NCBI RefSeq assembly: GCF_023015615.1
Contig: NZ_JALKAJ010000002.1
Location: 1,006,501-1,070,500 of the forward strand
Origin: Qipengyuania sp. S6317L1
GTDB lineage: Bacteria > Pseudomonadota > Alphaproteobacteria > Sphingomonadales > Sphingomonadaceae
DNA length: 64,000 nt
Reading direction: 5' to 3'
Part shown: positions 1 to 64,000 of the stretch, one piece after another
How positions within the stretch are numbered: position 1 is the first letter of the stretch
Layout of the letters: every line of letters begins with the position of its first letter
The notes under the pieces: generated by a model
Databases searched by the model: none
What the model saw: only the letters and a program-made list of their open reading frames with translations
What the model was told of the DNA's origin: nothing
Translations under genes and position numbers: made by a program

Positions 1-1
1 T

Positions 2-2899
2 GAGGCGCGCTGGCGCGAGATTGATCTGTACCGCAAGCTCCGCGAGGCCCGCGCTGGCCGCGAGAAGTTCATCCTCCACGATGGCCCGCCCTATGCCAAT
101 GGCGATATGCATATCGGCCATGCGCTGAACCATATCCTGAAAGACATGGTCTGCCGCACGCAGAACCTGATGGGCAAAGACGCGCCCTATGTGCCGGGCT
201 GGGATTGCCACGGCCTTCCGATCGAGTGGAAGGTCGAAGAGCAATATCGCAAGAAAAAGAAGAATAAGGACGAGGTTCCGGCCAAGGAATTTCGCGCCGA
301 GTGCCGCGCCTACGCGCAGAAATGGGTCGACACCCAGCGCGAGCAGCTGAAGCGCCTTGGCATTATGGGCGATTGGGACAACCCCTACCTCACCATGGAT
401 TTTCAGGCCGAGGCGACGATTGTTGCCGAGCTTTGCAAGTTTGCCGAGGCTGGCAATCTCTATCGCGGGTCAAAGCCGATCATGTGGTCGCCGGTTGAGA
501 AAACTGCTCTGGCCGAGGCCGAGGTTGAGTATGAGGACCTGACCGACAGCCCGCAGATCGACGTGGCGTTTGAGATCATCGAGTCGGCGGTGCCGGAGCT
601 GGTCGGCGCGCATGCGGTGATCTGGACGACGACGCCGTGGACGATCCCGGTGAACCAGGCTTTGGCTTATGGGGCGGATGTTGAGTATGCGATTTTCTCG
701 CTCGTAGTCGACGTGGTTGGCTTAGCCGAAGGCAAGACTGGCGGCGAGATCGCGGGTGATGTGAACGAGGCAGAGAAGCGTTTGCACGATGCAGGCCTGC
801 CCTTTAACGGCAAGCGGCTTTTGATCGCAAAAGACCTTGTACCAAGCTTCCTGTCGCGTTTGAATGCGTTGGCTGCCATGGTCGATGTCAGTGACTTCGG
901 TGCGAAGAATGCTGTGTTCGAGATTTCGGGCGAATGGCTTGGCGAAGGTCGTTCCGCACCATTCGAGCGTATGCTTCATTCGGTTAAAGGCTCAGAGCTA
1001 GCAGGCACCAAAGCCCGCCACCCGATGCACCATCTCGGCGGATTTTACGCTACCCCGCGCCCCTTCCTCGAAGGCGAATTTGTCACCACCGAGAGCGGGA
1101 CCGGCCTTGTCCATATGTCGCCCGACCACGGCGAGGACGATTTCGACCTGTGCAAAGCTAACGGCCTCAACCCCGTCTTCGCCGTGATGGACGATGGCCG
1201 TTATCGCGATGATTGGCCGTGGCTGGGCGCAGATGACACAGACGACGAGGGCAAGGAACGCCGCCGCTCGGTCATCAACAAACCGTTCAACGCGCCCGAT
1301 GGGCCGATCTGCTCGGACCTTCGCGAAGCGGGCGCCCTGCTCAGTGCGTCTGCCGACTACGCGCACTCCTACCCGCACTCATGGCGCTCCAAAGCCAAAG
1401 TGATCTACCGCTGCACACCGCAATGGTTTGTGCCGATGGACAAGGACCTCGACGGCGGCGGCACGCTGCGCAGCCGCGCCATGTCGGAAATCGACCGGGT
1501 CGAGTTCATCCCTGAAAAAGGCCAGAACCGCCTCGGCTCCATGGTCGAGGGGCGGCCCGACTGGGTGCTCTCACGCCAACGCGCGTGGGGTGTGCCGATC
1601 ACGCTGTTCGTGCGCCCCGACGGTACCTATCTGCAAGACGCAGCGGTCAACGCGCGCGTTGTCGCAGCCGTCAAAGAAGAAGGCGTCGATGCCTGGGATG
1701 AAAGCCGCAAGACCGAGTTCCTCGGAGACCAGCACAATCCCGAAGAGTTCGAGATGGTCATGGACATCCTCGACGTGTGGTTCGATTCGGGCTGTACGCA
1801 TTCCTTCGTTCTCGAAAGCGGGCGCTGGCCCGACCTCCAATGGCCCGCCAACCTCTATCTCGAAGGCTCGGACCAACACCGCGGCTGGTTCCAGTCCTCG
1901 CTCCTGCAAAGCTGCGCCACTCGTGGCCGCGCGCCTTACGATCAGCTGCTCACCCACGGCTTCACGATGGATGCCAAGGGCAAGAAGATGTCGAAATCGC
2001 TCGGCAACACGGTCTCGCCCCTGCAGGTGATGGAGCAGACCGGCGCGGACATCATCCGCCTTTGGGCGCTGAGCGTCGATTTCACCGAAGATCACCGCAT
2101 TGGCGATGAAATCCTGAAAGGCGTGGGCGACCAATATCGCCGCCTTCGCAACACCTTCCGCTATCTGCTCGGCGCGCTCGATGGATATGTCGGCGATATG
2201 TCAGATAGCGGCGAAATTCCGGAGCTTGAACTCTACGTTCTCTCGCTGCTTTCCGAGCTTGACGGCAAGCTGAAAAAGGCCGCGACCGAATACGACTTTA
2301 ACACCTACACCCGCCTGCTGGTGGACTTCTGTAACGAGGACCTCAGCGCCTTCTTCTTCGATATTCGCAAGGACACGCTCTATTGCGATGGGGAGGATTC
2401 GACCACGCGCAATGCCTATCGCACGGTGCTCGACCTGCTGTTCCACGCGCTGGTGCGCTATGCCGCGCCGGTGCTGGTCTTTACGTCCGAGGAAGTGTGG
2501 CAAACCCGCTATCCCGAAGATGGCGAACAAGAGGGCAGCGTCCACCTTCTCGAATGGCCGAGCGTGCCGCAAGTGCCCGCTGACCGCGCCAAGTGGGAGC
2601 AATTGCGCGCCCTTCGCGAGCGTGTGACCGAGGCGATTGAGCCGCTGCGGCGCGAGAAGGTGATCCGTTCCAGCAATGAAGCGACCGTCACCGTGCCAGC
2701 CTCCGCAGTGCCAGAAGGCGTGAGCGACGAACAACTCGCCGAATTGTTCATCACCGGGACAGTGACCCGCGGCGATACGGACGAGGTGACAGTCACCAAA
2801 TCTTCTGACCACAAATGCGGCCGCTGCTGGCGCCTTCTTCCCGATGTTGCGGAAGACGGCGCGCTGTGTGGCCGGTGTGAAGGAGTGGTTGGTGAATAA
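2..2899 (+). CDS. ileS: Isoleucyl-tRNA synthetase, 5'-truncated by window edge
   Basis: Class I aminoacyl-tRNA synthetase that charges tRNA-Ile in the cytoplasm and edits misactivated valine. The frame is open from base 2, before the first ATG at 107, and already encodes conserved IleRS sequence ([10 protein letters not shown]), so the true start lies outside the window. The HIGH signature follows within about 10 residues. The CP1 editing domain with its TTTPWTIP and [15 protein letters not shown] blocks comes next, then KMSKS near 1985-2000. The C-terminal zinc module has two CxxC-type pairs (CGRC and CGRC). About 965 residues are present, close to the full family length. The stop overlaps the GTG start of lspA, a conserved bacterial ileS-lspA arrangement, so the genes are probably translationally coupled. 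Confidence 0.97.
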
Positions 2900-3422
2900 T
2901 CTGTTCACCCGTAACCGGCTGATCGGGCTAGGCTTTGCGGCCTTTGTCGCTGTCATCGACCAGATCATCAAGTGGTACGTGATCGGCCCGCTGAACCTGC
3001 GCAATGTGCGCAATATCGAGCTTTTGCCGTTCTTCGATCTCACCTATGTCGAGAACCGGGGCATCTCCCTTGGCATGCTTCAGGCGACCAATATGGAGAT
3101 GCGCTGGCTGCTTGTCGCGATGACCGCGCTGATCGGCCTCGTGGTCCTCGTCTGGATGATGCGCGAGAAGATTTTGGGCGATATTCTGGGCCTCGCGCTC
3201 ATTTTGGGCGGGGCGATTGGCAATATCTACGACCGCTATGTGTTCGGCTATGTGATCGACTATGCCGACTTTCACATCGGTAGCTTTAGGCCATTTCTTG
3301 TTTTCAACGTCGCGGATGCGGCTATCACCATTGGTGTTGTGATCATCCTTGCGCGCAGTCTGTTTGTGCGCGAAAAGGATGGTGAAGAGGGCGCTGAAAT
3401 CGCCCAAGCGGAGAATTCATAA
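2892..3422 (+). CDS. lspA: Lipoprotein signal peptidase II
   Basis: Inner-membrane aspartyl protease that removes signal peptides from diacylglyceryl-modified prolipoproteins. Four hydrophobic segments are visible. The two catalytic aspartates lie in [19 protein letters not shown] and [12 protein letters not shown], and the family ENRG motif (NxG type) sits after the first loop. I chose the GTG at 2892 because AAGGAG (2880-2885) sits 6 nt upstream. A longer reading from the ATG at 2844 lies within ileS and adds non-family residues. The resulting 176 residues match the usual family length. The gene overlaps ileS by 8 nt, and its TAA shares one base with the ATG of the next gene, itself a lipoprotein and therefore a possible substrate. 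Confidence 0.95.
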
Positions 3423-3832
3423 TGCGTAACGTCAAAACCGCCATTTTACTCGCATCGGGCGCGGCAATGCTTGCTGCTTGCGGGGGAAGCGGGATTTTTA
3501 ACCGTGACCGCCCCGATGAATTCGCCGTGCAGCGTCAGGCGCCGCTGGTGATCCCGCCTGACTTCACGCTCACCCCTCCTGCCCCCGGCGCGCCTCGCGC
3601 AGCCGAAGGAACCGCGCAGGAACAGGCGCTCGACGCGCTTTTCGGCGGGCCGGCACCACGCAGTAGCATTGAAACCAGCGCGCTCGACCGTGCAGGGGCA
3701 GCGGCTCCCAGCATCCGTTCGCTTGTCGGCGATGAGGGCACCAACACCGTCGCCAAAGGCCGCGTAACCCGCGACATCATCGCCGCTCCCGAAGGTGACG
3801 GTCAGAACGCTCGGACGGTTATACCTTCCTAA
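3422..3832 (+). CDS. DUF3035-type small lipoprotein
   Basis: A 136-residue probable outer-membrane or periplasmic lipoprotein. The N-terminus has a short basic region, a hydrophobic stretch and a lipobox ending LAAC around residue 20. The mature part has the PPDFTLTPPAPG proline-rich segment typical of DUF3035 proteins, which are common in alphaproteobacteria and of unknown function. The ATG overlaps the lspA stop by one base (TAATG), so it is the third gene of the ileS-lspA operon. The family assignment rests on the VIPPDF..PP pattern and this gene order. No enzymatic motif is visible. Confidence 0.8.
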   Translation: MRNVKTAILLASGAAMLAACGGSGIFNRDRPDEFAVQRQAPLVIPPDFTLTPPAPGAPRAAEGTAQEQALDALFGGPAPRSSIETSALDRAGAAAPSIRSLVGDEGTNTVAKGRVTRDIIAAPEGDGQNARTVIPS

Positions 3833-3838
3833 GTTTTT

Positions 3839-3928
3839 CGAAGGCGCATCCGCGCCTTCGTCCTCGGTGCTGTTCCCTGCGCTTCGCTTCGGGGCACCTG
3901 CGGGCGCCCGGTCGGGCTTGCGGTCACC
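3839..3928. repeat. Intergenic hairpin repeat, copy 1
   Basis: This block starts 7 nt after the lipoprotein stop. It opens with a perfect 9-bp hairpin (3839-3847 with 3852-3860, loop ATCC). It ends with a GC-rich block at 3896-3928 that recurs, with few changes, downstream of the LytTR regulator at 35004-35039 after a related hairpin. No T-run follows the hairpin, so it is not a standard intrinsic terminator. It probably belongs to a dispersed non-coding repeat family. The remaining bases to 4046 are GC-rich and hold no gene I can support. Confidence 0.5.
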
Positions 3929-4046
3929 AGGCGTGACTGTGCTCCGCGACTTCATTTCGACGTAGTGCTTGTTCGACGCAGCAGGCGTCGCAAGGGCGAC
4001 CGCCCGCCCGCAGCGGGGGCAGCTTGCCTGCCCGTCTAGCGAGGAC

Positions 4047-4066
4047 GCTCCCCCGGATGGGGGAGC
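4047..4066 (-). other. Hairpin downstream of purH
   Basis: A perfect 8-bp inverted repeat (GCTCCCCC and GGGGGAGC) with a 4-nt loop lies 10 nt beyond the purH stop codon. On the minus strand the loop reads ATCC, as in the nearby plus-strand hairpin. No U-run follows, so it may stabilise the mRNA 3' end or belong to the repeat element rather than act as an intrinsic terminator. Confidence 0.45.
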
Positions 4067-4076
4067 ACGAAACAAA

Positions 4077-5699
4077 CTAATGCCTGAAATGCCGCATGCC
4101 AGTGAAGACCATGGCAAGGCCCGCTTCATCTGCCGCCGCGATCACCTCTTCATCACGGATTGAACCGCCCGGTTGGATAACCGCGCTCGCGCCTGCTTCA
4201 GCCGCTGAAATGAGGCCGTCTGCAAACGGGAAGAAAGCGTCCGAGGCAACCGCGCTGCCCTTGGTGCGGGGTTCGCCCCATTCGTAGGTTTCCGCAGCCT
4301 CTGCCGCCTTGCTCGCCGCGATCCGCGCCGAATCGCGGCGGTTCATCTGGCCTGCGCCAATGCCAGCCGTGATCCCGTCCTTGGCATAAACAATCGCGTT
4401 CGACTTCACATGGCGCGCAACGGTCCATGCGAACAGGCAGTCCTTGAGTTCCTGGCTTGTCGGCTCGCGCTTGGTGACCACCTTGAGGTCTTCCATGGTG
4501 ACAGCGCCATTGTCGCGCCCCTGGATCAGCATCCCGCCCGCAATCGTCTTCATGAAAAAGCCGCCGCGCCGCGGATCGGGCAGAGTGCCACATTCAAGCA
4601 GGCGCAGGTTTTTCTTCTTCGCAAAGATTTCGCGCGCCTCCGCGCTCACTGAAGGCGCGATGACAACTTCGGTAAAGATGCTGGCAATCGCTTCAGCCGT
4701 TGCGCCATCAAGCTCGGTATTGACCGCAACGATCCCGCCAAAGGCCGAAACGCTGTCGCATTGCAGCGCGCCGTTCCACGCCTCGAGCAAAGTGCCCGCC
4801 TGCGCCACGCCGCATGGGTTGGCGTGCTTGACGATAACCACGGCAGGATCGCCACCTGCAAATTCCGCCGCCAGTTCAAGCGCCGCATCGGCATCGTTCA
4901 AATTGTTGTAGGACAGCGCCTTGCCCTGAAGCTGTTCGGCCTGTGGCACGCCGTTGGTGCCGGTGACTTGCGGCACGTAAATCGCAGCCGACTGATGCGG
5001 ATTCTCGCCATAACGCAGCGTGTCCGAACGTTTGAAGGCGAGCGGCATGGTGTCGGTGAACGGCGTCGCCTTCAGAGCCTCTGTCCCCAGTGGATTGGTG
5101 AAGGCATCGCCAAAGGCAAACCAGTTCGCAATCGCTGCGTCATAGGCGGCCGTGCGGGCATAGGCTTTGCCCGCCATGCGGATACGGAAAGCATCTGAGG
5201 TCGCGCCGTCATTGGCGTCCAGTTCTTCGAGCAATTCGGCGTAATCGCCGCTATCTGTCATGATAGTGACAAAGCCGTGGTTCTTGGCCGCCGAGCGCAC
5301 CATCGAAGGCCCGCCAATGTCGATGTTCTCGATGATCTCGGCCCGCTCTGCCCCTTTGGCGACGGTTGCCTCGAACGGGTAGAGATTGACCACGACAAGG
5401 TCGATCGCGCCGATTGCGTGCTCTTCCATGGAGGCGACGTGATCGTCATTGTCACGCAGCGCGAGAAGGCCGCCGTGAACCTTGGGGTGGAGCGTCTTGA
5501 CCCGCCCGTCCATCATCTCCGGAAAACCGGTGAGGTCGGACACATCCTTCACCTCAAGCCCTGCCTCGCGCAGCGTGCGCGCCGTGCCGCCGGTGCTTAC
5601 AAGCTCTACCCCGCGCGCGGTGAGCGCCTTGCCCAATTCTGCCAAGCCGCTTTTGTCGGACACCGAAAGAAGCGCCCGCTTGATCACCGTTGATGCCAT
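4077..5699 (-). CDS. purH: Bifunctional AICAR transformylase / IMP cyclohydrolase
   Basis: Catalyses the last two steps of de novo IMP synthesis: formylation of AICAR with 10-formyl-THF, then ring closure. The 540 residues match the family length. The N-terminal MGS-like cyclohydrolase domain has [15 protein letters not shown] and the [16 protein letters not shown] block. The C-terminal transformylase domain has [12 protein letters not shown], the VKHANPCG motif and the terminal [10 protein letters not shown] segment. The ATG at 5699 is followed directly by family sequence. The gene starts 7 nt after the heparinase-like gene ends, so it is likely cotranscribed with rpe and that gene. Confidence 0.97.
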
Positions 5700-5706
5700 T
5701 TTTGGT

Positions 5707-7617
5707 CTATCCCATCTTCTTGAGGAGCCAGCCGAAGTGCGCTCCGCTGCGTGAGGCCAAGCCCTCTATCACCAATTGCTCGGTTGCGTGAGGGCGTCCT
5801 TCGCCATCCACCCACATGCTGTCATCGCGTGTCAGCTTGATCTCATCGCCGCCGGGCGCTTCGCCGCGCAAACGAAGCTGCCACAGCTTGCCATCGGGCA
5901 GGAGGAGGCTTGCGCCAAGGCCGTCTTCGCTGAGATGCGCCTCGACCCCTTTTCCAAGGTGGAAACGGATCGCAAAGCCGACCTTGCCGCGCTTACCCTT
6001 GCTCGAGGTGGGGACCAGCACATCTTCGCCAGCGATTTCGTTGCCGTCATTGGCGATGGTGAGAAGGCGTTCGTGTATCAGGCCAAAACGCTGGGCATAG
6101 CCATCGTGGCTTGCCTCGACCCGCACGCCCTCGCGCCGCTGCGAGCCAGAGCCAGTGCCGACAACGCGCCGCTCGACCTCGACCGTTTCGGCGCCCCGGC
6201 CAAGCTTGCCATGCAACTGCACGGCGGTTGAGTTGGCATCATCCAGAACGAGGGTGGAATGCGCGGCGCTTGCCCGCAGACCCTGACCGATGTGCGCAGG
6301 CACCAGCCCCCCTGCAAGCGCGGAGCCGCCGCAATTGACGATAACGCGCGATGCACCGTCGGACATTTCAAACGCGAGTGTCGAAGCACATCCGATGCGC
6401 GTGTGGCGCGCGCGCGGCGGTGGTCCTGCATCGAATTGCACCGTTGTCTGCGCCGCTCTGACGCGCTGATAGCCCCAGTGCTTTGGCTCATTGAGAGGCC
6501 GCGTGCGTACACCGCTTGCAACGATCAGGGCAGACACCCGATCAGCCGCAATCGCGCCATGTCCCTGCCAATTGCCAAGCGCGCCGTCCCCGTGACGCAG
6601 CGCAAGGAGCGGCGGCACCAATAGCTCACGCATCACCAGCAAGGCTTCGGGCGCGTCGCGGTTCACCGCTTCGTAGCAGGAGACCAGATCGGTCAGCACA
6701 CGGATCGCCTCCATCTGTGCCAACGGACAACGGCCAAGATTGCCGCCATCCTCGGCAACAAATTCACCCAGCGCCTTGATCAGCCCTGCCTCGCCATAAA
6801 GACGGCGCGGGCGGCCTTCGGGAAGAAGAAGGCCCGCCGCCGTCACCGCTGCCCAACCGGCGACCTGGCCAAGACCAGCGCCAGAACGCAAAGCCTTGCG
6901 GTCGAGCCAGTGCGCGGTGTCTTCCATCGCATCGAGAAGGCGCGGGCGCAGTTCGCCTGAAAGCAGCAAGGGTGCGTGAACAAGCCAGGCAAGGAGCCTG
7001 AGCCCTGTGTTTTCAAGGTCCCATGCCGCGCTGTTGAGCGAGGGGCGTGTGCGCGCCTCATGCGCTTTGAGCCAGGCGGTCGTTATGCGTTCTGCAACGC
7101 CTGTGCATTCCTCGCGCGGGGCGCAGGCTGCAAGGTCGGACAACCATGAGAAGGAATGGATTGATCGCTCAAGCCCCGGAGCAAGCCGCGTGCCCGGATT
7201 GAAATCCAGCGAACCGATGGGCTGTTTGACGCCGTGAACCTGAAAATACCCCGCCCTAAGCGCCATCCCCGCAGCGCGGTCGCCGGTGGTGGGGGTGATG
7301 ACGGTCGCCAAAAGCCGTTTTGCAGGGGCTTTGCGAAAGGGCGCAGACAGCGTGTGACCGGGCACACCCATCCGATAAGCCATCCGGATCAACGCCTCAC
7401 CCGGCCGCGCACGGGGCGCAATCACATCGCTCAGCGCAAGTGCGCGTGAATTGTCGATGGGTTCGGCGGGGAAAGGCGGGGGCGTCTCCTCCCGCTGCGC
7501 TTTGCGATGCAGCTCTTCACCTGCGCCAAGGCCAAGCGCGCCCTGATCGTCACCCGAGCGGCCATCCTCGACCTCAGTCAGATCGTCCGGCTCGCCCGCG
7601 CTGAAAAGCGTATCCAT
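5707..7617 (-). CDS. Heparinase II/III family protein
   Basis: A 636-residue protein with the layout of the heparinase II/III family found beside purH or rpe in sphingomonads. An N-terminal alpha/alpha-toroid half (about residues 60-390; motifs [43 protein letters not shown]) is followed by a beta-sandwich half. The family includes polysaccharide lyases, but no substrate can be read from the sequence, and many members near housekeeping genes are uncharacterised. No clear signal peptide is seen. The ATG at 7617 overlaps the rpe stop (TGATG); a GTG one codon upstream (7620) is equally possible. The likely operon is rpe, this gene, purH. Confidence 0.8.
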
Positions 7618-8279
7618 CACCCATCCCCCTTAAGCGCCTTGATATTTGCCGCATATTGCTCTGGCCCGCCTTTGAACGTGGCAGAACCTGCGACCAGCAC
7701 GTCGGCACCCGCCTCGACGCACAATCTGGCGGTGTCCGCGTTCACACCGCCATCAACTTCCAAATGAATATCGCGACCCGTTTCCTCGATCATGGCGCGG
7801 ATCCGCCGGACCTTCTCCAGCTGCGAATGGATGAAGCTCTGCCCGCCAAATCCGGGGTTCACACTCATCACCAGCACAAGGTCAACGAGGTCCATGAGGT
7901 TGTCGAGCGCCTCGACCGGCGTCCCCGGATTGAGCACCACACCCGCCTTCTTGCCCAGCGACCGGATCGCCTGCAAAGTGCGGTGCACGTGCGGGCCGGC
8001 CTCCGGATGGACCGTGATGATATCCGCGCCCGCCTCGGCAAATGCCTCAAGATAAGGGTCGACCGGCGCGATCATCAGGTGGACATCGAATGTCTTGTCC
8101 GAATGCGGGCGGAGCGCCTTCACCACATCGGGTCCGATTGTAATATTGGGCACATAATGGCCGTCCATTACGTCGATGTGGATCCAGTCCGCACCGGCCG
8201 CATCAACGCGCCGCACCTCTTCGCCAAGGTTGGCAAAGTCGGCAGAAAGGATACTGGGCGAAATAAGCGGCGTTGGCAT
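7617..8279 (-). CDS. rpe: Ribulose-phosphate 3-epimerase
   Basis: Interconverts ribulose 5-phosphate and xylulose 5-phosphate in the pentose phosphate or Calvin pathways. The 220 residues form a TIM barrel with [12 protein letters not shown] at the N-terminus, [12 protein letters not shown] with its metal ligands, [16 protein letters not shown] and the phosphate-binding EVDGGVN and VAGSATF motifs. The frame extends upstream to 8441 without a stop, but homologues begin near [11 protein letters not shown], so I place the start at 8279. The intergenic region to the divergent DUF2141 gene carries inverted repeats that may regulate both. Confidence 0.96.
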
Positions 8280-8322
8280 GATCACGCTTTCAGGCAGGAG
8301 GGCGTGGGTCAAAAGGGTTAAT

Positions 8323-8363
8323 CCCCGCCTTACTCTGCCCGCGAATCGTGCAGCAAGGCGGGG
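8323..8363. other. 9-bp inverted repeat in rpe leader region
   Basis: CCCCGCCTT (8323-8331) is complementary to AAGGCGGGG (8355-8363), with a 23-nt loop. On the plus strand it is followed by a TTTTT run (8371-8375), but no plus-strand gene precedes it. It lies in the 5' leader of rpe, so it is more likely an mRNA leader structure or operator than a terminator. Confidence 0.4.
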
Positions 8364-8377
8364 TTCAAGGTTTTTCC

Positions 8378-8479
8378 CCGCTCTTTTGCACTGCGGTATC
8401 GCGCATCGCGCCGATAGCTTAACCCGAGGCAACACACTCAATTCAGGCGCAATTCAGCCCGCATCTTGCAAAAGAGCGG
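8378..8479. promoter_or_regulatory. Perfect 13-bp inverted repeat pair between rpe and DUF2141 gene
   Basis: CCGCTCTTTTGCA at 8378-8390 is the exact reverse complement of TGCAAAAGAGCGG at 8467-8479. The arms lie about 105 bp from the rpe start and 93 bp from the divergent DUF2141 start. The near symmetry suggests one operator per divergent promoter, or the termini of a short 102-bp mobile or repeat element. A TATAGATT sequence (8481-8488) next to the right arm could be a -10 element for the plus-strand gene. Confidence 0.45.
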
Positions 8480-8565
8480 TATAGATTCGCGCAAAGGCAG
8501 GGGTGGACCCTTGCAAAAAACCTGCAACAACACCGCAGCGCGCGCTCAACAAAGGGTTTGAATTG

Positions 8566-9093
8566 ATGGCGAAAATGAAAACGATTGCCGCCCTTGGCGG
8601 GGCTGCAACGCTGGCTGGAATGGCCGTGGCAGGGGCAAGTGCGCCTGCGTTTGCTCAGGCGAGCAGCGCAAGCGACTATCGCAATCCCGTGCCCAATGTG
8701 ATGCGCAATTGTGCGCCCGGCAATGGACCGGCGGTGCGGGTCACGATCAATGGCATCAGGGAAGCAAACGGAACCATCCGCGCACAGGTTTACAACGGCA
8801 CCAAGGCCGATTGGCTCACCTCGGGCAAATGGTTGAACCGCGTCGAGGTCCCGGCGCGCCGGGGCCGGATGACGGTCTGTCTGCCTGTTCCCGAAAGCGG
8901 CAATTACGCGGTCGCGGTGCGCCACGATGTGAACAATAACGACAAAACCGACCTTCGCACCGATGGCGGCGCAATGTCGAACAACCCCTCGATCAACATC
9001 TTCAATCTTGGCAAGCCGGGCATCGATAAAACCCGCTTCAGCGTTGGCGATGGGGTCAAATCCATCTCGATCACAATGAAATATATGACCTGA
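8566..9093 (+). CDS. Exported DUF2141 family protein
   Basis: A 175-residue secreted protein. The first 31 or so residues form a Sec signal peptide ending APAFA-QA. The mature region has the DUF2141 beta-sandwich pattern: V.V.INGIR..NGTIRAQVYN, the two-cysteine core, GNYAVAVRHDVNNNDKTDL and a C-terminal SITMKY strand. Proteins of this family are periplasmic or secreted and of unknown function. I chose the ATG at 8566 because it precedes a normal signal peptide; an in-frame GTG at 8503 would add 21 residues without family sequence. It is convergent with the Tam41-like gene, with only 8 bp between the stops. A second DUF2141 protein is at 26238. Confidence 0.8.
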   Translation: MAKMKTIAALGGAATLAGMAVAGASAPAFAQASSASDYRNPVPNVMRNCAPGNGPAVRVTINGIREANGTIRAQVYNGTKADWLTSGKWLNRVEVPARRGRMTVCLPVPESGNYAVAVRHDVNNNDKTDLRTDGGAMSNNPSINIFNLGKPGIDKTRFSVGDGVKSISITMKYMT

Positions 9094-9101
9094 TCGCGCC
9101 G

Positions 9102-10013
9102 TTAGCCTTTGGGTGTCCGGCGGTGCTTGCGCAGCTGCCATAACACCGAAGGCGCGGCGAGCAGCGGGTATTTCTCGCGAAACGGGGTGACTTCCACCGG
9201 CATGCCGGTGTGGCGCTCCACCTTCCATGCGGCATAGCGGGCGGCGCCTTCGAACGTGGTGCTTGCCTTGATCAACCGTGTGAAGTTGAGCGGCTTGCCC
9301 ATCGCCTCGCGCGCTTTCCACCATTTGAGGATTTGCGAACGCTCCCTTTGCGAAAGGCCCGGCGTGATGCGCCCGTTCGTGACCGTATAGGGAACGCCAC
9401 CCGCCGTGAGCGCAAGCGGCAAAAGCCCGTCGAAATGGTCAGCATTGACGCTCAGGATATCGTTTTCGCGGCCCGTCTTCTCAACCCGGAATTCGGCCTT
9501 GTAGGTCGCCCGAAAAAGCGCACGCCAATAGTCCTCGGCTGTCCCTGAAGGAGGGCCAAGCGCCACCGCGAGGCGCGCTGCGGTCTGCGCGGCGGTTGCG
9601 ATCGCCTCGATCACACGCCCGCGCGCCGCATCATCGGCGGCCCATACCAGTGCACTGGGCTGGACAAACCGCGCCCAGATCGTTGTGTCGAGCAATTCGC
9701 CAGAGGCGGCCTTGGCGAAGGTCGATAGCGCCATGGTCGCGATTTTTGCGCGTAACGGCGTGCCATCGGCGGCCTCGCGCTCCTGATAACTTACGCGCGG
9801 CCAGATGCGCTCGCGCTGATCGCCGGGCAGCAGGATATAGAAATCAAGCACCCCTTCAAGCGAGCCTGTGCGCAGGTTAGAGCCATAGAACAGCACCGCA
9901 CACGCGCCCGCTTCCACCGCCAGATGGCGCGCAAATTCGGCGACCGCCGGATCAACGCCGGCCTTGGCGCGCGCCTCGATCCGCTGATGCAGGGATTGTG
10001 TGTCGCTGGACAT
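9102..10013 (-). CDS. Tam41-like nucleotidyltransferase (candidate CDP-diacylglycerol synthase)
   Basis: A 303-residue soluble protein that I align by eye with the Tam41/Mmp37 family, the mitochondrial phosphatidate cytidylyltransferase. Matching blocks occur in order. AVLFYGSN (residues 39-46) matches the family FGYGSG. LDFYILLPGD (Asp57) matches the (I/V)D-F/I strand. A K.(A/G)...L..F/L...SGELLDTTIWARFVQPS block matches the WN..YLAGRLQKP segment. FRATYKAEFRVEKTGREND matches ALSYAGDIR..GGENPDKV. The C-terminal LIKASTTFEGAARYAAWKVER matches the ISKSS..QTIKGV..AG..K..KYAW region. AAGGA precedes the ATG at 10013; a GTG at 10031 is an alternative. It lies 21 nt behind a lipid kinase gene. The CTP:phosphatidate activity is an inference. 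Confidence 0.6.
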   Translation of the reverse strand: MSSDTQSLHQRIEARAKAGVDPAVAEFARHLAVEAGACAVLFYGSNLRTGSLEGVLDFYILLPGDQRERIWPRVSYQEREAADGTPLRAKIATMALSTFAKAASGELLDTTIWARFVQPSALVWAADDAARGRVIEAIATAAQTAARLAVALGPPSGTAEDYWRALFRATYKAEFRVEKTGRENDILSVNADHFDGLLPLALTAGGVPYTVTNGRITPGLSQRERSQILKWWKAREAMGKPLNFTRLIKASTTFEGAARYAAWKVERHTGMPVEVTPFREKYPLLAAPSVLWQLRKHRRTPKG

Positions 10014-10034
10014 TGTGCGCGGATCCTTCACGCC

Positions 10035-11084
10035 TCAAGGCGCGACAAATTCCAGCTCTGGCCCTTGCGCGATTAGGTATTCGCCGGGCGGAAACGCCTC
10101 GCCATCGACGATAAAGCTGTCTTCGATGCGCAAGGTGAACTGGCTGGTGCTGAGTTGGTGGAACCCTTTTTCGCGAATGTTTTCAGGCGTTTTTCCGCGC
10201 AGCATCTGCAGCACGATCCCTGCGGATTTGCGTGAAATCTGATCGGTTACGGCGATTTTCAATCCGCCGCGCGCCGTGCCGAAGGGAGTGGCGCCGCCCG
10301 GCATTCGCTCAAGCGTCGAGGCCAGTAATATCTGCCGCCATTCAGGATCGCCCACGCCCGAATGTTCAAGCGGCGTATCGTCCGGACCAAGCCCGATCCG
10401 CATTTTCGATCCCTTGCGCCAGGAATTTTCGCGTGAGGCAAACAGCCACTGGCAAACACCCAGCACGCCCGCAACGACCACGGCCATCGAATTGAACGCG
10501 CCCATTTTATGCGCGCTTTGCCCCGCAGTTGTCGCGGTGGTGAACGCGCCGCCGCCAAGGATAAAACCCAGAAGGCGGCTCTTTTGCGTTTCGCCCAGCG
10601 GGGTCACTTCCATCGGGCGACGGCGCACACGCGTGCCCTGGTCAAAGGCATCAATCGCCTCCTGCAAGGTCCAGCCGGTCGGCACGCCCAGATCAAAGGT
10701 CAGCGCATTGGTCTTGCCCTTGGGCAGGACGGCAACAGCCGGCCAGTTATCGCCAAAGATCGCCGCCCCGCTCGTGAGCACATCGCGCACGGTCCCGTCG
10801 CCGCCATTGATGACGAGCAGGTCGATCCCGCGCTGCACGAAATCCGCCAGAGCGTTCGGCAAGTCCTCGCGATCGCCGGGCAGTGCAAAGTGCACTTGCG
10901 GCGATTGGTCGCAGTCGAAATCGACGCCCTTATTGCCGTGGCTGCGCGGATTGTAGATCACGCCGACACGCGGCGCTTCGCCGATTTCGCGCGCACGCGG
11001 CGCAGGAGCCGCGCCCGGGACCACAGCGGGAGCCGGGCTTGCATCCTGCGGAAGCTTTGCAAATTGATGGATGGGCGAAGACAT
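10035..11084 (-). CDS. Diacylglycerol/sphingosine kinase family lipid kinase
   Basis: A 349-residue DAGK-catalytic-domain protein of the BmrU/YegS/DgkB type. VGVIYNPRSHGN opens the domain near residue 40, and the nucleotide-binding LLVINGGDGTVRDVL motif follows near residue 90, then LPKGKTNALTFDLG. The C-terminal half has GFILGGGAFTTAT and a closing DGEAFPPGEY strand, as in YegS-like kinases. Such enzymes phosphorylate diacylglycerol or related lipids at the membrane surface. The start is the ATG at 11084; the frame is open further upstream, but that region is the promoter of the divergent gene. The next gene downstream is the Tam41-like nucleotidyltransferase, which suggests the product is phosphatidate for CDP-diacylglycerol synthesis. 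Confidence 0.8.
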   Translation of the reverse strand: MSSPIHQFAKLPQDASPAPAVVPGAAPAPRAREIGEAPRVGVIYNPRSHGNKGVDFDCDQSPQVHFALPGDREDLPNALADFVQRGIDLLVINGGDGTVRDVLTSGAAIFGDNWPAVAVLPKGKTNALTFDLGVPTGWTLQEAIDAFDQGTRVRRRPMEVTPLGETQKSRLLGFILGGGAFTTATTAGQSAHKMGAFNSMAVVVAGVLGVCQWLFASRENSWRKGSKMRIGLGPDDTPLEHSGVGDPEWRQILLASTLERMPGGATPFGTARGGLKIAVTDQISRKSAGIVLQMLRGKTPENIREKGFHQLSTSQFTLRIEDSFIVDGEAFPPGEYLIAQGPELEFVAP

Positions 11085-11155
11085 GGGCTTGTCTATAGTG
11101 TCTTGCCCGCGAGATTGCCACTCTTGAGACGTTATCTGCGCGTGGCCGCCCTTCC

Positions 11156-11191
11156 TAACAGCCTTTGTCACATCGGTAACGATGCTTGTCA
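11156..11191 (+). promoter_or_regulatory. Tandem TAAC-N6-TGTCA operator, site 1
   Basis: TAAC-AGCCTT-TGTCA (11156-11170) is followed exactly 21 bp downstream by TAAC-GATGCT-TGTCA (11177-11191), so both copies face the same side of the helix. The 17 bases CCTAACAGCCTTTGTCA (11154-11170) recur without change at 17477-17493 before the other promoter in this locus. Tandem direct repeats are the usual target of OmpR-family regulators, and one is encoded at 18566. It lies about 90-125 bp upstream of the Slam-like gene. Confidence 0.65.
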
Positions 11192-11232
11192 GCGGACGCG
11201 CGCGGACAACTGCGGCATTGCCCCACATGCGA

Positions 11233-11247
11233 GCCCCGATGCGGGGC
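11233..11247 (+). other. GC hairpin in leader of the Slam-like gene
   Basis: GCCCCG-ATG-CGGGGC is a perfect 6-bp stem with a 3-nt loop, followed by GAATTTT. It lies between the tandem operator and the ATG at 11280. It could attenuate or stabilise the leader, but the T-run is short. Confidence 0.35.
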
Positions 11248-11279
11248 GAATTTTGGGTGATAACGGGGGCAGTTTCAAT

Positions 11280-12572
11280 ATGTTCAACCTTTTCCACGCG
11301 GCACGCCAGATGGCTTTCGTGGGTGCGGCATCGCTTGCAACATTCGCGCCTGCGATGGCGCAGGCGCAAGCCGGTGAAAACGCAAATTACGAGGCACTTG
11401 CGGCACAGGCTGGCGAACGGGCAGGCGATCCTGCGTTCGACTATCAGCTTGCCATTGCAGCGATAGATGCAGGCCGCTTTGGCGATGCGATCATCGCGCT
11501 CCAGCGGGTCCTTGCGGTCCAACCCGACAATGCAGCCGCACGCGCCGAGCTGGCACGCGCCTATGCGCTGGCGGGCGATATCGACACCGCGCGCGAACAA
11601 TTCGCGACCGTCGTCGATGACCCCACCTTGCCCGATCCCGTGCGCCAGCGCTTCACCGGTTTCGTGCGCCAGTTCGACAGGCAAATCGCAGGCGGCGGCT
11701 CGGATGTGAGCGGCTTTGTCGATGCACGGGTGGGCTATGACGACAATATCAACACCGCCACCGCGCAGGACGCGATTGTAATCCCGTTGTTCAGCTTTCT
11801 GGGAGCAGGCCAATTGGGCGCCGCTGCGCAGGCGCAAAGCGATGAATATTACGAGCTGACCGGCGGCATCTCGGGCGTTACCGCAATAGGGCGTCAGGAT
11901 CGCCTGTTCGCATCGGCTCTGGGCAGCTGGCGCGACAATTTCAGCTCTGGCGCATTTGATCAGGCCGCCGTTACCGCGACCGCCGGCTATGCCCACACTT
12001 TTGCCAACCGCGACGTCGTCTCGCTTTCGGGTCAGGTACAGCGGTTCTGGCTTGATGATGACGGTTTCCGTTCCTCCGTCGGGGCGATTGCCCAATACAC
12101 AAAACCGCTTTCGGGGGGCCGTGCGCTGAGCGTTTCGGCGCAGTGGAACCGGCTCAATTTCGATGGTGACCCCTTGCGCGATGCCGATCGTTTCGCAGCG
12201 GGCGTCGGCTTTGTCGGAAAGAATTTCGCCGCCAATATCTCAGGGGGCAAGGAAGAAACCCGTGAGCAAGCAGGCGATGCGCAAAGCTTTGGCTTTGTCG
12301 CTGCCAATGTCGGCGCAGAAGTGCCGGTGGCCAAGCGCATCGCGCTGGTCGGCGGCGCAGCGTTTGACCTTCGCCGCCATGACACGAGCGACCCCTTGTT
12401 CCTTGTGGAGCGCGAGGACGAACGCCTTGATGTTCGTGGCGGAGTGAAAGTCGCCGTGCTCGACAATCTCTTCCTCCAGCCGAGCGCCACCTACACGCGC
12501 AACTGGAGCAACATTCCCCTTTTCGACTTTGAGCGCTGGACCGTGTCGGTCGGCGCGCGTCTCGAATTTTGA
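11280..12572 (+). CDS. TPR plus outer-membrane beta-barrel protein, Slam/DUF560-like
   Basis: A 430-residue exported protein. The signal peptide ends near AMAQAQA. Residues 35-130 form two to three TPR-like helical pairs (DAIIALQRVLAVQPDNAAARAELARAYALAGD). A linker with LPDPVRQRF leads into a C-terminal half of alternating aromatic/polar strands that ends in Phe (VSVGARLEF), the classic outer-membrane barrel signature. The GYDDNIN turn and TPR-then-barrel order match surface lipoprotein assembly modulators (Slam, DUF560), which move cargo proteins across the outer membrane. The next gene, 21 nt downstream, encodes a large exported protein with cargo-like barrel modules. A generic TPR-porin remains possible. 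Confidence 0.65.
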   Translation: MFNLFHAARQMAFVGAASLATFAPAMAQAQAGENANYEALAAQAGERAGDPAFDYQLAIAAIDAGRFGDAIIALQRVLAVQPDNAAARAELARAYALAGDIDTAREQFATVVDDPTLPDPVRQRFTGFVRQFDRQIAGGGSDVSGFVDARVGYDDNINTATAQDAIVIPLFSFLGAGQLGAAAQAQSDEYYELTGGISGVTAIGRQDRLFASALGSWRDNFSSGAFDQAAVTATAGYAHTFANRDVVSLSGQVQRFWLDDDGFRSSVGAIAQYTKPLSGGRALSVSAQWNRLNFDGDPLRDADRFAAGVGFVGKNFAANISGGKEETREQAGDAQSFGFVAANVGAEVPVAKRIALVGGAAFDLRRHDTSDPLFLVEREDERLDVRGGVKVAVLDNLFLQPSATYTRNWSNIPLFDFERWTVSVGARLEF

Positions 12573-12593
12573 TTCTTTCTTGGAGGCAATGAC

Positions 12594-15500
12594 ATGACCG
12601 CCATTACAACAACTTCAAAAGCCACCTCGCGCGTCCTTCTCATCGGGGCTTCAGTGCTTGCCCTTAGCGTGCCGGCAAGTGCCAATGATGTCCTTTTCAG
12701 CACTTCGGCAACGCAGGTCCAGGCCGGACAACGCACCACGCAAACCACGGGGCTGTTGCAGATCAGGCTGGCATCCGGTGCGACCGTTTCGATCACGCAG
12801 GGCACACAATACACGCTCAACCAGAACGGCTCGATTGACCTTCACAAAGGCTCGATCACGGTGACGGGCGCGGGCCGGTCCGCGACCGAGGTCCGGATGC
12901 CTGGCGGCACCATTGCAAGGGTCGAAAGCGCCGATTCGGCGGCCAGCTTCTCTGTGGCCGAGGACGGTAGCGCCTCGGGCCATACGCTGACCGGAAGTGT
13001 AAAGGTGGGCCGTGAGAACGGGCGCGCCAAGACATACAAGGCGGGCGATATGTGGGGTGCAAAAGCGGGTCAGGGGCCCAGGCGCACCATCGCCAACGCT
13101 CCGCAACGCCAGCCAGGTGCAACGACCGAACCGGTTGAGGTCGCCACCATCAGCGGCGATGCAGGCCCGGTGAACGCGGCGCTTAACGGTATTCCGGTCA
13201 CGCTCGGCGATGGGCTTGCAGCCGCTGGCGCGTCATCGGACATTATCGATGCAGGCCGCCGGGTCGAAGCCGCGGTCGCGAACCCTTCCATCGACCGGTT
13301 CCCGAGCGGCGATCTTGCATTGCTGGTCGCAGCGGCAGCCGATCTTGAAAGAGCATATGGCGGCGCGCCCTTCAACGCAGCGCAAGCCGACATCATCCGT
13401 TCCTATCTGCGCTTTCTGGCGAGCGGCGCATCGGGCGCAGACTTCCTCTCCGCATACAGCGCCTTCACGCTCGGCTATCTGGAGCTTCTTCGCGCAGGCG
13501 GGGTGCCCGGCGGCTTTAGCAGCGGCGTTGCAACAGCGGCGGATATCGACGCCTATCTCGCTTTCCTCAATCGCACCGGTGCACTGACCGATCTTGGCGC
13601 GCAGGACCGCGCGCTGGTCGATGCCTATCTCGCGTTTATCGCAAGCGGGCAGGACCGCGATCTGTTCGCTGCATCCTTCACCGATCTGACTGCCGCCTAT
13701 TTTGCATTCCTGCGCGCTGGCGGCGTACCTTCGGAGTTCACCGGCGCAAGCGACGAAGCGCTCGCGGCGTCCATCGCCTTTCTTCAGCAAAGCGGCCTTC
13801 TGGTTCAGCTGAGCGCCGCCGATCAGGCCCTGATCGCAGCGTTTCTCGACAATGGCGGGATTGCCTTTGCCGCGCAGTTCCAGACCGCGCTTGCCGACTA
13901 TTTCGCCTATCTCGCAAGCGGCCAGAGCCCGAGCGACTACGCAGCTCTCGATCAGGCGACAGTGCGCGCCTATCTCGAAGTGCTTTCGAACACCGGGCTG
14001 CTTGCCAACCTTGATGGTGTTCAGGCGCAATTTTTCGCCGACTACCTCGCATTCTTGCGCGCAGGGGGCGATGTCGATGCCTTCGCCGGGCTTCCGGCCA
14101 ATGTGTTCGCAGGCTATCAAACCGAGCTTGCCGCCTATTTCGCCTTCCTCGAAAATGGCGGTATTCCATCGGCTTACACGCCGTTGTCGCAAGAGGTGAT
14201 CGCACAATATATCGCCGCGCTCCAGCAAGCGGGGGCAACCCAATTGTTCCTCGGCGATCTGGCTGATTTTTACGAAGCCTATTTCGCCTTCCTGAGCGAT
14301 GGCGGCAATCCCGACAATTTCGCAGGGCTTCCTGTGCCACCTGATTTCCCCGCGTTCGCAGCCGCGCTCAACGCCTATGCCGCGTTCCTGTCTGCAAATG
14401 GCCTGCCCTCGGATTTCACCGAGACCGACCTTGCGGCCTTGCGCGAATTTTTCAGCGCGGTGGAGCAATCTGGACAGGTCGATGACCTGCTTGGCGAAAA
14501 TGCCGCGCTGCTCTCGGCGTATTTTGCATTCCTCGCCTCTGGCGGTGCGCCCGACGGATTTACAGGGCTGCCTGTCTATCTCGAGTATGTCGCGGCTCTG
14601 AATGCCTATTTCGCCTTCCTTGAAGCGGGCAATCTGCCCAGCGAATATACCGAGCTCGATCAGGCAACGATCCAGGCCTATCTCGCCGCACTGACCGCAG
14701 CGCAAGGGGGGCTTGCCGGGTTTGGCGATCTCAATGATTTCTTCATCGAGTATTTCAACTTCCTGCTCGCAGGAAACGATCCCGACCTGTTCGATGGTCT
14801 GCCCGGAATGGGCGGCGGTAATGGCGGGGGTGATCCGGGCTCAGGCAACAATCCGACGCTCGTTTATACCGGCGGGTTCACCCCGCAAGGCACCGGGATC
14901 ATTGGCGCAGGCTCATGGGCCGATGAAGGCAGGGATCCGATCGACGATGCCTATGTCAGGGATATCCGCCTGCTTGGCCCTGGACCTTACGATGCTATTC
15001 TCGATGAAAATGGCGGGCTGGAGCAATATGTCTTTGCAAGTCAGAATTTCATCTATGCTGATCGCGGGACGGCGCAAACGGTTGACATCAGTGGCAATGA
15101 AGACCTTCTGATCGGTCGCTGGACCAACGGCACCTATCAACGCTCAAACGGCAGGGGCGAGCTGTTCGGTTACGACCTGACCGCTAATCAGGGGTTCCAT
15201 TACCTCTTGGCGAACGGTTTTACCGGCCCGGCGGATTATCCGACCGGACGGGTCGAATACGAATTGCTGGCAGCCACGTCGCCAACCTTGATCGACGGAT
15301 CACAGGCACCTGGCACCTTTGCCGCCGATGCCGCGATTATCTTCGGAACGAGCCCCGCTTTCGCAATCGAAGGGTCAATTGCTTTTGCCGACTTCACCTA
15401 TAATTTTGCGACTGACGGCGGAGTAGCAGGAGAGGGCCGGCCAATCTTCCTGCCGAGCGATGGCAATGGCAATTTGGGATATTTCAACGTCTCAGCGCCC

Positions 15501-17444
15501 GGATCGCGCGGCTCAGGCTTCTCGGGCCAGATCGTGTTTCAGGTCCAGGTTCCCGATGCACAAGCCTCGCAATTCGGCACGCAATACACCGCGAGCGATT
15601 TCAACCTGAGCAATTCCGCTGATGCGGTAAACATTCTTGGCGCTGCGATTTTCGGCGCGGTTGATGGCGATAGTGGCAATGGGGGCACCGGTGGTGGCGC
15701 GGGCGGCAACCCGATTATCACAACGCGCTCCGACGTCTTCAGCACCATCTTCTATAACGCCGCGGACAATGCACGCGGGCTGGGCACAGCGACGGTATCT
15801 GACGGCAGGCTCGCCGGATTTACCACCGGAGCAGGCCCCGTAGAGCCAGTTACCGCTGAAATCGTCGAGGGTGGCTCTAACGATGACCTGGCGTGGGGCC
15901 GTTGGACCAATGGAACCGTGACCGTCACCAATTTCCTGAGTTTCTCAGGGGCGAATAACAGCTCGGCACACGTTTTCTCAGGCTCCAGCCCAATCAATCT
16001 GCCGACGACAGGTGTTGTCGAATACGAACTGATCGGTTCGACGAGCCCGACTGATAATCAGGGCAGCGCACCGGGCACAATCACAGGCGACATGGTCGTG
16101 AGCTTTGCTGGGCCCCGACATATCGGTCTTGAACTCGATATGACTGTTGGCGGCAAAACATGGTCAACTGCTACAACAGGCGGGGTCGCTGATCCGACGC
16201 AGAGCGAGATCACACTGCCTTTCGTGCAGAATCCCTTCGAACTGGCGGCTCCCAATTTCACCAGCAGCGCCAATGCTTGCACTTCCAGCTGCACCGCGAC
16301 TTTGTCGGGACGACTTTTTGGCGACGGTGCTGCTAGCTCTGCGACCGCGTTTCTCGTCAACGACATCAGCGGCGCGGTGAACACGCTTGCACAAGGGATC
16401 GCCGTTTTCGGCGCCACAGGCACCCGAGACACAGGCGGCGGAACCGGCGGCGGCACAGGTGGCGGCACTGGCGGCGGCACAGGCTTCACCGGCGCGCGCG
16501 ATAGTCAGGTGTATTATGCCTTCCTCGACGGGTCGCTCAACACTGGCTTTGGTGGGTCGGTCGACTTCGTTGATGGCCAGATCACCGGTATGTCATCGCT
16601 CGTCGGGACCGTTTCCAGCAACGACACAACCATTGTCGAAGCCACCGATCTTGGCGAAGTCGCGTGGGCACGGTGGACCAATGGCACGGTTCAAACCACT
16701 GGCCTTCTTGGAAATCTCGATTTCCCCGTGGGCGCCAATGGCGGTTATCATGTGATGACCGGCGAAGTGACCACGAGCCTTCCGGGCGGCACAGTCGCCT
16801 ACGAATTGATCGGCGGGACCTCAGCGACCGACAACGCGGGCTCTGCGCCCGGCACTCTCACCGGTGATCTTGCCATCGCTTTTGGCGCAGGCAACCTTGT
16901 CGGCTACGACCTTACCATGGCCGTGGGCGGACGCAGCTGGTCTATATCGACCAACGGCGGTGCAGCCGATCCGGCGAGCAGCGACATCAACCTTGTGGTG
17001 AGCAGTGCAGGCTTCACCTTTGGCGGCTCTTTTGCCAACTCAATTGGTACCGTCACCTCGACCGGAGACACTTGCTCGATCAGTTGTTTCGTCAACGTAA
17101 GCGGGACACTCTATGGTGATGATGCTGCCTATGCCGCTCTGGCGATGAATGTGACAGACAGCGGTCTCAGCCGTGTTGTCGCAGCTTCGGGCCTTGCGAT
17201 CTTCGCCCAGGAAGGGGCTGCAAGCCCGACCAGCGTGCAGGCGCCTTCGAGCGCGGCGACCGACTGGAGCCGTTGGGATGTCGCCGCCTCTGGCAAAAGC
17301 GATGCGCCAGCCTCGATCGCACCTGCAACGATGCCGACGCTTGAGGCGGTGACCGCACGGCAAGTCACCGACAGGGCAGGCGCGATTGCTGGGGCCGAAG
17401 CGATGATGGGCGGCATGATCAGCTGGGGCGGCGTCCAGCAGTAA
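12594..17444 (+). CDS. Large exported FecR-domain protein with helical repeats and three barrel-like C-terminal modules
   Basis: A 1616-residue protein behind a clear GGAGG site. The signal peptide ends near residue 30 (VPASA-ND). Residues about 35-165 form a FecR-type domain (SGATVSITQGTQYTL, DLHKGSITV, PGGTIARVES). Residues about 240-740 carry roughly a dozen degenerate helical repeats of the form AYFAFL..GG.P..F..L. After a Gly-rich linker come three modules of about 240-270 residues (about 750-1020, 1040-1280, 1300-1540). Each has a W.RWTNGT motif, a VEYELIG.TSPT..G..PGT strand pair and an SG.L.G closing strand, like TbpB-type barrels carried by Slam systems. Modules 2 and 3 each hold a CxxxC pair that module 1 lacks. 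Gly-Thr linkers separate modules. Likely a surface or secreted cargo of the preceding gene. Confidence 0.75.
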   Translation: MTAITTTSKATSRVLLIGASVLALSVPASANDVLFSTSATQVQAGQRTTQTTGLLQIRLASGATVSITQGTQYTLNQNGSIDLHKGSITVTGAGRSATEVRMPGGTIARVESADSAASFSVAEDGSASGHTLTGSVKVGRENGRAKTYKAGDMWGAKAGQGPRRTIANAPQRQPGATTEPVEVATISGDAGPVNAALNGIPVTLGDGLAAAGASSDIIDAGRRVEAAVANPSIDRFPSGDLALLVAAAADLERAYGGAPFNAAQADIIRSYLRFLASGASGADFLSAYSAFTLGYLELLRAGGVPGGFSSGVATAADIDAYLAFLNRTGALTDLGAQDRALVDAYLAFIASGQDRDLFAASFTDLTAAYFAFLRAGGVPSEFTGASDEALAASIAFLQQSGLLVQLSAADQALIAAFLDNGGIAFAAQFQTALADYFAYLASGQSPSDYAALDQATVRAYLEVLSNTGLLANLDGVQAQFFADYLAFLRAGGDVDAFAGLPANVFAGYQTELAAYFAFLENGGIPSAYTPLSQEVIAQYIAALQQAGATQLFLGDLADFYEAYFAFLSDGGNPDNFAGLPVPPDFPAFAAALNAYAAFLSANGLPSDFTETDLAALREFFSAVEQSGQVDDLLGENAALLSAYFAFLASGGAPDGFTGLPVYLEYVAALNAYFAFLEAGNLPSEYTELDQATIQAYLAALTAAQGGLAGFGDLNDFFIEYFNFLLAGNDPDLFDGLPGMGGGNGGGDPGSGNNPTLVYTGGFTPQGTGIIGAGSWADEGRDPIDDAYVRDIRLLGPGPYDAILDENGGLEQYVFASQNFIYADRGTAQTVDISGNEDLLIGRWTNGTYQRSNGRGELFGYDLTANQGFHYLLANGFTGPADYPTGRVEYELLAATSPTLIDGSQAPGTFAADAAIIFGTSPAFAIEGSIAFADFTYNFATDGGVAGEGRPIFLPSDGNGNLGYFNVSAPGSRGSGFSGQIVFQVQVPDAQASQFGTQYTASDFNLSNSADAVNILGAAIFGAVDGDSGNGGTGGGAGGNPIITTRSDVFSTIFYNAADNARGLGTATVSDGRLAGFTTGAGPVEPVTAEIVEGGSNDDLAWGRWTNGTVTVTNFLSFSGANNSSAHVFSGSSPINLPTTGVVEYELIGSTSPTDNQGSAPGTITGDMVVSFAGPRHIGLELDMTVGGKTWSTATTGGVADPTQSEITLPFVQNPFELAAPNFTSSANACTSSCTATLSGRLFGDGAASSATAFLVNDISGAVNTLAQGIAVFGATGTRDTGGGTGGGTGGGTGGGTGFTGARDSQVYYAFLDGSLNTGFGGSVDFVDGQITGMSSLVGTVSSNDTTIVEATDLGEVAWARWTNGTVQTTGLLGNLDFPVGANGGYHVMTGEVTTSLPGGTVAYELIGGTSATDNAGSAPGTLTGDLAIAFGAGNLVGYDLTMAVGGRSWSISTNGGAADPASSDINLVVSSAGFTFGGSFANSIGTVTSTGDTCSISCFVNVSGTLYGDDAAYAALAMNVTDSGLSRVVAASGLAIFAQEGAASPTSVQAPSSAATDWSRWDVAASGKSDAPASIAPATMPTLEAVTARQVTDRAGAIAGAEAMMGGMISWGGVQQ

Positions 17445-17478
17445 AACCGGTGAGCAAGGGGCGCGCAGGTCGCACACC

Positions 17479-17514
17479 TAACAGCCTTTGTCATCCTCGT
17501 GACAAGGACTGTGT
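17479..17514 (+). promoter_or_regulatory. TAAC-N6-TGTCA operator, site 2
   Basis: TAAC-AGCCTT-TGTCA at 17479-17493 lies within a 17-base block (17477-17493) identical to site 1. At the same 21-bp offset there is a degenerate second copy, TGAC-AAGGAC-TGTGT (17500-17514). It sits 64 bp upstream of the CsgG/SH3-like gene, which suggests common control with the Slam-like/FecR operon. Confidence 0.6.
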
Positions 17515-17577
17515 GTGGTCCGCGCGCCCCTCGCTTGCGACAAGCTTTCCACGCGACAATTCGTAAGGGGAAGTGCA

Positions 17578-18450
17578 ATGAAACGACTGACTGCAAAACT
17601 GGCATCCATCGCCGTTATCGCCGCTCTGGCATCACATGCGCCGGCGCAGGCCAAGGACGATGTCGAACTCGTCACCTGTGAGGAAAGCCTCGGGACAATC
17701 GCAATTGTCGATGGCGATACGCAAGGCTGGGCCGAATTTGACCTGGGCTCACCGCGCCCGATCATCAATTCGCTCGCCGTTGATTCGGGCTGTTTCACAC
17801 CACATTCTCCCGCAAGCGGCGAGCCAGCCGACTTTCTGATGAATGTGATCGCAGGGTCGAGCGAAGAGGTCGATCAATCCATCGAAATCGCCAAGACCGC
17901 GGCTGTCGAAGGTCTGGTGCGTTCGGGCGCTGCGACTTCGGTGATGAGCCGCGTTCCGGGCGCGGGCGCTGTCATGGGCATGTTCAACATGTTCGGCGGC
18001 AAGAAGAAGCGCGTTGCTGCTGGCATCAAGCTGCTCTCGCCTGCGACTGGCATGGCGGTCGTCACCGGATCTGGCACCGTCAAGCGTAGCTCGCTGAGCT
18101 TTCGCGGATCATCGCCGTGGAGCGCGATTGGCGATCAGGCCGGGTACAGCGACAGCCGACAGGGTAAACAACTTGTCGAGGCTTTCGTGATCGCCTTTAA
18201 CCAGGTGGTGGCACAAGATGCCGCCATCCGCGCAACACCGCGCGCAGCCGCTGCAACACCTGCCAGCGATGTTGCGACAGTTAACGTCGCCACTTCCATG
18301 CTCGCCATGCCGATGGACAGCGCCGATGCGCTGCGCGGTCTTGAGCCTGGCACGACGTTGAACCCGACCGGCAAGCGCGAAGGCCTTTTCGTAGAGGTCG
18401 AAGACAACTTCGGTACCAAGGGCTGGGTCTCGGTCGAAGCACTTAACTGA
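17578..18450 (+). CDS. Exported CsgG-like protein with C-terminal SH3-like domain
   Basis: A 290-residue exported protein. The signal peptide ends APAQA-KD near residue 25. The body resembles CsgG-type proteins: a CEESLGTIAIVDGD strand, a SPRP.I..LAVDSGCF helix, a long variable loop with a glycine-rich FGGKKKR segment, then AGYSDSRQGKQLVEAFVIAFNQVV, like the C-terminal helix of such folds. The last 40 residues (LEPGTTLNPTGKREGLFVEVEDNFGTKGWVS) look like a bacterial SH3 domain. AAGGGG precedes the ATG at 17578. It has its own promoter carrying the shared operator and ends in a strong terminator, so it is monocistronic. Its role could be peptidoglycan or envelope anchoring; the CsgG assignment is tentative. 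Confidence 0.6.
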   Translation: MKRLTAKLASIAVIAALASHAPAQAKDDVELVTCEESLGTIAIVDGDTQGWAEFDLGSPRPIINSLAVDSGCFTPHSPASGEPADFLMNVIAGSSEEVDQSIEIAKTAAVEGLVRSGAATSVMSRVPGAGAVMGMFNMFGGKKKRVAAGIKLLSPATGMAVVTGSGTVKRSSLSFRGSSPWSAIGDQAGYSDSRQGKQLVEAFVIAFNQVVAQDAAIRATPRAAAATPASDVATVNVATSMLAMPMDSADALRGLEPGTTLNPTGKREGLFVEVEDNFGTKGWVSVEALN

Positions 18451-18475
18451 TTGCTTTTGGGGGGCGACCCGAGGA

Positions 18476-18527
18476 GGCGGGCGTCAGCCGGGCCAGATAG
18501 AGTGCCCGTGTGACGCCCGTCTTTTTT
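18476..18527 (+). terminator. Intrinsic terminator after the CsgG/SH3-like gene
   Basis: A two-tier hairpin: the outer stem pairs 18476-18486 with 18511-18521 (10 of 11 pairs), the inner stem pairs CGGGC (18489-18493) with GCCCG (18504-18508), and six T residues follow directly (18522-18527). Confidence 0.9.
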
Positions 18528-18565
18528 CACAAATGCAATCATAGGCTTGCAGGGAAGGCGAGAGG

Positions 18566-19315
18566 ATGGCAATTCTTCATACAGGCGAGGCAAGCCAAGG
18601 CTTGGAAAGGCCTGACGGGGGTATGGCAAGAAACGCTCTGAGAATTCTTTATGTCGAAGATGATCCACGCACGGCTGCTGCGGTAAGCGAGCTTGCCTCA
18701 TCGAGCGGCGACACGCTGGTGTGGGAACAGAACGGCAGCGCGGCTCTCTTGCGCGCGGGGATGGAGGCGTTCGATATCATCATCCTTGACCGGATGCTGG
18801 GCGATATCGACGGGCTCACCATTACGCGACGACTTCGCGAAAGCGGAATTGGCACGCCGATCCTCATGCTGTCCGCTCTTGGCCGCAGCGCCGACCGCGC
18901 CGAAGGGCTCGATGCGGGCGCAGATGATTACATGGCCAAACCCTATGAACCCGATGAATTGATGGCCCGCCTTCGCGCGCTTCACCGCCGCAACGCAGGT
19001 CAGGAACATCAGGCGGTCATCATCTACGGCGCGTTTGAATGTCATTTGAAAGCGCGCACCGCCTTTCGCGACAACAAACACCTGTCGCTAAGCCCCAAGG
19101 AATTCGAGCTGTTCCGCTATTTCATGGAGAATGCGGGCGAAACGGTAACGCGCGACATGCTGCTGCGCGATGTGTGGAACATCGACTTTGACCCTCAAAC
19201 CAATGTGGTCGACGTCAATATCGGCCGCCTTCGCAGAAAGCTTGAAGAAGGGTTCAAAAGCCCCGCGCTCGAGACGATCTGGGGCTCTGGCTACCGTATT
19301 CTCGAAGGCGTTTGA
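18566..19315 (+). CDS. OmpR-family response regulator
   Basis: A 249-residue DNA-binding response regulator. The receiver domain has the acidic cluster VEDDP (residues 30-34), the phospho-acceptor Asp75 in IILDRMLGD, the conserved Ser in LMLSA and the Lys in AKPYEPDELMARL. The winged-helix output domain (about 150-249) has LSPKEFELFRYFMENAGETVTRDMLL and VDVNIGRLRRKLE, the OmpR/PhoB recognition region. The start at 18566 follows a GGCGAGAGG stretch; an internal ATG at 18623 could also serve. It is coupled to the histidine kinase (stop and start nearly touch). It is the natural candidate to bind the tandem TAAC-N6-TGTCA sites in this locus. Confidence 0.93.
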   Translation: MAILHTGEASQGLERPDGGMARNALRILYVEDDPRTAAAVSELASSSGDTLVWEQNGSAALLRAGMEAFDIIILDRMLGDIDGLTITRRLRESGIGTPILMLSALGRSADRAEGLDAGADDYMAKPYEPDELMARLRALHRRNAGQEHQAVIIYGAFECHLKARTAFRDNKHLSLSPKEFELFRYFMENAGETVTRDMLLRDVWNIDFDPQTNVVDVNIGRLRRKLEEGFKSPALETIWGSGYRILEGV

Positions 19316-19317
19316 GC

Positions 19318-20655
19318 GTGGAGGCACGCCGCTCCATTTTCTCCCGGCTCGTGGCGGGCGCGATCGGGCTCTCCATCGTGCTGGTCATTGCGCTGTGGTT
19401 TGTGACGCATCAAACGGTGCTCACCACGCTTGAGGATGGCGCGGCGAAAGAGGTCGATGTCGATATTGCCGGTCTTGTCGATATTTATGCAACCAGCGGC
19501 CTTGATGAGCTGTCCGAACGCATCGATGACCGCATTGCGCTGACCCCGTCGGAAGGCAACACGCCGCATTACCTGCTCGCCAATGATGATGGTGACCCGA
19601 TTGCGGGCGATATCGCGCAGTGGCCACAGCTTGACCCGATGGTGTCAGAGACAGGCTTTGTGCCCATCGGTGCCAAATCGGAAGGGTTTGCAAGAGCCGT
19701 GCAATTGGGGCCGGACCTGCGCCTGCTGGTCGCGCGCCGGACCGATAACAACCGCGAGATCCTGAGCAATATCGCGCTCGCCTTTGCCGTTGGGGGCAGC
19801 CTGTTCGTGCTGCTGGTGGCATTGCTTGGCCGTCTGGCCGCGCTGGGCCTGCAACGGCGTATCGGACAGATCAACCTCGCCTTTCGCGATCCGGCCAAGG
19901 CGAACGATCTTGCGCAAGGGTCGAGCGGCGATGAAATCGACGAGCTTACCGGCCATTCGGCAAGGGCAATCACACGCCAGCGCGGTTTGAGCGAAGCGTA
20001 TAAGGAAACCTCCGAACAACTCGCCCACGAGATGCGCACGCCTTTATCGCACCTCGACAACCGGCTTTTGAAAGCGCTCGAAGAATCGCCCAAACCCAAT
20101 GTGGCGCAGCGGCTGGTCGAAGCGCGAAGCGAGATCAAGCGCCTTGTCCAGACGCTCGAATCGCTGCTCGATATTGCGTCGAGCAAAAGCCGCCGGGGTG
20201 ACCGCGCAGGGCTCGCGCCTGTCGATATGAGCGCGATGGTGAACAGCCTTTGCGAACTTTACGCAGGCAGCGCAGAGGAAACAGGGCACACATTCACATG
20301 GGAGGTGGAGCCGCGGGTGATGATCGAAGGCGAAGAGCGCCAGCTTAGCCGGCTTATCACCAATCTGCTCGACAACGCACTTAAATATGTGCCCGAAGGC
20401 GGCACGGTTTCGGTAACGCTGGATGAAGGCCCCGAACTGGTCATCGCAGACAATGGCCCGGGCGTCGCGCCAGCCGACCGGACACGCATTTTTGACCGTT
20501 TCTACCGTGGCCGCTCGAACAGCGACGCCACCGGATCCGATGTGCATGGCAGCGGCCTGGGCCTCGCGCTCGCCAAGGCCATCGCAGAACGTCACGGATT
20601 GACGCTCGCCCTTGATGACACAAAGATTGGCGCAAGCTTTCGACTGAAAAAGTGA
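19318..20655 (+). CDS. Membrane sensor histidine kinase
   Basis: A 445-residue kinase with an N-terminal transmembrane helix, a periplasmic sensor loop of about 120 residues, a second transmembrane helix (GGSLFVLLVALLGRLAALG), a HAMP-like linker and a DHp domain with the phospho-acceptor His near residue 237 in LAHEMRTPLSHL. The ATPase has the N box NLLDNALKYVPEGG, the G1 box DNGPGV and the G2 box GSGLGLALAKAI. I chose the GTG at 19318, which lies 9 nt after GAAGG; a TTG at 19312 overlaps the regulator stop. It partners the regulator at 18566 and sits between the FecR/Slam genes and the CHAT gene, so its signal may be the state of the envelope machine they encode. Confidence 0.92.
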   Translation: MEARRSIFSRLVAGAIGLSIVLVIALWFVTHQTVLTTLEDGAAKEVDVDIAGLVDIYATSGLDELSERIDDRIALTPSEGNTPHYLLANDDGDPIAGDIAQWPQLDPMVSETGFVPIGAKSEGFARAVQLGPDLRLLVARRTDNNREILSNIALAFAVGGSLFVLLVALLGRLAALGLQRRIGQINLAFRDPAKANDLAQGSSGDEIDELTGHSARAITRQRGLSEAYKETSEQLAHEMRTPLSHLDNRLLKALEESPKPNVAQRLVEARSEIKRLVQTLESLLDIASSKSRRGDRAGLAPVDMSAMVNSLCELYAGSAEETGHTFTWEVEPRVMIEGEERQLSRLITNLLDNALKYVPEGGTVSVTLDEGPELVIADNGPGVAPADRTRIFDRFYRGRSNSDATGSDVHGSGLGLALAKAIAERHGLTLALDDTKIGASFRLKK

Positions 20656-20663
20656 GAAATGAG

Positions 20664-21350
20664 ATGAACAAGTCCAAATCACGGTCGGGTTTTTACAAGG
20701 TTTCTGGAGGGCTTGGAGCTAGTCTTCGCCCCATGGCAGAGAAAAAGGCATCCGTTACAGCCATTTGCGCTGGCGCATTGTTGGCAGGGCTCGGCTGTGC
20801 GCCTGTCGCGACATCGAGCGAAGCTTCCGCACAAACTGCATCGTTGCAACGCGGCCCTGCTCCCGAATCGCAATGGCGCGCCGCACGGCTGGCGCAAAAC
20901 CTCGCCGATGCGGAAATCGCACATGAAGCGGGCGAGAGCGCCAAACTCGCGCAGCTCGTAAATGCCTTGAAGATGAGCGGGCTGACCCCGCACGATCAGA
21001 ACAGCGCCGATCATGTGAGCCAATGGAGCCTTGCATCCGGCGGCGAAGCGATCCCGTTTCGCGGTCGACTTCTTGGCCCTGCCTATGTGCGCGGCGAATT
21101 GGCACCCGGCGAAGTCTGGAAAAGCGCGCAGACTTTCAAATCGGGCGAGCCAAGCACCCTTGCCGTCTCGCACAAGGGCTCTGGCCCGGTCAGCTTGAGC
21201 GTCTCCGATCAAAGCGCGCGCCGCGTATGCGCGGAACCCGGCCAAAAGGCTCCCGCCTGCCGCTTTACCCCCCTTTATACCCAGCGATATCGAATCGAAC
21301 TCACCAACAAGGGGCCTGGACGTGCGGTTTATTTTCTCGTCTTTGATTAG
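20664..21350 (+). CDS. Small exported protein of unknown function, coupled to the CHAT gene
   Basis: A 228-residue protein that I do not recognise. A hydrophobic segment (VTAICAGALLAGLG) after a long basic N-terminus suggests export, with likely cleavage near ASA-QT. The middle is charged and helical (RAARLAQNLADAEIAHEAGESAKLAQLVNAL). The C-terminal 100 residues look like a beta-sandwich (GELAPGEVW, TLAVSHKGSGPVSLSV, RYRIELTNKG, AVYFLVFD) with two cysteines, resembling PPC-like domains. The ATG at 20664 follows the kinase stop by 8 nt; an internal ATG at 20733 is possible. Its end overlaps the CHAT gene by 29 nt, so the two are probably translated together. It may be an adaptor or substrate of the CHAT protein. 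Confidence 0.65.
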   Translation: MNKSKSRSGFYKVSGGLGASLRPMAEKKASVTAICAGALLAGLGCAPVATSSEASAQTASLQRGPAPESQWRAARLAQNLADAEIAHEAGESAKLAQLVNALKMSGLTPHDQNSADHVSQWSLASGGEAIPFRGRLLGPAYVRGELAPGEVWKSAQTFKSGEPSTLAVSHKGSGPVSLSVSDQSARRVCAEPGQKAPACRFTPLYTQRYRIELTNKGPGRAVYFLVFD

Positions 21351-24117
21351 GATGTTTGGCGCGGGCGCATTGCTCGCCTTCTCTGCCCCCGCAGCAGCCC
21401 AGTATTTCGACATTTACGGCGAGGCGAACCGCACTTTGCCCGCCGCCCAAACCGCCTATGATGCGATGGATGCAGGCGCGGATGATGGCGCGGATGATGA
21501 TGAACGCGCGCAGCGTACATCCGACCTCATCATGGGCCTCATCGGCAAGGCGAAATACAAGGAAGCCTACGAGCTTTACCTTGAGAGCGCCGATCTGGAC
21601 CTTCACCCCGATGCACGCATGGGCGCAGTGGGCCACGGGCTCGTCGCTTTCACCAAGGACGAGGCGCTGATCGCGGAATACATCGCCCAGCTGGAGGCCA
21701 AGGTCGAAAGTGCGTCCTGCGCCCCGTGCTATGCCCGCACATTTGCCGCCCACCATCTGGCGCGGTATTATTTCATCCAGAACGAAGACCTCCCGCGATC
21801 GCTTGAGTGGCACAAGAAGGCGCTCGACCTCGCGCTTGAAGATCTTGCCGCCGATGATCCTGCGCGGGTCAATTTCGCCTATCAGTACGCCGCCTACCTG
21901 CGCAATCAGGACCTCACAGCGAGCGCCAGGGCGGTGCGCTATACAGAAGAACTCGCGTTCGAGCTTTTGCCGCGCGATGATCACCTTGGCTGGCTCTATG
22001 TCTTCCTTGCCAATGCGCTGGTCGCACTGGACAGTGGCAGGACCGCCGAGGCTGCCGATCTCTTCGGACGTATCGCGGATATCGGTGTTGCAGAATGGGG
22101 CCCCACCGACCCGCAACTGCTTGGCATTTTCCAGAACACCGCCATTCTCAATTCGCGCCTTGGCCGCACCCGGCAGGCGGTCGAAGTTGCCCTTCGCGCA
22201 GAAGGCAATCAGGCCTATTCCGACAAGAGCGAGCACGCCTATCATCAGGCGCTTATCGCCCGGCTTTTGTTCGAGGATGCACGGCCAGAGGAAGCCGTGG
22301 CCTACTTCCGCGAAGCGATGGCGCTTTGGGACGGGACTCCCGATGAAGACATTTACCTGACCCATGCGCGAATCAGTTTTGCCAACACGCTCTCGCTGTT
22401 AGGCCAAAAAGACGAGAGCTATAATGAAGAGGCAAAAGCGCTTCTCAAAATGGCCCTGCCCACATTCGAGGCGCTTGACCTCACCAGTCCCCAGCGCCGC
22501 GAATACCAGACGCTGGCCTCGCTCATCTATGCAAGGGTGGGGGAGCTAGAACGCGCCGCCGATACGCTCGCGCCTGTGCTGGATGTCAACGAGCAGGTGC
22601 TTCTCGATGTGTATGCCCAGGATCAGGAACGCCGCGCGGTCGCCTCCGACGGGACCGAGCTGTTCCGCGATGCGGCCCTGATCTCGCTCTTGAGCGGTGA
22701 CGATGAACGCGCATGGCGCAGCGCCCAGCTTGCCGTCATCAGCGACCTTGCGATGAGCGCAGCCGCGCTCACCTATCCCGGCGATCCCGAAGGGTTCAGC
22801 GCCGCACTCGACGATGTGCGACTTGCACGCGCAGCGCAGGACGAGGCGCGCGTTGCGCTCGCCAATGGCGAGGGGAGCGCGAGTGCCCTGGCGCAAGCGA
22901 GCGCCGCGCGCGCGGCGGCAGAGACGGCCCTTGGCGAACGCTATCCCGATTTTGCCGACTATTTGCGGCCCCGTCCCCTTTCGATTGCAGGGGCGAATGC
23001 GCTCTTGAACGCAGAAGAAGCATATATCCTCCCCATCGTCTATTCCGACCGCGTGGTGACCATGGCGATTACCGCAGACGGATTTGCCTGGGGCCAATCG
23101 CAAACCGGCCCGTTCGAGGCGCGCGAGCTCATTTCCAAAGTGCGCTCATCGCTCGATGCCAGCCTTGGCGCAGACGACCAGTTCGACGCAGCCGCAGCGC
23201 ACCGGCTCTTTTCGCTGATCTTCACCGATGAAATTGCCGCTGCGACCAGCGGTAAAGCCAAGCTGATCTTTCCGGCAGGCGGCGCCTTGGCGGTCATCCC
23301 GCCTTCCATCCTTGTCACCAAAGACCAGGAAGGCGAGCCGGCCGAATTCCTGATTGAACGCCACGCCATCGCGATCACGCCGGGTCTGGGCGGGCGGCAA
23401 AGAGCACGCGCAGCTGCGCCCAAGAGCTTTGCCGGCATCGGCGCGCCCAGCCTCGCGAAAGCGCCGGCCAACCGTTTCGCCCTTCGCGGAACGGTGGTCG
23501 ATGTTGAAAGCATCAGCGCGCTCCCCTCGCTTCCCGGCGCAAACGAAGAGTTGATTGCTCTCAAGTCCGCTTTTGACGAGGACCGCGAGGGACTTGGCAC
23601 GCTTGTTCTGACCGGCGATGCCGCCACCGAAGAGGCCGTGCGCGCTGCGCCTCTGGCCGATTTTCAGGTTCTCGCCTTTGCCACCCATGGCCTTGTCAGC
23701 GGCCAGATTGCCGGGCTCAGTGAGCCGGCGCTCGTGCTGACGCCCGATGCAGCCAACGCCTCACCGCAAAACGACGGCCTGCTGACCGCGAGCGAGATCG
23801 GGCGGCTGCGTCTGGCGGCGGACTGGGTGGTCTTGTCGGCCTGCAACACCGCCGCTGGCGAGGGGCAGGCCTCACCCACCTATTCAGGGCTGGCCCGCGC
23901 TTTTCAGCTCGCGGGCGCCCGCTCGCTTCTCCTGTCGCATTGGCCCGTGCGCGACGACATCGCCACAAGGCTGAGCGTTGCGACGGTCAAGGCATCGGGC
24001 ACAGGCGTCGAGCGCAGCGAAGCCTTAAGGCGCGCACAGCTCAGCCTGATGAACGATAGCGCCGACAAAGCCACCCGTTCGCCCGCGCTATGGGCGCCGT
24101 TCGTGATCATAGAATGA
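21322..24117 (+). CDS. Exported TPR-CHAT domain protein (candidate periplasmic caspase-like protease)
   Basis: A 931-residue protein. The signal peptide ends SAPAAAQ near residue 27. Residues about 60-500 are TPR-like helical pairs (for example DLPRSLEWHKKALDLALEDL and EEAVAYFREAMALWD). Residues about 640-931 form a CHAT domain with the catalytic His789 in FATHG and Cys841 in LSACNTA, both intact, plus the GLARAFQLAGARSLLLSHWPV strand-helix typical of the family. CHAT proteins are caspase-like peptidases; the signal peptide places this one in the periplasm or outside. The GTG at 21322 has AAGGGG about 7 nt upstream; an ATG at 21352 would shorten the signal peptide. It is the last gene of the regulator-kinase operon. 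Confidence 0.9.
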   Translation: MRFIFSSLIRMFGAGALLAFSAPAAAQYFDIYGEANRTLPAAQTAYDAMDAGADDGADDDERAQRTSDLIMGLIGKAKYKEAYELYLESADLDLHPDARMGAVGHGLVAFTKDEALIAEYIAQLEAKVESASCAPCYARTFAAHHLARYYFIQNEDLPRSLEWHKKALDLALEDLAADDPARVNFAYQYAAYLRNQDLTASARAVRYTEELAFELLPRDDHLGWLYVFLANALVALDSGRTAEAADLFGRIADIGVAEWGPTDPQLLGIFQNTAILNSRLGRTRQAVEVALRAEGNQAYSDKSEHAYHQALIARLLFEDARPEEAVAYFREAMALWDGTPDEDIYLTHARISFANTLSLLGQKDESYNEEAKALLKMALPTFEALDLTSPQRREYQTLASLIYARVGELERAADTLAPVLDVNEQVLLDVYAQDQERRAVASDGTELFRDAALISLLSGDDERAWRSAQLAVISDLAMSAAALTYPGDPEGFSAALDDVRLARAAQDEARVALANGEGSASALAQASAARAAAETALGERYPDFADYLRPRPLSIAGANALLNAEEAYILPIVYSDRVVTMAITADGFAWGQSQTGPFEARELISKVRSSLDASLGADDQFDAAAAHRLFSLIFTDEIAAATSGKAKLIFPAGGALAVIPPSILVTKDQEGEPAEFLIERHAIAITPGLGGRQRARAAAPKSFAGIGAPSLAKAPANRFALRGTVVDVESISALPSLPGANEELIALKSAFDEDREGLGTLVLTGDAATEEAVRAAPLADFQVLAFATHGLVSGQIAGLSEPALVLTPDAANASPQNDGLLTASEIGRLRLAADWVVLSACNTAAGEGQASPTYSGLARAFQLAGARSLLLSHWPVRDDIATRLSVATVKASGTGVERSEALRRAQLSLMNDSADKATRSPALWAPFVIIE

Positions 24118-24140
24118 TGGCTGATCGCCCCGTAAAATAA

Positions 24141-24217
<77 letters not shown>

Positions 24218-24407
24218 TTAACGCGAATGCGGCGGTGCGCATCGTCGCTCTTTCGAGCGAGGCCCTTCGCCGTTAGCAAGGGTCTTGCCCGCTTGCCAGC
24301 CATAATTGTGCAATACCGCTCCAAAGTGGGCGTAGGAAAAATGTATGACCTGATCCTCTCACGCGGGGAAAGCTTAACCAATCGGCAAGAGGCGTGGGGG
24401 TATCTCA

Positions 24408-24809
24408 ATGCCCATGCCAGCACTTCCATTCCATCATCATCGCCCCGCCCTCCAGACCCGCACAATCGAGGGCGCGAACGCGGCGCTCGTACAGCGGTGG
24501 GGTGCGCTTCAGCGCAGGGCCGATGAAATCGCCGCGCTTGCCGATCTCGCACCTGAGTTCAGCGCCAGTGAAAAGGATGCCGCGCGCATCGCCATGGGCG
24601 ACGCATTCAGCCACGCTGGTGAACGCGCTGCACAGATTGCGACTCGCGGGATCGAGGACATGGAACTGCTTACCGAAACGGGGCTCAAGGCGCTTGTACA
24701 GGTACAGGCCCGTGGCAAACCGGTACAGGCGCCTGCGCTTGCGTTATGGCGCGAGCTTTATCACGCGCGCGAGGCCGTTCTCTCGGTTCTGGAACCTGTT
24801 CCTGCATGA
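24408..24809 (+). CDS. Hypothetical protein
   Basis: A 133-residue, mostly helical, Ala/Arg-rich protein with no recognised domain. The ATG follows a GGGGG run by about 7 nt. Codon use matches neighbouring genes, with GC-rich third positions. The sequence is hydrophilic with no signal peptide or membrane segment. It lies just before mmcB on the same strand, but the LexA box between them implies separate control of mmcB. Confidence 0.6.
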
Positions 24810-24828
24810 TGCGATGACGCTTGACCGC

Positions 24829-24843
24829 GTTCGCATTTTGTTC
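24829..24843 (+). promoter_or_regulatory. LexA (SOS) box upstream of mmcB
   Basis: GTTC-GCATTTT-GTTC is an exact match to the alphaproteobacterial LexA consensus GTTC-N7-GTTC. It ends 13 nt before the ATG at 24857, a position expected to block transcription. In Caulobacter, mmcB belongs to the LexA regulon. Confidence 0.8.
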
Positions 24844-24856
24844 CACCCTTAAGCAC

Positions 24857-25390
24857 ATGAACGGCAGCCAAGACGTGATTCACCAACCCCTTCCTGTCCC
24901 GCAATCTGCGGCTCAAGATACACCTGTACAGACGTGCGCTGCCAAAGACGTGGCGCGCGGGATCAAGCGGTTGTTTGCGCGAAATGATATCTGGTGCGTC
25001 GAGGAAATGGCCTTGCCCAACAATCGGCGGGCGGACCTTATGGGAATTGATGCGCGCGGACAGATTATTGCGGTCGAGATCAAGGTCTCGCGAGCGGATC
25101 TTCTGGGTGACAGCAAATGGCCCGATTATCTCGACTTTTGCGACCGGTTCTTCTGGGGCGTGCCGCCGGGCCTTGATCGCTCTCCGCTCGAAAGCGAGGG
25201 CTTCATGCCGGATCGCTGCGGCGTGATCGTGGCTGATGGGTATGACGCGGAAATCTTGCGTCAGGCGCCGCTCGAACCACTGGCAGCTGCGCGTCGCAAG
25301 GCGCAGGTCGAAAAGCTTGCGCGCACTGCCATGCGTCGCAACACCGCCTTGATCGATCCCAATTGCGCCGATCTGGACAGCGCCGGATAA
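24857..25390 (+). CDS. mmcB: MmcB family DNA repair protein
   Basis: A 177-residue protein of the MmcB family. Family features include GIKRLFARNDIWCVEEMALPNNRRADLMGID, IIAVEIKVSRADLLGDSKWPDYLDFCDRFFW and the CGVIVADG..AEILR block. The Asp and Glu-x-Lys pattern (RRADLMGID...AVEIKVS) resembles a PD-(D/E)xK nuclease core. In Caulobacter, mmcB is SOS-induced and needed for mitomycin C resistance. The ATG at 24857 is preferred over a TTG at 24821, because the longer form would include the LexA box within the coding sequence and adds 12 residues absent from the family core. Confidence 0.85.
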   Translation: MNGSQDVIHQPLPVPQSAAQDTPVQTCAAKDVARGIKRLFARNDIWCVEEMALPNNRRADLMGIDARGQIIAVEIKVSRADLLGDSKWPDYLDFCDRFFWGVPPGLDRSPLESEGFMPDRCGVIVADGYDAEILRQAPLEPLAAARRKAQVEKLARTAMRRNTALIDPNCADLDSAG

Positions 25391-25446
25391 TCGACAAATG
25401 CCAAGCGGCTTTGCGCAGCTTATAATCTGCGCCATAACCGCCCGCG

Positions 25447-26241
25447 ATGGTTCCCGGTAGCACCCCTTTCTGGCTCGCGTTTCTGATCGTGGGCATGGCG
25501 ATGAGCGTGATGGTCGCGATACGCTATCTTCTGGCGAGCGGAGGCTTTGCCTGGATCACTGCAAAGCTGCGCCCGGGCCTTTATGCCAATCAACGCGCGC
25601 AAATTGCGATGGAAATGCGCTATTCGGCAGTGGCGGCGGTGATTTACGGGGTTCCTGCGGGCGCTGTTTTCTGGCTGTGGCGGCACCACGGTTATTCGCT
25701 GATCTACACCGATTGGAACGCCTTTGCGCTCTGGTATCTGCCTGTATCGGTGGTGATTTATCTGTTTGCGCAGGACACGTGGTTTTACTGGACCCACCGC
25801 GCGATGCATCATTGGCCGCGCCTGTTCAAGCTCGCGCATAAGGTCCACCACGACAGCAAACCGCCCACCGCATGGACCGCGATGAGCTTTCATCCGGTCG
25901 AAAGCATCAGCGGGGCCATCGTCATTCCGGTGCTGGTGTTCCTTGTGCCCATTCATCTGGCGATGCTTGGGGTGGTGCTTACGGTGGCAACCCTCATGGG
26001 GGTCATCAATCATTTGGGCTGGGAGATTTTCCCGCGACGGTTTGTTCATTCTGCGTTTGGGGCAGGCGTGATAACCGCCAGCCATCACGAGAAGCATCAC
26101 GAGGATTACCGATGCAATTACGGGCTCTATTTCCGTTTCTGGGACAGGCTTTGCGGAACCGATCGCGGTCTGTCGCGCCGCTTTGCCAAAACCACAGCCA
26201 GCGCGCCGGACGAAGCCGGCCTCGAACAGGTGGCCCCATGA
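25447..26241 (+). CDS. Sterol desaturase / fatty acid hydroxylase family protein
   Basis: A 264-residue integral membrane di-iron oxygenase. Four or more hydrophobic helices alternate with the three histidine boxes of the family: HRAMHH, HKVHH (as AHKVHHDS) and a C-terminal HHEKHHEDY. These bind the two irons that activate oxygen for hydroxylation or desaturation of a lipid. The substrate cannot be read from sequence; carotenoid, sterol-like and fatty acid substrates all occur in this superfamily. Its TGA overlaps the ATG of the following DUF2141 gene (ATGA), a pairing that suggests the exported partner serves the same lipid pathway. Confidence 0.88.
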   Translation: MVPGSTPFWLAFLIVGMAMSVMVAIRYLLASGGFAWITAKLRPGLYANQRAQIAMEMRYSAVAAVIYGVPAGAVFWLWRHHGYSLIYTDWNAFALWYLPVSVVIYLFAQDTWFYWTHRAMHHWPRLFKLAHKVHHDSKPPTAWTAMSFHPVESISGAIVIPVLVFLVPIHLAMLGVVLTVATLMGVINHLGWEIFPRRFVHSAFGAGVITASHHEKHHEDYRCNYGLYFRFWDRLCGTDRGLSRRFAKTTASAPDEAGLEQVAP

Positions 26242-26675
26242 TCCGCGCAGGCTGGCTTGCTCTGGGTGGAGCGCTCCTCGCAGCCGGCGCGCCTGCCGCC
26301 GCGGAAAGTGTGACCATCACGGTCACCGATCTTCGCAACACCAACGGCGTTGTGATGGCGTGCATGACCACCAAGCAAAGCGTCTTTCCCAAGTGTCGCC
26401 GTGATCCGAAATCCCACCGCACGGTCGTGAAAGCAGCAAACACCATCACCATCCGTTTCGATAATGTCGCGCCGGGCGACTATGCGATTGCATTGCTCCA
26501 TGACGAAAACGAGGACGGCAAAGCCAACCGGGTCCTCGGCATGGCGCCCAAGGAAGGGTATGGCTTTTCGCGCGATGCACCGGTGCGCATGGCTCCGCCC
26601 GAGTGGGATGATGCCGTGTTCACGATGGGCAACGCGCCCAAAAAGCTCACCATCAAGATGCGCTACTTCCTCTAG
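26238..26675 (+). CDS. Exported DUF2141 family protein, second copy
   Basis: A 145-residue protein with a signal peptide ending APAAA-ES near residue 20. The mature part shows the DUF2141 pattern: VTITVTDLRNTNGVVMACM, two cysteines, VAPGDYAIALLHDENEDGKANR (an acidic, calcium-loop-like turn), MAPKEGYGFSRDAP and KKLTIKMRY at the end. It starts inside the stop of the hydroxylase gene. It resembles the product of 8566-9093 in fold but has a different acidic loop and is shorter. The function of the family is unknown. Confidence 0.85.
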   Translation: MIRAGWLALGGALLAAGAPAAAESVTITVTDLRNTNGVVMACMTTKQSVFPKCRRDPKSHRTVVKAANTITIRFDNVAPGDYAIALLHDENEDGKANRVLGMAPKEGYGFSRDAPVRMAPPEWDDAVFTMGNAPKKLTIKMRYFL

Positions 26676-26737
26676 GCAATCGCCATTTCTGGCGCTTTCC
26701 GGCAGCCGGTAACAAAAGTTGAAGTTTGTCGGGGCGC

Positions 26738-26752
26738 TTAACGGGATGTTTA
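26738..26752 (+). promoter_or_regulatory. CtrA-like box upstream of the PAS protein
   Basis: TTAA-CGGGATG-TTTA differs in one base from the CtrA consensus TTAA-N7-TTAA. It lies about 50-60 bp upstream of the candidate starts of the PAS protein gene. A single near-match of this length can occur by chance. Confidence 0.35.
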
Positions 26753-26800
26753 CCACGTAAGGCCAGAACCCTTCCCAAGCACGTAGTAGTTTTGGGAACG

Positions 26801-28594
26801 ATGGGCCTAACCATGGATACATTGCGCGGACTTTTTGACAGCGGCCAAGCGGCCGATGACACGCCCGATTGGGACGTGAACGATGAGCCGCGCGAGCAGG
26901 AAGCTCGCGACCTGCCGCCTGAATCGATCGGCCAGGATGAACGCCGGATGCAGGTGCGCGCCTACAATCACTGGGCGGGCCTGCTTGGCGAAAACAACTT
27001 TCCTTCGATTGAGGATCTCGCACCGGAAAACCTCGACGATTTCGGCCCCAATTCGGTTCTGCTCGATTTCTCGCGCGGGATCGAAGACCCTTCCGTACAA
27101 TTCCTGGGCGAAAAGCTTGCCGCGGAATGTGACGGGAAAGGTGCGAAGATTGAAAAGCTTTCCGATGTTCCGCCACGTTCACTGCTGAGCCGGATCACCG
27201 ACCATTACATGCAGATCCTCGCCAATCAGGCCCCCATCGGGTTTGAGGCAGAGTTCGTAAACGAGCGCGGCGCATCGGTGCTTTACCGCGGCATCCTGCT
27301 TCCGTTTTCGAGCAATGATGAAACCATCGACTTCATCTACGGCGTCATCAATTGGAAAGAGATGGCCGACGCTGCGACTGCGGATGAGCTTCTGCTTGCG
27401 ATCGATCAGGCGATTGACGACAAGCTCGCGTCTGCTGACAGCGATGAAGAAGAAGACCAGCCGCACAAACACAACACCGGCCCCGTCACCGATTGGGCCG
27501 ATTCGCCCCTTCACGACGATGAGATTGAAAGCGAACCGGCAACGCCCGAATTCGCCACAGACAATGCGCCAATGTGGGACGACGAGCCGGAGGACAATGT
27601 GGCCTCGTTTGGCGACGCGCTGACCCCTTCGGCGTCGGGCGATGAACTGCCTACACCTGATTTCGGACCCGACTTCAGCGTCTACGAACTCGATGAACCC
27701 GAAGTCGACGAATTCGGCGAGGAAATCGAGGAAGGCGAAGACAACTCGCCGAGCTACAGCTTTGCCTCGCTTGCCGACTATATCGAGGCGCCGACCAAAA
27801 AAGCCGTCGACCTTGATGCGGATCGCTTTGATCCAGAAGACTACAAGGTCGAAGATCCGCAGCAGGTGGAAGAAAGCGCGCCGGAACCCGACCCCGCGCC
27901 AGCCGCCATTTCGCCGGCTCCCCCCGCGCCCGAACTGGTGCTTGAGAGTGACGAAGACGAGGCGCCAACGCCGATCGCCTTTGACCCTGATGCAACGCTG
28001 CACGATTGCCTCGCGTCTGCGCGTGAGCTGGCTCAGAACGCAGCCGTTACCGAAGATCGCAGCCGCCAGGCGCTTTATGCAGCCGTGGGCCGCGCTTACG
28101 ATGTGTCACTCGCTGCCAAGGACGAGCCCGAAGCATTTGAGGAACTGATCGCTGACAGCGGTCTGACCGTGCAGGAACGCGCGCCGATGACGCCGGTTGT
28201 GAAACTGGTTTTTGGCCATGATTACGACAAGACGCGCCTTACCGAATATGCCGCCGTGCTCACCCACGCCCACCGCCTGGAACTTGAGCGCGGGAGCCTT
28301 GCAGGCTTTCTCGCCAGCGCCGAGGGCGGCCTTAAAGCGGTTGTCGCATCCGAACGCCGCTTGCGCCGCGAAGAGGCAGGCGAGGTGGTCGAAGCCGAAG
28401 GCGATGTGCGCGAACAACTCGCCCAAAAATTGCGCGAACTCGATGCCTTGATGTTCGAGGCGCTTTCGTCAGAAGGCCCCGAATTCAGCCTCGTCATGGT
28501 CCGCCGCGATGGCCAGGGCAATGTCGCGATGATCGGTGAGATCACCGATGACGTCGCCATGATCGAGCGGGCGGGCAAGAAGCTGGTCGGTTAG
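26801..28594 (+). CDS. PAS_5-like domain protein with acidic linker
   Basis: A cytoplasmic protein of about 597 residues. Residues about 45-185 resemble the alphaproteobacterial PAS_5 domain (RAYNHWAGLLGENNFPSIEDLAPENLDDF, then PIGFEAEFVNERGASVLYRGILLPF and IDFIYGVINW). Residues about 200-400 are a disordered linker rich in Asp, Glu and Pro. The C-terminal 200 residues are helical (LHDCLASARELAQNA, YDKTRLTEYAAVLTHAHRLELERGS) and match nothing I recognise. The start could be the ATG at 26801 or at 26813. No output domain such as a kinase or a DNA-binding motif is evident. A role in signalling or cell-cycle control is only a guess. Confidence 0.7.
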   Translation: MGLTMDTLRGLFDSGQAADDTPDWDVNDEPREQEARDLPPESIGQDERRMQVRAYNHWAGLLGENNFPSIEDLAPENLDDFGPNSVLLDFSRGIEDPSVQFLGEKLAAECDGKGAKIEKLSDVPPRSLLSRITDHYMQILANQAPIGFEAEFVNERGASVLYRGILLPFSSNDETIDFIYGVINWKEMADAATADELLLAIDQAIDDKLASADSDEEEDQPHKHNTGPVTDWADSPLHDDEIESEPATPEFATDNAPMWDDEPEDNVASFGDALTPSASGDELPTPDFGPDFSVYELDEPEVDEFGEEIEEGEDNSPSYSFASLADYIEAPTKKAVDLDADRFDPEDYKVEDPQQVEESAPEPDPAPAAISPAPPAPELVLESDEDEAPTPIAFDPDATLHDCLASARELAQNAAVTEDRSRQALYAAVGRAYDVSLAAKDEPEAFEELIADSGLTVQERAPMTPVVKLVFGHDYDKTRLTEYAAVLTHAHRLELERGSLAGFLASAEGGLKAVVASERRLRREEAGEVVEAEGDVREQLAQKLRELDALMFEALSSEGPEFSLVMVRRDGQGNVAMIGEITDDVAMIERAGKKLVG

Positions 28595-28665
28595 GGCGCG
28601 TCCAGCGCCGGGAAATCGCCCACGGGTCTTTACGCAAGCCATGCTGCTCCCCAATAAAGGGGCAG

Positions 28666-29622
28666 ATGAACACGCTTGCCCCACAAAAATCCAAAGGACC
28701 TTCGCGCATCATGGCTTGGACCATCGGCGGTATCGTCGCTTTTCTGGCGGTGGCCGCCATTGGCTTGCAGGTCGCGATTGCGCGCGATGGGCCCGCGGTT
28801 CTGACTGCAGTTGACCGCATTTCGGGCGGCGATGGCGGCGCGCATCTCAAAGCAACGCTCGCAACCGGCGATCACCCCGATCAAAAACTGCTGATCTGGG
28901 CACCCAGAAAGAGCGCGTCAGCGGAAAACCCTCCGCGCCCCGTGCTCCTGTTCGTGCACGGCGGAAGCTGGAATTCGGGTGATCCGGAAAGTTATGGCTT
29001 TGTCGGCCGCGCCTTTGTCGAACAGGGTTTTGTGGTGGCGCTTGCCGGCTATCGCTTGGGCGAAGCGGGCCGGTATCCAGGCATGGTGGAGGACATCGCG
29101 CACGCCTTTGCAATAACGCGCAAAGAGATTGAGGCTTACGGTGGGGACCCGCAAAACATTGTTTTGGCAGGACATTCTGCGGGCGCATATAACATGATGA
29201 TGGTCGCGCTTCAGGAAAAATGGCTAAGCCCTCATTCGCTTTCACCACAAGATATCGCAGGCGTTGTCGGCATCTCTGGCCCTTATGATTTCCTGCCGCT
29301 TGATAGCGACAGCACCAAGGCCGCCTTCGGCCATGTCGAAGATGAGGACGCGCTCAAGGCCACCCAGCCGATCAATCATATCAACGGCGATGCCCCGCCC
29401 ATGCTGCTGATCCATGGCGAGGACGATACGACCGTTGGCCTCTTCCATTCAAAACGCATGTCGAAAGGCGTTGCCGCTGCCGACGGGACGGTCCGGCTCG
29501 AAGCGTACCCTGAAATGAGCCACACCGACCCGCTCATATCCATCGCTGCGCCATGGCGCGACAGGCGCGATATCGTGCAGCAAATCTCCGAATTTGTGCG
29601 CCAAACGGGTTCGACGAGGTAA
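28666..29622 (+). CDS. Alpha/beta hydrolase, membrane-anchored
   Basis: A 318-residue hydrolase with one N-terminal transmembrane helix (about residues 16-40), so the catalytic domain is probably periplasmic. The oxyanion-hole motif is HGGSWNSGDPESY and the nucleophile elbow is GHSAG. The C-terminal acid and His fit the LLIHGEDDTTV and MSHTDPL segments. This is the esterase/lipase or carboxylesterase-B-like branch with the HGGSW signature. AAGGGG precedes the ATG by 4 nt. The substrate is unknown. Confidence 0.88.
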   Translation: MNTLAPQKSKGPSRIMAWTIGGIVAFLAVAAIGLQVAIARDGPAVLTAVDRISGGDGGAHLKATLATGDHPDQKLLIWAPRKSASAENPPRPVLLFVHGGSWNSGDPESYGFVGRAFVEQGFVVALAGYRLGEAGRYPGMVEDIAHAFAITRKEIEAYGGDPQNIVLAGHSAGAYNMMMVALQEKWLSPHSLSPQDIAGVVGISGPYDFLPLDSDSTKAAFGHVEDEDALKATQPINHINGDAPPMLLIHGEDDTTVGLFHSKRMSKGVAAADGTVRLEAYPEMSHTDPLISIAAPWRDRRDIVQQISEFVRQTGSTR

Positions 29623-29668
29623 AACTTCATTTCCTGTTCAGCCCCAAAGGCGTTAGCACTTGGGCAAC

Positions 29669-31048
29669 ATGGCTCTGACTCGCTCACATTCTCGCCCCTT
29701 TTTTGCCGCATTCTGCGCGCTGCTCGCCACCGTCGCGCTTTCGGTTCAGCCGCTCGCCGCGCAATCCATTCTTCGCGATGCCGAGACAGAGGCGCTCCTT
29801 CGCGACATGGCCTACCCGCTGGTCGAGGCGAGCGAACTTGAACCCGAGAACGTCGAAATCGTGCTCATCAACGATTCCTCGATCAACGCTTTCGTCGCCG
29901 GTGGTCAGGCCGTTTATGTGCACGCAGGATTGTTAAACGCAGCCGATACCGCGAACGAAGTGCAAGGCGTCATCGCCCACGAAATCGGCCACATTACCGC
30001 AGGGCACGTGGTGCGCTTTGAAGAGCGGACCAAGGGCGCGCAGGGCATCTCGATCCTTTCGCTGATCCTTGGCGTGGGCGCGGCGCTTGCGGGCGCTGGC
30101 GATGCGGCTTTGGGCGCGATCATGGCAGGCCAACAGGCAGCAGTCGGCAATTTCCTCGCTTTCAACCGCAATCAGGAAGCCGCCACCGACCAGGCGGGCG
30201 CACGCTATCTTTCGGGCGCCGGTATCTCTGGCCGGGGGATGATTTCCTTCTTTGAAAAGCTGCGCAACGCCGAAATTCGCCGCGGTTACAGCCAGTCGGA
30301 CGATGCCGCCTATACCCGCACCCACCCCTTGTCGGGTGACCGGATCCAGTTCCTGCGCGACCAGCTGCGCAAGGACACGGCATGGGACGCGCCCGATGAT
30401 CCCGAATTGCAGGCCCGCTTCCTTGCGGTGCGCGCAAAACTGTTCGGTTATCTCGCGAAGCCCGAGCGCACGTTTCAGGAATACCCCACCAGCGACCAGA
30501 GCACGCCTGCGCGGTATGCGCGCGCCTATGCCTATCACAAGGATGCTCAGGTAGAGAACGCGCTCGCGGAGGTGGAGAAGCTGCTCAAGACCGACGCGCA
30601 GAACCCCTATTTCCTTGAACTCAAGGGGCAGATCCTGCTCGAATCGGGAAGCCCGGGACTGGCGCTCGAACCGCTACGCCGTGCGACCGATCTCACCCTC
30701 AACCAGCCGCTGATCGCAGGGATGTTCGGTCACGCGCTGATCGCGACCGAGGACGAGACGAATTATGACGAAGCGCGCGATGTGCTTCGTGCAGCGGTGG
30801 CCAAGGACCGCTTCAATCCCTTCGCATGGTATCAGCTTGGCGTGGTCTATGCGCGGCAGGGTGATATCCCGCGCGCCAAGCTGGCGAGCGCTGAGCAACA
30901 GGTGATGCGCCGCAACTATCCCGAGGCCCTGCGCAATGCAAAGGATGCAGAGGCTGGCTTACCGGTCGGCTCGCCCGACTGGATTCGTGCACAGGATGTA
31001 GCGCTTCAGGCGCGCGCGGAACTGGAACGATTGCGCGACGAACGCTAA
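29669..31048 (+). CDS. BepA/YfgC-like M48 metalloprotease with TPRs
   Basis: A 459-residue periplasmic protease. The signal peptide ends PLAAQ near residue 32. The zinc motif HEIGH (residues 104-108) lies in VIAHEIGHITAGH, with the third ligand in the downstream EAATDQAG helix. From about residue 260 to the end are TPR-like helices (ALAEVEKLLKTDAQNPYFLELKGQI, AWYQLGVVYARQGD). This layout matches BepA, which degrades or assists assembly of outer-membrane proteins such as LptD. The ATG at 29669 is preferred over a TTG at 29660. It heads a plus-strand set with a DsbA-like protein and another M48 protein. Confidence 0.92.
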   Translation: MALTRSHSRPFFAAFCALLATVALSVQPLAAQSILRDAETEALLRDMAYPLVEASELEPENVEIVLINDSSINAFVAGGQAVYVHAGLLNAADTANEVQGVIAHEIGHITAGHVVRFEERTKGAQGISILSLILGVGAALAGAGDAALGAIMAGQQAAVGNFLAFNRNQEAATDQAGARYLSGAGISGRGMISFFEKLRNAEIRRGYSQSDDAAYTRTHPLSGDRIQFLRDQLRKDTAWDAPDDPELQARFLAVRAKLFGYLAKPERTFQEYPTSDQSTPARYARAYAYHKDAQVENALAEVEKLLKTDAQNPYFLELKGQILLESGSPGLALEPLRRATDLTLNQPLIAGMFGHALIATEDETNYDEARDVLRAAVAKDRFNPFAWYQLGVVYARQGDIPRAKLASAEQQVMRRNYPEALRNAKDAEAGLPVGSPDWIRAQDVALQARAELERLRDER

Positions 31049-31060
31049 AGCCTGTCTTCT

Positions 31061-31792
31061 ATGACTGACACCCAGCAGACATCGCCGCTCAGGCAATCGC
31101 TCCTGACCGCGCTTCTTGCGCTCACCTTCGGCTTTTTGGGGGCGGCGATCTGGTCCTATACCGGCCTCGCGGACAATCGAACGCGGGCCTATCTCATCGA
31201 AAACCCCTCCATCCTTCAGGATGTGGCAGAGGCGCTCGCAGCCGAGGACGCGCGCGATCGTCTCGCCTCGGTCAAGGCGGACCTTTACACCCCCTTCCCC
31301 GGCGCCGTGATGGGCAATCCGCAAGGCTCGAAGGTTCTGGTAGAGTTTACCGATTACAACTGCCCCTATTGCGCGGCAAGTTTTCGCGATGTCTCGCAAC
31401 TGGTGGCCGATGATCCCGATCTGAAGGTGATCATGCGCGAATGGCCGATTTTCGAAGGCAGCGAAATGGCGGCGCGCATGGCTCTGGCTGCGGCAAAGCA
31501 GGGACGCTATCAGGAGTTCCACTCCACCCTGTTCGAGCGCGGCGATACCAGCGAGGCGGGCATCGAGGCAGTGGCCGAGGCGATCGGTCTCGACATGGAG
31601 CGCGCACGGACAGATGCGATGAGCGATGAAGTGTCGGTCGAACTGGTGCGCAATTTGACCTTTGCCCAAAACCTCGGGTTCAGCGGCACCCCTGCTTTTG
31701 TCACCGGCGACATCATGATGCCGGGCGCGGTAGGGGTTGAGCGTTTGAAAGAAGCGCTCGCCGAGGCCGAGGCAGACGCGTCCCAATCCTGA
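31061..31792 (+). CDS. DsbA-family thioredoxin-fold oxidoreductase
   Basis: A 243-residue envelope protein with an N-terminal membrane anchor (about residues 12-35). The thioredoxin fold carries the redox motif CPYC (residues 101-104) in VEFTDYNCPYCAASF, then REWPIFEGSE and the cis-Pro in GFSGTPAFV. This matches the Com1/BdbD-like DsbA group that makes or isomerises disulfides in exported proteins. It lies 12 nt after the BepA-like gene, and its stop overlaps the next start (TGATG), so the three genes likely form one operon for periplasmic protein quality control. Confidence 0.93.
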   Translation: MTDTQQTSPLRQSLLTALLALTFGFLGAAIWSYTGLADNRTRAYLIENPSILQDVAEALAAEDARDRLASVKADLYTPFPGAVMGNPQGSKVLVEFTDYNCPYCAASFRDVSQLVADDPDLKVIMREWPIFEGSEMAARMALAAAKQGRYQEFHSTLFERGDTSEAGIEAVAEAIGLDMERARTDAMSDEVSVELVRNLTFAQNLGFSGTPAFVTGDIMMPGAVGVERLKEALAEAEADASQS

Positions 31793-32784
31793 TGCGCGCG
31801 GGCGTTTTCCTTGCCGTCATTGGCGCGGCGTTGGCGAGCCCGCTTCAGGCGCGCGACGCGATCAACTGGAACCGGATCAACCTCGATGCCGAACGCGCGG
31901 TTATTGCGCAGTTTCAGGCGCAGGATCAGCGGCTTCAGGATGTTGCCTGGAAACTTGTTCGCGGCAATGCCGAATTTTGCGAAGGCGCCGTCCCCTCCAT
32001 CGGCCTGCAATTGCAGGATACGGCAAGCTATGGCTCGCCCGCTGTTGCGAGGGCCGCGCTCGGGCTCACGGGCGATTTCGCGGTCCAGACCAGTGCGAAG
32101 GGATCGCCTGCCGATATCACCGGCGCGCTTCCCACAAATCGCGAGATCACCCTCATCGACCAGACCGCTCCTTCCACGTTGAAGGCGGGCAGGCGCTTTT
32201 ATTGGGAGCGGCTGGCAAAAGTGCACGATCTGATTGACGCTTCGCTTGGAGCGAGCGGCTCGGTCTCCTTCACCTTTGCCGACGGGAGCAGCGCGCGGGT
32301 CGAGCCGGTCGATGTCTGCCCCTCCCGGTTCGAGTTGATGGGGGATGGCCAGAAAGCCGTCGCAGATGGCAACCGCGTCGTGATCGGGGTCGAATTTCCC
32401 GCATTCCGATATGACGAACCCGAGTTTGCCGCGCTCGTCAGCCACGAACTTGCGCATAATCTGCTCGGCCACACCGCGTGGCTCGACCGCAATGGCCGCA
32501 GGCGCAGCCACACCCGCCTGACCGAGCGCGAGGCGGATCGCCTGATCCCGTGGCTGCTCGCCAATGCGGGCTACGACCCCGAAAGCGCAGTGCGGTTTTT
32601 CCGCAATTTGCGTCCGGCAAGCGGAAGCCTGCTGTTCTTCAGGGGGACACATCCAAAATGGCGCGAGCGTGCAGCCTCGGTGGAGGGGGAAATTGCTTTC
32701 ATCAAACAATTGATCGCGCGCGATGGCAAAGCCGACTGGCGCACCCATTTCCGGCGCGAGATCGATCCGGCAGCAGGTCTGTAG
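31792..32784 (+). CDS. Exported M48-like zinc metalloprotease
   Basis: A 330-residue protein with a short signal peptide ending near LQARD (residue 21). The zinc motif is HELAH in LVSHELAHNLLGH, and the third ligand is likely in the downstream LTEREADRLIPWLLANAGY helix. The N-terminal half has an unassigned beta-rich region that includes a PDZ-like stretch. The gene starts on the last base of the DsbA-like gene. Family assignment to M48 is good; the substrate is unknown. Confidence 0.87.
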   Translation: MRAGVFLAVIGAALASPLQARDAINWNRINLDAERAVIAQFQAQDQRLQDVAWKLVRGNAEFCEGAVPSIGLQLQDTASYGSPAVARAALGLTGDFAVQTSAKGSPADITGALPTNREITLIDQTAPSTLKAGRRFYWERLAKVHDLIDASLGASGSVSFTFADGSSARVEPVDVCPSRFELMGDGQKAVADGNRVVIGVEFPAFRYDEPEFAALVSHELAHNLLGHTAWLDRNGRRRSHTRLTEREADRLIPWLLANAGYDPESAVRFFRNLRPASGSLLFFRGTHPKWRERAASVEGEIAFIKQLIARDGKADWRTHFRREIDPAAGL

Positions 32785-32854
32785 CTGCCGGGAGCCTTCC
32801 TGCTTGCGGCAGATGGTGGCCCGTTAGCGCCCGTTTGCGGGAGCCGGGGCCTTA

Positions 32855-34129
32855 ATGGCTGCGACGAAGCGAAAATTGCGCTACAACGCCGTCATGTCGA
32901 TGGTGAATTTCCAGCCTGCACCGTTTTTTGCGAGCAAGAACCGCGCGTTCTGGAACCTGCAACTGGCGGGCTGGGGCGGTTATTTCCTTCTGCGCAGCGT
33001 GGTTGCCATCGCCAATGACCAACCGCTCGACCTGCTCGCGGTTCTGCTGGTCACCACCATCACAGGTTTTGCGATCACGCTGATCCTTTCGGTGATCTAC
33101 CGCCAGCTGATCGACCGCCAACCGATCGTGACGTGGGGCGGGACAGCGGTGGTGCTCATGCTTGCCGTGCTGGTGCACTCCGCGATCGAGGCGTGGTTGC
33201 AAGGGCTTTATCAAGGCTCGCTGACCGAAACGAGTTTTGTCCAGCGCCTCGTCGGTTTGAGCTTTATCCCGCTTGCGCTGCTTGGCGGGTGGAGCGCGCT
33301 TTATTATGCAATCAACTACTTCCTGCGGGTCGAGGAACAGACCGACCGTCTGCAACGCCTCGAAGCGCAGGCGACTGCGGCGCAACTGGCGATGCTGCGG
33401 TATCAGCTGAACCCGCATTTCCTTTTCAACACGTTGAATTCGATCAGCACACTGGTGCTTTTGAAACAGACAGAGCCCGCCAATGCGATGCTGACGCGGC
33501 TTTCCGGCTTCTTGCGCCACACCCTGATCGCAGAGCCGGGCAGCAAGGTGACGCTCGCCTCCGAGGTCGAGACGCTCCAGCTTTATCTCGACATTGAACG
33601 CATGCGTTTTGAAGAACGGCTGCGCACCCATTTCGACATCGAGGATGAGGCAATGAACGCCTGTCTTCCGGCGATGTTGCTCCAGCCGCTGATCGAGAAC
33701 GCGATCAAATATGCGGTGAGCCCGCAGGAAGAAGGCGCGCGCATTTCGCTCACGGGCCGCGTTGTGGGACAGCGCCTTCGCATCAGCGTCGAGGACACAG
33801 GGCCCGGTGCCGGTCCCGCGGGCCAGACTGCGACCCAAAACCGCGCACCTTACCCCGGCGAACCTGTTTCGACCGGTGTCGGCCTCGTCAACATCCAGAA
33901 CCGCCTTGCGCAAGGCTATGGCGATGACCACCTGTTCGAGACGCGATCCAATCCCGGCGGCGGATTCACCGTTCTGATCGAAATCCCCTATGAGGCTTCG
34001 ACCAGCAATGCGCCGCCTTCCTCGCAATCAGCCTCCTCACGCGCCACCTCGCCCGACCCTGAACGCGGCGATAATGTGGTCGACCTGAACCCCCCGCATA
34101 AGCCCCAAACCGCTATTGGAAACTCGTGA
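32855..34129 (+). CDS. LytS/AlgZ-type sensor histidine kinase
   Basis: A 424-residue kinase of the His_kinase (LytS/YehU) type. Four transmembrane helices lie in residues 35-165. A coiled coil (EEQTDRLQRLEAQATAAQLAMLR) leads to the phosphorylation motif LNPHFLFNTLNSI. The ATP-binding part has LLQPLIENAIKYAV, DTGPG and GVGLVNIQNRL. The C-terminal 50 residues are Ser/Pro-rich and look disordered. The kinase stop lies 1 nt before the regulator start. Such pairs in alphaproteobacteria often respond to envelope or nutrient cues, but the signal here is unknown. Confidence 0.93.
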   Translation: MAATKRKLRYNAVMSMVNFQPAPFFASKNRAFWNLQLAGWGGYFLLRSVVAIANDQPLDLLAVLLVTTITGFAITLILSVIYRQLIDRQPIVTWGGTAVVLMLAVLVHSAIEAWLQGLYQGSLTETSFVQRLVGLSFIPLALLGGWSALYYAINYFLRVEEQTDRLQRLEAQATAAQLAMLRYQLNPHFLFNTLNSISTLVLLKQTEPANAMLTRLSGFLRHTLIAEPGSKVTLASEVETLQLYLDIERMRFEERLRTHFDIEDEAMNACLPAMLLQPLIENAIKYAVSPQEEGARISLTGRVVGQRLRISVEDTGPGAGPAGQTATQNRAPYPGEPVSTGVGLVNIQNRLAQGYGDDHLFETRSNPGGGFTVLIEIPYEASTSNAPPSSQSASSRATSPDPERGDNVVDLNPPHKPQTAIGNS

Positions 34130-34130
34130 C

Positions 34131-34931
34131 ATGACCATTCGCACCATCCTTGTCGACGATGAGAAGCTCGCCATTCAAGGCCTGCAACTTCGCCTCCAGC
34201 CCTTTGAAGATGTCGAGATTATCGACACCTGTTCAAACGGGCGCGAGGCCATCCGCAAGATCAAGACGCAGAAACCCGACCTCGTTTTTCTCGACATTCA
34301 GATGCCCGGCTTTGACGGCTTCAGCGTCGTCAAAGGGGTCATGGAGATCGAGCCGCCGCTGTTCGTCTTTGTCACCGCATACGAAGAGCACGCGATCCGC
34401 GCGTTTGAAGCCAATGCGGTCAATTACCTGATGAAGCCGGTCGACGAAGACAAGCTTGCCGATACGATCGAACGCGTGCGCCAGCGCCTTGCCGAGAAGA
34501 AATCTGCCGAAGATGCAGAGCAATTGATGGATGTCCTGTCCGAGGTTGCGCCCGACCGCGTGGCGGACTTCAGTTGCGAGGCAGCAGGCGAAACCGCAGA
34601 CCGTTTCGAGAAGCTCATCAACGTGAAAGACCGCGGCCAGATCTTCCGCGTCGAGGTGGAATCGATCGAGCATATCGAGGCTGCGGGCGATTACATGTGT
34701 ATCTACACCGGTGACAATTCGCTGATCCTGCGCGAGACGATGAAGGACTTGGAACGCCGCCTTGATCCGCGCAAATTCCAGCGCGTGCACCGCAGCACAA
34801 TCGTCAACCTTGACCAGGTGCGTCAGGTCAAGCCGCACACTAATGGCGAGTGTTTTCTCGTGCTGGATTCGGGCGCCGAGGTGAAAGTTTCGCGCAGCTA
34901 CCGTGATGTGGTCGCGCGTTTCGTGCACTGA
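34131..34931 (+). CDS. LytTR-family response regulator
   Basis: A 266-residue regulator. The receiver has DDEK near residue 9, the phospho-acceptor Asp55 in LVFLDIQMPG, the conserved Thr in FVTAY and the Lys in LMKPVDEDKL. A linker of about 30 residues leads to a LytTR DNA-binding domain with the usual HIEAAGDYMCIYT, F.RVHRSTIVNLD and VSRSYRDVV segments. The ATG at 34131 is preferred over a TTG at 34116, which overlaps the kinase. It forms a two-component pair with the preceding LytS-like kinase. Confidence 0.95.
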   Translation: MTIRTILVDDEKLAIQGLQLRLQPFEDVEIIDTCSNGREAIRKIKTQKPDLVFLDIQMPGFDGFSVVKGVMEIEPPLFVFVTAYEEHAIRAFEANAVNYLMKPVDEDKLADTIERVRQRLAEKKSAEDAEQLMDVLSEVAPDRVADFSCEAAGETADRFEKLINVKDRGQIFRVEVESIEHIEAAGDYMCIYTGDNSLILRETMKDLERRLDPRKFQRVHRSTIVNLDQVRQVKPHTNGECFLVLDSGAEVKVSRSYRDVVARFVH

Positions 34932-34938
34932 TTTGTTG

Positions 34939-35039
34939 CGAAGGCTCATCCGGCCCTTCGTCCACGCTAGATGCCCTTCCCCCGGATCAAGTCCGAGGTG
35001 CGGACCTGCTGCGGGCGCCCGCTTGGGCTTGCGGTCGCC
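34939..35039. repeat. Intergenic hairpin repeat, copy 2
   Basis: It starts 7 nt after the LytTR regulator stop. A hairpin (CGAAGG ... CCTTCG, 34939-34960) with an internal CATCCG matches the hairpin at 3839-3860. The block 35004-35039 matches 3896-3928, including the shared GGGCTTGCGGTC core. Both copies follow a gene end by the same 7 nt. Confidence 0.5.
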
Positions 35040-35062
35040 GTGCGACCGTTTAGACACGGCAT

Positions 35063-35929
35063 ATGACTTTTTCGCTGCCCGGCTTCGACCTCGATACATT
35101 CATCCGCGACACCCTTGCTGAAGACCTTGGCGTTGGCCTTCCCGGCGGTGGCAAGGATGTGACCAGCGAAAGCGTAATCCCAGCCGATGCGCGGTTCTCC
35201 GGCGTCATGGATTCGCGCGATGCCATTGTTGTCGCAGGCCTTCCGCTGGCCGAGGCGTTTTTCCGGCATCTTGATCCCGACTGCGTGATCGAGGCGCTGG
35301 TGAGCGATGGAGATGACGTGTCACCGGGCGCCGACCTCATGCGGCTTGAGGGGAATGCCCGCGCGCTCCTCACCGCTGAAAGAAGCGCGCTCAACATCGT
35401 CCAGCACCTCTCCGGCATTGCCACCATGACGCGCCAGTATGTGACTGCGATGCATGTAGGTTCGGCCACGTGCACCCTGCTTGATACCCGCAAGACGCTG
35501 CCCGGCCTTCGTGTGCTGGAAAAATACGCGACCGTGCAAGGCGGCGCGCGCAACCACCGCATGGGCCTCTATGATGCAGCCATGATCAAGGACAATCACG
35601 TCGCGGTCGCAGGCTCAGTCGGCGAAGCGGTGCGGCGCGCAAGGGATGCGGGTGTGTCACCCATCATCTGCGAGGTTGACCGCCTCGACCAGATCGAACC
35701 TGCGCTGGAAGCAGGGGCGGACCATCTGCTGCTCGACAATATGTCGCCTGCAATCCTCAAAGAGGCCGTGGCAATGGTGGGCGGCCGCGCCAGGACCGAG
35801 GCAAGCGGCGGGATCAACCTCGACACCATCGCCGCAAAGGCTGCGAGCGGGGTGGATTATTGCTCGGTGGGCAGGCTCACCCAAAGCGCGCCAGCGGCAG
35901 ATGTGGGACTGGATTTCAAGCCAATATGA
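35063..35929 (+). CDS. nadC: Nicotinate-nucleotide pyrophosphorylase (carboxylating)
   Basis: A 288-residue quinolinate phosphoribosyltransferase, which makes nicotinate mononucleotide from quinolinate and PRPP in NAD synthesis. Signature blocks are ERSALNIVQHLSGIAT, LLDTRKTLPGLRVLEKYA, GGARNHRMGLYDAAMIKDNH, and the phosphate-binding LLLDNMSP and EASGGINLDTI near the C-terminus. Length is normal. The start follows repeat copy 2 by about 20 nt, so its promoter must lie in or near that repeat. Its stop overlaps the start of the next membrane protein. Confidence 0.97.
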   Translation: MTFSLPGFDLDTFIRDTLAEDLGVGLPGGGKDVTSESVIPADARFSGVMDSRDAIVVAGLPLAEAFFRHLDPDCVIEALVSDGDDVSPGADLMRLEGNARALLTAERSALNIVQHLSGIATMTRQYVTAMHVGSATCTLLDTRKTLPGLRVLEKYATVQGGARNHRMGLYDAAMIKDNHVAVAGSVGEAVRRARDAGVSPIICEVDRLDQIEPALEAGADHLLLDNMSPAILKEAVAMVGGRARTEASGGINLDTIAAKAASGVDYCSVGRLTQSAPAADVGLDFKPI

Positions 35930-36375
35930 CGATTGCCCGGGGGCCGAGGCCATTATCGATTACGCTTTTTGCGCTGTTGTTCCTTGCCGCAGCTTTGCAC
36001 TCCTACGTGACCGGCCTGCAAAACCTTGATCTAAAACAGATTGCATACAGTGCGATTTTCCCGTGGGACGGCTGGAACCGGGACTGGACAATCGTGGCGC
36101 TTTCGGCCCTTTTCTCAATCGCATTCATTCCCGTCATATGGATCTATCTTTTCGCAAGCCGCATCGCATTTTGGCTGGTGACAGTGTTCTCGGTCCTTCA
36201 GGTGATCAATGTACCCTTCATGATTGCGTCTCTTCTGGCGATGGGTGAAGGCTTGATGCTCAGATACTTTCTTGAGCCAGCGCTTACAGCAGGCGCACTT
36301 TTTTGCTTATGGCTTCCCCTAAGCCGCGCGTGGCTCAGGCAGGATGGAGGAGTTGATGCAGCAGAGTTCGAATAA
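35926..36375 (+). CDS. Small integral membrane protein
   Basis: A 149-residue protein with about four hydrophobic helices (LFALLFLAAALHSYV, ALSALFSIAFIPVIWIYLFA, IAFWLVTVFSVLQVI, PALTAGALFCLWLPLS). I recognise no family. The ATG overlaps the nadC stop (ATGA), and the 3' end overlaps the RNase T2 start by 20 nt, so it is cotranscribed with both. Confidence 0.7.
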   Translation: MTIARGPRPLSITLFALLFLAAALHSYVTGLQNLDLKQIAYSAIFPWDGWNRDWTIVALSALFSIAFIPVIWIYLFASRIAFWLVTVFSVLQVINVPFMIASLLAMGEGLMLRYFLEPALTAGALFCLWLPLSRAWLRQDGGVDAAEFE

Positions 36376-37084
36376 GGCGCTGTTGAAAGCTGCCCTGCTC
36401 GCATTGCTCGCCCTTATTGTACCGACAACTGCCTCGGCGCAAAGCTACCAATGCCGCGCGCCGCAGGTGTCTTCGGTGCCACAAATCTCTCCCGACCAAC
36501 GCCCACGCGTGGTGCCGATCACCGGCTACACCCTTGCCCTCAGCTGGTCCCCAGCCTTCTGCCGCACCCGCCAAGACTCGCGCTCGCACCGCGTCCAATG
36601 CTCGGGCGACAACGGGCGCTTTGGCTTTGTTGTGCATGGCCTGTGGCCACAAGGGTCGCGCACCTGGCCGCAATGGTGCGGGAGCGCTAACCGCCTCACC
36701 CCACGCCAAGTCCGCGAGAACATGTGCATGATGCCCTCTGCCCGCCTCATCGCGCGCCAATGGGCAAAGCACGGGAGCTGCATGGTCAGGAAGCCGGAAA
36801 CCTATCTTGGCGTCACCAAAATCCTGTGGGAGAGCTTGCGCATCCCCGACTACGACCGGATCAGCCGCGAAGATGGCCTCACCGCAGGCCGTATCCGTCA
36901 GGCTTTTGCCGATGCCAATGGGAAAAGCTGGCAGGCCAGCCATGTCGGCGTGAAACTGAACCGTGACGGTTGGCTGGAGGAATTGCGCCTGTGCTACAAC
37001 AACCGTTTCCGCCCGACGCGATGCGATGATCGGCGGTATGGCGCGAGGGATGAGCGGGCGGCGAAGATCTGGCGCGGGCTGTAG
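36356..37084 (+). CDS. Exported ribonuclease T2 family protein
   Basis: A 242-residue secreted RNase T2. The signal peptide ends TASAQ near residue 29. The first catalytic segment is FVVHGLWPQG and the second is RQWAKHGSCM. In characterised enzymes the second segment reads EWxKHG; here Gln (codon CAA) replaces that catalytic-site Glu, which could lower activity or alter specificity. Cysteines near the active-site blocks fit the family disulfides. The ATG at 36356 is preferred because GGAGGAG lies 3-5 nt upstream; an ATG at 36344 is within the ribosome-binding site. Members cleave RNA via 2',3'-cyclic phosphates outside the cytoplasm. Confidence 0.9.
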   Translation: MQQSSNKALLKAALLALLALIVPTTASAQSYQCRAPQVSSVPQISPDQRPRVVPITGYTLALSWSPAFCRTRQDSRSHRVQCSGDNGRFGFVVHGLWPQGSRTWPQWCGSANRLTPRQVRENMCMMPSARLIARQWAKHGSCMVRKPETYLGVTKILWESLRIPDYDRISREDGLTAGRIRQAFADANGKSWQASHVGVKLNRDGWLEELRLCYNNRFRPTRCDDRRYGARDERAAKIWRGL

Positions 37085-37123
37085 GCTCACACTACTCGGC
37101 AGGAAGCCGGCTCTCGACCAAAT

Positions 37124-37137
37124 TTGATTTAGGTCAA
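37124..37137 (+). promoter_or_regulatory. FnrL/FixK-type box upstream of the SpoIIAA-like gene
   Basis: TTGAT-TTAG-GTCAA differs in one base from the perfect Fnr palindrome. Its centre is 55.5 bp upstream of the ATG at 37186. A class II activator position (-41.5) would place the transcript start near 37172, just before the ribosome-binding site TGGAGG. The flanks (CAAA before, CGAC after) resemble the box at 43904. Confidence 0.65.
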
Positions 37138-37185
37138 CGACAGCGGTGCCATTCGCGGCGTAGAAAGCGATCATGGAGGCCGCTC

Positions 37186-37947
37186 ATGATCAATATCGAA
37201 ACCCTTTCGCCCAAAGCCGTTCGCATCACCTCGATTGCCGAGTTTTGCCAGGCGGATGTCGAAACCCTCGTGGAATTCGTCCAAGGCCACTCCGATAATG
37301 GTGGCGGCGCAAATCTGCTGATCGATGCAACCGCGCTCACCGGCTTTACCTTGTCCGCGGTCACCATCGAATTGGCGCATATGCCGTTATTCGTGAAATG
37401 GCTCTACTCGCTCGATCGCATCGCCATTATCTCCGACGAGGAATGGATTCGCACCGCCGCGCGGGTGGAAAGCATGGTGCTGCCCGGCGTCACCTATCAG
37501 GTCTATGATGATGACGAGAAGGACGCAGCGCTCGCTTGGGTGCTCGAAGAAGAGGACGCCCCGCACAAGGGCGCATTCCGCGAGATTGATCTTGGCCGCA
37601 CCGATGTGGCCGCATTCGAGGTCGTCGGACGGCTCGACGGGCCCGAATCAGAGCGTGGATTGGCCATGGTCGAAGACCGCTTGAATGACCCCAAATGTGC
37701 AAAGCTGATGATGGTGATCCGCCACTGGCACGGCTTTGAAGCCGAACTTTTGTTCAGCCCCAAACTGATGGCGTCCAAGCTCAAACTGATCGACACAATC
37801 GAACGCTACGCCATTGTCGGAGGCCCCGGCTGGGTCGGCGGGGTAGCCGAGACAATGGGACACCTGATCAAGCCAGAGATCAAGGCGTTCGGCCTCGATG
37901 AAGAGGGCGAGGCGCTCAAGTGGCTTGGCGATGTGGCGGAGTCTTGA
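37186..37947 (+). CDS. Tandem SpoIIAA-like (STAS/SEC14-type) protein
   Basis: A 253-residue cytoplasmic protein made of two SpoIIAA-like domains. The first covers residues 1-125 (NLLIDATALTGF, LYSLDRIAIISDEEWIRTAARV). The second covers residues 135-250 (KLMMVIRHWHGFEAEL, IERYAIVGGPGWVGGVAETMG, IKPEIKAFGLDEEGEALKWL). The paired strand-helix order and the W-xxGV/TAARVES helices are the family signature. Single-domain relatives are widespread and poorly understood, with lipid or ligand binding proposed. A strong TGGAGG site lies before the ATG. The upstream Fnr-type box suggests induction at low oxygen. Confidence 0.8.
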   Translation: MINIETLSPKAVRITSIAEFCQADVETLVEFVQGHSDNGGGANLLIDATALTGFTLSAVTIELAHMPLFVKWLYSLDRIAIISDEEWIRTAARVESMVLPGVTYQVYDDDEKDAALAWVLEEEDAPHKGAFREIDLGRTDVAAFEVVGRLDGPESERGLAMVEDRLNDPKCAKLMMVIRHWHGFEAELLFSPKLMASKLKLIDTIERYAIVGGPGWVGGVAETMGHLIKPEIKAFGLDEEGEALKWLGDVAES

Positions 37948-37959
37948 GGCGGCTGGTAA

Positions 37960-38427
37960 TCACCGCCGCGCCTTGAAGAAATCGCGCAGCAGCTTTGCCG
38001 CCTCTTCTTCGCCCATGCCGGAATAGACTTCGGGCGCGTGCAGGCATTGGTCTTGCTCGAACACCCGCGCGCCGTGTTCGACGCCGCCGCCCTTGGGATC
38101 GCTCGCGCCGTAATAGAGCCTTGCGATACGCGCATGGGCAATGGCTCCGGCGCACATCGCACACGGCTCCAGCGTCACATACAGGTCACAGCCCTTGAGC
38201 CGGTCATCGCCAAGCCTTTCAGCCGCCATGCGGATTGCGCGCATTTCTGCATGGCCCGTTGGATCAGGCGGCGAGCGGGTGGCGTTGGCGGCCACTGCCA
38301 CCACTTCGCCGTCCTTGACGATCACCGCGCCGACGGGCACTTCGCCCGCATCCGCTGCCTTGCGGGCGGCCTCCAAAGCGGTCTGCATCGGACGGGGGAC
38401 GGGCCAGCGGGTTCCTTGGGTGGTCAT
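37960..38427 (-). CDS. tadA: tRNA adenosine(34) deaminase / nucleoside deaminase
   Basis: A 155-residue zinc deaminase. The zinc and proton-shuttle motif HAE lies in DPTGHAEMRAIRMAA, and the PCxxC motif in VTLEPCAMCAGAI. The KGGGVEHGARVF region and the C-terminal FFKARR tail match TadA, which deaminates A34 of tRNA-Arg(ACG) to inosine. Guanine deaminases share the fold, but the CAMCAGAI..ARI..LYYGASDPKGG block favours TadA. It is convergent with the SpoIIAA-like gene, with 12 bp between the stops. Confidence 0.93.
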   Translation of the reverse strand: MTTQGTRWPVPRPMQTALEAARKAADAGEVPVGAVIVKDGEVVAVAANATRSPPDPTGHAEMRAIRMAAERLGDDRLKGCDLYVTLEPCAMCAGAIAHARIARLYYGASDPKGGGVEHGARVFEQDQCLHAPEVYSGMGEEEAAKLLRDFFKARR

Positions 38428-38466
38428 CAGACTTCATGCGCTAACCTGCGGACCTGCACGAATCAA

Positions 38467-38495
38467 TTGACGATTCGCCCACGCCCCGCTATGCG
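38467..38495 (+). promoter_or_regulatory. Sigma-70-type promoter for rpmB
   Basis: TTGACG (38467-38472), a 17-bp spacer and TATGCG (38490-38495) form a good housekeeping promoter. It is oriented toward rpmB and leaves a leader of about 85-90 nt. Confidence 0.6.
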
Positions 38496-38588
38496 CCGCG
38501 CTTTCCGGGATAACCTTCACGCCTTTGTGGTTGGGGGGCCGCCTTGAAGGCGCGTGTTCCCGTCACTTGAAACGAGACGAGATTTATC

Positions 38589-38876
38589 ATGTCGCGCATT
38601 TGCGAACTCACTGGCAAGGGCCGCCAGGTTGGCAACAACGTCAGCCACGCCAACAACAAAACCAAGCGCGTTTTTCTGCCTAACCTGCAGAACGTGACCC
38701 TGATGAGCGAAAAGCTTGAGCGCAGCTTCAAGTTCCGCGTGTCGACCCACGGTCTTCGCTCGGTTGAGCACAACGGTGGCCTCGACAACTGGCTGCTCAA
38801 GACCAAGAACGAAAAGCTTTCTGCGCGCGCGCAGAAGGTGAAGCGTGAGCTTAAGAAGGCTGAAAAAGCCGCTTAA
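38589..38876 (+). CDS. rpmB: 50S ribosomal protein L28
   Basis: A 95-residue basic ribosomal protein. The N-terminus [27 protein letters not shown] is the L28 signature, followed by FLPNLQNV and a helix-rich C-terminal tail with many lysines, typical of the longer alphaproteobacterial L28. Codon use is strongly biased, as expected for a highly expressed gene. It has its own promoter and an intrinsic terminator. Confidence 0.97.
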
Positions 38877-38902
38877 TCGCTCCGGCGTTTAAAAGAGATT
38901 TG

Positions 38903-38935
38903 AAGGCGCAGCGCGATCGGCGTTTGCGCCTTTTT
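38903..38935 (+). terminator. Intrinsic terminator after rpmB
   Basis: AAGGCGCA (38903-38910) pairs with TGCGCCTT (38925-38932) and runs into TTTTT (38931-38935). It also separates rpmB from the convergent gene ending at 38941. Confidence 0.88.
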
Positions 38936-38940
38936 CTCGT

Positions 38941-39912
38941 TCAAGGAGTGTAGGTGAGCTTCGCCACCAGAGTCCGCTGCATCGCGGCGATATTGTCGTC
39001 CGAGATGATCCAGACCGTCACGCCGCCGTCCTCATGCGCGCGGACCGCAATCCCTTCGTAATTCTCGGGCGGGAGCACCCCCTCAAAATCGAACAGAACA
39101 CGCGGGCGAAGGGGCTCCTTTGAACCCGCTTCGGGCGCATCCATGATTGCAAGTTTGCCCGCAAACGGCGGATAGCTGCTCCAATCAAGATCGCGCATCA
39201 GCATCAGCACCCGGCCATCGGGCATCTGCGCCAGATCGGTCACGGCAAACCCTGCTGCCGGGTTCTCATACGCGAGGATCAGCGGCTCTCCCCCCTCAAC
39301 CGGGTCGCCATCGAAAAGCAGCGCCTCATCGCGCCCCTCTGGCAGGATCACAAAGCGGCCATCGGTAAGGCGCACCATCGCCTCAAGCCCGGCATTGGCA
39401 TACCAATCCTCCACCAGCGTATCGAAGATGCGATACTCCTCTGGCTCGGTGCGAAAGGAGAAACGGTGGATGGCGTGAGTGTTTTCAAACCCGACCCAGT
39501 AATCGCCGCGCGGCCCCGCATCACGCGTCACCGATTCGATATCCCAAAGGCGCGGATAAAGCGCAGGATCGTTGAACGGCAAACCGGCAATGAGCCGCAT
39601 CTCGGGCGATTCTTCGGCGCGGTCAGGCTCGATGAAAGTGAACAGGAAGCCGCGATCGGAAAAGGCGCGCAAACGCCCGCCGCCGACGGCCAAAAGTCCC
39701 GAGAACCCGCCGAATCGCAAAGAGGGTTCAGTCGAATAATGCCACACACCTTCGACCCGCCAGCCGTCGGCGCCCGTGTCGCCCGCGCCGGCCACTTGTG
39801 TGAGGGCGATACTGTGCGGGGCCTCTTTGACCACCGGCGTGCGCAGCCAGGTGCCGGGCGCAACCATCAGGGCAAGCGCAAGCGCCGCGGTCACCCTGAA
39901 TGCTTTTGCCAT
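38941..39912 (-). CDS. Phytase-like / esterase-like beta-propeller protein
   Basis: A 323-residue exported protein with an N-terminal hydrophobic segment serving as signal peptide or anchor. The body matches the phytase-like (esterase-like activity of phytase) family: SLRFGGFSGLLAVGGGRLRAFSDRG, WDIESVTRD, the GLEAMVRLTDGRFVILPEGRDE block and PENYEGIAVRAHEDGGVTVWIISDDN. Acidic residues in these loops probably bind calcium. It is the last gene of the xseA operon, 1 nt after the M23 gene. Confidence 0.85.
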   Translation of the reverse strand: MAKAFRVTAALALALMVAPGTWLRTPVVKEAPHSIALTQVAGAGDTGADGWRVEGVWHYSTEPSLRFGGFSGLLAVGGGRLRAFSDRGFLFTFIEPDRAEESPEMRLIAGLPFNDPALYPRLWDIESVTRDAGPRGDYWVGFENTHAIHRFSFRTEPEEYRIFDTLVEDWYANAGLEAMVRLTDGRFVILPEGRDEALLFDGDPVEGGEPLILAYENPAAGFAVTDLAQMPDGRVLMLMRDLDWSSYPPFAGKLAIMDAPEAGSKEPLRPRVLFDFEGVLPPENYEGIAVRAHEDGGVTVWIISDDNIAAMQRTLVAKLTYTP

Positions 39913-39913
39913 T

Positions 39914-40861
39914 CTAGTTCATCGGCCCTGCAAGAAGGATCGGGTCAAAACGCGCATCGTGCCATTTGAGGCCCCAGTGGAGGTGTGGGCCGGTCGCGCG
40001 GCCGGTCGCGCCGATATCGCCAATATGCTGGCCCTGACGCACGCTATCGCCTTCTTTCACGTGGATGCGGTGACAGTGCAGGAAAGCGGAATTGAGACCA
40101 TTGCCGTGGTCGATCATCAAGAGCCCACCTTCAAGGCTGAAGCCGGTGCGCGCAAGAATGACCACGCCATCGGCAGGCGCGACAAAAGGCGTGCCCGTCG
40201 GCTTCGCGATATCGACCCCTGAGTGATAGCTGCCCGGTTCACCTTGATAGATACGCTGGCGACCAAAGCGGCCCGAAATGCGGCCGGAAACCGGCCAGAT
40301 AAAGTCCTGTTTCCATCCTTGCGCACCGGTTTCCTTCGCGCGCGCGGCAACGATCGCGTTGTATTCGGGCTCGCGCTGACGCCAGTAGGCTTCGGGATTG
40401 CGCAGCGCGCGCTTGGCCACATTGACCCGTTCGATCTGCCAGTCGCGAGGGCCAATGATGAGGTTTTCGCTCACGCTTTGCCCGCTTTCCAATTGGGCGG
40501 TGAGGGTCACATTTGCCGGACTATCGCGGTCGAACGCTGCGAAGAACGTGCCATCCTCGGCAATGTCTATCGTCTGGTCGCCAAGAGTTGCGTTGACCGT
40601 TCCATCGGGCGCAAGTCCCCGGATGAAACCGCCCTGGGTAAGTTCTCCTTCAAAGGAAAAGCGGGTGTTTTGAGCAGGTGCAGGTGCAGGCGCAGATAGG
40701 GGGCGCGCATCGGCTGTTTCTGCCTCTGCCGGAGCGCGGATCTCCTCGGCAACAGGCTCAGCCACATTATCGCTTACAGGCTCGGGCGTTGCCGCTTCTG
40801 ATTGCGCGCAGGCCACCAGTCCCAAAAGCCCCAGCCCCGCAAAAAGGCCCAGTACGCGCAT
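39914..40861 (-). CDS. M23 (LytM) family lipoprotein peptidase
   Basis: A 315-residue lipoprotein. The lipobox LVAC lies near residue 18, followed by an acidic/proline-rich linker to residue 65. The C-terminal LytM domain keeps the zinc ligands in YHSGVDIA and HLHW, plus [12 protein letters not shown] and [23 protein letters not shown]. Active members cut peptidoglycan cross-links. A preceding beta-domain ([20 protein letters not shown]) is unassigned. It lies 3 nt after the DUF2093 gene in the same operon. Confidence 0.92.
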
Positions 40862-40864
40862 CGC

Positions 40865-41068
40865 TCAGTCCTGCCCGAGTAAACGCTTGGTCGCAATTTC
40901 AGGGCTCGCATAGGCCTCTTGATACTCGGCACTCCAATAGGCGAGCTCTTCCAAGGGGATTACCGCGCCAGAAACGGCGCAAATGACGTGATGGCCCGGT
41001 TTTAGCACGCGAAAGCTGGAGGGGCCGTAGTGGAGTTGGGCGGTTTTATCGCCGGAGGACATAAGCAT
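40865..41068 (-). CDS. DUF2093 family small protein
   Basis: A 67-residue protein that matches DUF2093, a small conserved alphaproteobacterial family (ALHYGPSSFRVLKPGHHVICAVSGAVIPLEELAYWS pattern). One internal CxV-type cysteine lacks an obvious partner. The start could be the ATG at 41068 or at 41062. It lies between xseA and the M23 gene in one operon. The function is unknown. Confidence 0.85.
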   Translation of the reverse strand: MLMSSGDKTAQLHYGPSSFRVLKPGHHVICAVSGAVIPLEELAYWSAEYQEAYASPEIATKRLLGQD

Positions 41069-41092
41069 GGGGCGAGCCTATAGCATGACGCG

Positions 41093-42574
41093 CTAGCCGA
41101 ATAAATCGTCTTGGCGCGGGGCTGGTTTGGGGGCGGGTTTCGGCTTCTTCCTGGGAGGGGGCGCGGATTGTGCCGGAGGGGGCGCATCACCGACCCCGAC
41201 CGCCAATTCGCCGTCCTTGAACTCAAGGTTGAGGGCCGTCTTGGAAGCAGCCTCTTGCAAGGTCGTCACAACCTTTCCATCGGCGGTCCGCACCATCGCA
41301 TATCCACGCTCAAGCGGCTTTTTCGGGTGGAGCTGCTCCGCCAGTCTTGAAAGCGCGTCGAGCCGGTTTTGCCTTTGCTCAATCGGGCGCATGACCAGCT
41401 CGGGCGACAGCCGCACCCGTTCCAAACGGTCATGGCGGCTATCAAGCGCTTGGGTGAGAAGGCGCGGGCTGAGCCTTGCGGCGGCCCCTGCCAATTCCTC
41501 GCGCCCCTGCCCTGCACGGTCGCGCAGGCCCCGGCGAAGGCGCTCTGACAGGTCATCCAGACGCTGGGCCTGCGGTTGCAGCAGCGCCTCCATCTTGGGC
41601 ATGCGCCTGACCCGCGCCTCCAGACGCTCACGGCCAAGCTCAACCGGGCGATAGACAGCACGCCGCCCGCGCATGGCGAAATCGGCAACGGTTGCGTGCA
41701 GGTCCGCGCGCACCGGCACCGCGATTTCCGCAGCAGCGGTGGGCGTGGGTGCGCGGCGGTCGGCGGCGTAATCGGCCAAGGTCGTATCGGTTTCGTGCCC
41801 CACGGCGGAAATCACAGGGATCGAACATTCGGCAATCGCACGAACCACGATCTCCTCGTTGAAGGACCACAAATCCTCAATCGACCCGCCCCCGCGCGCA
41901 ACGATCACCACATCGGGACGGGCGACGGGGCCGCCGGGCTCAATTTGCGAGAACCCGCGGATCGCGCCTGCCACCTGCTCCGCAGCCCCCTGCCCCTGAA
42001 CCAGCACAGGCCAGACCAGCACATGGCTGGGAAAACGGTCGGCGAGGCGGTGCAGGATGTCGCGAATGACGCTCCCTGTGGGAGAGGTCACCACGCCAAT
42101 CGTGCGCGGCAGGAAAGGCAGGCGGCGCTTTCTTTCTCGTGCGAAAAGCCCCTCGGCCTCAAGCCGTGCGCGGGTCTTCTCCAGCAGCGCCAGCAATGCG
42201 CCCTCGCCTGCGATTTCGAGGCTGTCCATCACGATCTGGTATTTGGAGCGCCCGGGATAGGTCGTGAGCTTGCCGGTCGCAATCACCTCGAGCCCGTCTT
42301 CGGGGACGAAGGCCAGCCGCCCAGCGTTCCCGCGCCACATGACGCCATCAAGCACGGCCTTGTCGTCTTTGAGTGCGCAATACATGTGGCCCGAGGCCGC
42401 GCGCTTGACGCCAGAAAGCTCGCCGCGCAGCCGCACATAGCCAAAGCGATCCTCGACCGTGCGTTTGAGGCTTTGCGAAATCTCGCTGATAGTCAGCGGT
42501 TCGGCATTGTCGCCCTGCCGCTTGCGCGCTAGCAGACCGGAATTGTCGTCATTGGAAGAGGGGCTGCGAGCCAT
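41093..42574 (-). CDS. xseA: Exodeoxyribonuclease VII large subunit
   Basis: A 493-residue catalytic subunit of exonuclease VII, which degrades single-stranded DNA together with XseB. The N-terminal OB-fold covers [28 protein letters not shown] and [21 protein letters not shown]. The catalytic core has [43 protein letters not shown] and [28 protein letters not shown], followed by a long coiled coil and a Pro/Lys-rich tail. No other ATG lies before the OB-fold. Its ATG (42574-42572) overlaps the divergent purD start by two bases. Confidence 0.96.
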
Positions 42575-43841
42575 GAATATCCTGTTGATCGGGTCGGGTG
42601 GCCGCGAACATGCGCTAGCCTGGAAGCTCGCGCAATCCCCTAGCTTGGCGACACTCTACGCCGCCCCCGGAAATCCCGGCATCGCTAAGGAGGCGCAAGT
42701 TGTGACGCTTGATGCGAGCGATCACGGCGCGGTGGTCGAATTTTGCAAAAGCCATGCAATCGGCCTTGTCGTGATTGGTCCGGAGGCCCCGCTGGTCGAT
42801 GGCCTCGCCGATAGTCTTGCCGCCGCCGGCATCCCCGCCTTCGGGCCGAGCGCCAAGGCCGCGCAACTGGAAGGCTCCAAAGGTTTTACCAAGGATTTGT
42901 GCGCGCGCGCCAATATCCCCACCGGCGGATATGTTCGCACCCATTCTTTGGCAGAGGCGACCGGGGCTCTGGCCAAATTCACCGCCCCTTACGTGCTCAA
43001 GGCAGATGGTCTTGCTGCAGGCAAAGGCGTTGTGATCGCGCCCACCCGCGAAGAGGCAGAGGCAGCGCTCGCCGATATGTTCGATGGCGCATTCGGTGAT
43101 GCCGGCGCGCAGGTCGTGATCGAGGAATTCCTCGAGGGCGAAGAGGCGAGCTTCTTTGCGATCACCGATGGAACATATGTCCTCCCCTTTGGAACGGCAC
43201 AGGATCACAAGCAGGTGGGCGAGGGCGATGTTGGCCCCAACACCGGCGGCATGGGCGCCTATTCGCCCGCACCCGTTCTTACCGAAGAGCTTCAGGCCCG
43301 CGTGATCGCGGAGATTATCCAGCCGACGGTGGACACCATGCGCGCCGAGGGCATGCCCTATTCGGGCGTGCTGTACGCCGGCCTTATGCTGACCGCCACG
43401 GGTCCGCAGCTGATCGAATACAACTGCCGCTTTGGTGATCCTGAATGTCAGGTGTTGATGACGCGGTTCGAGGGCGATCTGGCCGCGCTTATGCTGGCCT
43501 GTGCCAAGGGCGAACTTGCCGGTCAGGCGGCGAATTTCGCCCCCGAAACCGCGCTTACCGTGGTGATGTGCGCAAACGGCTATCCCGGGACGCCTGAAAA
43601 AGGCGGCGCGATTGATCTGGGTGAAGCAGAGGCGACGGGCGCAAAAGTATTCCATGCAGGAACGGCGATGAAAGACGGCCAATTGGTCGCCAATGGAGGC
43701 CGCGTCCTCAACGTCACCGCGAGCGGGGCCAATGTGACACAGGCAAAGGCCGCCGCCTACGAAGCGGTCAGAAGGATTGATTTTCCAAGCGGTTTTTATC
43801 GCGGCGATATCGGCTGGAAAGAGGTCGCGCGCGAGGGGTGA
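42573..43841 (+). CDS. purD: Phosphoribosylamine-glycine ligase
   Basis: A 422-residue ATP-grasp ligase that joins glycine to phosphoribosylamine in purine synthesis. Signature blocks are [23 protein letters not shown] at the N-terminus, [18 protein letters not shown], the ATP-grasp [17 protein letters not shown] and [25 protein letters not shown], and [22 protein letters not shown] (42554-42563) is the ribosome-binding site and lies within xseA on the other strand. It is divergent from xseA with overlapping start codons, so its promoter must also lie inside xseA. Confidence 0.97.
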
Positions 43842-43903
43842 GCCCGTTCGGTCTTGCGCCCCGACGAATACTGGGCGGGAAAATCGCCAGAAGCTGCACA
43901 AAT

Positions 43904-43917
43904 TTGATCCAGATCAA
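43904..43917 (+). promoter_or_regulatory. Perfect Fnr-type box upstream of the cytochrome c gene
   Basis: TTGAT-CCAG-ATCAA is an exact match to the Fnr/FixK palindrome. Its centre is 41.5 bp upstream of the ATG at 43952. AAAAGGGGAGC before the ATG shows that a leader exists, so the transcript start is probably closer to the box than a class II site predicts. Oxygen-dependent control of a cytochrome gene is the expected logic. Confidence 0.75.
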
Positions 43918-43951
43918 AGACGCTTGCAACAGCGCCCCTTAAAAGGGGAGC

Positions 43952-44305
43952 ATGACCTATCGCCTCACCCTGCTCGCCCCTGCCGCCGCCAGCGCGGCGC
44001 TCGCCCTGTCTGCTTGCGTGACGACGCCCGCGCCGCCACCGCCGGAACCGCCCGCCTTTGTCGAGGCAGCCTGCGGGGGATGCCATTCGGTCGAGCCGCC
44101 ATTCCTGTCGCCAAGCACCACCGCACCCAGCTTCGAAGCGGTCGCCAACCGGCCCGGCGTCACGCGCGCAACGATCAAGGCCTGGCTCAGAAACGCGCAC
44201 AATTACCCCGAGCAAATGGATTTCGATCTGACGAGCGAAAAGGTCGATGAGGTCGCCGACTATATGATCACGTTACGGCGCCGGGATTACATCCCCGTGG
44301 AGTGA
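43952..44305 (+). CDS. Small lipoprotein c-type cytochrome
   Basis: A 117-residue protein with a lipobox (LSAC) near residue 22 and a single heme-binding CxxCH motif, CGGCH, near residue 41. The helix ...VDEVADYMITLRRR matches the C-terminal helix of class I cytochromes c, and the Met in PEQMDF is a plausible axial ligand. It is a probable membrane-anchored periplasmic electron carrier. AAAAGGGG precedes the ATG. An exact Fnr-type box lies upstream. The bases from 44306 to 44501 hold no gene that I can support. Confidence 0.9.
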   Translation: MTYRLTLLAPAAASAALALSACVTTPAPPPPEPPAFVEAACGGCHSVEPPFLSPSTTAPSFEAVANRPGVTRATIKAWLRNAHNYPEQMDFDLTSEKVDEVADYMITLRRRDYIPVE

Positions 44306-44501
44306 GAAAGATCTGGGTTGAAAGGGGCTTGCTCGCCGCAGCTTTCCTACAAGCCCGCAATCTGCCAAGCTTTCGCCCATTGCGGCGGCGTTATGCCATC
44401 GGCGCGGGTTGCTGATGGGCGGGCGGCTTATTCAACAAAACCCCCCTACCGCATGTACTTGCTGAAGAAGCGACCCGCATGGATCGCTCAACTGCCCGCA
44501 A

Positions 44502-45560
44502 TTACAGGCTTTTCTCCATCAGCGCCTTCATATCGGTTTCGGGGCGCGGGCCGTAATGACCAATGACTTCGGCCGCCGCGATTGCGCCGCGTTTGAGGCA
44601 CACCTCAAGCTTTTCCCCGCGTGCAAAGCCGGCAAGGAAGCCCGCTGCAAACTGGTCGCCTGCACCGGTCGTATCGACAACCTTGGCAACGGGCGCCGCG
44701 GCAACAACCGCACGCTCGCCATGGGCGCTTGCGACCGCGCCCTTGGCGCTGCGGGTGGCGACGAGGACGGGCACGTTGGCGGCGACCTGGTCGAAGCCGG
44801 TGTCGAAGTCCTCTTCCCCCGTAAGCGTCGCAAGCTCGCTTTCATTAACGAAGAGAATGTCGATGACCCCCTCTTCAATCATCGCACGGAAATCATCGCC
44901 GTGGCGGTCGATGACGAAGCTTTCCGACGCGGTGAAGGCAATCTTGCGACCAGCCTCGCGCGCGACGGCCATCGCGCGGCGCATGGCGTTGCGCGGTTCC
45001 TCGGGGTCCCACAGATAGCCCTCAAGATAGAGGATGGCGGCGCTTGCAATGAGGTCTTCATCCAGAGCGGTGGCGGGGAGAAACTGGCTCGAGCCAAGGT
45101 CGGTGTTCATGGTCCGCTCGCCATCGGGCGTCACGAAGATGAGGCAGCGGCCCGTAGGCGGGTTCTCAGGCGTGCCGTCGGAAGCGCGCGGCGCGGTGTC
45201 AAAGTCGATGCCGGTTGCGCGCATATCGTGGGCAAAAACCTTGCCGAACTGGTCGTCGGCGACCTGTCCGATGAAGGCGCATTGCACATCGAGCGCGGCA
45301 AGCCCCGCAAGCGTGTTCGCAGCCGAGCCACCCGACTTTTCCGTCGCAGGACCCATCGCATCGTAAAGCCGGTCAGCGCCAGCCGGGTCGACCAGTGTCA
45401 TCCCGCCGCGATTAAGGCCAAGCTCCTCGATGTCCTCGTCTTTGCACGAGGCGATAATATCGACGATAGCGTTACCGATGGCGACAACATCGTAGCGGGG
45501 ATCTGTGGTAAGCAAGGCGGGTGTCCTGATTGGATTTGGGGAGAAGACTGTATCGGCCAC
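44502..45560 (-). CDS. PfkB-family adenosine kinase
   Basis: A 352-residue sugar/nucleoside kinase of the PfkB family. Features include YDVVAIGNAIVDIIA, GGSAANTLAGLAALDVQ, GTGRCLIFVTPDGERTMNT-like sequence, ILFVNESELATLTG, and the catalytic DTTGAGDQFAAGFLAG motif. This set is typical of the alphaproteobacterial adenosine kinase, which converts adenosine to AMP for salvage. The start is a GTG at 45560, with a possible internal start about 16 codons later. It is divergent from the EI24-like gene, with about 90 bp between them. Confidence 0.9.
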   Translation of the reverse strand: MADTVFSPNPIRTPALLTTDPRYDVVAIGNAIVDIIASCKDEDIEELGLNRGGMTLVDPAGADRLYDAMGPATEKSGGSAANTLAGLAALDVQCAFIGQVADDQFGKVFAHDMRATGIDFDTAPRASDGTPENPPTGRCLIFVTPDGERTMNTDLGSSQFLPATALDEDLIASAAILYLEGYLWDPEEPRNAMRRAMAVAREAGRKIAFTASESFVIDRHGDDFRAMIEEGVIDILFVNESELATLTGEEDFDTGFDQVAANVPVLVATRSAKGAVASAHGERAVVAAAPVAKVVDTTGAGDQFAAGFLAGFARGEKLEVCLKRGAIAAAEVIGHYGPRPETDMKALMEKSL

Positions 45561-45650
45561 GCGCCTAGCCCGATGCGCCGGTCAGGCCAAGTGTTTTGGC
45601 AATGGCAGCGCGGTTTGACTAACGGCGCTCAAGCACGCACAGAAGAGACC

Positions 45651-46382
45651 ATGAACGCGGTTTTGACAGCGCTAGGGAAAGGTCTTGCTCAGCTTGGCGA
45701 CAAGGTGGTGGCGCGGTTGCTGGTGAAGACAGCCTTGATCACCCTTCTGGTATTCCTCGTGCTGGGCGCGGGCGCCTATTTTGCCCTCACAGCGGGTTTT
45801 GCAACGAGCGGGATCGAAGCGTCGGGTCTGGCAGGGGCTGTGGCCGCTGTGCTTGTGACAGGGCTCGCCTTCTGGTTCCTGTTTCGCGTCGTCGCCTTGG
45901 CGGTGCTGCAATTCTTCGCCGATGAAATTGTCATCGCCGTCGAAGAGCGGCACTATCCGCAAGCTGCTCGAACCGCGCGAAAGCTTCCCTTTCGCCGTGA
46001 TCTTGCCAATTCGCTAAACGGAGCAGGGCGTGCGCTCCTTTACAATGCGCTCGCCGCGCCCTTCGCGCTGGTTCTGGTGTTCACCGCGATTGGCCCGGCG
46101 ATCGTGTTCCTGATCGTCAATGCGATCCTGTTGGGACGCGAGCTCACCGATATGGCCTGGCTCAGGCATTGCGGCGAACCGCCCGATTTCAAGCCAGCAC
46201 CAAACCCCGTTCCCAAGGTCCAGCGCGTGATGCTGGGCGCAGTTATCGCCGCAATTATGGTCGTCCCGCTTGCCAATTTTCTGGGCGCTATCCTAGGAGC
46301 AGCGGCAGGAACCCATCTCGTGCACCGGTCCATTCAAAATGGTGCACGGCGAGAAACTGCGGAGACGATGCACAATGCGTAA
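45651..46382 (+). CDS. EI24 / CysZ-like integral membrane protein
   Basis: A 243-residue membrane protein with four to five hydrophobic helices. The layout of the helical hairpin FALVLVFTAIGPAIVFLIVNAILLGRELTDMAW and the preceding FRRDLANSLNGAGRALLYN segment match the EI24/CysZ family. CysZ proteins import sulfate, but the EI24-like branch in alphaproteobacteria has no assigned substrate. The ATG at 45651 follows AGAAGAGACC. Its TAA overlaps the next start by 8 nt. Confidence 0.85.
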   Translation: MNAVLTALGKGLAQLGDKVVARLLVKTALITLLVFLVLGAGAYFALTAGFATSGIEASGLAGAVAAVLVTGLAFWFLFRVVALAVLQFFADEIVIAVEERHYPQAARTARKLPFRRDLANSLNGAGRALLYNALAAPFALVLVFTAIGPAIVFLIVNAILLGRELTDMAWLRHCGEPPDFKPAPNPVPKVQRVMLGAVIAAIMVVPLANFLGAILGAAAGTHLVHRSIQNGARRETAETMHNA

Positions 46383-46788
46383 AGGCTTAGGCTTGCTTGC
46401 CCTTGGCGCGGTGTGTGTCTCGGCGTGCAGCTCTGGCGCTGCCCCGCGCACAATATCGACAAACCCGACGTCTGCTGCCGGACCATCTGCCGGCACGTTT
46501 CGCGCGCCTGTCGTGCAGAACGAACGTGGCCTTGAAAGCGTCATCGGCCAAGGGGCAAATGCCCTTACACAGCGGTTTGGCGAGGCCCGGCTTGATCTGT
46601 CGGAAGGCGACGCGCGCAAGCTTCAATTTTCATCGAACGAATGCGTGCTCGACGTCTTCCTTTATCCCTTGCGCGACAACGCTACGCCCGTTGCAACCCA
46701 TATCGAAGCGCGCCAACGGGTCGGGGGCGCTTCGACCGATCGTGCAAAGTGTATCGAGCAGGTCGAGCGCACCGGTCGTGACCGCTAA
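46375..46788 (+). CDS. Small lipoprotein
   Basis: A 137-residue lipoprotein. The lipobox VSAC ends a short signal peptide near residue 18. The mature part has an ERGLESVIGQGANALTQRFGEARLDLSEGDARKLQF segment, CVLDVFLYPL and a second cysteine near the C-terminus (KCIEQV), so a disulfide is likely. GGAG lies upstream of the ATG, within the EI24-like gene. I recognise the general type (small alphaproteobacterial outer-membrane lipoprotein) but not a function. Confidence 0.75.
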   Translation: MRKGLGLLALGAVCVSACSSGAAPRTISTNPTSAAGPSAGTFRAPVVQNERGLESVIGQGANALTQRFGEARLDLSEGDARKLQFSSNECVLDVFLYPLRDNATPVATHIEARQRVGGASTDRAKCIEQVERTGRDR

Positions 46789-46859
46789 ATCGGGTTGGTA
46801 ACCTCGTTTTAAGCACATTGTGCGAATGCTGATCCCCGTATCAAAGGGGTAATTCCACA

Positions 46860-47804
46860 ATGACGACGCATTTCACCGAGCTTGCCCAATCCGCAGCCGC
46901 CGACGGGAAGGTCAGTTCCGAAGAGGTCCTCGCACTTCGCCGACAGGGTTGGGGCGACGGGATCATCGTGCGCGAAGAGGCAGAGGCGCTGTTCGCCCTC
47001 AACAACGCGCTTGATGAACGCGGTGAGGAATGGTGCGACTTCTTCGTCGAGGCGATTGGCGAGTATGTTCTCAACGGAACCGAGCCAAAGCGCATGTGCG
47101 ACGAAACAGAGGCGCGCTGGCTGATCGAACAGATCGACCATGACGGCGTCATGGAAAGCTTGGTCGAGCTTGAGACACTTGTGCGCATCATCGAGCGCGC
47201 GGAAAACGTACCGAGCCTTCTCAAAGACTATGTCATCGAACAGGTCGAAAAAGAGGTTCTGACAGGCACAGGCCCCACGCGCTGCGGCGGTGAGCTGAGC
47301 GATGCGCATATCACCGAAGCAGAAGCGAAGATCCTGCGCCGTGTGATTTTTGCAGCCGGCGGATATGGCCCCGCAGCCGTCAGCCGGTTCGAGGCGGAAA
47401 TGCTATTCCGCCTTAAAGATGCGACCACGGCAGAGCGCAATGCGGCCGAATGGGACGAAGTGTTCCTCGATGGGGTGAGCAATTACCTTAAGGGATTTGC
47501 GCTCCAGAACGCCCAGCTTGACCATGGCCGCGCCAAGGAGCTTGAGGCGTTTGTCGCTGATAATCAGGCCAATGTCGGGCGTTTCATGGGCCGGGTATTC
47601 AAGGAAGTTCCGCAAGCCGCCAACCACTTTGGCAAGGTGTTCGGCAAAAAACAGGACGCTGGACCGAGCTTCGAAGAGCAGGCCGCAGAAGGCGAAGCGA
47701 TCACCGATTACGAGCAGCAATGGCTCGATACCATGATTGAGGCCGATGGCGAGATCGACGATCTCGAGCGCCGCCTGCTCGCGCGGATTATCGAGGAAGG
47801 CTGA
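46860..47804 (+). CDS. Acidic helical-repeat protein, TerB-like
   Basis: A 314-residue acidic cytoplasmic protein. Two halves of about 130 residues share a pattern: VSSEEVLALRR..G......REEAEALFALNNAL...G.EW..FFVEAIGEYVL in the first and ITEAEAKILRRVIF......RFEAEMLFRLKDAT....AEWDEVFLDGVSNYL in the second. A third short unit (ITDYEQQWLDTMIEADGEIDDLERRLL) ends it. The DGxISxxE-type acidic turns resemble TerB-like or EF-hand-like helical domains. No enzyme motif is seen. It follows the small lipoprotein by 71 nt on the same strand. Confidence 0.7.
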   Translation: MTTHFTELAQSAAADGKVSSEEVLALRRQGWGDGIIVREEAEALFALNNALDERGEEWCDFFVEAIGEYVLNGTEPKRMCDETEARWLIEQIDHDGVMESLVELETLVRIIERAENVPSLLKDYVIEQVEKEVLTGTGPTRCGGELSDAHITEAEAKILRRVIFAAGGYGPAAVSRFEAEMLFRLKDATTAERNAAEWDEVFLDGVSNYLKGFALQNAQLDHGRAKELEAFVADNQANVGRFMGRVFKEVPQAANHFGKVFGKKQDAGPSFEEQAAEGEAITDYEQQWLDTMIEADGEIDDLERRLLARIIEEG

Positions 47805-47839
47805 AGCCTTCTTTTCTCAAAGGCTGAACGTGCAGGCCA

Positions 47840-48202
47840 TCAAACCATAAAGCTTTCGCCGCACCCGCAGGCGCCCTTGGCGTTGGGGTTCTCGAAGGTG
47901 AAGCCAGCAGTGAAATCGTCCTCGACCCAGTCCATGATCGAACCGACGAGGTAGAGCACGCTCCCCCCGTCGATGTAGAATGTGCCGCCCGGTGTCTCGA
48001 TCTTCTCATCGAACTTGGCTTCTTCGGTGACGTAATCGACCGAATAGGCAAGCCCCGAACAACCACGGCGAGGGGTCGAAAGCTTGACCCCGATTGCATC
48101 TTCGGGCGCTTGGCTCATCAAATGCGCAATGCGATCTTCCGCACCCTTGGTCAGGGTGACTGCGGCCGGCATTTTGCGTGTTTTTGCAGTTGTTTCGACC
48201 AT
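47840..48202 (-). CDS. sufA: Iron-sulfur assembly scaffold/carrier, SufA/ErpA type
   Basis: A 120-residue A-type Fe-S carrier. The three conserved cysteines are in RRGCSGLAYSVDYV and near the C-terminus in GACGCGESF. These bind a cluster received from SufBCD for delivery to apoproteins. The ATG at 48202 overlaps the sufT stop (TGATG); a longer reading to 48256 has no family sequence. It is the last gene of the suf operon. Confidence 0.93.
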   Translation of the reverse strand: MVETTAKTRKMPAAVTLTKGAEDRIAHLMSQAPEDAIGVKLSTPRRGCSGLAYSVDYVTEEAKFDEKIETPGGTFYIDGGSVLYLVGSIMDWVEDDFTAGFTFENPNAKGACGCGESFMV

Positions 48203-48672
48203 CACAGCATCCCCAATTCGAGCCGCGCTTCGTCTGACATCTTTTCCGGGCTCCACGGCGGATCCCAGACCAGATCAACTTCGGCATCGCGAATGCCCGG
48301 CACGGATGAGGCGCGCAGTTCAACCTCGCCCGGCATCGTTTCGGCCACGGGGCAATGCGGCGTGGTCAGCGTCATGGTGATGGTCGCATCACATTCGTCA
48401 TCGACTTCGACACCATAGATGAGGCCCAGATCGTAGATATTGACCGGGATCTCAGGGTCATAAATTTCCTTGAGCGCATCGATGACTGCCTGCTGCAAAT
48501 CTCCGCCCGCACCGGTCGCGGTTTCCGCGGGCTTCTGATGAAGAAACCCTTCCAGATAGTCGCGCGTGCGCGGCGTTTCGGCAGCAGCTTCTGTAGTCGC
48601 CTCATCCGGGTCGATGGCGTCCTCCACCCGTGCGCGTGGCGGCTTTGTGGATGCGTCGTTTGGCGTGGTCAT
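48202..48672 (-). CDS. sufT: SUF-associated DUF59 protein
   Basis: A 156-residue protein. The first 65 residues are acidic and low complexity. The MIP18/DUF59 domain follows, with LKEIYDPEIPVNIYDLGLIYGVEV, the TLTTPHCPVAE cysteine motif and VDLVWDPPWSPEKMS. This matches the SufT-type Fe-S maturation factors that lie in many alphaproteobacterial suf operons. The ATG at 48672 lies 1 nt after the sufS stop. Confidence 0.9.
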   Translation of the reverse strand: MTTPNDASTKPPRARVEDAIDPDEATTEAAAETPRTRDYLEGFLHQKPAETATGAGGDLQQAVIDALKEIYDPEIPVNIYDLGLIYGVEVDDECDATITMTLTTPHCPVAETMPGEVELRASSVPGIRDAEVDLVWDPPWSPEKMSDEARLELGML

Positions 48673-48673
48673 A

Positions 48674-49915
48674 CTATATGCCTTTTCCAAAGATCTTGCG
48701 GGTGCGGGCAATGCCGTCGAGCAGCGCGGTGACGTCGTCTTCAGTCGAATACAGACCAAAGCTCGCCCGCGCGGTGGCTGGCACGCCGAGATAGTCCATC
48801 AACGGCTGGGCGCAATGGTGTCCGGCGCGAATGGCAACGTTCGCTTCATCGAGGATTGTGCCCAGATCATGCGGGTGGATGTCGTCGATGGTGAAACTGA
48901 CGATGCCTGCGCTGTCCGCCGGGCCATAAACGGTCACGTCATTCATCGCAGTGAGTTCACGGCGAAGGCGCTCGACAAGTTGGCTTTCCGCCTGGTGCAT
49001 CGCACCGAGTCCGACCTCGGCAACGTAATCGGCTGCGGCTGCAAAGGCGATCGCCTCGGTGATAGCAGGGGTGCCCGCCTCAAAGCGCTGGACGCCTGAA
49101 CCATAGGTCGTGCCCTCGAAGGTCACGCGGTCGATCATTGCGCCGCCGCCTTCCCATGCGGGCATATCGGCGAGGATCTCAGCGCGCGCCCAAAGTGCTC
49201 CGATGCCGGTGGGGCCATAAAGCTTGTGGGCGGAAAATACGTAGAAGTCGCAAGTCAAAGCCGACACATCAACCGGCATATGCGCCACCGCCTGACACCC
49301 GTCGAGAAGCAATTTTGCGCCGACCTTGTGCGCCATATCGGCTGCACGCTTGGCATCGAGGACGCTGCCCAAGACGTTGGATACGTGGGCAAGAGCAACG
49401 ATCTTGTGCTGCTCCGTCAGCATGGCCTCGGCAGCATCCAGATCGATTCTGTGGTCATCGGTGATCGGAACCACATCGATATGCGCGCCCACCTCTTGCG
49501 CCAACATCTGCCACGGCACGATATTGGAGTGGTGCTCCAATTGCGAGAGCAGAATGCGGTCGCCGGACTTGATGTTTGCCCGGCCCCAAGTCTTGGCAAC
49601 CAAGTTGATCGCCTCGGTCGCGCCGCGGGTGAACACAAGCTCGTCTTCGTTGCCGCCAATGAGTGCAGCGACACGCCGACGCGCGGCTTCATAAGCCATC
49701 GTCATATCGGCTGAGCGTGAATAGACGCCGCGGTGCACGGTGGCGTAATCCTCGCCGAGCGCGCGCGACATCGCTTCAATGACCTGGCGAGGCTTTTGCG
49801 CGGTCGCAGCGGTATCGAGATAATGCCAAGGCCTTCCATCAGCCGTCACGAGGCCGGGGAAATCAGCGCGCAAATCGCGGTTCAAGCCAGTATCAAGGGA
49901 TGCAGGAGCGTTCAC
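48674..49915 (-). CDS. sufS: Cysteine desulfurase SufS
   Basis: A 413-residue PLP enzyme of the group II desulfurases. The N-terminus has LDTAATAQKPRQVIEAM. The PLP-binding Lys is in FSAHKLYGPTGIG, other PLP contacts are in RGATEAINLVA and LEHHSNIVPWQ, and the persulfide Cys is in RAGHHCAQPLM. It releases sulfur from cysteine for cluster assembly, usually with SufE; no sufE gene is in this window. Its start overlaps the sufD stop (ATGA). Confidence 0.96.
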   Translation of the reverse strand: MNAPASLDTGLNRDLRADFPGLVTADGRPWHYLDTAATAQKPRQVIEAMSRALGEDYATVHRGVYSRSADMTMAYEAARRRVAALIGGNEDELVFTRGATEAINLVAKTWGRANIKSGDRILLSQLEHHSNIVPWQMLAQEVGAHIDVVPITDDHRIDLDAAEAMLTEQHKIVALAHVSNVLGSVLDAKRAADMAHKVGAKLLLDGCQAVAHMPVDVSALTCDFYVFSAHKLYGPTGIGALWARAEILADMPAWEGGGAMIDRVTFEGTTYGSGVQRFEAGTPAITEAIAFAAAADYVAEVGLGAMHQAESQLVERLRRELTAMNDVTVYGPADSAGIVSFTIDDIHPHDLGTILDEANVAIRAGHHCAQPLMDYLGVPATARASFGLYSTEDDVTALLDGIARTRKIFGKGI

Positions 49916-50679
49916 AGCGCAGCATTCTCCAGTGCCTCTAGCGTGGCCGACAGCAACTCTTCGCGCATTTTTTCGTCCTCAAGCTCGACAAAGGCATCGC
50001 CGACAAAAGCCTGAACCAAAAGGCGTTGCGCTTGCTCTTGAGAAAGGCCCCGCGCAGCCATGTAGAAGCGTGCAGCTTCATCCAACTGGCCAACGGTCGC
50101 ACCGTGAGCGCATTTCACATCGTCTGCGAAGATTTCTAGCTGTGGCACGGCATTCGCGCTCGCCCCCGGCTCAAGGAGGAGGCCTTTGAAATCCTGCGCC
50201 GCGTCGGTCTTTTGCGCGTGGCGCGCAACCTTGATTTCGCCAAGGAAGCTGCCGGTCGCCTTGCCCCATTGCACTGCGCGGACCGTCTGGTTGGAGGTCG
50301 CGTTCGGGTGATCGTGCTTGGTGAGGGTCACGAATTCCTGCGTCTTGGCATCGCCGCCAATCGTCACTCCGCCAAATTCAAAATGCGCGCCCTCTTCTAG
50401 CGTCACTTCAAGCTCAACGCGGGCATATTTGCCCCCCGTGATAACCTTGAATGCCTCAAAACATCCGCCCTTGCCGACATGAACGCGCAAACGGTCGACC
50501 ATGCCTTCGCTTGTCGCGCCGGAGCGGTGGACGGTGTATTCGCCGCGCGTTTCGCCAGCGGGCACTTGGAGCGTGCGCCAGTGGCCGATGACGGCAGCGT
50601 TGTTCTCGACCAGAAAGTCTGGATCGGCATAGCGCCATGCTTCATCGCGGCGGGTGGGGAGGGTTACAGCCTCGCTCAT
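49912..50679 (-). CDS. sufD: SufD scaffold subunit
   Basis: A 255-residue protein, short for SufD but with the family core: RVELEVTLEEGAHFEFGGVTIG, a KTDAAQDFKGLLLEPGASANAVPQLEIFADDVKCAHGATVGQLDE block and RGLSQEQAQRLLVQAFV near the C-terminus. SufD pairs with SufB in the SufBC2D scaffold. The N-terminus (TLPTRRDEAWRYADPDFL) is compressed relative to E. coli SufD, as is common in alphaproteobacteria. It overlaps sufC by 4 nt. Confidence 0.93.
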   Translation of the reverse strand: MSEAVTLPTRRDEAWRYADPDFLVENNAAVIGHWRTLQVPAGETRGEYTVHRSGATSEGMVDRLRVHVGKGGCFEAFKVITGGKYARVELEVTLEEGAHFEFGGVTIGGDAKTQEFVTLTKHDHPNATSNQTVRAVQWGKATGSFLGEIKVARHAQKTDAAQDFKGLLLEPGASANAVPQLEIFADDVKCAHGATVGQLDEAARFYMAARGLSQEQAQRLLVQAFVGDAFVELEDEKMREELLSATLEALENAAL

Positions 50680-51440
50680 GCGAGCGCCTCTGCCATGACC
50701 GCGTCGTAGCCTTCATCTTCGAGGCGAAGCGCCAAGTCAGGACCGCCCGTCTGGACGATGCGGCCATCTGCGAGGATGCTCACACGGTCGGGCTTCACCA
50801 CGTCAAGCAGGCGTTGGTAGTGGGTGATGAGGAGCACACCCTTGCCACTATCGCGCATGATCGAGTTGATGCCCTCGCCCACGATGCGCAGCGCATCGAT
50901 GTCGAGGCCGGAATCGGTCTCATCAAGCACGGCGAACTTGGGATCGAGAATGCCCATCTGGACCATCTCAGCGCGTTTCTTCTCACCGCCGGAGAAGCCG
51001 ACATTCACCTGCCGCTTGAGCATTTCCATGTCCATTTTGAGGAGCGCCGCTTTCTCTTTAGCGAGCTTAAGGAACTCACCGCCCGAAAGGGGCTCTTCCC
51101 CGCGATATTTGCGCTGCGCATTCAAGGCTTCGCGCAGGAACTGGACGTTGGAAACACCGGGGATTTCAACCGGATATTGGAAACCGAGGAAGAGGCCTGC
51201 ACCAGCGCGCTCATGCGGGTCGAGATCGAACAGGTCTTCGCCTGCAAACTCGACACTGCCGCTGGTGACGTCATATCCGGGCTTTCCGCCAAGGACATTG
51301 GCGAGCGTCGATTTGCCGGCGCCATTTGGACCCATGATCGCGTGAACTTCGCCTGCCTGAACTTCGAGGCTGAGGCCCTTGAGGATCGGCTTGGGGTCGG
51401 CCTCGCCAACGGTTGCGTGGAGGTCTTTAATCTTCAGCAT
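50676..51440 (-). CDS. sufC: SufC ATPase
   Basis: A 254-residue ABC-type ATPase of the SufBC2D complex. The Walker A motif is GPNGAGKST, the signature motif is FSGGEKKRAEMVQM and Walker B is FAVLDETDSGLD. A Q-loop (LGFQYPVEIPG) and H-loop (LLITHYQRLL) are also present. The start is the ATG at 51440; the frame is open upstream to 51578, but that part overlaps the DUF559 gene and has no family match. It follows the DUF559 gene with a 14-nt overlap. Confidence 0.96.
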   Translation of the reverse strand: MLKIKDLHATVGEADPKPILKGLSLEVQAGEVHAIMGPNGAGKSTLANVLGGKPGYDVTSGSVEFAGEDLFDLDPHERAGAGLFLGFQYPVEIPGVSNVQFLREALNAQRKYRGEEPLSGGEFLKLAKEKAALLKMDMEMLKRQVNVGFSGGEKKRAEMVQMGILDPKFAVLDETDSGLDIDALRIVGEGINSIMRDSGKGVLLITHYQRLLDVVKPDRVSILADGRIVQTGGPDLALRLEDEGYDAVMAEALA

Positions 51441-51957
51441 TATCGGGTTTCCTGCGGTTTGGGCGGGAGTAATCTTGGTTGGGGTTCGCCTCGCGGTGGG
51501 CGCGGGCTGCGTCTTTTCTGTCGCCGATGCGCATACGCATCCCAGCGGTGATGCGCTGGAGCACGGCGTCCATATCATCGAGAATATCGACCGCCTTGAT
51601 GCGCATCACGCGGATGCCCACGCTCTCAAGGCTCTTATCGCGGCGCTTGGCCAGCGTTTCGTCCTGATCCTCTTCATCGATCATGATCGCCATACCGAGG
51701 TTGTGGCAGTTGAAGTCGACAATGGCCGAGCCCACTACGGCAAAGCGTTTGAACGTGTAGCGGCCAAGGTCAGCCTCAGCGAACTTCTTGGCGAGCGCCT
51801 TGTTCGCAGGCGAAGCAAACCGCCGCATCTCACGCGCACGGTCGTGGAGCGCATCGAGACGCTTGTCCGAAATCTTCCACCCGCGGCCCTTTTTGGGGAG
51901 GTCGGGGGCGTCGGCGTCGGAGGTGTCCTTAAGGCCTAGGGTCTTGCGGTCAGTCAT
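51427..51957 (-). CDS. DUF559 (Vsr-like endonuclease fold) protein within the suf operon
   Basis: A 176-residue protein. Residues about 45-150 match DUF559: RRFASPANKALAKKF, GRYTFKRFAVVGSAIVDFNCHNLGMAIMIDEEDQ, AKRRDKSLESVGIRVMRI. The order of Asp (VDF), the acidic IDEED strand and the RDKSLESVGI helix resembles Vsr and other PD-(D/E)xK nucleases. The C-terminal 30 residues are basic and disordered. It overlaps sufC by 14 nt and the preceding small gene by 4 nt, so it is an embedded operon member. Its link to Fe-S assembly is unknown. Confidence 0.8.
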   Translation of the reverse strand: MTDRKTLGLKDTSDADAPDLPKKGRGWKISDKRLDALHDRAREMRRFASPANKALAKKFAEADLGRYTFKRFAVVGSAIVDFNCHNLGMAIMIDEEDQDETLAKRRDKSLESVGIRVMRIKAVDILDDMDAVLQRITAGMRMRIGDRKDAARAHREANPNQDYSRPNRRKPDNAED

Positions 51958-52185
51958 GCGGCTTCTTTCAAAGATGGTAGCTGGGTGCGATCACCGTCAA
52001 ACCGGCGATAGACTGCATGAAGCTCTCGTAGATCGGCCTCCGATAGGCCAGCCTCATTGATACGAAGATAGATGCGGTTTCCTTGACCACGCACCTCTTC
52101 AACACATGAGATTCGCCCAAGCCATTCAAAGTGAGCGCGTTCGTCACCTTCTGACCAATAGATCGTTGATTCAAAGAAGAAGGGG

Positions 52186-52193
<8 letters not shown>
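51954..52193 (-). CDS. Small protein between sufB and DUF559, TTG start
   Basis: A 79-residue protein of unknown family. GGAGGG (52204-52199) is spaced 5 nt from a TTG at 52193, and the gene overlaps the sufB stop by 8 nt. The product has an aromatic N-terminus ([11 protein letters not shown]) and a helical C-terminus with [17 protein letters not shown]. The stop overlaps the DUF559 start by 4 nt. An ATG at 52241 would extend it into sufB but lacks a ribosome-binding site. Confidence 0.65.
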
Positions 52194-53672
<1,479 letters not shown>

Positions 53673-53676
<4 letters not shown>

Positions 53677-54119
53677 ACGGTAAGCTCTTCTTGTGAGTTT
53701 GTTTGAGAGGGCTCGGCTGCGGGTTCCTGGCGAAGGTCCGCAAGCGAGATTTCAGCCAATGCACCGCGCAGCTTGGAATTGATAAGCGGCCAATGCGGTT
53801 TCATGTTGCACCCGGCCTCGTAATCGCAATCACCATGATCGGCGCAAGCCGTGAGCGCAATCGGGCCCTCGACCGCTTCGACGATGTCGGCAACGGTGAT
53901 CGCAGCCGCCGGACGGCCCAATTGCAGGCCGCCGTTCACACCGCGCACCGAGCGCAGCAGATGCGCGCGGGTCAGCTTCGATACGAGCCGCTGCACCGTG
54001 GGCACGGGCAGCCCCGATTCATGCGCCAGTTCAGCCGCACTCACCCGGCCATCCCCGCAATGGGCAGCCGCCTGGCACATCGTGATGATGGCATAATCAG
54101 TGAGGTTGGAGAGACGCAT
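53673..54119 (-). CDS. Rrf2-family regulator of the suf operon
   Basis: A 148-residue Rrf2-type transcription factor. The winged helix covers [21 protein letters not shown] and [37 protein letters not shown]. Three cysteines with close spacing ([13 protein letters not shown]) fit a [2Fe-2S] ligand set, as in IscR/SufR-like sensors. It heads the suf operon and probably represses it when clusters are plentiful. A 19-bp palindrome lies upstream at 54171-54189. Confidence 0.93.
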
Positions 54120-54170
54120 GAGTGAAAAATTTGGCCTTATTGCGAGTGGTTCTTAAATCGGACTGATTCT

Positions 54171-54189
54171 GTCGGATTTGAAATACGAC
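54171..54189 (-). promoter_or_regulatory. 19-bp palindrome upstream of the suf operon
   Basis: GTCGGATTTGAAATACGAC is palindromic except for one pair around a central base. It lies 52 bp before the regulator ATG (minus strand). Related half-sites (TCGGACTGATT, GTCTGATTT) flank it. It is a good candidate operator for the Rrf2-type regulator. Confidence 0.6.
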
Positions 54190-54260
54190 TGACGCGGTCT
54201 GATTTCAAGGGCTAGCAGGTTTGAAATGAGAACCGGCCGCCTCATAAAAGAAGACGCGAT

Positions 54261-54297
54261 AAAAAAGGGGCGGCCTTACCAGGTAAGACCGCCCTTT
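54261..54297 (-). terminator. Intrinsic terminator of the small minus-strand unit
   Basis: Read on the minus strand, AAAGGGCGGTCTTACC pairs with GGTAAGGCCGCCCCTTT with one bulge and one G-U-type mismatch, and a TTTTTT run follows. It ends 22 nt after the stop codon of the 28-codon frame at 54319-54405. No other minus-strand gene lies close enough upstream to need it. Confidence 0.8.
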
Positions 54298-54318
54298 GAA
54301 GTCGAGGAACTCTCTGCA

Positions 54319-54405
54319 TTACTGCGATGAGCCCTTCGGGTCGCGGAAGCGTGATAGCTGATTGTGGCGCTGTTGAATTGTATCGAAGCGACAAGCTGAC
54401 ATCAT
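54319..54405 (-). CDS. Candidate 28-residue small protein
   Basis: A short frame, MMSACRFDTIQQRHNQ..., is preceded by AAAGGAGG (about 14 nt before the first ATG) and followed after 22 nt by a strong terminator. It is basic and polar. The large spacing from the ribosome-binding site weakens the coding case; the unit might instead be a small RNA. It lies in the 387-bp gap between the Rrf2 gene and pyrD. Confidence 0.4.
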   Translation of the reverse strand: MMSACRFDTIQQRHNQLSRFRDPKGSSQ

Positions 54406-54506
54406 TGAATTTTCTGCACGCCTCCTTTTCGGCAGACTGCGGCAATTGGCAAACGCCGTCGGATTGTCCTCGACATCTGAGGCATTTTGGGGCTTAGCGC
54501 CGGGCC

Positions 54507-55574
54507 ATGCTCAATCCGTTCAAGCTGTTCGCCCTTGCACGCCCGGCGATTTTCGCACTCGACCCCGAAACCGGGCACAAACTTGCAATCAAGGCGCTCA
54601 AATCCGTGCCCAACGGCGCGCATCGCCCAGGTAACACGTCCGATCCAAAGCTCGCGGTCGAAGTCGCTGGCCTGAAGTTTCCCAATCCAGTTGGCGTTGC
54701 AGCAGGGTTTGACAAGGACGCTGAAGTGCCGGACGCCCTGCTCTCGCTCGGCTTTGGCTTTACCGAGGTTGGTTCGATTACCCCGCGCCCGCAAGCGGGC
54801 AACCCGCGTCCACGCCTTTTCCGGTTGAGTGAAGATCAGGCCGTCATCAACCGCATGGGCTTCAACAATGCTGGCGCCGATGCTGCACTCAGCCGGCTCA
54901 AGGGAAGAAAGGCTCGCGGCGGTATTGTCGGCATTAACATCGGGGCAAACAAGGATTCTGAAGACCGCATCGCCGACTATGCCCAGATGGCGAGGGTAAT
55001 GACACCTTATGCAAGCTACCTTGCAGTCAATGTCTCCAGCCCCAACACGCCGGGTCTGCGCGCGTTGCAGGACGAGGGTGCTTTGTCAGCCCTGATCGAC
55101 GGGGTGATTGCCGCCCGCGCCGAGGCTTCAGGTGACCATCTGCCGCCGATCTTCCTTAAGGTCGCACCCGATCTGGAACCTGCCGATATCGACGCGATTT
55201 CGCGTATCGCCACCGACAAGCACCTCGGCGCGCTGATCGTCTCGAACACCACCATTTCACGCGATGGGCTGACCTCGCGTCATGCTGGCGAAGTGGGCGG
55301 CCTTTCCGGGCAGCCTCTACGGGCACTGGCGCTTGAGCGTCTGCGCGATTTTCGCAAGGCCACAGGCGGCGAGATCGCGCTCATCGGCGTTGGCGGTATC
55401 GCGACAGCCGAACACGCGTGGGAACGCATTAAAGCTGGCGCTAGCCTCATCCAGCTTTATTCCGCAATGGTTTATCACGGCCCCACTCTGGGCGAGGAGA
55501 TCGCCAAAGGGCTGGCGCAGATTATGGAGCGTGAAGGCGTCTCAAGCATTGCAGAGGCGGTGGGAAGCGAATAG
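54507..55574 (+). CDS. pyrD: Dihydroorotate dehydrogenase (quinone), class 2
   Basis: A 355-residue membrane-associated flavoprotein that oxidises dihydroorotate to orotate in pyrimidine synthesis and passes electrons to quinone. The N-terminal amphipathic helix (MLNPFKLFALARPAIFALDPETGHKLA) is the class 2 membrane-binding extension. FMN contacts are VGVAAGFDKDAE and IGVGGI; the catalytic Ser is in LAVNVSSPNTPGLR. It is the usual length for class 2. It is followed by ggt after 11 nt. Confidence 0.97.
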   Translation: MLNPFKLFALARPAIFALDPETGHKLAIKALKSVPNGAHRPGNTSDPKLAVEVAGLKFPNPVGVAAGFDKDAEVPDALLSLGFGFTEVGSITPRPQAGNPRPRLFRLSEDQAVINRMGFNNAGADAALSRLKGRKARGGIVGINIGANKDSEDRIADYAQMARVMTPYASYLAVNVSSPNTPGLRALQDEGALSALIDGVIAARAEASGDHLPPIFLKVAPDLEPADIDAISRIATDKHLGALIVSNTTISRDGLTSRHAGEVGGLSGQPLRALALERLRDFRKATGGEIALIGVGGIATAEHAWERIKAGASLIQLYSAMVYHGPTLGEEIAKGLAQIMEREGVSSIAEAVGSE

Positions 55575-55585
55575 CTCTTGCGGCC

Positions 55586-57343
55586 ATGTTCAAGCCACTG
55601 ATTGCTCTTTCGCCTATCGCGCTTCTCCTTTCGGCATGCGCGCAGCCAGCCCAGACCGTTGTCAGCACTCCTGACCCGGTCGCCACACCCGATAGCGGCG
55701 CAGTGACCAGCGCAGACCCGCGCGCAACGGCGGCAGGCGAAGCGATCCTCGCAAAAGGCGGTTCAGCCACCGATGCGGCGATTGCGGTGATGCTGGCACT
55801 CACGGTGGTAGAGCCGCAAAGCTCCGGCATCGGCGGGGGCGGTTTTATGGTGCGTTCCGGTGAGGACGGCGTGACCACGCTTGATGGCCGCGAAACCGCG
55901 CCAAGTGCTGCGACAGGCACACGTTTCCTCGATGAGAAGGGCGAGCCATTACCGCGCGAACTGCGTGTTACATCGGGCCTTAGTGTCGGTGTCCCGGGCA
56001 ACCTCGCACTGGCGGCAAAGGCGCATGAGAAATACGGTGTGCTTGCCTGGGCGGACCTCTTCGAGCCAGCGATTGCCCTGGCGCGCGATGGTTTCGTCGT
56101 GAACCGCCGGCTCCACGCAAGCTTGAGTGGGCGCCAGGAACGCGCAGGCAAAACCAAAGCGGCCCGCGAGATTTTCTTCGGCCCTGACGGCGAGGCGCTA
56201 CCGGTTGGCGCGCTTGTGAAGGTCCCTGAACTGGCCGACACGATGGAACGCATTGCCGCAGGCGGGATCGGCGTCTTCTATCAAGACAGCGCCGACACAT
56301 TCGCCTCTTATGTAGCAGGCGAAACCCCGCAAGATGGCGTGATTACGGCAGGCGATGTGACGGCATACCAAGCCAAGGAGCGCACGCCGGCTTGCGCGCG
56401 TTACCGCCTTTACAAGGTTTGCGGCATGGGTCCGCCGTCGTCTGGCGGCGTTGCTGTTGCGCAAATGCTGGGCCAGCTTGAACGCTTCGATGTGGCCGCA
56501 ATGGGACCCCAGAGCGCGGAGTTCTGGCATCTGTTCCTTGAGTCTCAACGCATCGCCTACGCTGACCGCGAACTTTACATCGGTGATGAGGATTTTGTCG
56601 AAGTGCCGGTCGCAGGCCTTCTCGACCCAGCCTACATCGCAAGCCGCAGCGCGCTGCTTGATCCCGACAAGGCGCTTGAGGAAGCCAAGCCCGGAACACC
56701 GCCCGGAGCGCCACTCGCCCGTGCGGACGGTGATGAGCCGATGGAGAACGGGACCACCCACTTTGCCGTGGTCGATGCCAAGGGTAACGCGGTCAGCTAT
56801 ACCTCCACCATCGAAGGCGCTTGGGGGTCAGGCCTTCACTGGGGCGGCTTTTACCTCAACAACGAGCTTACCGATTTCAGCATGACCCCTCTGGTGGACG
56901 GCAAACCCGTTGCCAATCGCGTCCAAGGGGGCAAGCGCCCGCGTTCCTCCATGGCACCGACGATCGTGTTCGACGAGAACGGAGAGGTTGTGCTCGTCAT
57001 TGGCGCTGCTGGCGGCCCCACTATCCCGGTGCAGGTTGCCCGCTCCATTATCGGCGTGGTTGATTTTGGCATGAGCGCCAAGGATGCCTTGAACCTTCCT
57101 TTGCTTATGTCTTTTGGTGAGGTCGCAATCACAGAGGAAGGCAGCGTAGTCGCTGATCTGGTCGATGATCTCAAGGCACGTGGACACGCACAGATCCGCG
57201 TTATTGCTCCGCGTGGCAAGACGAACGCCCTGCGCCGGATCGAAGGGGGCTGGGAAGCGGCAGGTGATCCGCGTGTGGCATCGCTCTTGTTCTATGAGCC
57301 TGCCGAAGAACCAGCGGCGGAATCCGCTGTCAACGCGCCCTGA
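55586..57343 (+). CDS. ggt: Gamma-glutamyltransferase lipoprotein
   Basis: A 585-residue gamma-glutamyltranspeptidase. The lipobox LLSAC near residue 18 indicates a lipoprotein. The precursor is cut before the nucleophile Thr390 in MENGTTHFAVVD; substrate-binding motifs are SSGIGGGGFMV, DGRETAP, SYTSTIEGAWGSGLHWGGFYLNNELTDFS and RPRSSMAPTIV. It cleaves glutathione or other gamma-glutamyl compounds in the periplasm. It lies 11 nt after pyrD. A 16-bp palindrome overlaps its stop codon. Confidence 0.95.
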   Translation: MFKPLIALSPIALLLSACAQPAQTVVSTPDPVATPDSGAVTSADPRATAAGEAILAKGGSATDAAIAVMLALTVVEPQSSGIGGGGFMVRSGEDGVTTLDGRETAPSAATGTRFLDEKGEPLPRELRVTSGLSVGVPGNLALAAKAHEKYGVLAWADLFEPAIALARDGFVVNRRLHASLSGRQERAGKTKAAREIFFGPDGEALPVGALVKVPELADTMERIAAGGIGVFYQDSADTFASYVAGETPQDGVITAGDVTAYQAKERTPACARYRLYKVCGMGPPSSGGVAVAQMLGQLERFDVAAMGPQSAEFWHLFLESQRIAYADRELYIGDEDFVEVPVAGLLDPAYIASRSALLDPDKALEEAKPGTPPGAPLARADGDEPMENGTTHFAVVDAKGNAVSYTSTIEGAWGSGLHWGGFYLNNELTDFSMTPLVDGKPVANRVQGGKRPRSSMAPTIVFDENGEVVLVIGAAGGPTIPVQVARSIIGVVDFGMSAKDALNLPLLMSFGEVAITEEGSVVADLVDDLKARGHAQIRVIAPRGKTNALRRIEGGWEAAGDPRVASLLFYEPAEEPAAESAVNAP

Positions 57344-57355
57344 CATATATGTCAG
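57340..57355. promoter_or_regulatory. Perfect 16-bp palindrome at the ggt end, upstream of the acyl-CoA synthetase
   Basis: CTGACATATATGTCAG is fully palindromic. It overlaps the ggt stop codon and lies about 114 bp upstream of the acyl-CoA synthetase GTG. It looks like a dimer-binding operator, for example of a TetR- or FadR-like regulator, but the cognate protein is not in the window. Confidence 0.5.
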
Positions 57356-57411
57356 TGGCTTGCCGCTGGGATAATCATCGCCTAATTTAAGCAATAATAA
57401 CGAGAGAGGCA

Positions 57412-57446
57412 CTCGCCCGAACTTCGCTATTACTGCGAGGGGCGAG
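57412..57446 (+). other. Leader hairpin before the acyl-CoA synthetase
   Basis: CTCGCCC (57412-57418) pairs with GGGCGAG (57440-57446), with an inner short stem. It lies just upstream of the ribosome-binding site (CGAGGAG) and could affect translation. Confidence 0.35.
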
Positions 57447-57468
57447 CGCAACCGAGGAGCAAGCCCCA

Positions 57469-59316
57469 GTGAACGCCCCCTATCCGCCACCAGTCGTCAA
57501 CGAAAGCGACGATCCCATCCTTCAGGACGTGGACAGCGCCAACAATCTGGTCGAGCTCTTCCTGAAACGCGCAGATGAGAAAGGTGGCGCGCCTTTCCTG
57601 GGCCGTAAAAGCGATGGTGAATGGACCACCCAAAGCTGGGCCGAGGTGGCCGACATTGTATGCCTTCTTGCCGAAAGCCTGCGGCGCATTGGATTGAACG
57701 CCGGTGACCGGGTGGCACTGGTTTCGGAAAACCGCCCCGAATGGTGCATCGCGGATCTTGCGATCATGGCGGCAGGCTGCATCTCGGTCCCGACATACAC
57801 GACCAACACCGAACGTGACCATGCGCATATCCTCGATAACTCGGGCGCACGGGCGGTCATCGTCTCTAACGAGAAACTGCTTGGCCCCCTGGTCGGAGCA
57901 ATCGGGCGCACGGGCATCACCGATTTTGTCATCGGAATCGACGACCTCAAGCGCAAGCAATCGGGCAGCTTTGAATATCACAATTGGGACAACCTGACCT
58001 CTGGCGACGCGCAAGAAGCGCGCAAGGCGGTCGAAGCGCGGATCGCCACAATCGGGCGCAATGACACCGCATGCCTCATCTACACGAGCGGCACGGGCGG
58101 CGCGCCACGCGGGGTGATGCAGCACCACGGGTCGATCTTGTGCAACGCGGCAGGCGCTGCCGAAATTCTCATCACCGACTTTGGCATCAAGGATGAACGC
58201 TTTTTGTCCTTCCTGCCTTTGAGCCACGCTTACGAACACACCGGCGGGCAATATCTGCCCATCGCTGTAGGCGCTGAGATTTTCTATGCCGAGGGGCTCG
58301 AGAAGCTTGCGTCCAACATTGAAGACACTCGCCCGACCATCATGGTCGTTGTCCCGCGCCTTTTCGAAGTCTTGCGCACCCGCATCATGAAGCAGGTCGA
58401 AAAGCAGGGCAAAGTTGCCAATTTCATGATGGATAACGCGCTGCGGATTACGGAAAAATCGCGCGGTGGCAAAAAACGTCTGCGTGACAAGCCGCTGGAT
58501 TTGCTGGTCGAAAAAACCCTTCGCCCGAAGATCCGCCAACGCTTTGGCGGGCGGATGAAGGCGATGGTTTCAGGCGGCGCGCCGCTCAATCCCGAAGTTG
58601 GCAATTTTTTCGATGCGATGGGTCTGACCATGCTGCAAGGCTATGGCCAAACGGAAGCCGGGCCGGTCATCAGCTGCAACCGGCCCAAGGTCGGTCTGAG
58701 GATGGATACCGTCGGGCCGCCCATGCGCGGCGTCGATATCAAGATCGCTGATGATGGCGAGATCCTGTGTGCAGGCGAACTCGTCATGCACGGCTACTGG
58801 CGCAACAAGGCCGAGACCGCGCGCACGATCCAGAACGGCTGGCTGCACACAGGCGATATTGGCCTTATCGACGAAGCGGGCCGGATCAAGATCACCGACC
58901 GCAAAAAGGACATGATCGTCAACGACAAGGGCGACAATGTTGCCCCGCAAAAGGTTGAAGGGATGCTCACCCTTCAGCCCGAAATCGCGCAGGCGATGGT
59001 GAGCGGCGACAACCGGCCCTATGTCGTCGGCCTGATCGTGCCCGATGCGGAATGGGCGCTTGAGTGGGCGCGGGCGAATGACGAGAAGTTCGACCTCAAA
59101 GCCCTGCAAGACCTCCCCGCATTCAAGAACGCTGTGCGCGCGGCGGTGGACCGGACAAACAAGGACCTTTCCGTGGTCGAAAAGGTCAAGAGCTTCGCCT
59201 TTGCGGACGAGGCCTTCACCATCGAGAACGAAGAGATGACCCCGAGCATGAAGATCCGCCGCCACAAGATCCGTGATCGCTATCAGGAGCGGATTGACGG
59301 GATGTATCGGAGGTAA
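57469..59316 (+). CDS. Long-chain acyl-CoA synthetase (AMP-forming)
   Basis: A 615-residue ANL-superfamily enzyme of the FadD15-like type. The P-loop is LIYTSGTGGAPRGVM (Arg in place of the usual Lys), followed by LPLSHAYEHTGG, the YGQTEAGPVIS adenylate motif, LHTGDIGLIDEAGRIKITDRKKD and the C-terminal Lys region. It activates fatty acids to acyl-CoA. The start is a GTG at 57469 after CGAGGAG. It lies in its own unit with a palindrome upstream. Confidence 0.93.
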   Translation: MNAPYPPPVVNESDDPILQDVDSANNLVELFLKRADEKGGAPFLGRKSDGEWTTQSWAEVADIVCLLAESLRRIGLNAGDRVALVSENRPEWCIADLAIMAAGCISVPTYTTNTERDHAHILDNSGARAVIVSNEKLLGPLVGAIGRTGITDFVIGIDDLKRKQSGSFEYHNWDNLTSGDAQEARKAVEARIATIGRNDTACLIYTSGTGGAPRGVMQHHGSILCNAAGAAEILITDFGIKDERFLSFLPLSHAYEHTGGQYLPIAVGAEIFYAEGLEKLASNIEDTRPTIMVVVPRLFEVLRTRIMKQVEKQGKVANFMMDNALRITEKSRGGKKRLRDKPLDLLVEKTLRPKIRQRFGGRMKAMVSGGAPLNPEVGNFFDAMGLTMLQGYGQTEAGPVISCNRPKVGLRMDTVGPPMRGVDIKIADDGEILCAGELVMHGYWRNKAETARTIQNGWLHTGDIGLIDEAGRIKITDRKKDMIVNDKGDNVAPQKVEGMLTLQPEIAQAMVSGDNRPYVVGLIVPDAEWALEWARANDEKFDLKALQDLPAFKNAVRAAVDRTNKDLSVVEKVKSFAFADEAFTIENEEMTPSMKIRRHKIRDRYQERIDGMYRR

Positions 59317-59331
59317 TCCAAGCAAAGTGTT

Positions 59332-59760
59332 GTGAGTGTCTTCAAAACCATTTCTGCTCGGTTTGCATTAGCCATGATCCTTTGGGACAGGAAAAATGGG
59401 AACATGTTGTCACTTCGTCGTCGCCTCGATCATTTTTTGGCTGAGCACGTGAAAGGTCACACTTTCATGTTGGCTTTCGATGCAGCATTTTTATTCGCAG
59501 AGGATAGGAATTTCGAGGCTAGAGCGAGATTTCTCCAGTGTCTGAATGAATTGCCTGACGATGACTCAATCGACACGAGATACGTCGCGCTATTTTGCCG
59601 TTTTAATCTCAACTTAAATGATGAGAAAGAATGGAAAAGTGCGCGTCGAGAAGCACTCGCGCTCGAAGCTGATCCACTGATCAAAAGTTTTTTGCGCTTT
59701 CCAACCGCCGAGCGTGTTGAACAGATTACCGAGGAAGCACGTCGCGAAGTACTACGCTAA
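59332..59760 (+). CDS. Hypothetical protein of lower GC content
   Basis: A 142-residue hydrophilic protein starting at a GTG 15 nt after the acyl-CoA synthetase. It is helical and charged (FLAEHVKGHTFMLAFDAAFLFAEDRNFEARARFLQCLNEL), perhaps TPR-like. Its codons are clearly less GC-rich than those of neighbouring genes, which suggests later acquisition. I recognise no family. A short stretch of minus-strand sequence after it (59773-59811) resembles the end of the gene at 62079-62609. Confidence 0.65.
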   Translation: MSVFKTISARFALAMILWDRKNGNMLSLRRRLDHFLAEHVKGHTFMLAFDAAFLFAEDRNFEARARFLQCLNELPDDDSIDTRYVALFCRFNLNLNDEKEWKSARREALALEADPLIKSFLRFPTAERVEQITEEARREVLR

Positions 59761-59772
59761 GTATCTGAAAGA

Positions 59773-59811
59773 CCGATCCAACGTCCTCGAAATACTCCGG
59801 CAGTGAGCTCG
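59773..59811 (-). repeat. Fragment resembling the end of the 62079-62609 gene
   Basis: These 39 bases match 62084-62122 at 33 positions. Read on the minus strand in the corresponding frame they encode LPEYFEDV, against LPEYVEDV in the intact gene. It may be a remnant of a duplicated or displaced copy. Confidence 0.45.
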
Positions 59812-59827
59812 CTCAACGCTCAGAGCC

Positions 59828-61024
59828 TCAAAGCAGATTAGCCTTCGTTTCGTCCCGGTGCTTTTTCAGATAGCGCATAAACGGAGTGCCGCCGGTCCCG
59901 ACCTCTGTGTCGTTGCCAGCGTGCTTCAAGCCCTGCTTGTTGATGTAGCTCGCCGCATATTCGAGGTGCCGCGTGCGGAAGTCGGCGACCGCTTGCACAT
60001 TGGCGTTGTAGGCCGCGTTTAGTCCACGCGAACCGACCTTCTTGGTAAAGGCGCGAAGGCCGCTTGAGGCGCGCACGTCGTCGATGAATTTGCGGTGCCC
60101 GCGCGGGCGATAATCGTGGAGCTGGTCGAGGAAGGAGCGCAAAGGATCTGCGGCGTGCCCCACGCCCAAAAGCGCATCCATGCTCGGCACGATCGAGCTT
60201 TGCGACCCCGTCTGTCCGCGAAACGCCTGTGCTTTGGAGCTATAACGCTCGACGCCCTCGTAAATCACCCCATCAGGAAGCGCAGGATTGTCCTTCCAAC
60301 CATGGATGTAGGGGCGCACGCGCTCAAAATATACGTAGGGGTCGCAGCGCTCGGGCATACGGTCGAACAGCGCGTTAATATCGCCCCAGATTTCCGCAGT
60401 TTGCTCCAGCAGCGAGCGCGCCGTTTCCGCGTCTTCATTGTCAGCAGCGCCAACGATATCGGCAAACTTCGCCAAGACCTGCCCCGCCCGCGCCTCAATC
60501 GCGACATGAACGAGCACAAACCACGCCTCATCCTGCCCGGCGAGAAAGTTTTGCAGCATCTTGAGATTGTCGAGCGCAATCGGCCGATCCGCGTCGATCT
60601 TGGTCCAATTGTCGAGGACATAGGAGCTGTAAGTGAGCAGCGGCTGCTGATCCATACGGTCGGCGAGAGCCACCATCGGAACCGCCAAACACGCAGGGAG
60701 CAGCGCTCCCGGCTCCGTTTCGCCCCAGACGTAAGCCTGCACCATAAAGGCAAAATGTACCGTCGCGATGCGTGCCTGCACTTCGCTAAGGTCGTCTGTG
60801 CAAGAATATGCTCCCGGCTCAGGCAAACGGCTCATAAGAAGCTCGCGCACGCGGCCCGTGGGCAAGAAATCGGGAAGCTGCATCGCAATCCGCGCTGCCT
60901 CAGCCCAAAGGCCGGGCAAGCTCACACTCTGCGCATCGAAGGTGCTCAAAAACCCGCGCTCAGGCGACATGTCGTAATAAGAAAGCGGTTGGATGGCGAT
61001 GGCGGGCGAAGGTGTATCGAGCAT
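59828..61024 (-). CDS. Indoleamine 2,3-dioxygenase family protein
   Basis: A 398-residue heme dioxygenase of the bacterial IDO type. Family features are the PFMRYLKKHRDET signature preceded by GTGGT near the C-terminus, the proximal heme His in RTRHLEYAASYI (about residue 353), and DDVRASSGLRAFTKKVGSRGLNAAYN. Such enzymes open the indole ring of tryptophan to N-formylkynurenine, although some bacterial homologues act on other indoles. It is divergent from an Lrp-type regulator, which probably controls it. Confidence 0.88.
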   Translation of the reverse strand: MLDTPSPAIAIQPLSYYDMSPERGFLSTFDAQSVSLPGLWAEAARIAMQLPDFLPTGRVRELLMSRLPEPGAYSCTDDLSEVQARIATVHFAFMVQAYVWGETEPGALLPACLAVPMVALADRMDQQPLLTYSSYVLDNWTKIDADRPIALDNLKMLQNFLAGQDEAWFVLVHVAIEARAGQVLAKFADIVGAADNEDAETARSLLEQTAEIWGDINALFDRMPERCDPYVYFERVRPYIHGWKDNPALPDGVIYEGVERYSSKAQAFRGQTGSQSSIVPSMDALLGVGHAADPLRSFLDQLHDYRPRGHRKFIDDVRASSGLRAFTKKVGSRGLNAAYNANVQAVADFRTRHLEYAASYINKQGLKHAGNDTEVGTGGTPFMRYLKKHRDETKANLL

Positions 61025-61130
61025 GGTGAACAGTCCCCTTTCTCTTCAGAGGCCATTCTAGCGTGTCTGGTGCGGGGTTTTCTTGCAAAGTGCATTGCTA
61101 GTCACGCCAATCAGTCAATATACTGCGGTG

Positions 61131-61574
61131 ATGGATGATTTTGACCGCAGAATATTGCACGAGCTTGAGGCAAATGGCCGCATCACGAACGCCAAGCTTG
61201 CTGAACGGGTGAACCTGTCACCCTCGGCCTGTCTGCGGCGTGTTCAAACGCTCGAAGCTTCCGGCCTTATCAAAGGCTACCGGGCGGTGCTCGACCGCTC
61301 GCGGCTCGGTGTAGAAATCACCGTATTCGTGATGGTGGGCCTCTCGGCGCACCTTTCAAAAGACGCGCGTGAGTTTGAGGCAGCGATGGAAGCGGCTGAC
61401 GAAGTGCGCGAATGCCATAACATCACCGGCGCGGTCGAGTATCTGCTGCGTGTCGAGGTCGATAGCTTGGAGAGCTACAAGGCGTTCCATGCCGATACCT
61501 TGGGCGTGCTCCCGCAAGTGGCGAGCATCACCTCGCACATCAGCCTTGGGTCATCAAAAGATTTGCGGGCCTAG
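61131..61574 (+). CDS. Lrp/AsnC-family regulator
   Basis: A 147-residue regulator. The N-terminal helix-turn-helix covers MDDFDRRILHELEANGRITNAKLAERVNLSPSACLRRV and the C-terminal RAM ligand domain covers VEITVFVMVGLSAHLSKDAREFE to SHISLGSS. Start at the ATG at 61131; an upstream frame to 61083 adds no family sequence. It is divergent from the IDO-type gene with about 106 bp between, so the two likely form a regulator/target pair responsive to tryptophan or a related amino acid. Confidence 0.93.
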   Translation: MDDFDRRILHELEANGRITNAKLAERVNLSPSACLRRVQTLEASGLIKGYRAVLDRSRLGVEITVFVMVGLSAHLSKDAREFEAAMEAADEVRECHNITGAVEYLLRVEVDSLESYKAFHADTLGVLPQVASITSHISLGSSKDLRA

Positions 61575-61578
61575 CCGT

Positions 61579-62079
61579 TTACGTAAGCAAGAGACCTTTA
61601 CGCAGCATGCCCAACTGCTGTTTGAGCTGGGCAAAGCTTTCTTGTAGCTCCTCTTCGAATGCCTCTACCTCGTTGTGAGCCATCACCCAAACTTCCTCTA
61701 TCGGTCTATTTGCCTTAAACCGAGTGAGATCCAGTCGGGCGTGCCAACGATCCTCTCGATCAAGAAGCGTGGTAAGCTCACCATGTGCAAGATAGGCTCG
61801 CTTGGGTTCGATACCACGCCACCTAATGATCGCATTCGATGCTGCTTGTCGTTGTTTGCCTGTTTGCGTCAGACGTTCGGCCAATCCCTGGACTTCGGCG
61901 AGACGGGGTCCTGCCATCGCGCTTAGTTTGACAGATTGACCACACTCTTGGGCCGTTTGCAGCACCTCTGAGACAGCCCGCTCGCTTCTAGCATAAATGT
62001 CCATGCACCGGCCGCGCCAGCTATCTATCTCAGCGCGAGCGATCTGATGCGCGGAAACTGATTGTATTTCCTGCTTCAT
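61579..62079 (-). CDS. Hypothetical protein, second gene of an orphan pair
   Basis: A 166-residue helical protein with coiled-coil character (ARSERAVSEVLQTAQECGQS, MAHNEVEAFEEELQESFAQLKQQLGML). I recognise no domain. Its ATG overlaps the stop of the upstream gene (TAATG). It ends 4 bp from the convergent Lrp gene. Base composition is lower in GC than in neighbours. Confidence 0.65.
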   Translation of the reverse strand: MKQEIQSVSAHQIARAEIDSWRGRCMDIYARSERAVSEVLQTAQECGQSVKLSAMAGPRLAEVQGLAERLTQTGKQRQAASNAIIRWRGIEPKRAYLAHGELTTLLDREDRWHARLDLTRFKANRPIEEVWVMAHNEVEAFEEELQESFAQLKQQLGMLRKGLLLT

Positions 62080-62609
62080 TAAGCCGCTTCAACGTCCTCG
62101 ACATATTCCGGCAGGAAGCTCGGCTGGCGATCTGACCATGCAGGAGCCGTGGCTGCCGCTTCGCTCAAGGATTGCAACAGCACTTTGCGGTGATCGGGGC
62201 GGATGATCGGCAGGGCGGCAGCGGCGCAGAAAACGCTCGGGAGATATGGGCGCACCTGGGCACCAAGCAGCCGCTCATACAGAAAGCGGAAGGCGGAAAA
62301 GCTCTCAAGCCGCTCTTGCCCCAAGTCAAAGGCAGCAATGCGGATGCACTTGCTAACGAAACGCTCGATCTCGCCAATCGTGCCGTCCTGCGGGACCAGA
62401 TTGCGCAAGGCTTTCAAGTCCTGATACGCGACATATTGCCGGCGGATCGCGACATTCTCGTCCTCGCTGCGCCCCCAGAGCCGGAACGCGTCACAGCGTG
62501 AAAGACCAATATCGAGACTGCGCTTGATATAGCGCTGTTCGCCAGCTGTGAAACTGGCAAATTCGCGCATTTCGCCGATGGTCAAAGTGGCTGTGCTGGC
62601 AAGTGTCAT
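62079..62609 (-). CDS. Hypothetical protein, first gene of an orphan pair
   Basis: A 176-residue protein that I do not recognise. Helical segments include FTAGEQRYIKRSLDIGLSRCDAFRLWG and IGEIERFVSKCIRIAAFDLGQERLESF. Its C-terminal LPEYVEDV is echoed at 59773-59811. It is coupled to the next gene by a 1-nt overlap. An 18-bp imperfect palindrome lies 42 bp upstream. The pair could be an accessory cassette; no toxin or nuclease motif is evident. Confidence 0.65.
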   Translation of the reverse strand: MTLASTATLTIGEMREFASFTAGEQRYIKRSLDIGLSRCDAFRLWGRSEDENVAIRRQYVAYQDLKALRNLVPQDGTIGEIERFVSKCIRIAAFDLGQERLESFSAFRFLYERLLGAQVRPYLPSVFCAAAALPIIRPDHRKVLLQSLSEAAATAPAWSDRQPSFLPEYVEDVEAA

Positions 62610-62650
62610 ATGTCGTCTCCTGACTTCAAGAGACGGGTGTGCCCAACTAT

Positions 62651-62668
62651 GGTTAATACGTAGTAACC
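62651..62668. promoter_or_regulatory. 18-bp near-palindrome upstream of the orphan pair
   Basis: GGTTAATACGTAGTAACC is palindromic except for one pair and has a TACGTA core. It lies between the orphan pair (minus) and the end of thiSG, and may be an operator for the pair. Confidence 0.45.
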
Positions 62669-62723
62669 AGAGCGAGGAATTTACAATTCGCTCACCAAAT
62701 TGCGCGTGAGATCAGGGGAGCGC

Positions 62724-63716
62724 CTAGATGAGCCCGGCAAGTGGGCTTGAGGGATCAGCATATTTGCGCCGTCCCATGCGGCCCGCAAGATACGCCTCGC
62801 GCCCTCCTTCAACGGCAAGCCTCATCGCGCGGGCCATGCGAATGGGGTCTTTGGCCTCGGCAATGGCGGTGTTCATCAAAATGCCGTCGCAGCCAAGCTC
62901 CATACCGACCGCCGCATCCGAGGCGGTGCCAACGCCTGCATCGACCAGAACGGGGACCGAGGCGCCTTCGACGATCAGGCGGATCGTCACCTGATTCTGG
63001 ATACCAAGCCCTGAACCAATCGGCGCGCCCAAGGGCATGATCGCAACAGCGCCTGCGTCTTCCAATTGCTTGGCGGCAATGGGATCATCGACGCAGTAAA
63101 CCATCGGCTTGAACCCTTCCTTGGCGAGCACTTCGGTCGCCTCAAGGGTTTCTTTCATATTGGGATAGAGCGTGCGCGCTTCGCCGAGCACTTCGAGCTT
63201 CACAAGGTCCCAGCCCCCTGCCTCGCGTGCCAGACGCAGGGTGCGGATGGCATCATCGGCGTTGAAACATCCCGCGGTGTTGGGGAGATAGGTGACCTTC
63301 TTGGGGTCGATGAAATCGGTGAGCATGGGCGCTTTGGGGTCGGTGACGTTCACGCGGCGCACCGCCACAGTGACGATTTCTGCTCCGCTTGCCTCGACAG
63401 CGGCGGCGTTCTGCTCGAAGTCCTTATACTTGCCCGTCCCAACAATCAGGCGCGAGGTGAAGGTGTGGCCGGCAACTTCCCATGTATCCGCCGCGAGAGG
63501 TTCATGATCGCCACCACCGACAAAATGCACGATTTCAAGCGTGTCACCGTCGGCAAGCGGCGCCTCTTCCAGCGTCGAGCGGGGCACGATCTCGCGGTTG
63601 CGCTCGACCGCGACCTTTTCCGGGGCCAGATCAAGTTCGCGCACCAGCGCAGCGATGGTGGTGGCTGAGGTCTGGCGCGGTTCGCCGTTCAAGGTAATGG
63701 AGATCGTGTTGGTCAT
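62724..63716 (-). CDS. thiG: ThiS-ThiG fusion protein (thiazole synthase with N-terminal sulfur carrier)
   Basis: A 330-residue fusion. Residues 1-68 are a ThiS ubiquitin-like domain ([59 protein letters not shown]). Residues 78-330 are ThiG, with [16 protein letters not shown], the Schiff-base Lys in [10 protein letters not shown], and the phosphate-binding [12 protein letters not shown]. Normal ThiS ends in a free Gly-Gly that is thiocarboxylated; here the Gly-Gly-Gly at 67-69 is followed by the ThiG domain. Either it is cut after synthesis or the sulfur is delivered another way. No TPP riboswitch is seen upstream. Confidence 0.92.
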
Positions 63717-63846
63717 GCGCTTTCAAATAGAGGGCTCACACACCTGCGCAAGTGCCCCTTTATAGGAGCTTGCACCAGACGCGCTGCTTCATTTCCGCAA
63801 ATGCACTTGCTTGTCGGGCATCTCGCGCACATCTACACCCGCAATT

Positions 63847-64000
63847 ATGGCCAGCACCGCTCCATTGAACGCCTCCGATGCAGCTTCCGGCACCACCGTG
63901 CGCCCGCTTGCCCTTGCCCTTGCCCGTTGGCTGGAGGCGGTGGCAGCACTGGTCGTGCTCATCGTGCTGGTTGGCGGGATCACGCGGCTCACCGAAAGCG
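63847..64000 (+). CDS. ctaA: Heme A synthase, 3'-truncated by window edge
   Basis: The first 51 codons of a CtaA/Cox15-type protein. After a short polar N-terminus (MASTAPLNASDAASG) comes the first membrane helix (WLEAVAALVVLIVLVGGITRLTES), with the GGITRLTES motif characteristic of heme A synthases. It converts heme O to heme A for cytochrome oxidase. The gene continues beyond 64000. It is divergent from thiSG with 130 bp between them, in which I see no clear riboswitch. Confidence 0.88.
   Translation, partial: MASTAPLNASDAASGTTVRPLALALARWLEAVAALVVLIVLVGGITRLTES

Follow-up and report, generated by a model that had tools for sequence, protein, structure and literature searches.

Seven consecutive genes of Qipengyuania sp. 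S6317L1, lying between a lipid kinase gene and a tRNA gene, raise the question of whether they encode one dedicated and jointly regulated surface secretion system or simply neighbours. Within the analysed DNA stretch of 64,000 nucleotides (the window), all seven were found at the places given by the first-pass annotation and on the + strand, on which the domains, modules and operator-like sites given window coordinates below also lie. They encode a 430-aa protein with a Slam-like layout, here called SLAML (11280-12572; ORF call, Pfam and structure prediction); FECR, a protein of 1616 aa (12594-17444); an exported SH3_3-like protein of 290 aa (SH3; 17578-18450); an OmpR/PhoB-type response regulator of 230 aa (RR; 18623-19315); a sensor histidine kinase of 447 aa (HK; 19312-20655); a small exported protein of 228 aa (SML; 20664-21350); and a TPR-CHAT protein of 931 aa (21322-24117), the gene of which starts with GTG and overlaps that of SML by 29 nt. 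A tRNA-Arg gene on the minus strand (24141-24217) follows directly after the set. The Pfam families proposed for these proteins at first pass fared unequally: CHAT (PF12770) was recovered on the last of them, whereas PF04575 (DUF560) went unmatched on SLAML even at E ≤ 1, TbpB_B_D went unmatched on FECR at E ≤ 1, and FecR (PF04773) stayed under its cut-off.

A divergent Slam-type translocon

Profile comparison strongly supports SLAML as a divergent Slam/DUF560 (type XI secretion system, T11SS) outer-membrane protein, in agreement with the TPR-barrel layout first proposed for it. With hhalign restricted to the barrel (aa 140-430, delimited by profile comparison and AlphaFold2 model), SLAML and 3 orthologues aligned with 16 Slam relatives at a probability of 99.6 (E 5.6e-25); 19 of the 20 rows of this orthologue and relative set match PF04575 at E ≤ 1e-3, and two SLAML orthologues, 50% identical, exceed the PF04575 cut-off (40.6 and 31.3 bits vs 22). 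The AlphaFold2 model (mean pLDDT 86.7) has TPR helices and 14 long strands at aa 142-429, and the published T11SS/Slam barrel has 14 strands. The TPR part (aa ~53-112, also seen in the model) gave a clear Pfam match, and when the Slam alignment was compared with PDB sequences, the best 60 of 104 matches fell in this part; SlipAM was not found on the window SLAML with Pfam or NCBIfam. In a tree from which 4 of 72 loci were omitted for short or ambiguous SLAML matches, a branch with 100/100 support parts the SLAML group from 16 Sphingomonadales-type Slams. From this family membership, SLAML would translocate its cargo across the outer membrane.

A giant predicted cargo with three C-terminal barrels

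FECR is predicted, from its sequence and module models, to be that cargo, giant and unlipidated. A signal peptide is recognizable by eye, and the N-terminus ends ASA-ND without a cysteine, so a lipobox is absent and the protein would be of the soluble type. The FecR-like region (12735..13001, aa 48-136) scored only 17.9 bits in Pfam vs a cut-off of 24. The FecR domain is over the cut-off in all eight beta- and gammaproteobacterial cargos scanned, and hhalign of the Sphingomonadales heads against the FecR domains of beta/gamma cargo gave a probability of 89.3 (control 0.2; loci L114 and L120 were omitted from the comparison, in which three rows have an early start). Repeats of a Y(F/L)AFL type, often spaced by 24 residues, occupy 13554..14828 (aa ~321-745). 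Behind them, profiles place three TbpB-like modules at 15033..15656 (aa 814-1021), 15807..16412 (aa 1072-1273) and 16575..17204 (aa 1328-1537).

The resemblance of these modules to Slam cargo, also claimed at first pass, was borne out: hhalign aligned them with TbpB_B_D-type barrels at a probability of 96.1 (E 2.8e-9; 0.1 for two barrel controls). For module 3, folded in silico as aa 1315-1545 (pLDDT 92.4), the top three PDB matches in Foldseek were a TbpB C-lobe, TbpB and NHBA, with one match only at E ≤ 0.001 and a TM-score of 0.41. The 50 VIA matches listed for this model were all NHBA, fHbp, TbpB or another surface lipoprotein, or hemophilin/HphA (Z 13.4-9.3). These comparisons strongly support the predicted modules as best matching the Slam-type cargo fold (NHBA, fHbp, TbpB, hemophilin).

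Pairing of translocon and cargo across genomes

Of 21 Sphingomonadales loci, 20 have SLAML and FECR side by side and the remaining one stops at a contig edge; a module protein lies downstream of SLAML in all 20 with more than 600 bp remaining. Among 51 other loci, mostly beta- or gammaproteobacterial, 49 have a FecR-domain protein no more than 1.8 kb downstream of the SLAML homologue; proteins of this locus set had served as seeds for the FecR and module profiles behind these counts. At the sequence level, the pair therefore seems to represent a T11SS subfamily whose cargo is FecR-headed. It was found in only 4 of 99 genomes of a family sample and is absent from the only other genome of the genus sampled (G041). 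Sphingopyxis granuli NBRC 100800 and Sphingomonas glacialis CGMCC 1.8957 are among the strains that have the locus. The expectation that the gene set co-occurs in related genomes was sustained by this pairing and by the linkage of RR in Sphingomonadales loci described below; of the two contrary outcomes named in advance, a SLAML model without a DUF560 barrel and genes that do not co-occur, neither was obtained.

An exported TPR-CHAT protein

The CHAT domain (23194..24111, aa 625-930) is clear in Pfam (158.9 bits, E 2.4e-46), and by family the TPR-CHAT protein is a caspase-type cysteine protease with its predicted His-Cys dyad intact: H789 in ATHG (from 787) and C841 in SACNT (from 839). At locus L086, the CHAT dyad reads ATHG and SSCD. 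CHAT was detected at E ≤ 1e-30 in 20 of 21 genomes with the SLAML-FECR pair vs 21 of 95 family genomes without it (Fisher 3e-10, for two differently drawn samples and uncorrected for kinship). It lies inside the examined locus in 10 of 21, in varying order and strand, and by coordinates just past the flank in L103, L105 and probably L102; it is elsewhere in the genome for L100 (the closest relative), L106, L107, L115, L117 and L120.

Rather than processing exported proteins, CHAT may be a conflict or cell-death effector triggered through the envelope system. TPR-CHAT proteases are reported to serve in Craspase, and an exported one could respond to surface damage. We consider this unlikely, since the protein carries a signal peptide (by eye), PADLOC gave no defence match at E ≤ 0.01 for five window proteins including CHAT, and related CHATs have a TpsB gene within 6 kb in 17 of 54 loci examined. 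A profile of the TpsB from the same genome found nothing in window positions 5001-30000. Large ORFs beside other CHAT genes were considered as TpsA; all three scanned had no Pfam domain and were therefore not called TpsA.

An operator-like motif and the two-component system

Shared operators had been said to join two transcription units, and the sequence upholds this. The 64 kb contain exactly two copies of the 17-mer CCTAACAGCCTTTGTCA, at 11154 and 17477, a number that does not rise if 3 mismatches are tolerated (chance 0.02). The copies mark two 38-bp operator-like sites, O1 (11155..11192), which lies 125 bp before the SLAML ATG and has four TNNCA-like pentamers ~10-11 bp apart, and O2 (17478..17515), 100 bp before the ATG of the SH3 protein. 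Across the window and the 21 loci, the 38-bp motif, trained on 12 of its own counted sites, occupies 35 distinct places vs a shuffle expectation of 1.0, each lying upstream of SLAML, SH3 or RR and at most 230 bp from the part of the gene that was matched. A third site in the same genome (C1:205859) differs by one mismatch; the gene behind it gave no Pfam match, and a search of 20 SLAML genomes, run without a positive control, found no relative.

Both proteins of the two-component system are clear in Pfam, RR with receiver and winged-helix Trans_reg_C domains and HK with a kinase domain; HK has hydrophobic stretches at aa ~11-30 and 151-170. The SH3 protein, labelled CsgG/SH3-like at first pass, retains the second half of that label at 23.7 bits for SH3_3 vs a cut-off of 27 (33.4 in its relative L080), but CsgG found no Pfam match at E ≤ 1. 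A lipobox pattern occurs in 15 of the 20 SML homologues plus window protein examined, the window SML itself being without it. A possible PPC-like character of the SML C-terminus found no support from Pfam in the window protein (E ≤ 1) or three homologues, and a CATASP match of one homologue (E 0.04) was judged insignificant. The threshold of the SML-versus-CHAT comparison (E ≤ 1e-40) was picked after the family-sample result had been inspected.

It is rather improbable that a plain T11SS-FecR cargo pair lies by chance beside an unrelated operon of two-component system, lipoprotein and CHAT. The parts do occur separately: HK, SML and CHAT were not seen at any beta/gamma locus among the 51 non-Sphingomonadales loci, in 3 of which RR had a weak match; RR-HK-SML without SLAML-FECR is present in 7 sampled genomes; and at least 6 of 21 genomes encode CHAT at a distance from the pair. 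RR itself is out of reach in 4 of 21 loci (L107, L112, L114 and L120, of which L112 and L114 end early), and the L120 genome has no close RR (best identity 34%), so the pair can do without this regulator. Against chance, however, RR and the pair occur together in 17 of the 21 examined loci although gene order has changed, and the motif precedes both SLAML and SH3 in the window and in 14 Sphingomonadales loci (L100-L105, L108-L110, L112, L113, L115, L118 and L119). In 5 of the 7 loci that have RR-HK-SML without SLAML, the motif lies at SH3 or close to RR, with none over 13 bits anywhere in L087 and L088; of the SH3 genes that lack such an RR as neighbour, all 4 with sequence upstream are without the motif. 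Before SLAML in L107, L111, L114 and L120, no motif above 13 bits was found. In Sphingomonadales, the pair thus appears tied to an OmpR-type two-component system through a motif that RR may bind.

Comparison with known systems

That SLAML instead serves polysaccharide export or is an unrelated protein of TPR-barrel type (BcsC/PelB-like), with FECR exported by another route, is very improbable: Foldseek with its model gave general barrels including BcsC and PelB, with Slam absent among the 50 matches listed, and NCBIfam a weak BcsC TPR match, but the barrel alone is homologous to PF04575 proteins, cargo-like modules adjoin in 20 of 20 loci, 49 of the 51 other loci have a FecR protein nearby, and a Pfam glycan-synthesis domain is absent from all seven genes.

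As a Slam-type system, the locus shares with T11SS/Slam (DUF560, PF04575) the TPR and 14-strand barrel and the adjoining cargo with a C-terminal TbpB-like barrel; its cargo differs by its FecR-like head, by having three barrels and by lacking a lipobox, and the locus in its linkage to a two-component system and CHAT. Envelope two-component systems of the Rcs/Cpx type have an accessory lipoprotein; in this locus, too, an exported lipoprotein-like protein is encoded in the kinase operon, but here the two-component system sits with a secretion pair. In two-partner secretion loci with CHAT (C3:245441 in the same genome, and L097), CHAT likewise adjoins the gene of an outer-membrane translocon and a large exported ORF, but the barrel is of TpsB/ShlB rather than Slam type and the CHAT comes from another part of the CHAT tree (which omits L101 and L116, taken as G016:C13 and G040:C35, and, through a strict dyad pattern, L086 and L214). 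The soluble T11SS-1B cargo hemophilin/HrpC is described in PMC8406197 as unlipidated with a C-terminal barrel; FECR is likewise unlipidated with a C-terminal barrel, but has three barrels and 1616 residues, and the seven genes include no TonB-dependent receptor (Pfam). By word count, FecR and CHAT are both absent from the main texts of PMC12282271 and PMC8406197. Translocon, giant cargo, two-component system and CHAT in combination were not found in the literature searched, in part with queries so narrow that they are weak evidence of absence.

Proposed mechanism

Building on the translocon family, cargo-module fold, pairing, motif and CHAT co-occurrence computed here, we consider it probable that the locus encodes a two-component-regulated type XI (Slam/DUF560) secretion system, RR and CHAT steps included. 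SLAML would sit in the outer membrane as a barrel of 14 strands, with its TPR domain in the periplasm, and would export FECR. The C-terminal TbpB-like barrel modules of FECR would serve as its export signal, and its FecR-like head together with the helical repeats would be displayed. RR would bind both 38-bp operators, the one ahead of SLAML-FECR and the one ahead of SH3-RR-HK-SML-CHAT; in this proposal, export machine, cargo and sensor operon would thereby rise together. Judging from gene linkage, co-occurrence and family membership, the kinase may sense the integrity of the system, its state being passed on by the lipoprotein-like SML, and the exported TPR-CHAT may act as a protease that trims or clears cargo, its candidate substrate, in the periplasm or at the translocon. 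A broader role is possible but doubtful: exported CHAT proteins could form a checkpoint of outer-membrane export that watches large exoproteins at Slam-type and, in the same genome, two-partner translocons, while the kinase and an outer-membrane lipoprotein co-adjust translocon, cargo and protease.

The analysis assigns a likely cargo to a T11SS branch distinct from the TbpB-lipoprotein Slams with which it was compared; the predicted cargo of this branch consists of FecR-headed proteins, many with a TbpB-like tail, which going by record titles belong to Alpha-, Beta- and Gammaproteobacteria. It also suggests that barrel export tags may come in tandem on giant proteins. With both a two-component system and a caspase-like protease at the side of a single translocon, the locus is a tractable example, and through the conserved motif the claim of regulation can be put to a direct test.

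Gene layout and domain families

The locus comprises seven plus-strand genes lying between a gene that the first-pass annotation labelled a lipid kinase and a tRNA-Arg gene. SLAML (11280-12572), encoding a divergent Slam/DUF560 (T11SS) outer-membrane protein, is separated by 21 bases from FECR (12594-17444), encoding its 1616-residue predicted cargo; these are followed by the exported SH3_3-like protein SH3 (17578-18450), the OmpR-type two-component pair RR (18623-19315) and HK (19312-20655), which overlap by 4 bases, the small exported protein SML (20664-21350), and the TPR-CHAT protein CHAT (21322-24117), overlapping SML by 29 bases. Of the domain families expected here from sequence, Pfam recovered CHAT, along with TPR, RR and HK domains; SlipAM, TbpB_B_D and CsgG all went unmatched among the window proteins at E<=1, and the FecR and SH3_3 matches fell below their cut-offs.

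A divergent Slam with a predicted multi-barrel cargo

The DUF560-type barrel proposed for the product of the gene at 11280 is present in its AlphaFold2 model, which combines TPR helices with 14 long strands (mean pLDDT 86.7, 59 input sequences). A profile comparison, confined to the barrels because TPR similarity had to be kept out, matched the SLAML set to distant Slams with a probability of 99.6 (E 5.6e-25, 269 columns). PF04575 was matched at E<=1e-3 by 19 of 20 alignment rows (window, three orthologues and 16 distant homologues), the one miss being the window protein, and orthologues L068 and L069 exceed its curated cut-off. SLAML homologues, some partial, occur at E<=0.001 in 33 of 99 family genomes, with at least 50% identity in four (the window genome, G016, G089 and G040) and at most 37% in all remaining matches. 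The one distant homologue scanned alongside suspected cargo lipoproteins matched SlipAM at 4.5e-12. Of these lipoproteins, five encoded near five distant homologues gave TbpB_B_D matches with E<=0.001, and four of the five exceeded the cut-off. In a tree of 85 rows, a 100/100 branch separates 69 SLAML-type proteins from 16 canonical Slams; all canonical rows come from the one family sample, so the separation holds against those Slams, and the tree does not place SLAML among the ten T11SS clusters described in PMC8406197.

A related-locus search for SLAML gave 72 loci: 21 from Sphingomonadales (L100-L120) and 51 others, mostly beta- and gammaproteobacterial by record title, with Klebsiella, Dichelobacter and Pedobacter titles possibly reflecting mis-binned MAG contigs. 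The distance from SLAML to the next ORF is mostly below 100 bases. The expectation that the gene set recurs in relatives was supported, and a protein carrying the TbpB-like barrel module lies downstream of SLAML in all 20 Sphingomonadales loci that had more than 600 bp remaining. The module profile, seeded with 14 beta/gamma proteins of one module each, places three copies in FECR (residues 814-1021, 1072-1273 and 1328-1537). Outside Sphingomonadales, a FecR-domain protein starts within 1.8 kb downstream of SLAML in 49/51 loci (all except L133 and L165), and 31 of these 49 also have a module. FecR scored over its cut-off in all eight beta/gamma cargos scanned; hmmsearch with the beta/gamma FecR profile matched 0/20 Sphingomonadales N-terminal heads, and profile comparison related the two at a probability of 89.3 (control 0.2). 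The head of the window protein is thus likely FecR, a label that is not firm because the heads match by profile comparison only. The FecR profile had no match in the 11 loci of canonical Slams, and the module profile matched in one of them (L077).

The modules matched TbpB_B_D-type barrels with a probability of 96.1 (E 2.8e-9; barrel controls 0.1). For the module model (pLDDT 92.4), the three best PDB matches were TbpB C-lobe, TbpB and NHBA (TM-scores 0.41-0.42), the first alone reaching E<=0.001. The best 50 of 597 VIA matches with Z of at least 2 were all NHBA, fHbp, TbpB or other surface lipoproteins, or hemophilin (Z 13.4 to 9.3). NHBA is a Slam cargo. TbpB and fHbp are described as Slam-dependent in the available part of PMC5449769, and hemophilin-type cargo is linked to T11SS in that of PMC8406197.

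Two side observations concern the beta/gamma loci. In Polaromonas (L160:11273-13997), one SLAML is followed by two tandem FecR-type cargo genes. Behind SLAML and FecR cargo, a same-strand TPR-glycosyltransferase family 41 gene lies in 14 of the 51 loci (L121, L123, L124, L130, L131, L134, L137, L138, L139, L140, L150, L151, L158 and L160), as counted by a profile built from five scanned glycosyltransferases, all matching PF13844; this position suggests that the FecR cargo of these loci is glycosylated, as in HMW1C-type systems.

A shared operator-like motif

The operator said to be common to two transcription units was recovered as one 17-mer, occurring twice in the window, at both promoters (chance 0.02). 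The 38-bp motif, trained on 12 sites and lying before SLAML (11155-11192) and SH3 (17478-17515), has a pentamer spacing resembling that of PhoB/OmpR boxes. Across the window and 21 loci it occupies 35 distinct places (43 hits including opposite-strand echoes) versus 1.0 in first-order shuffles, and each place is upstream of the matched portion of SLAML, SH3 or RR, at a distance of no more than 230 bp; it precedes RR in L106 and L117, where SH3 was not found. Outside training, SLAML sites exceed 13 bits in 14/18 loci (13.7 in L116) and SH3 sites do so in 7/7. No motif of more than 13 bits precedes SLAML in L107, L111, L114 or L120.

Seven loci keep RR-HK-SML without SLAML. There the motif precedes SH3 in L080 and L082, a weaker form sits ahead of RR or close to it in L083, in L090 and, on the opposite strand, in L086, and none was found in L087 or L088. 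It was also absent at the SH3 genes of L091-L094, and L099, with 146 bases upstream of SH3, is uninformative. From position and co-occurrence, we infer that RR binds the motif. A pattern search allowing up to two mismatches found one further site, the third in the window genome and with one mismatch, before a gene whose exported product of 349 residues has no Pfam match (L177:8859-10001, G000:C1).

Linkage of the two-component system, SML and CHAT

In L100-L120 (tblastn, E<=1e-4), where several loci end early, we detected RR in 17/21, HK in 16/21, SH3 in 14/21, SML in 12/21 and CHAT in 10/21. Genome-wide, CHAT was found at E<=1e-30 in 20 of these 21 genomes, the MAG of L114 being the sole miss, versus 21/95 family genomes without SLAML-FECR. 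In L103, L105 and probably L102 it sits just outside the sequence retrieved around the pair; for L100, L106, L107, L115, L117 and L120 it is at another place in the genome. In the L107 genome, the best RR (44% identity) is about 2.4 kb from CHAT, away from SLAML. In the 99-genome family sample, SML occurs in 12 genomes and beside RR-HK in 11 (G059 is a weak match), and CHAT at E<=1e-40 in 11/11 of the latter versus 6/88 others, a threshold picked after seeing the data and a comparison uncorrected for kinship. A lipobox pattern is present in 15/20 SML sequences, perhaps by chance in L106; GLGC in the window SML fails it. The window CHAT retains ATHG and SACNT, and 52/54 CHAT ORFs examined retain the strict dyad pattern. 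By eye, L083 has RR-HK-SML-CHAT without SLAML-FECR, beside genes like those at window 8503-11100, including the lipid-kinase-like gene; perhaps the SLAML-FECR pair was gained or lost there.

In a tree of 60 CHAT domains, one weakly supported part of 20 rows (80/29) contains 18 that are linked to the two-component system or come from genomes that have it, together with L188 and L098, the latter from G016, a genome with the system; the surrounding 34-row group has support of 100/98, and 14/17 TpsB-linked CHATs lie beyond a 100/100 branch. TpsB lies within 6 kb in 17 of 54 hand-picked CHAT loci. The window genome's second CHAT gene (L097, G000:C3:240001-255000) lies directly against a ShlB/TpsB gene, behind which comes an exported ORF of 1177 residues without a Pfam match, and the CHAT gene at L192:9270-10889 is two genes from an ORF resembling a contractile tail sheath.

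Overall reading

In the literature searched, including the available part of PMC8406197, neither FecR cargo nor CHAT turned up together with a T11SS, and searches combining many terms yielded no papers. The evidence best supports reading the locus as a T11SS whose giant cargo carries several barrels and which the neighbouring two-component system controls. Co-occurrence suggests that CHAT works on this T11SS; it may trim, clear or signal, with no requirement for adjacency to the T11SS pair.
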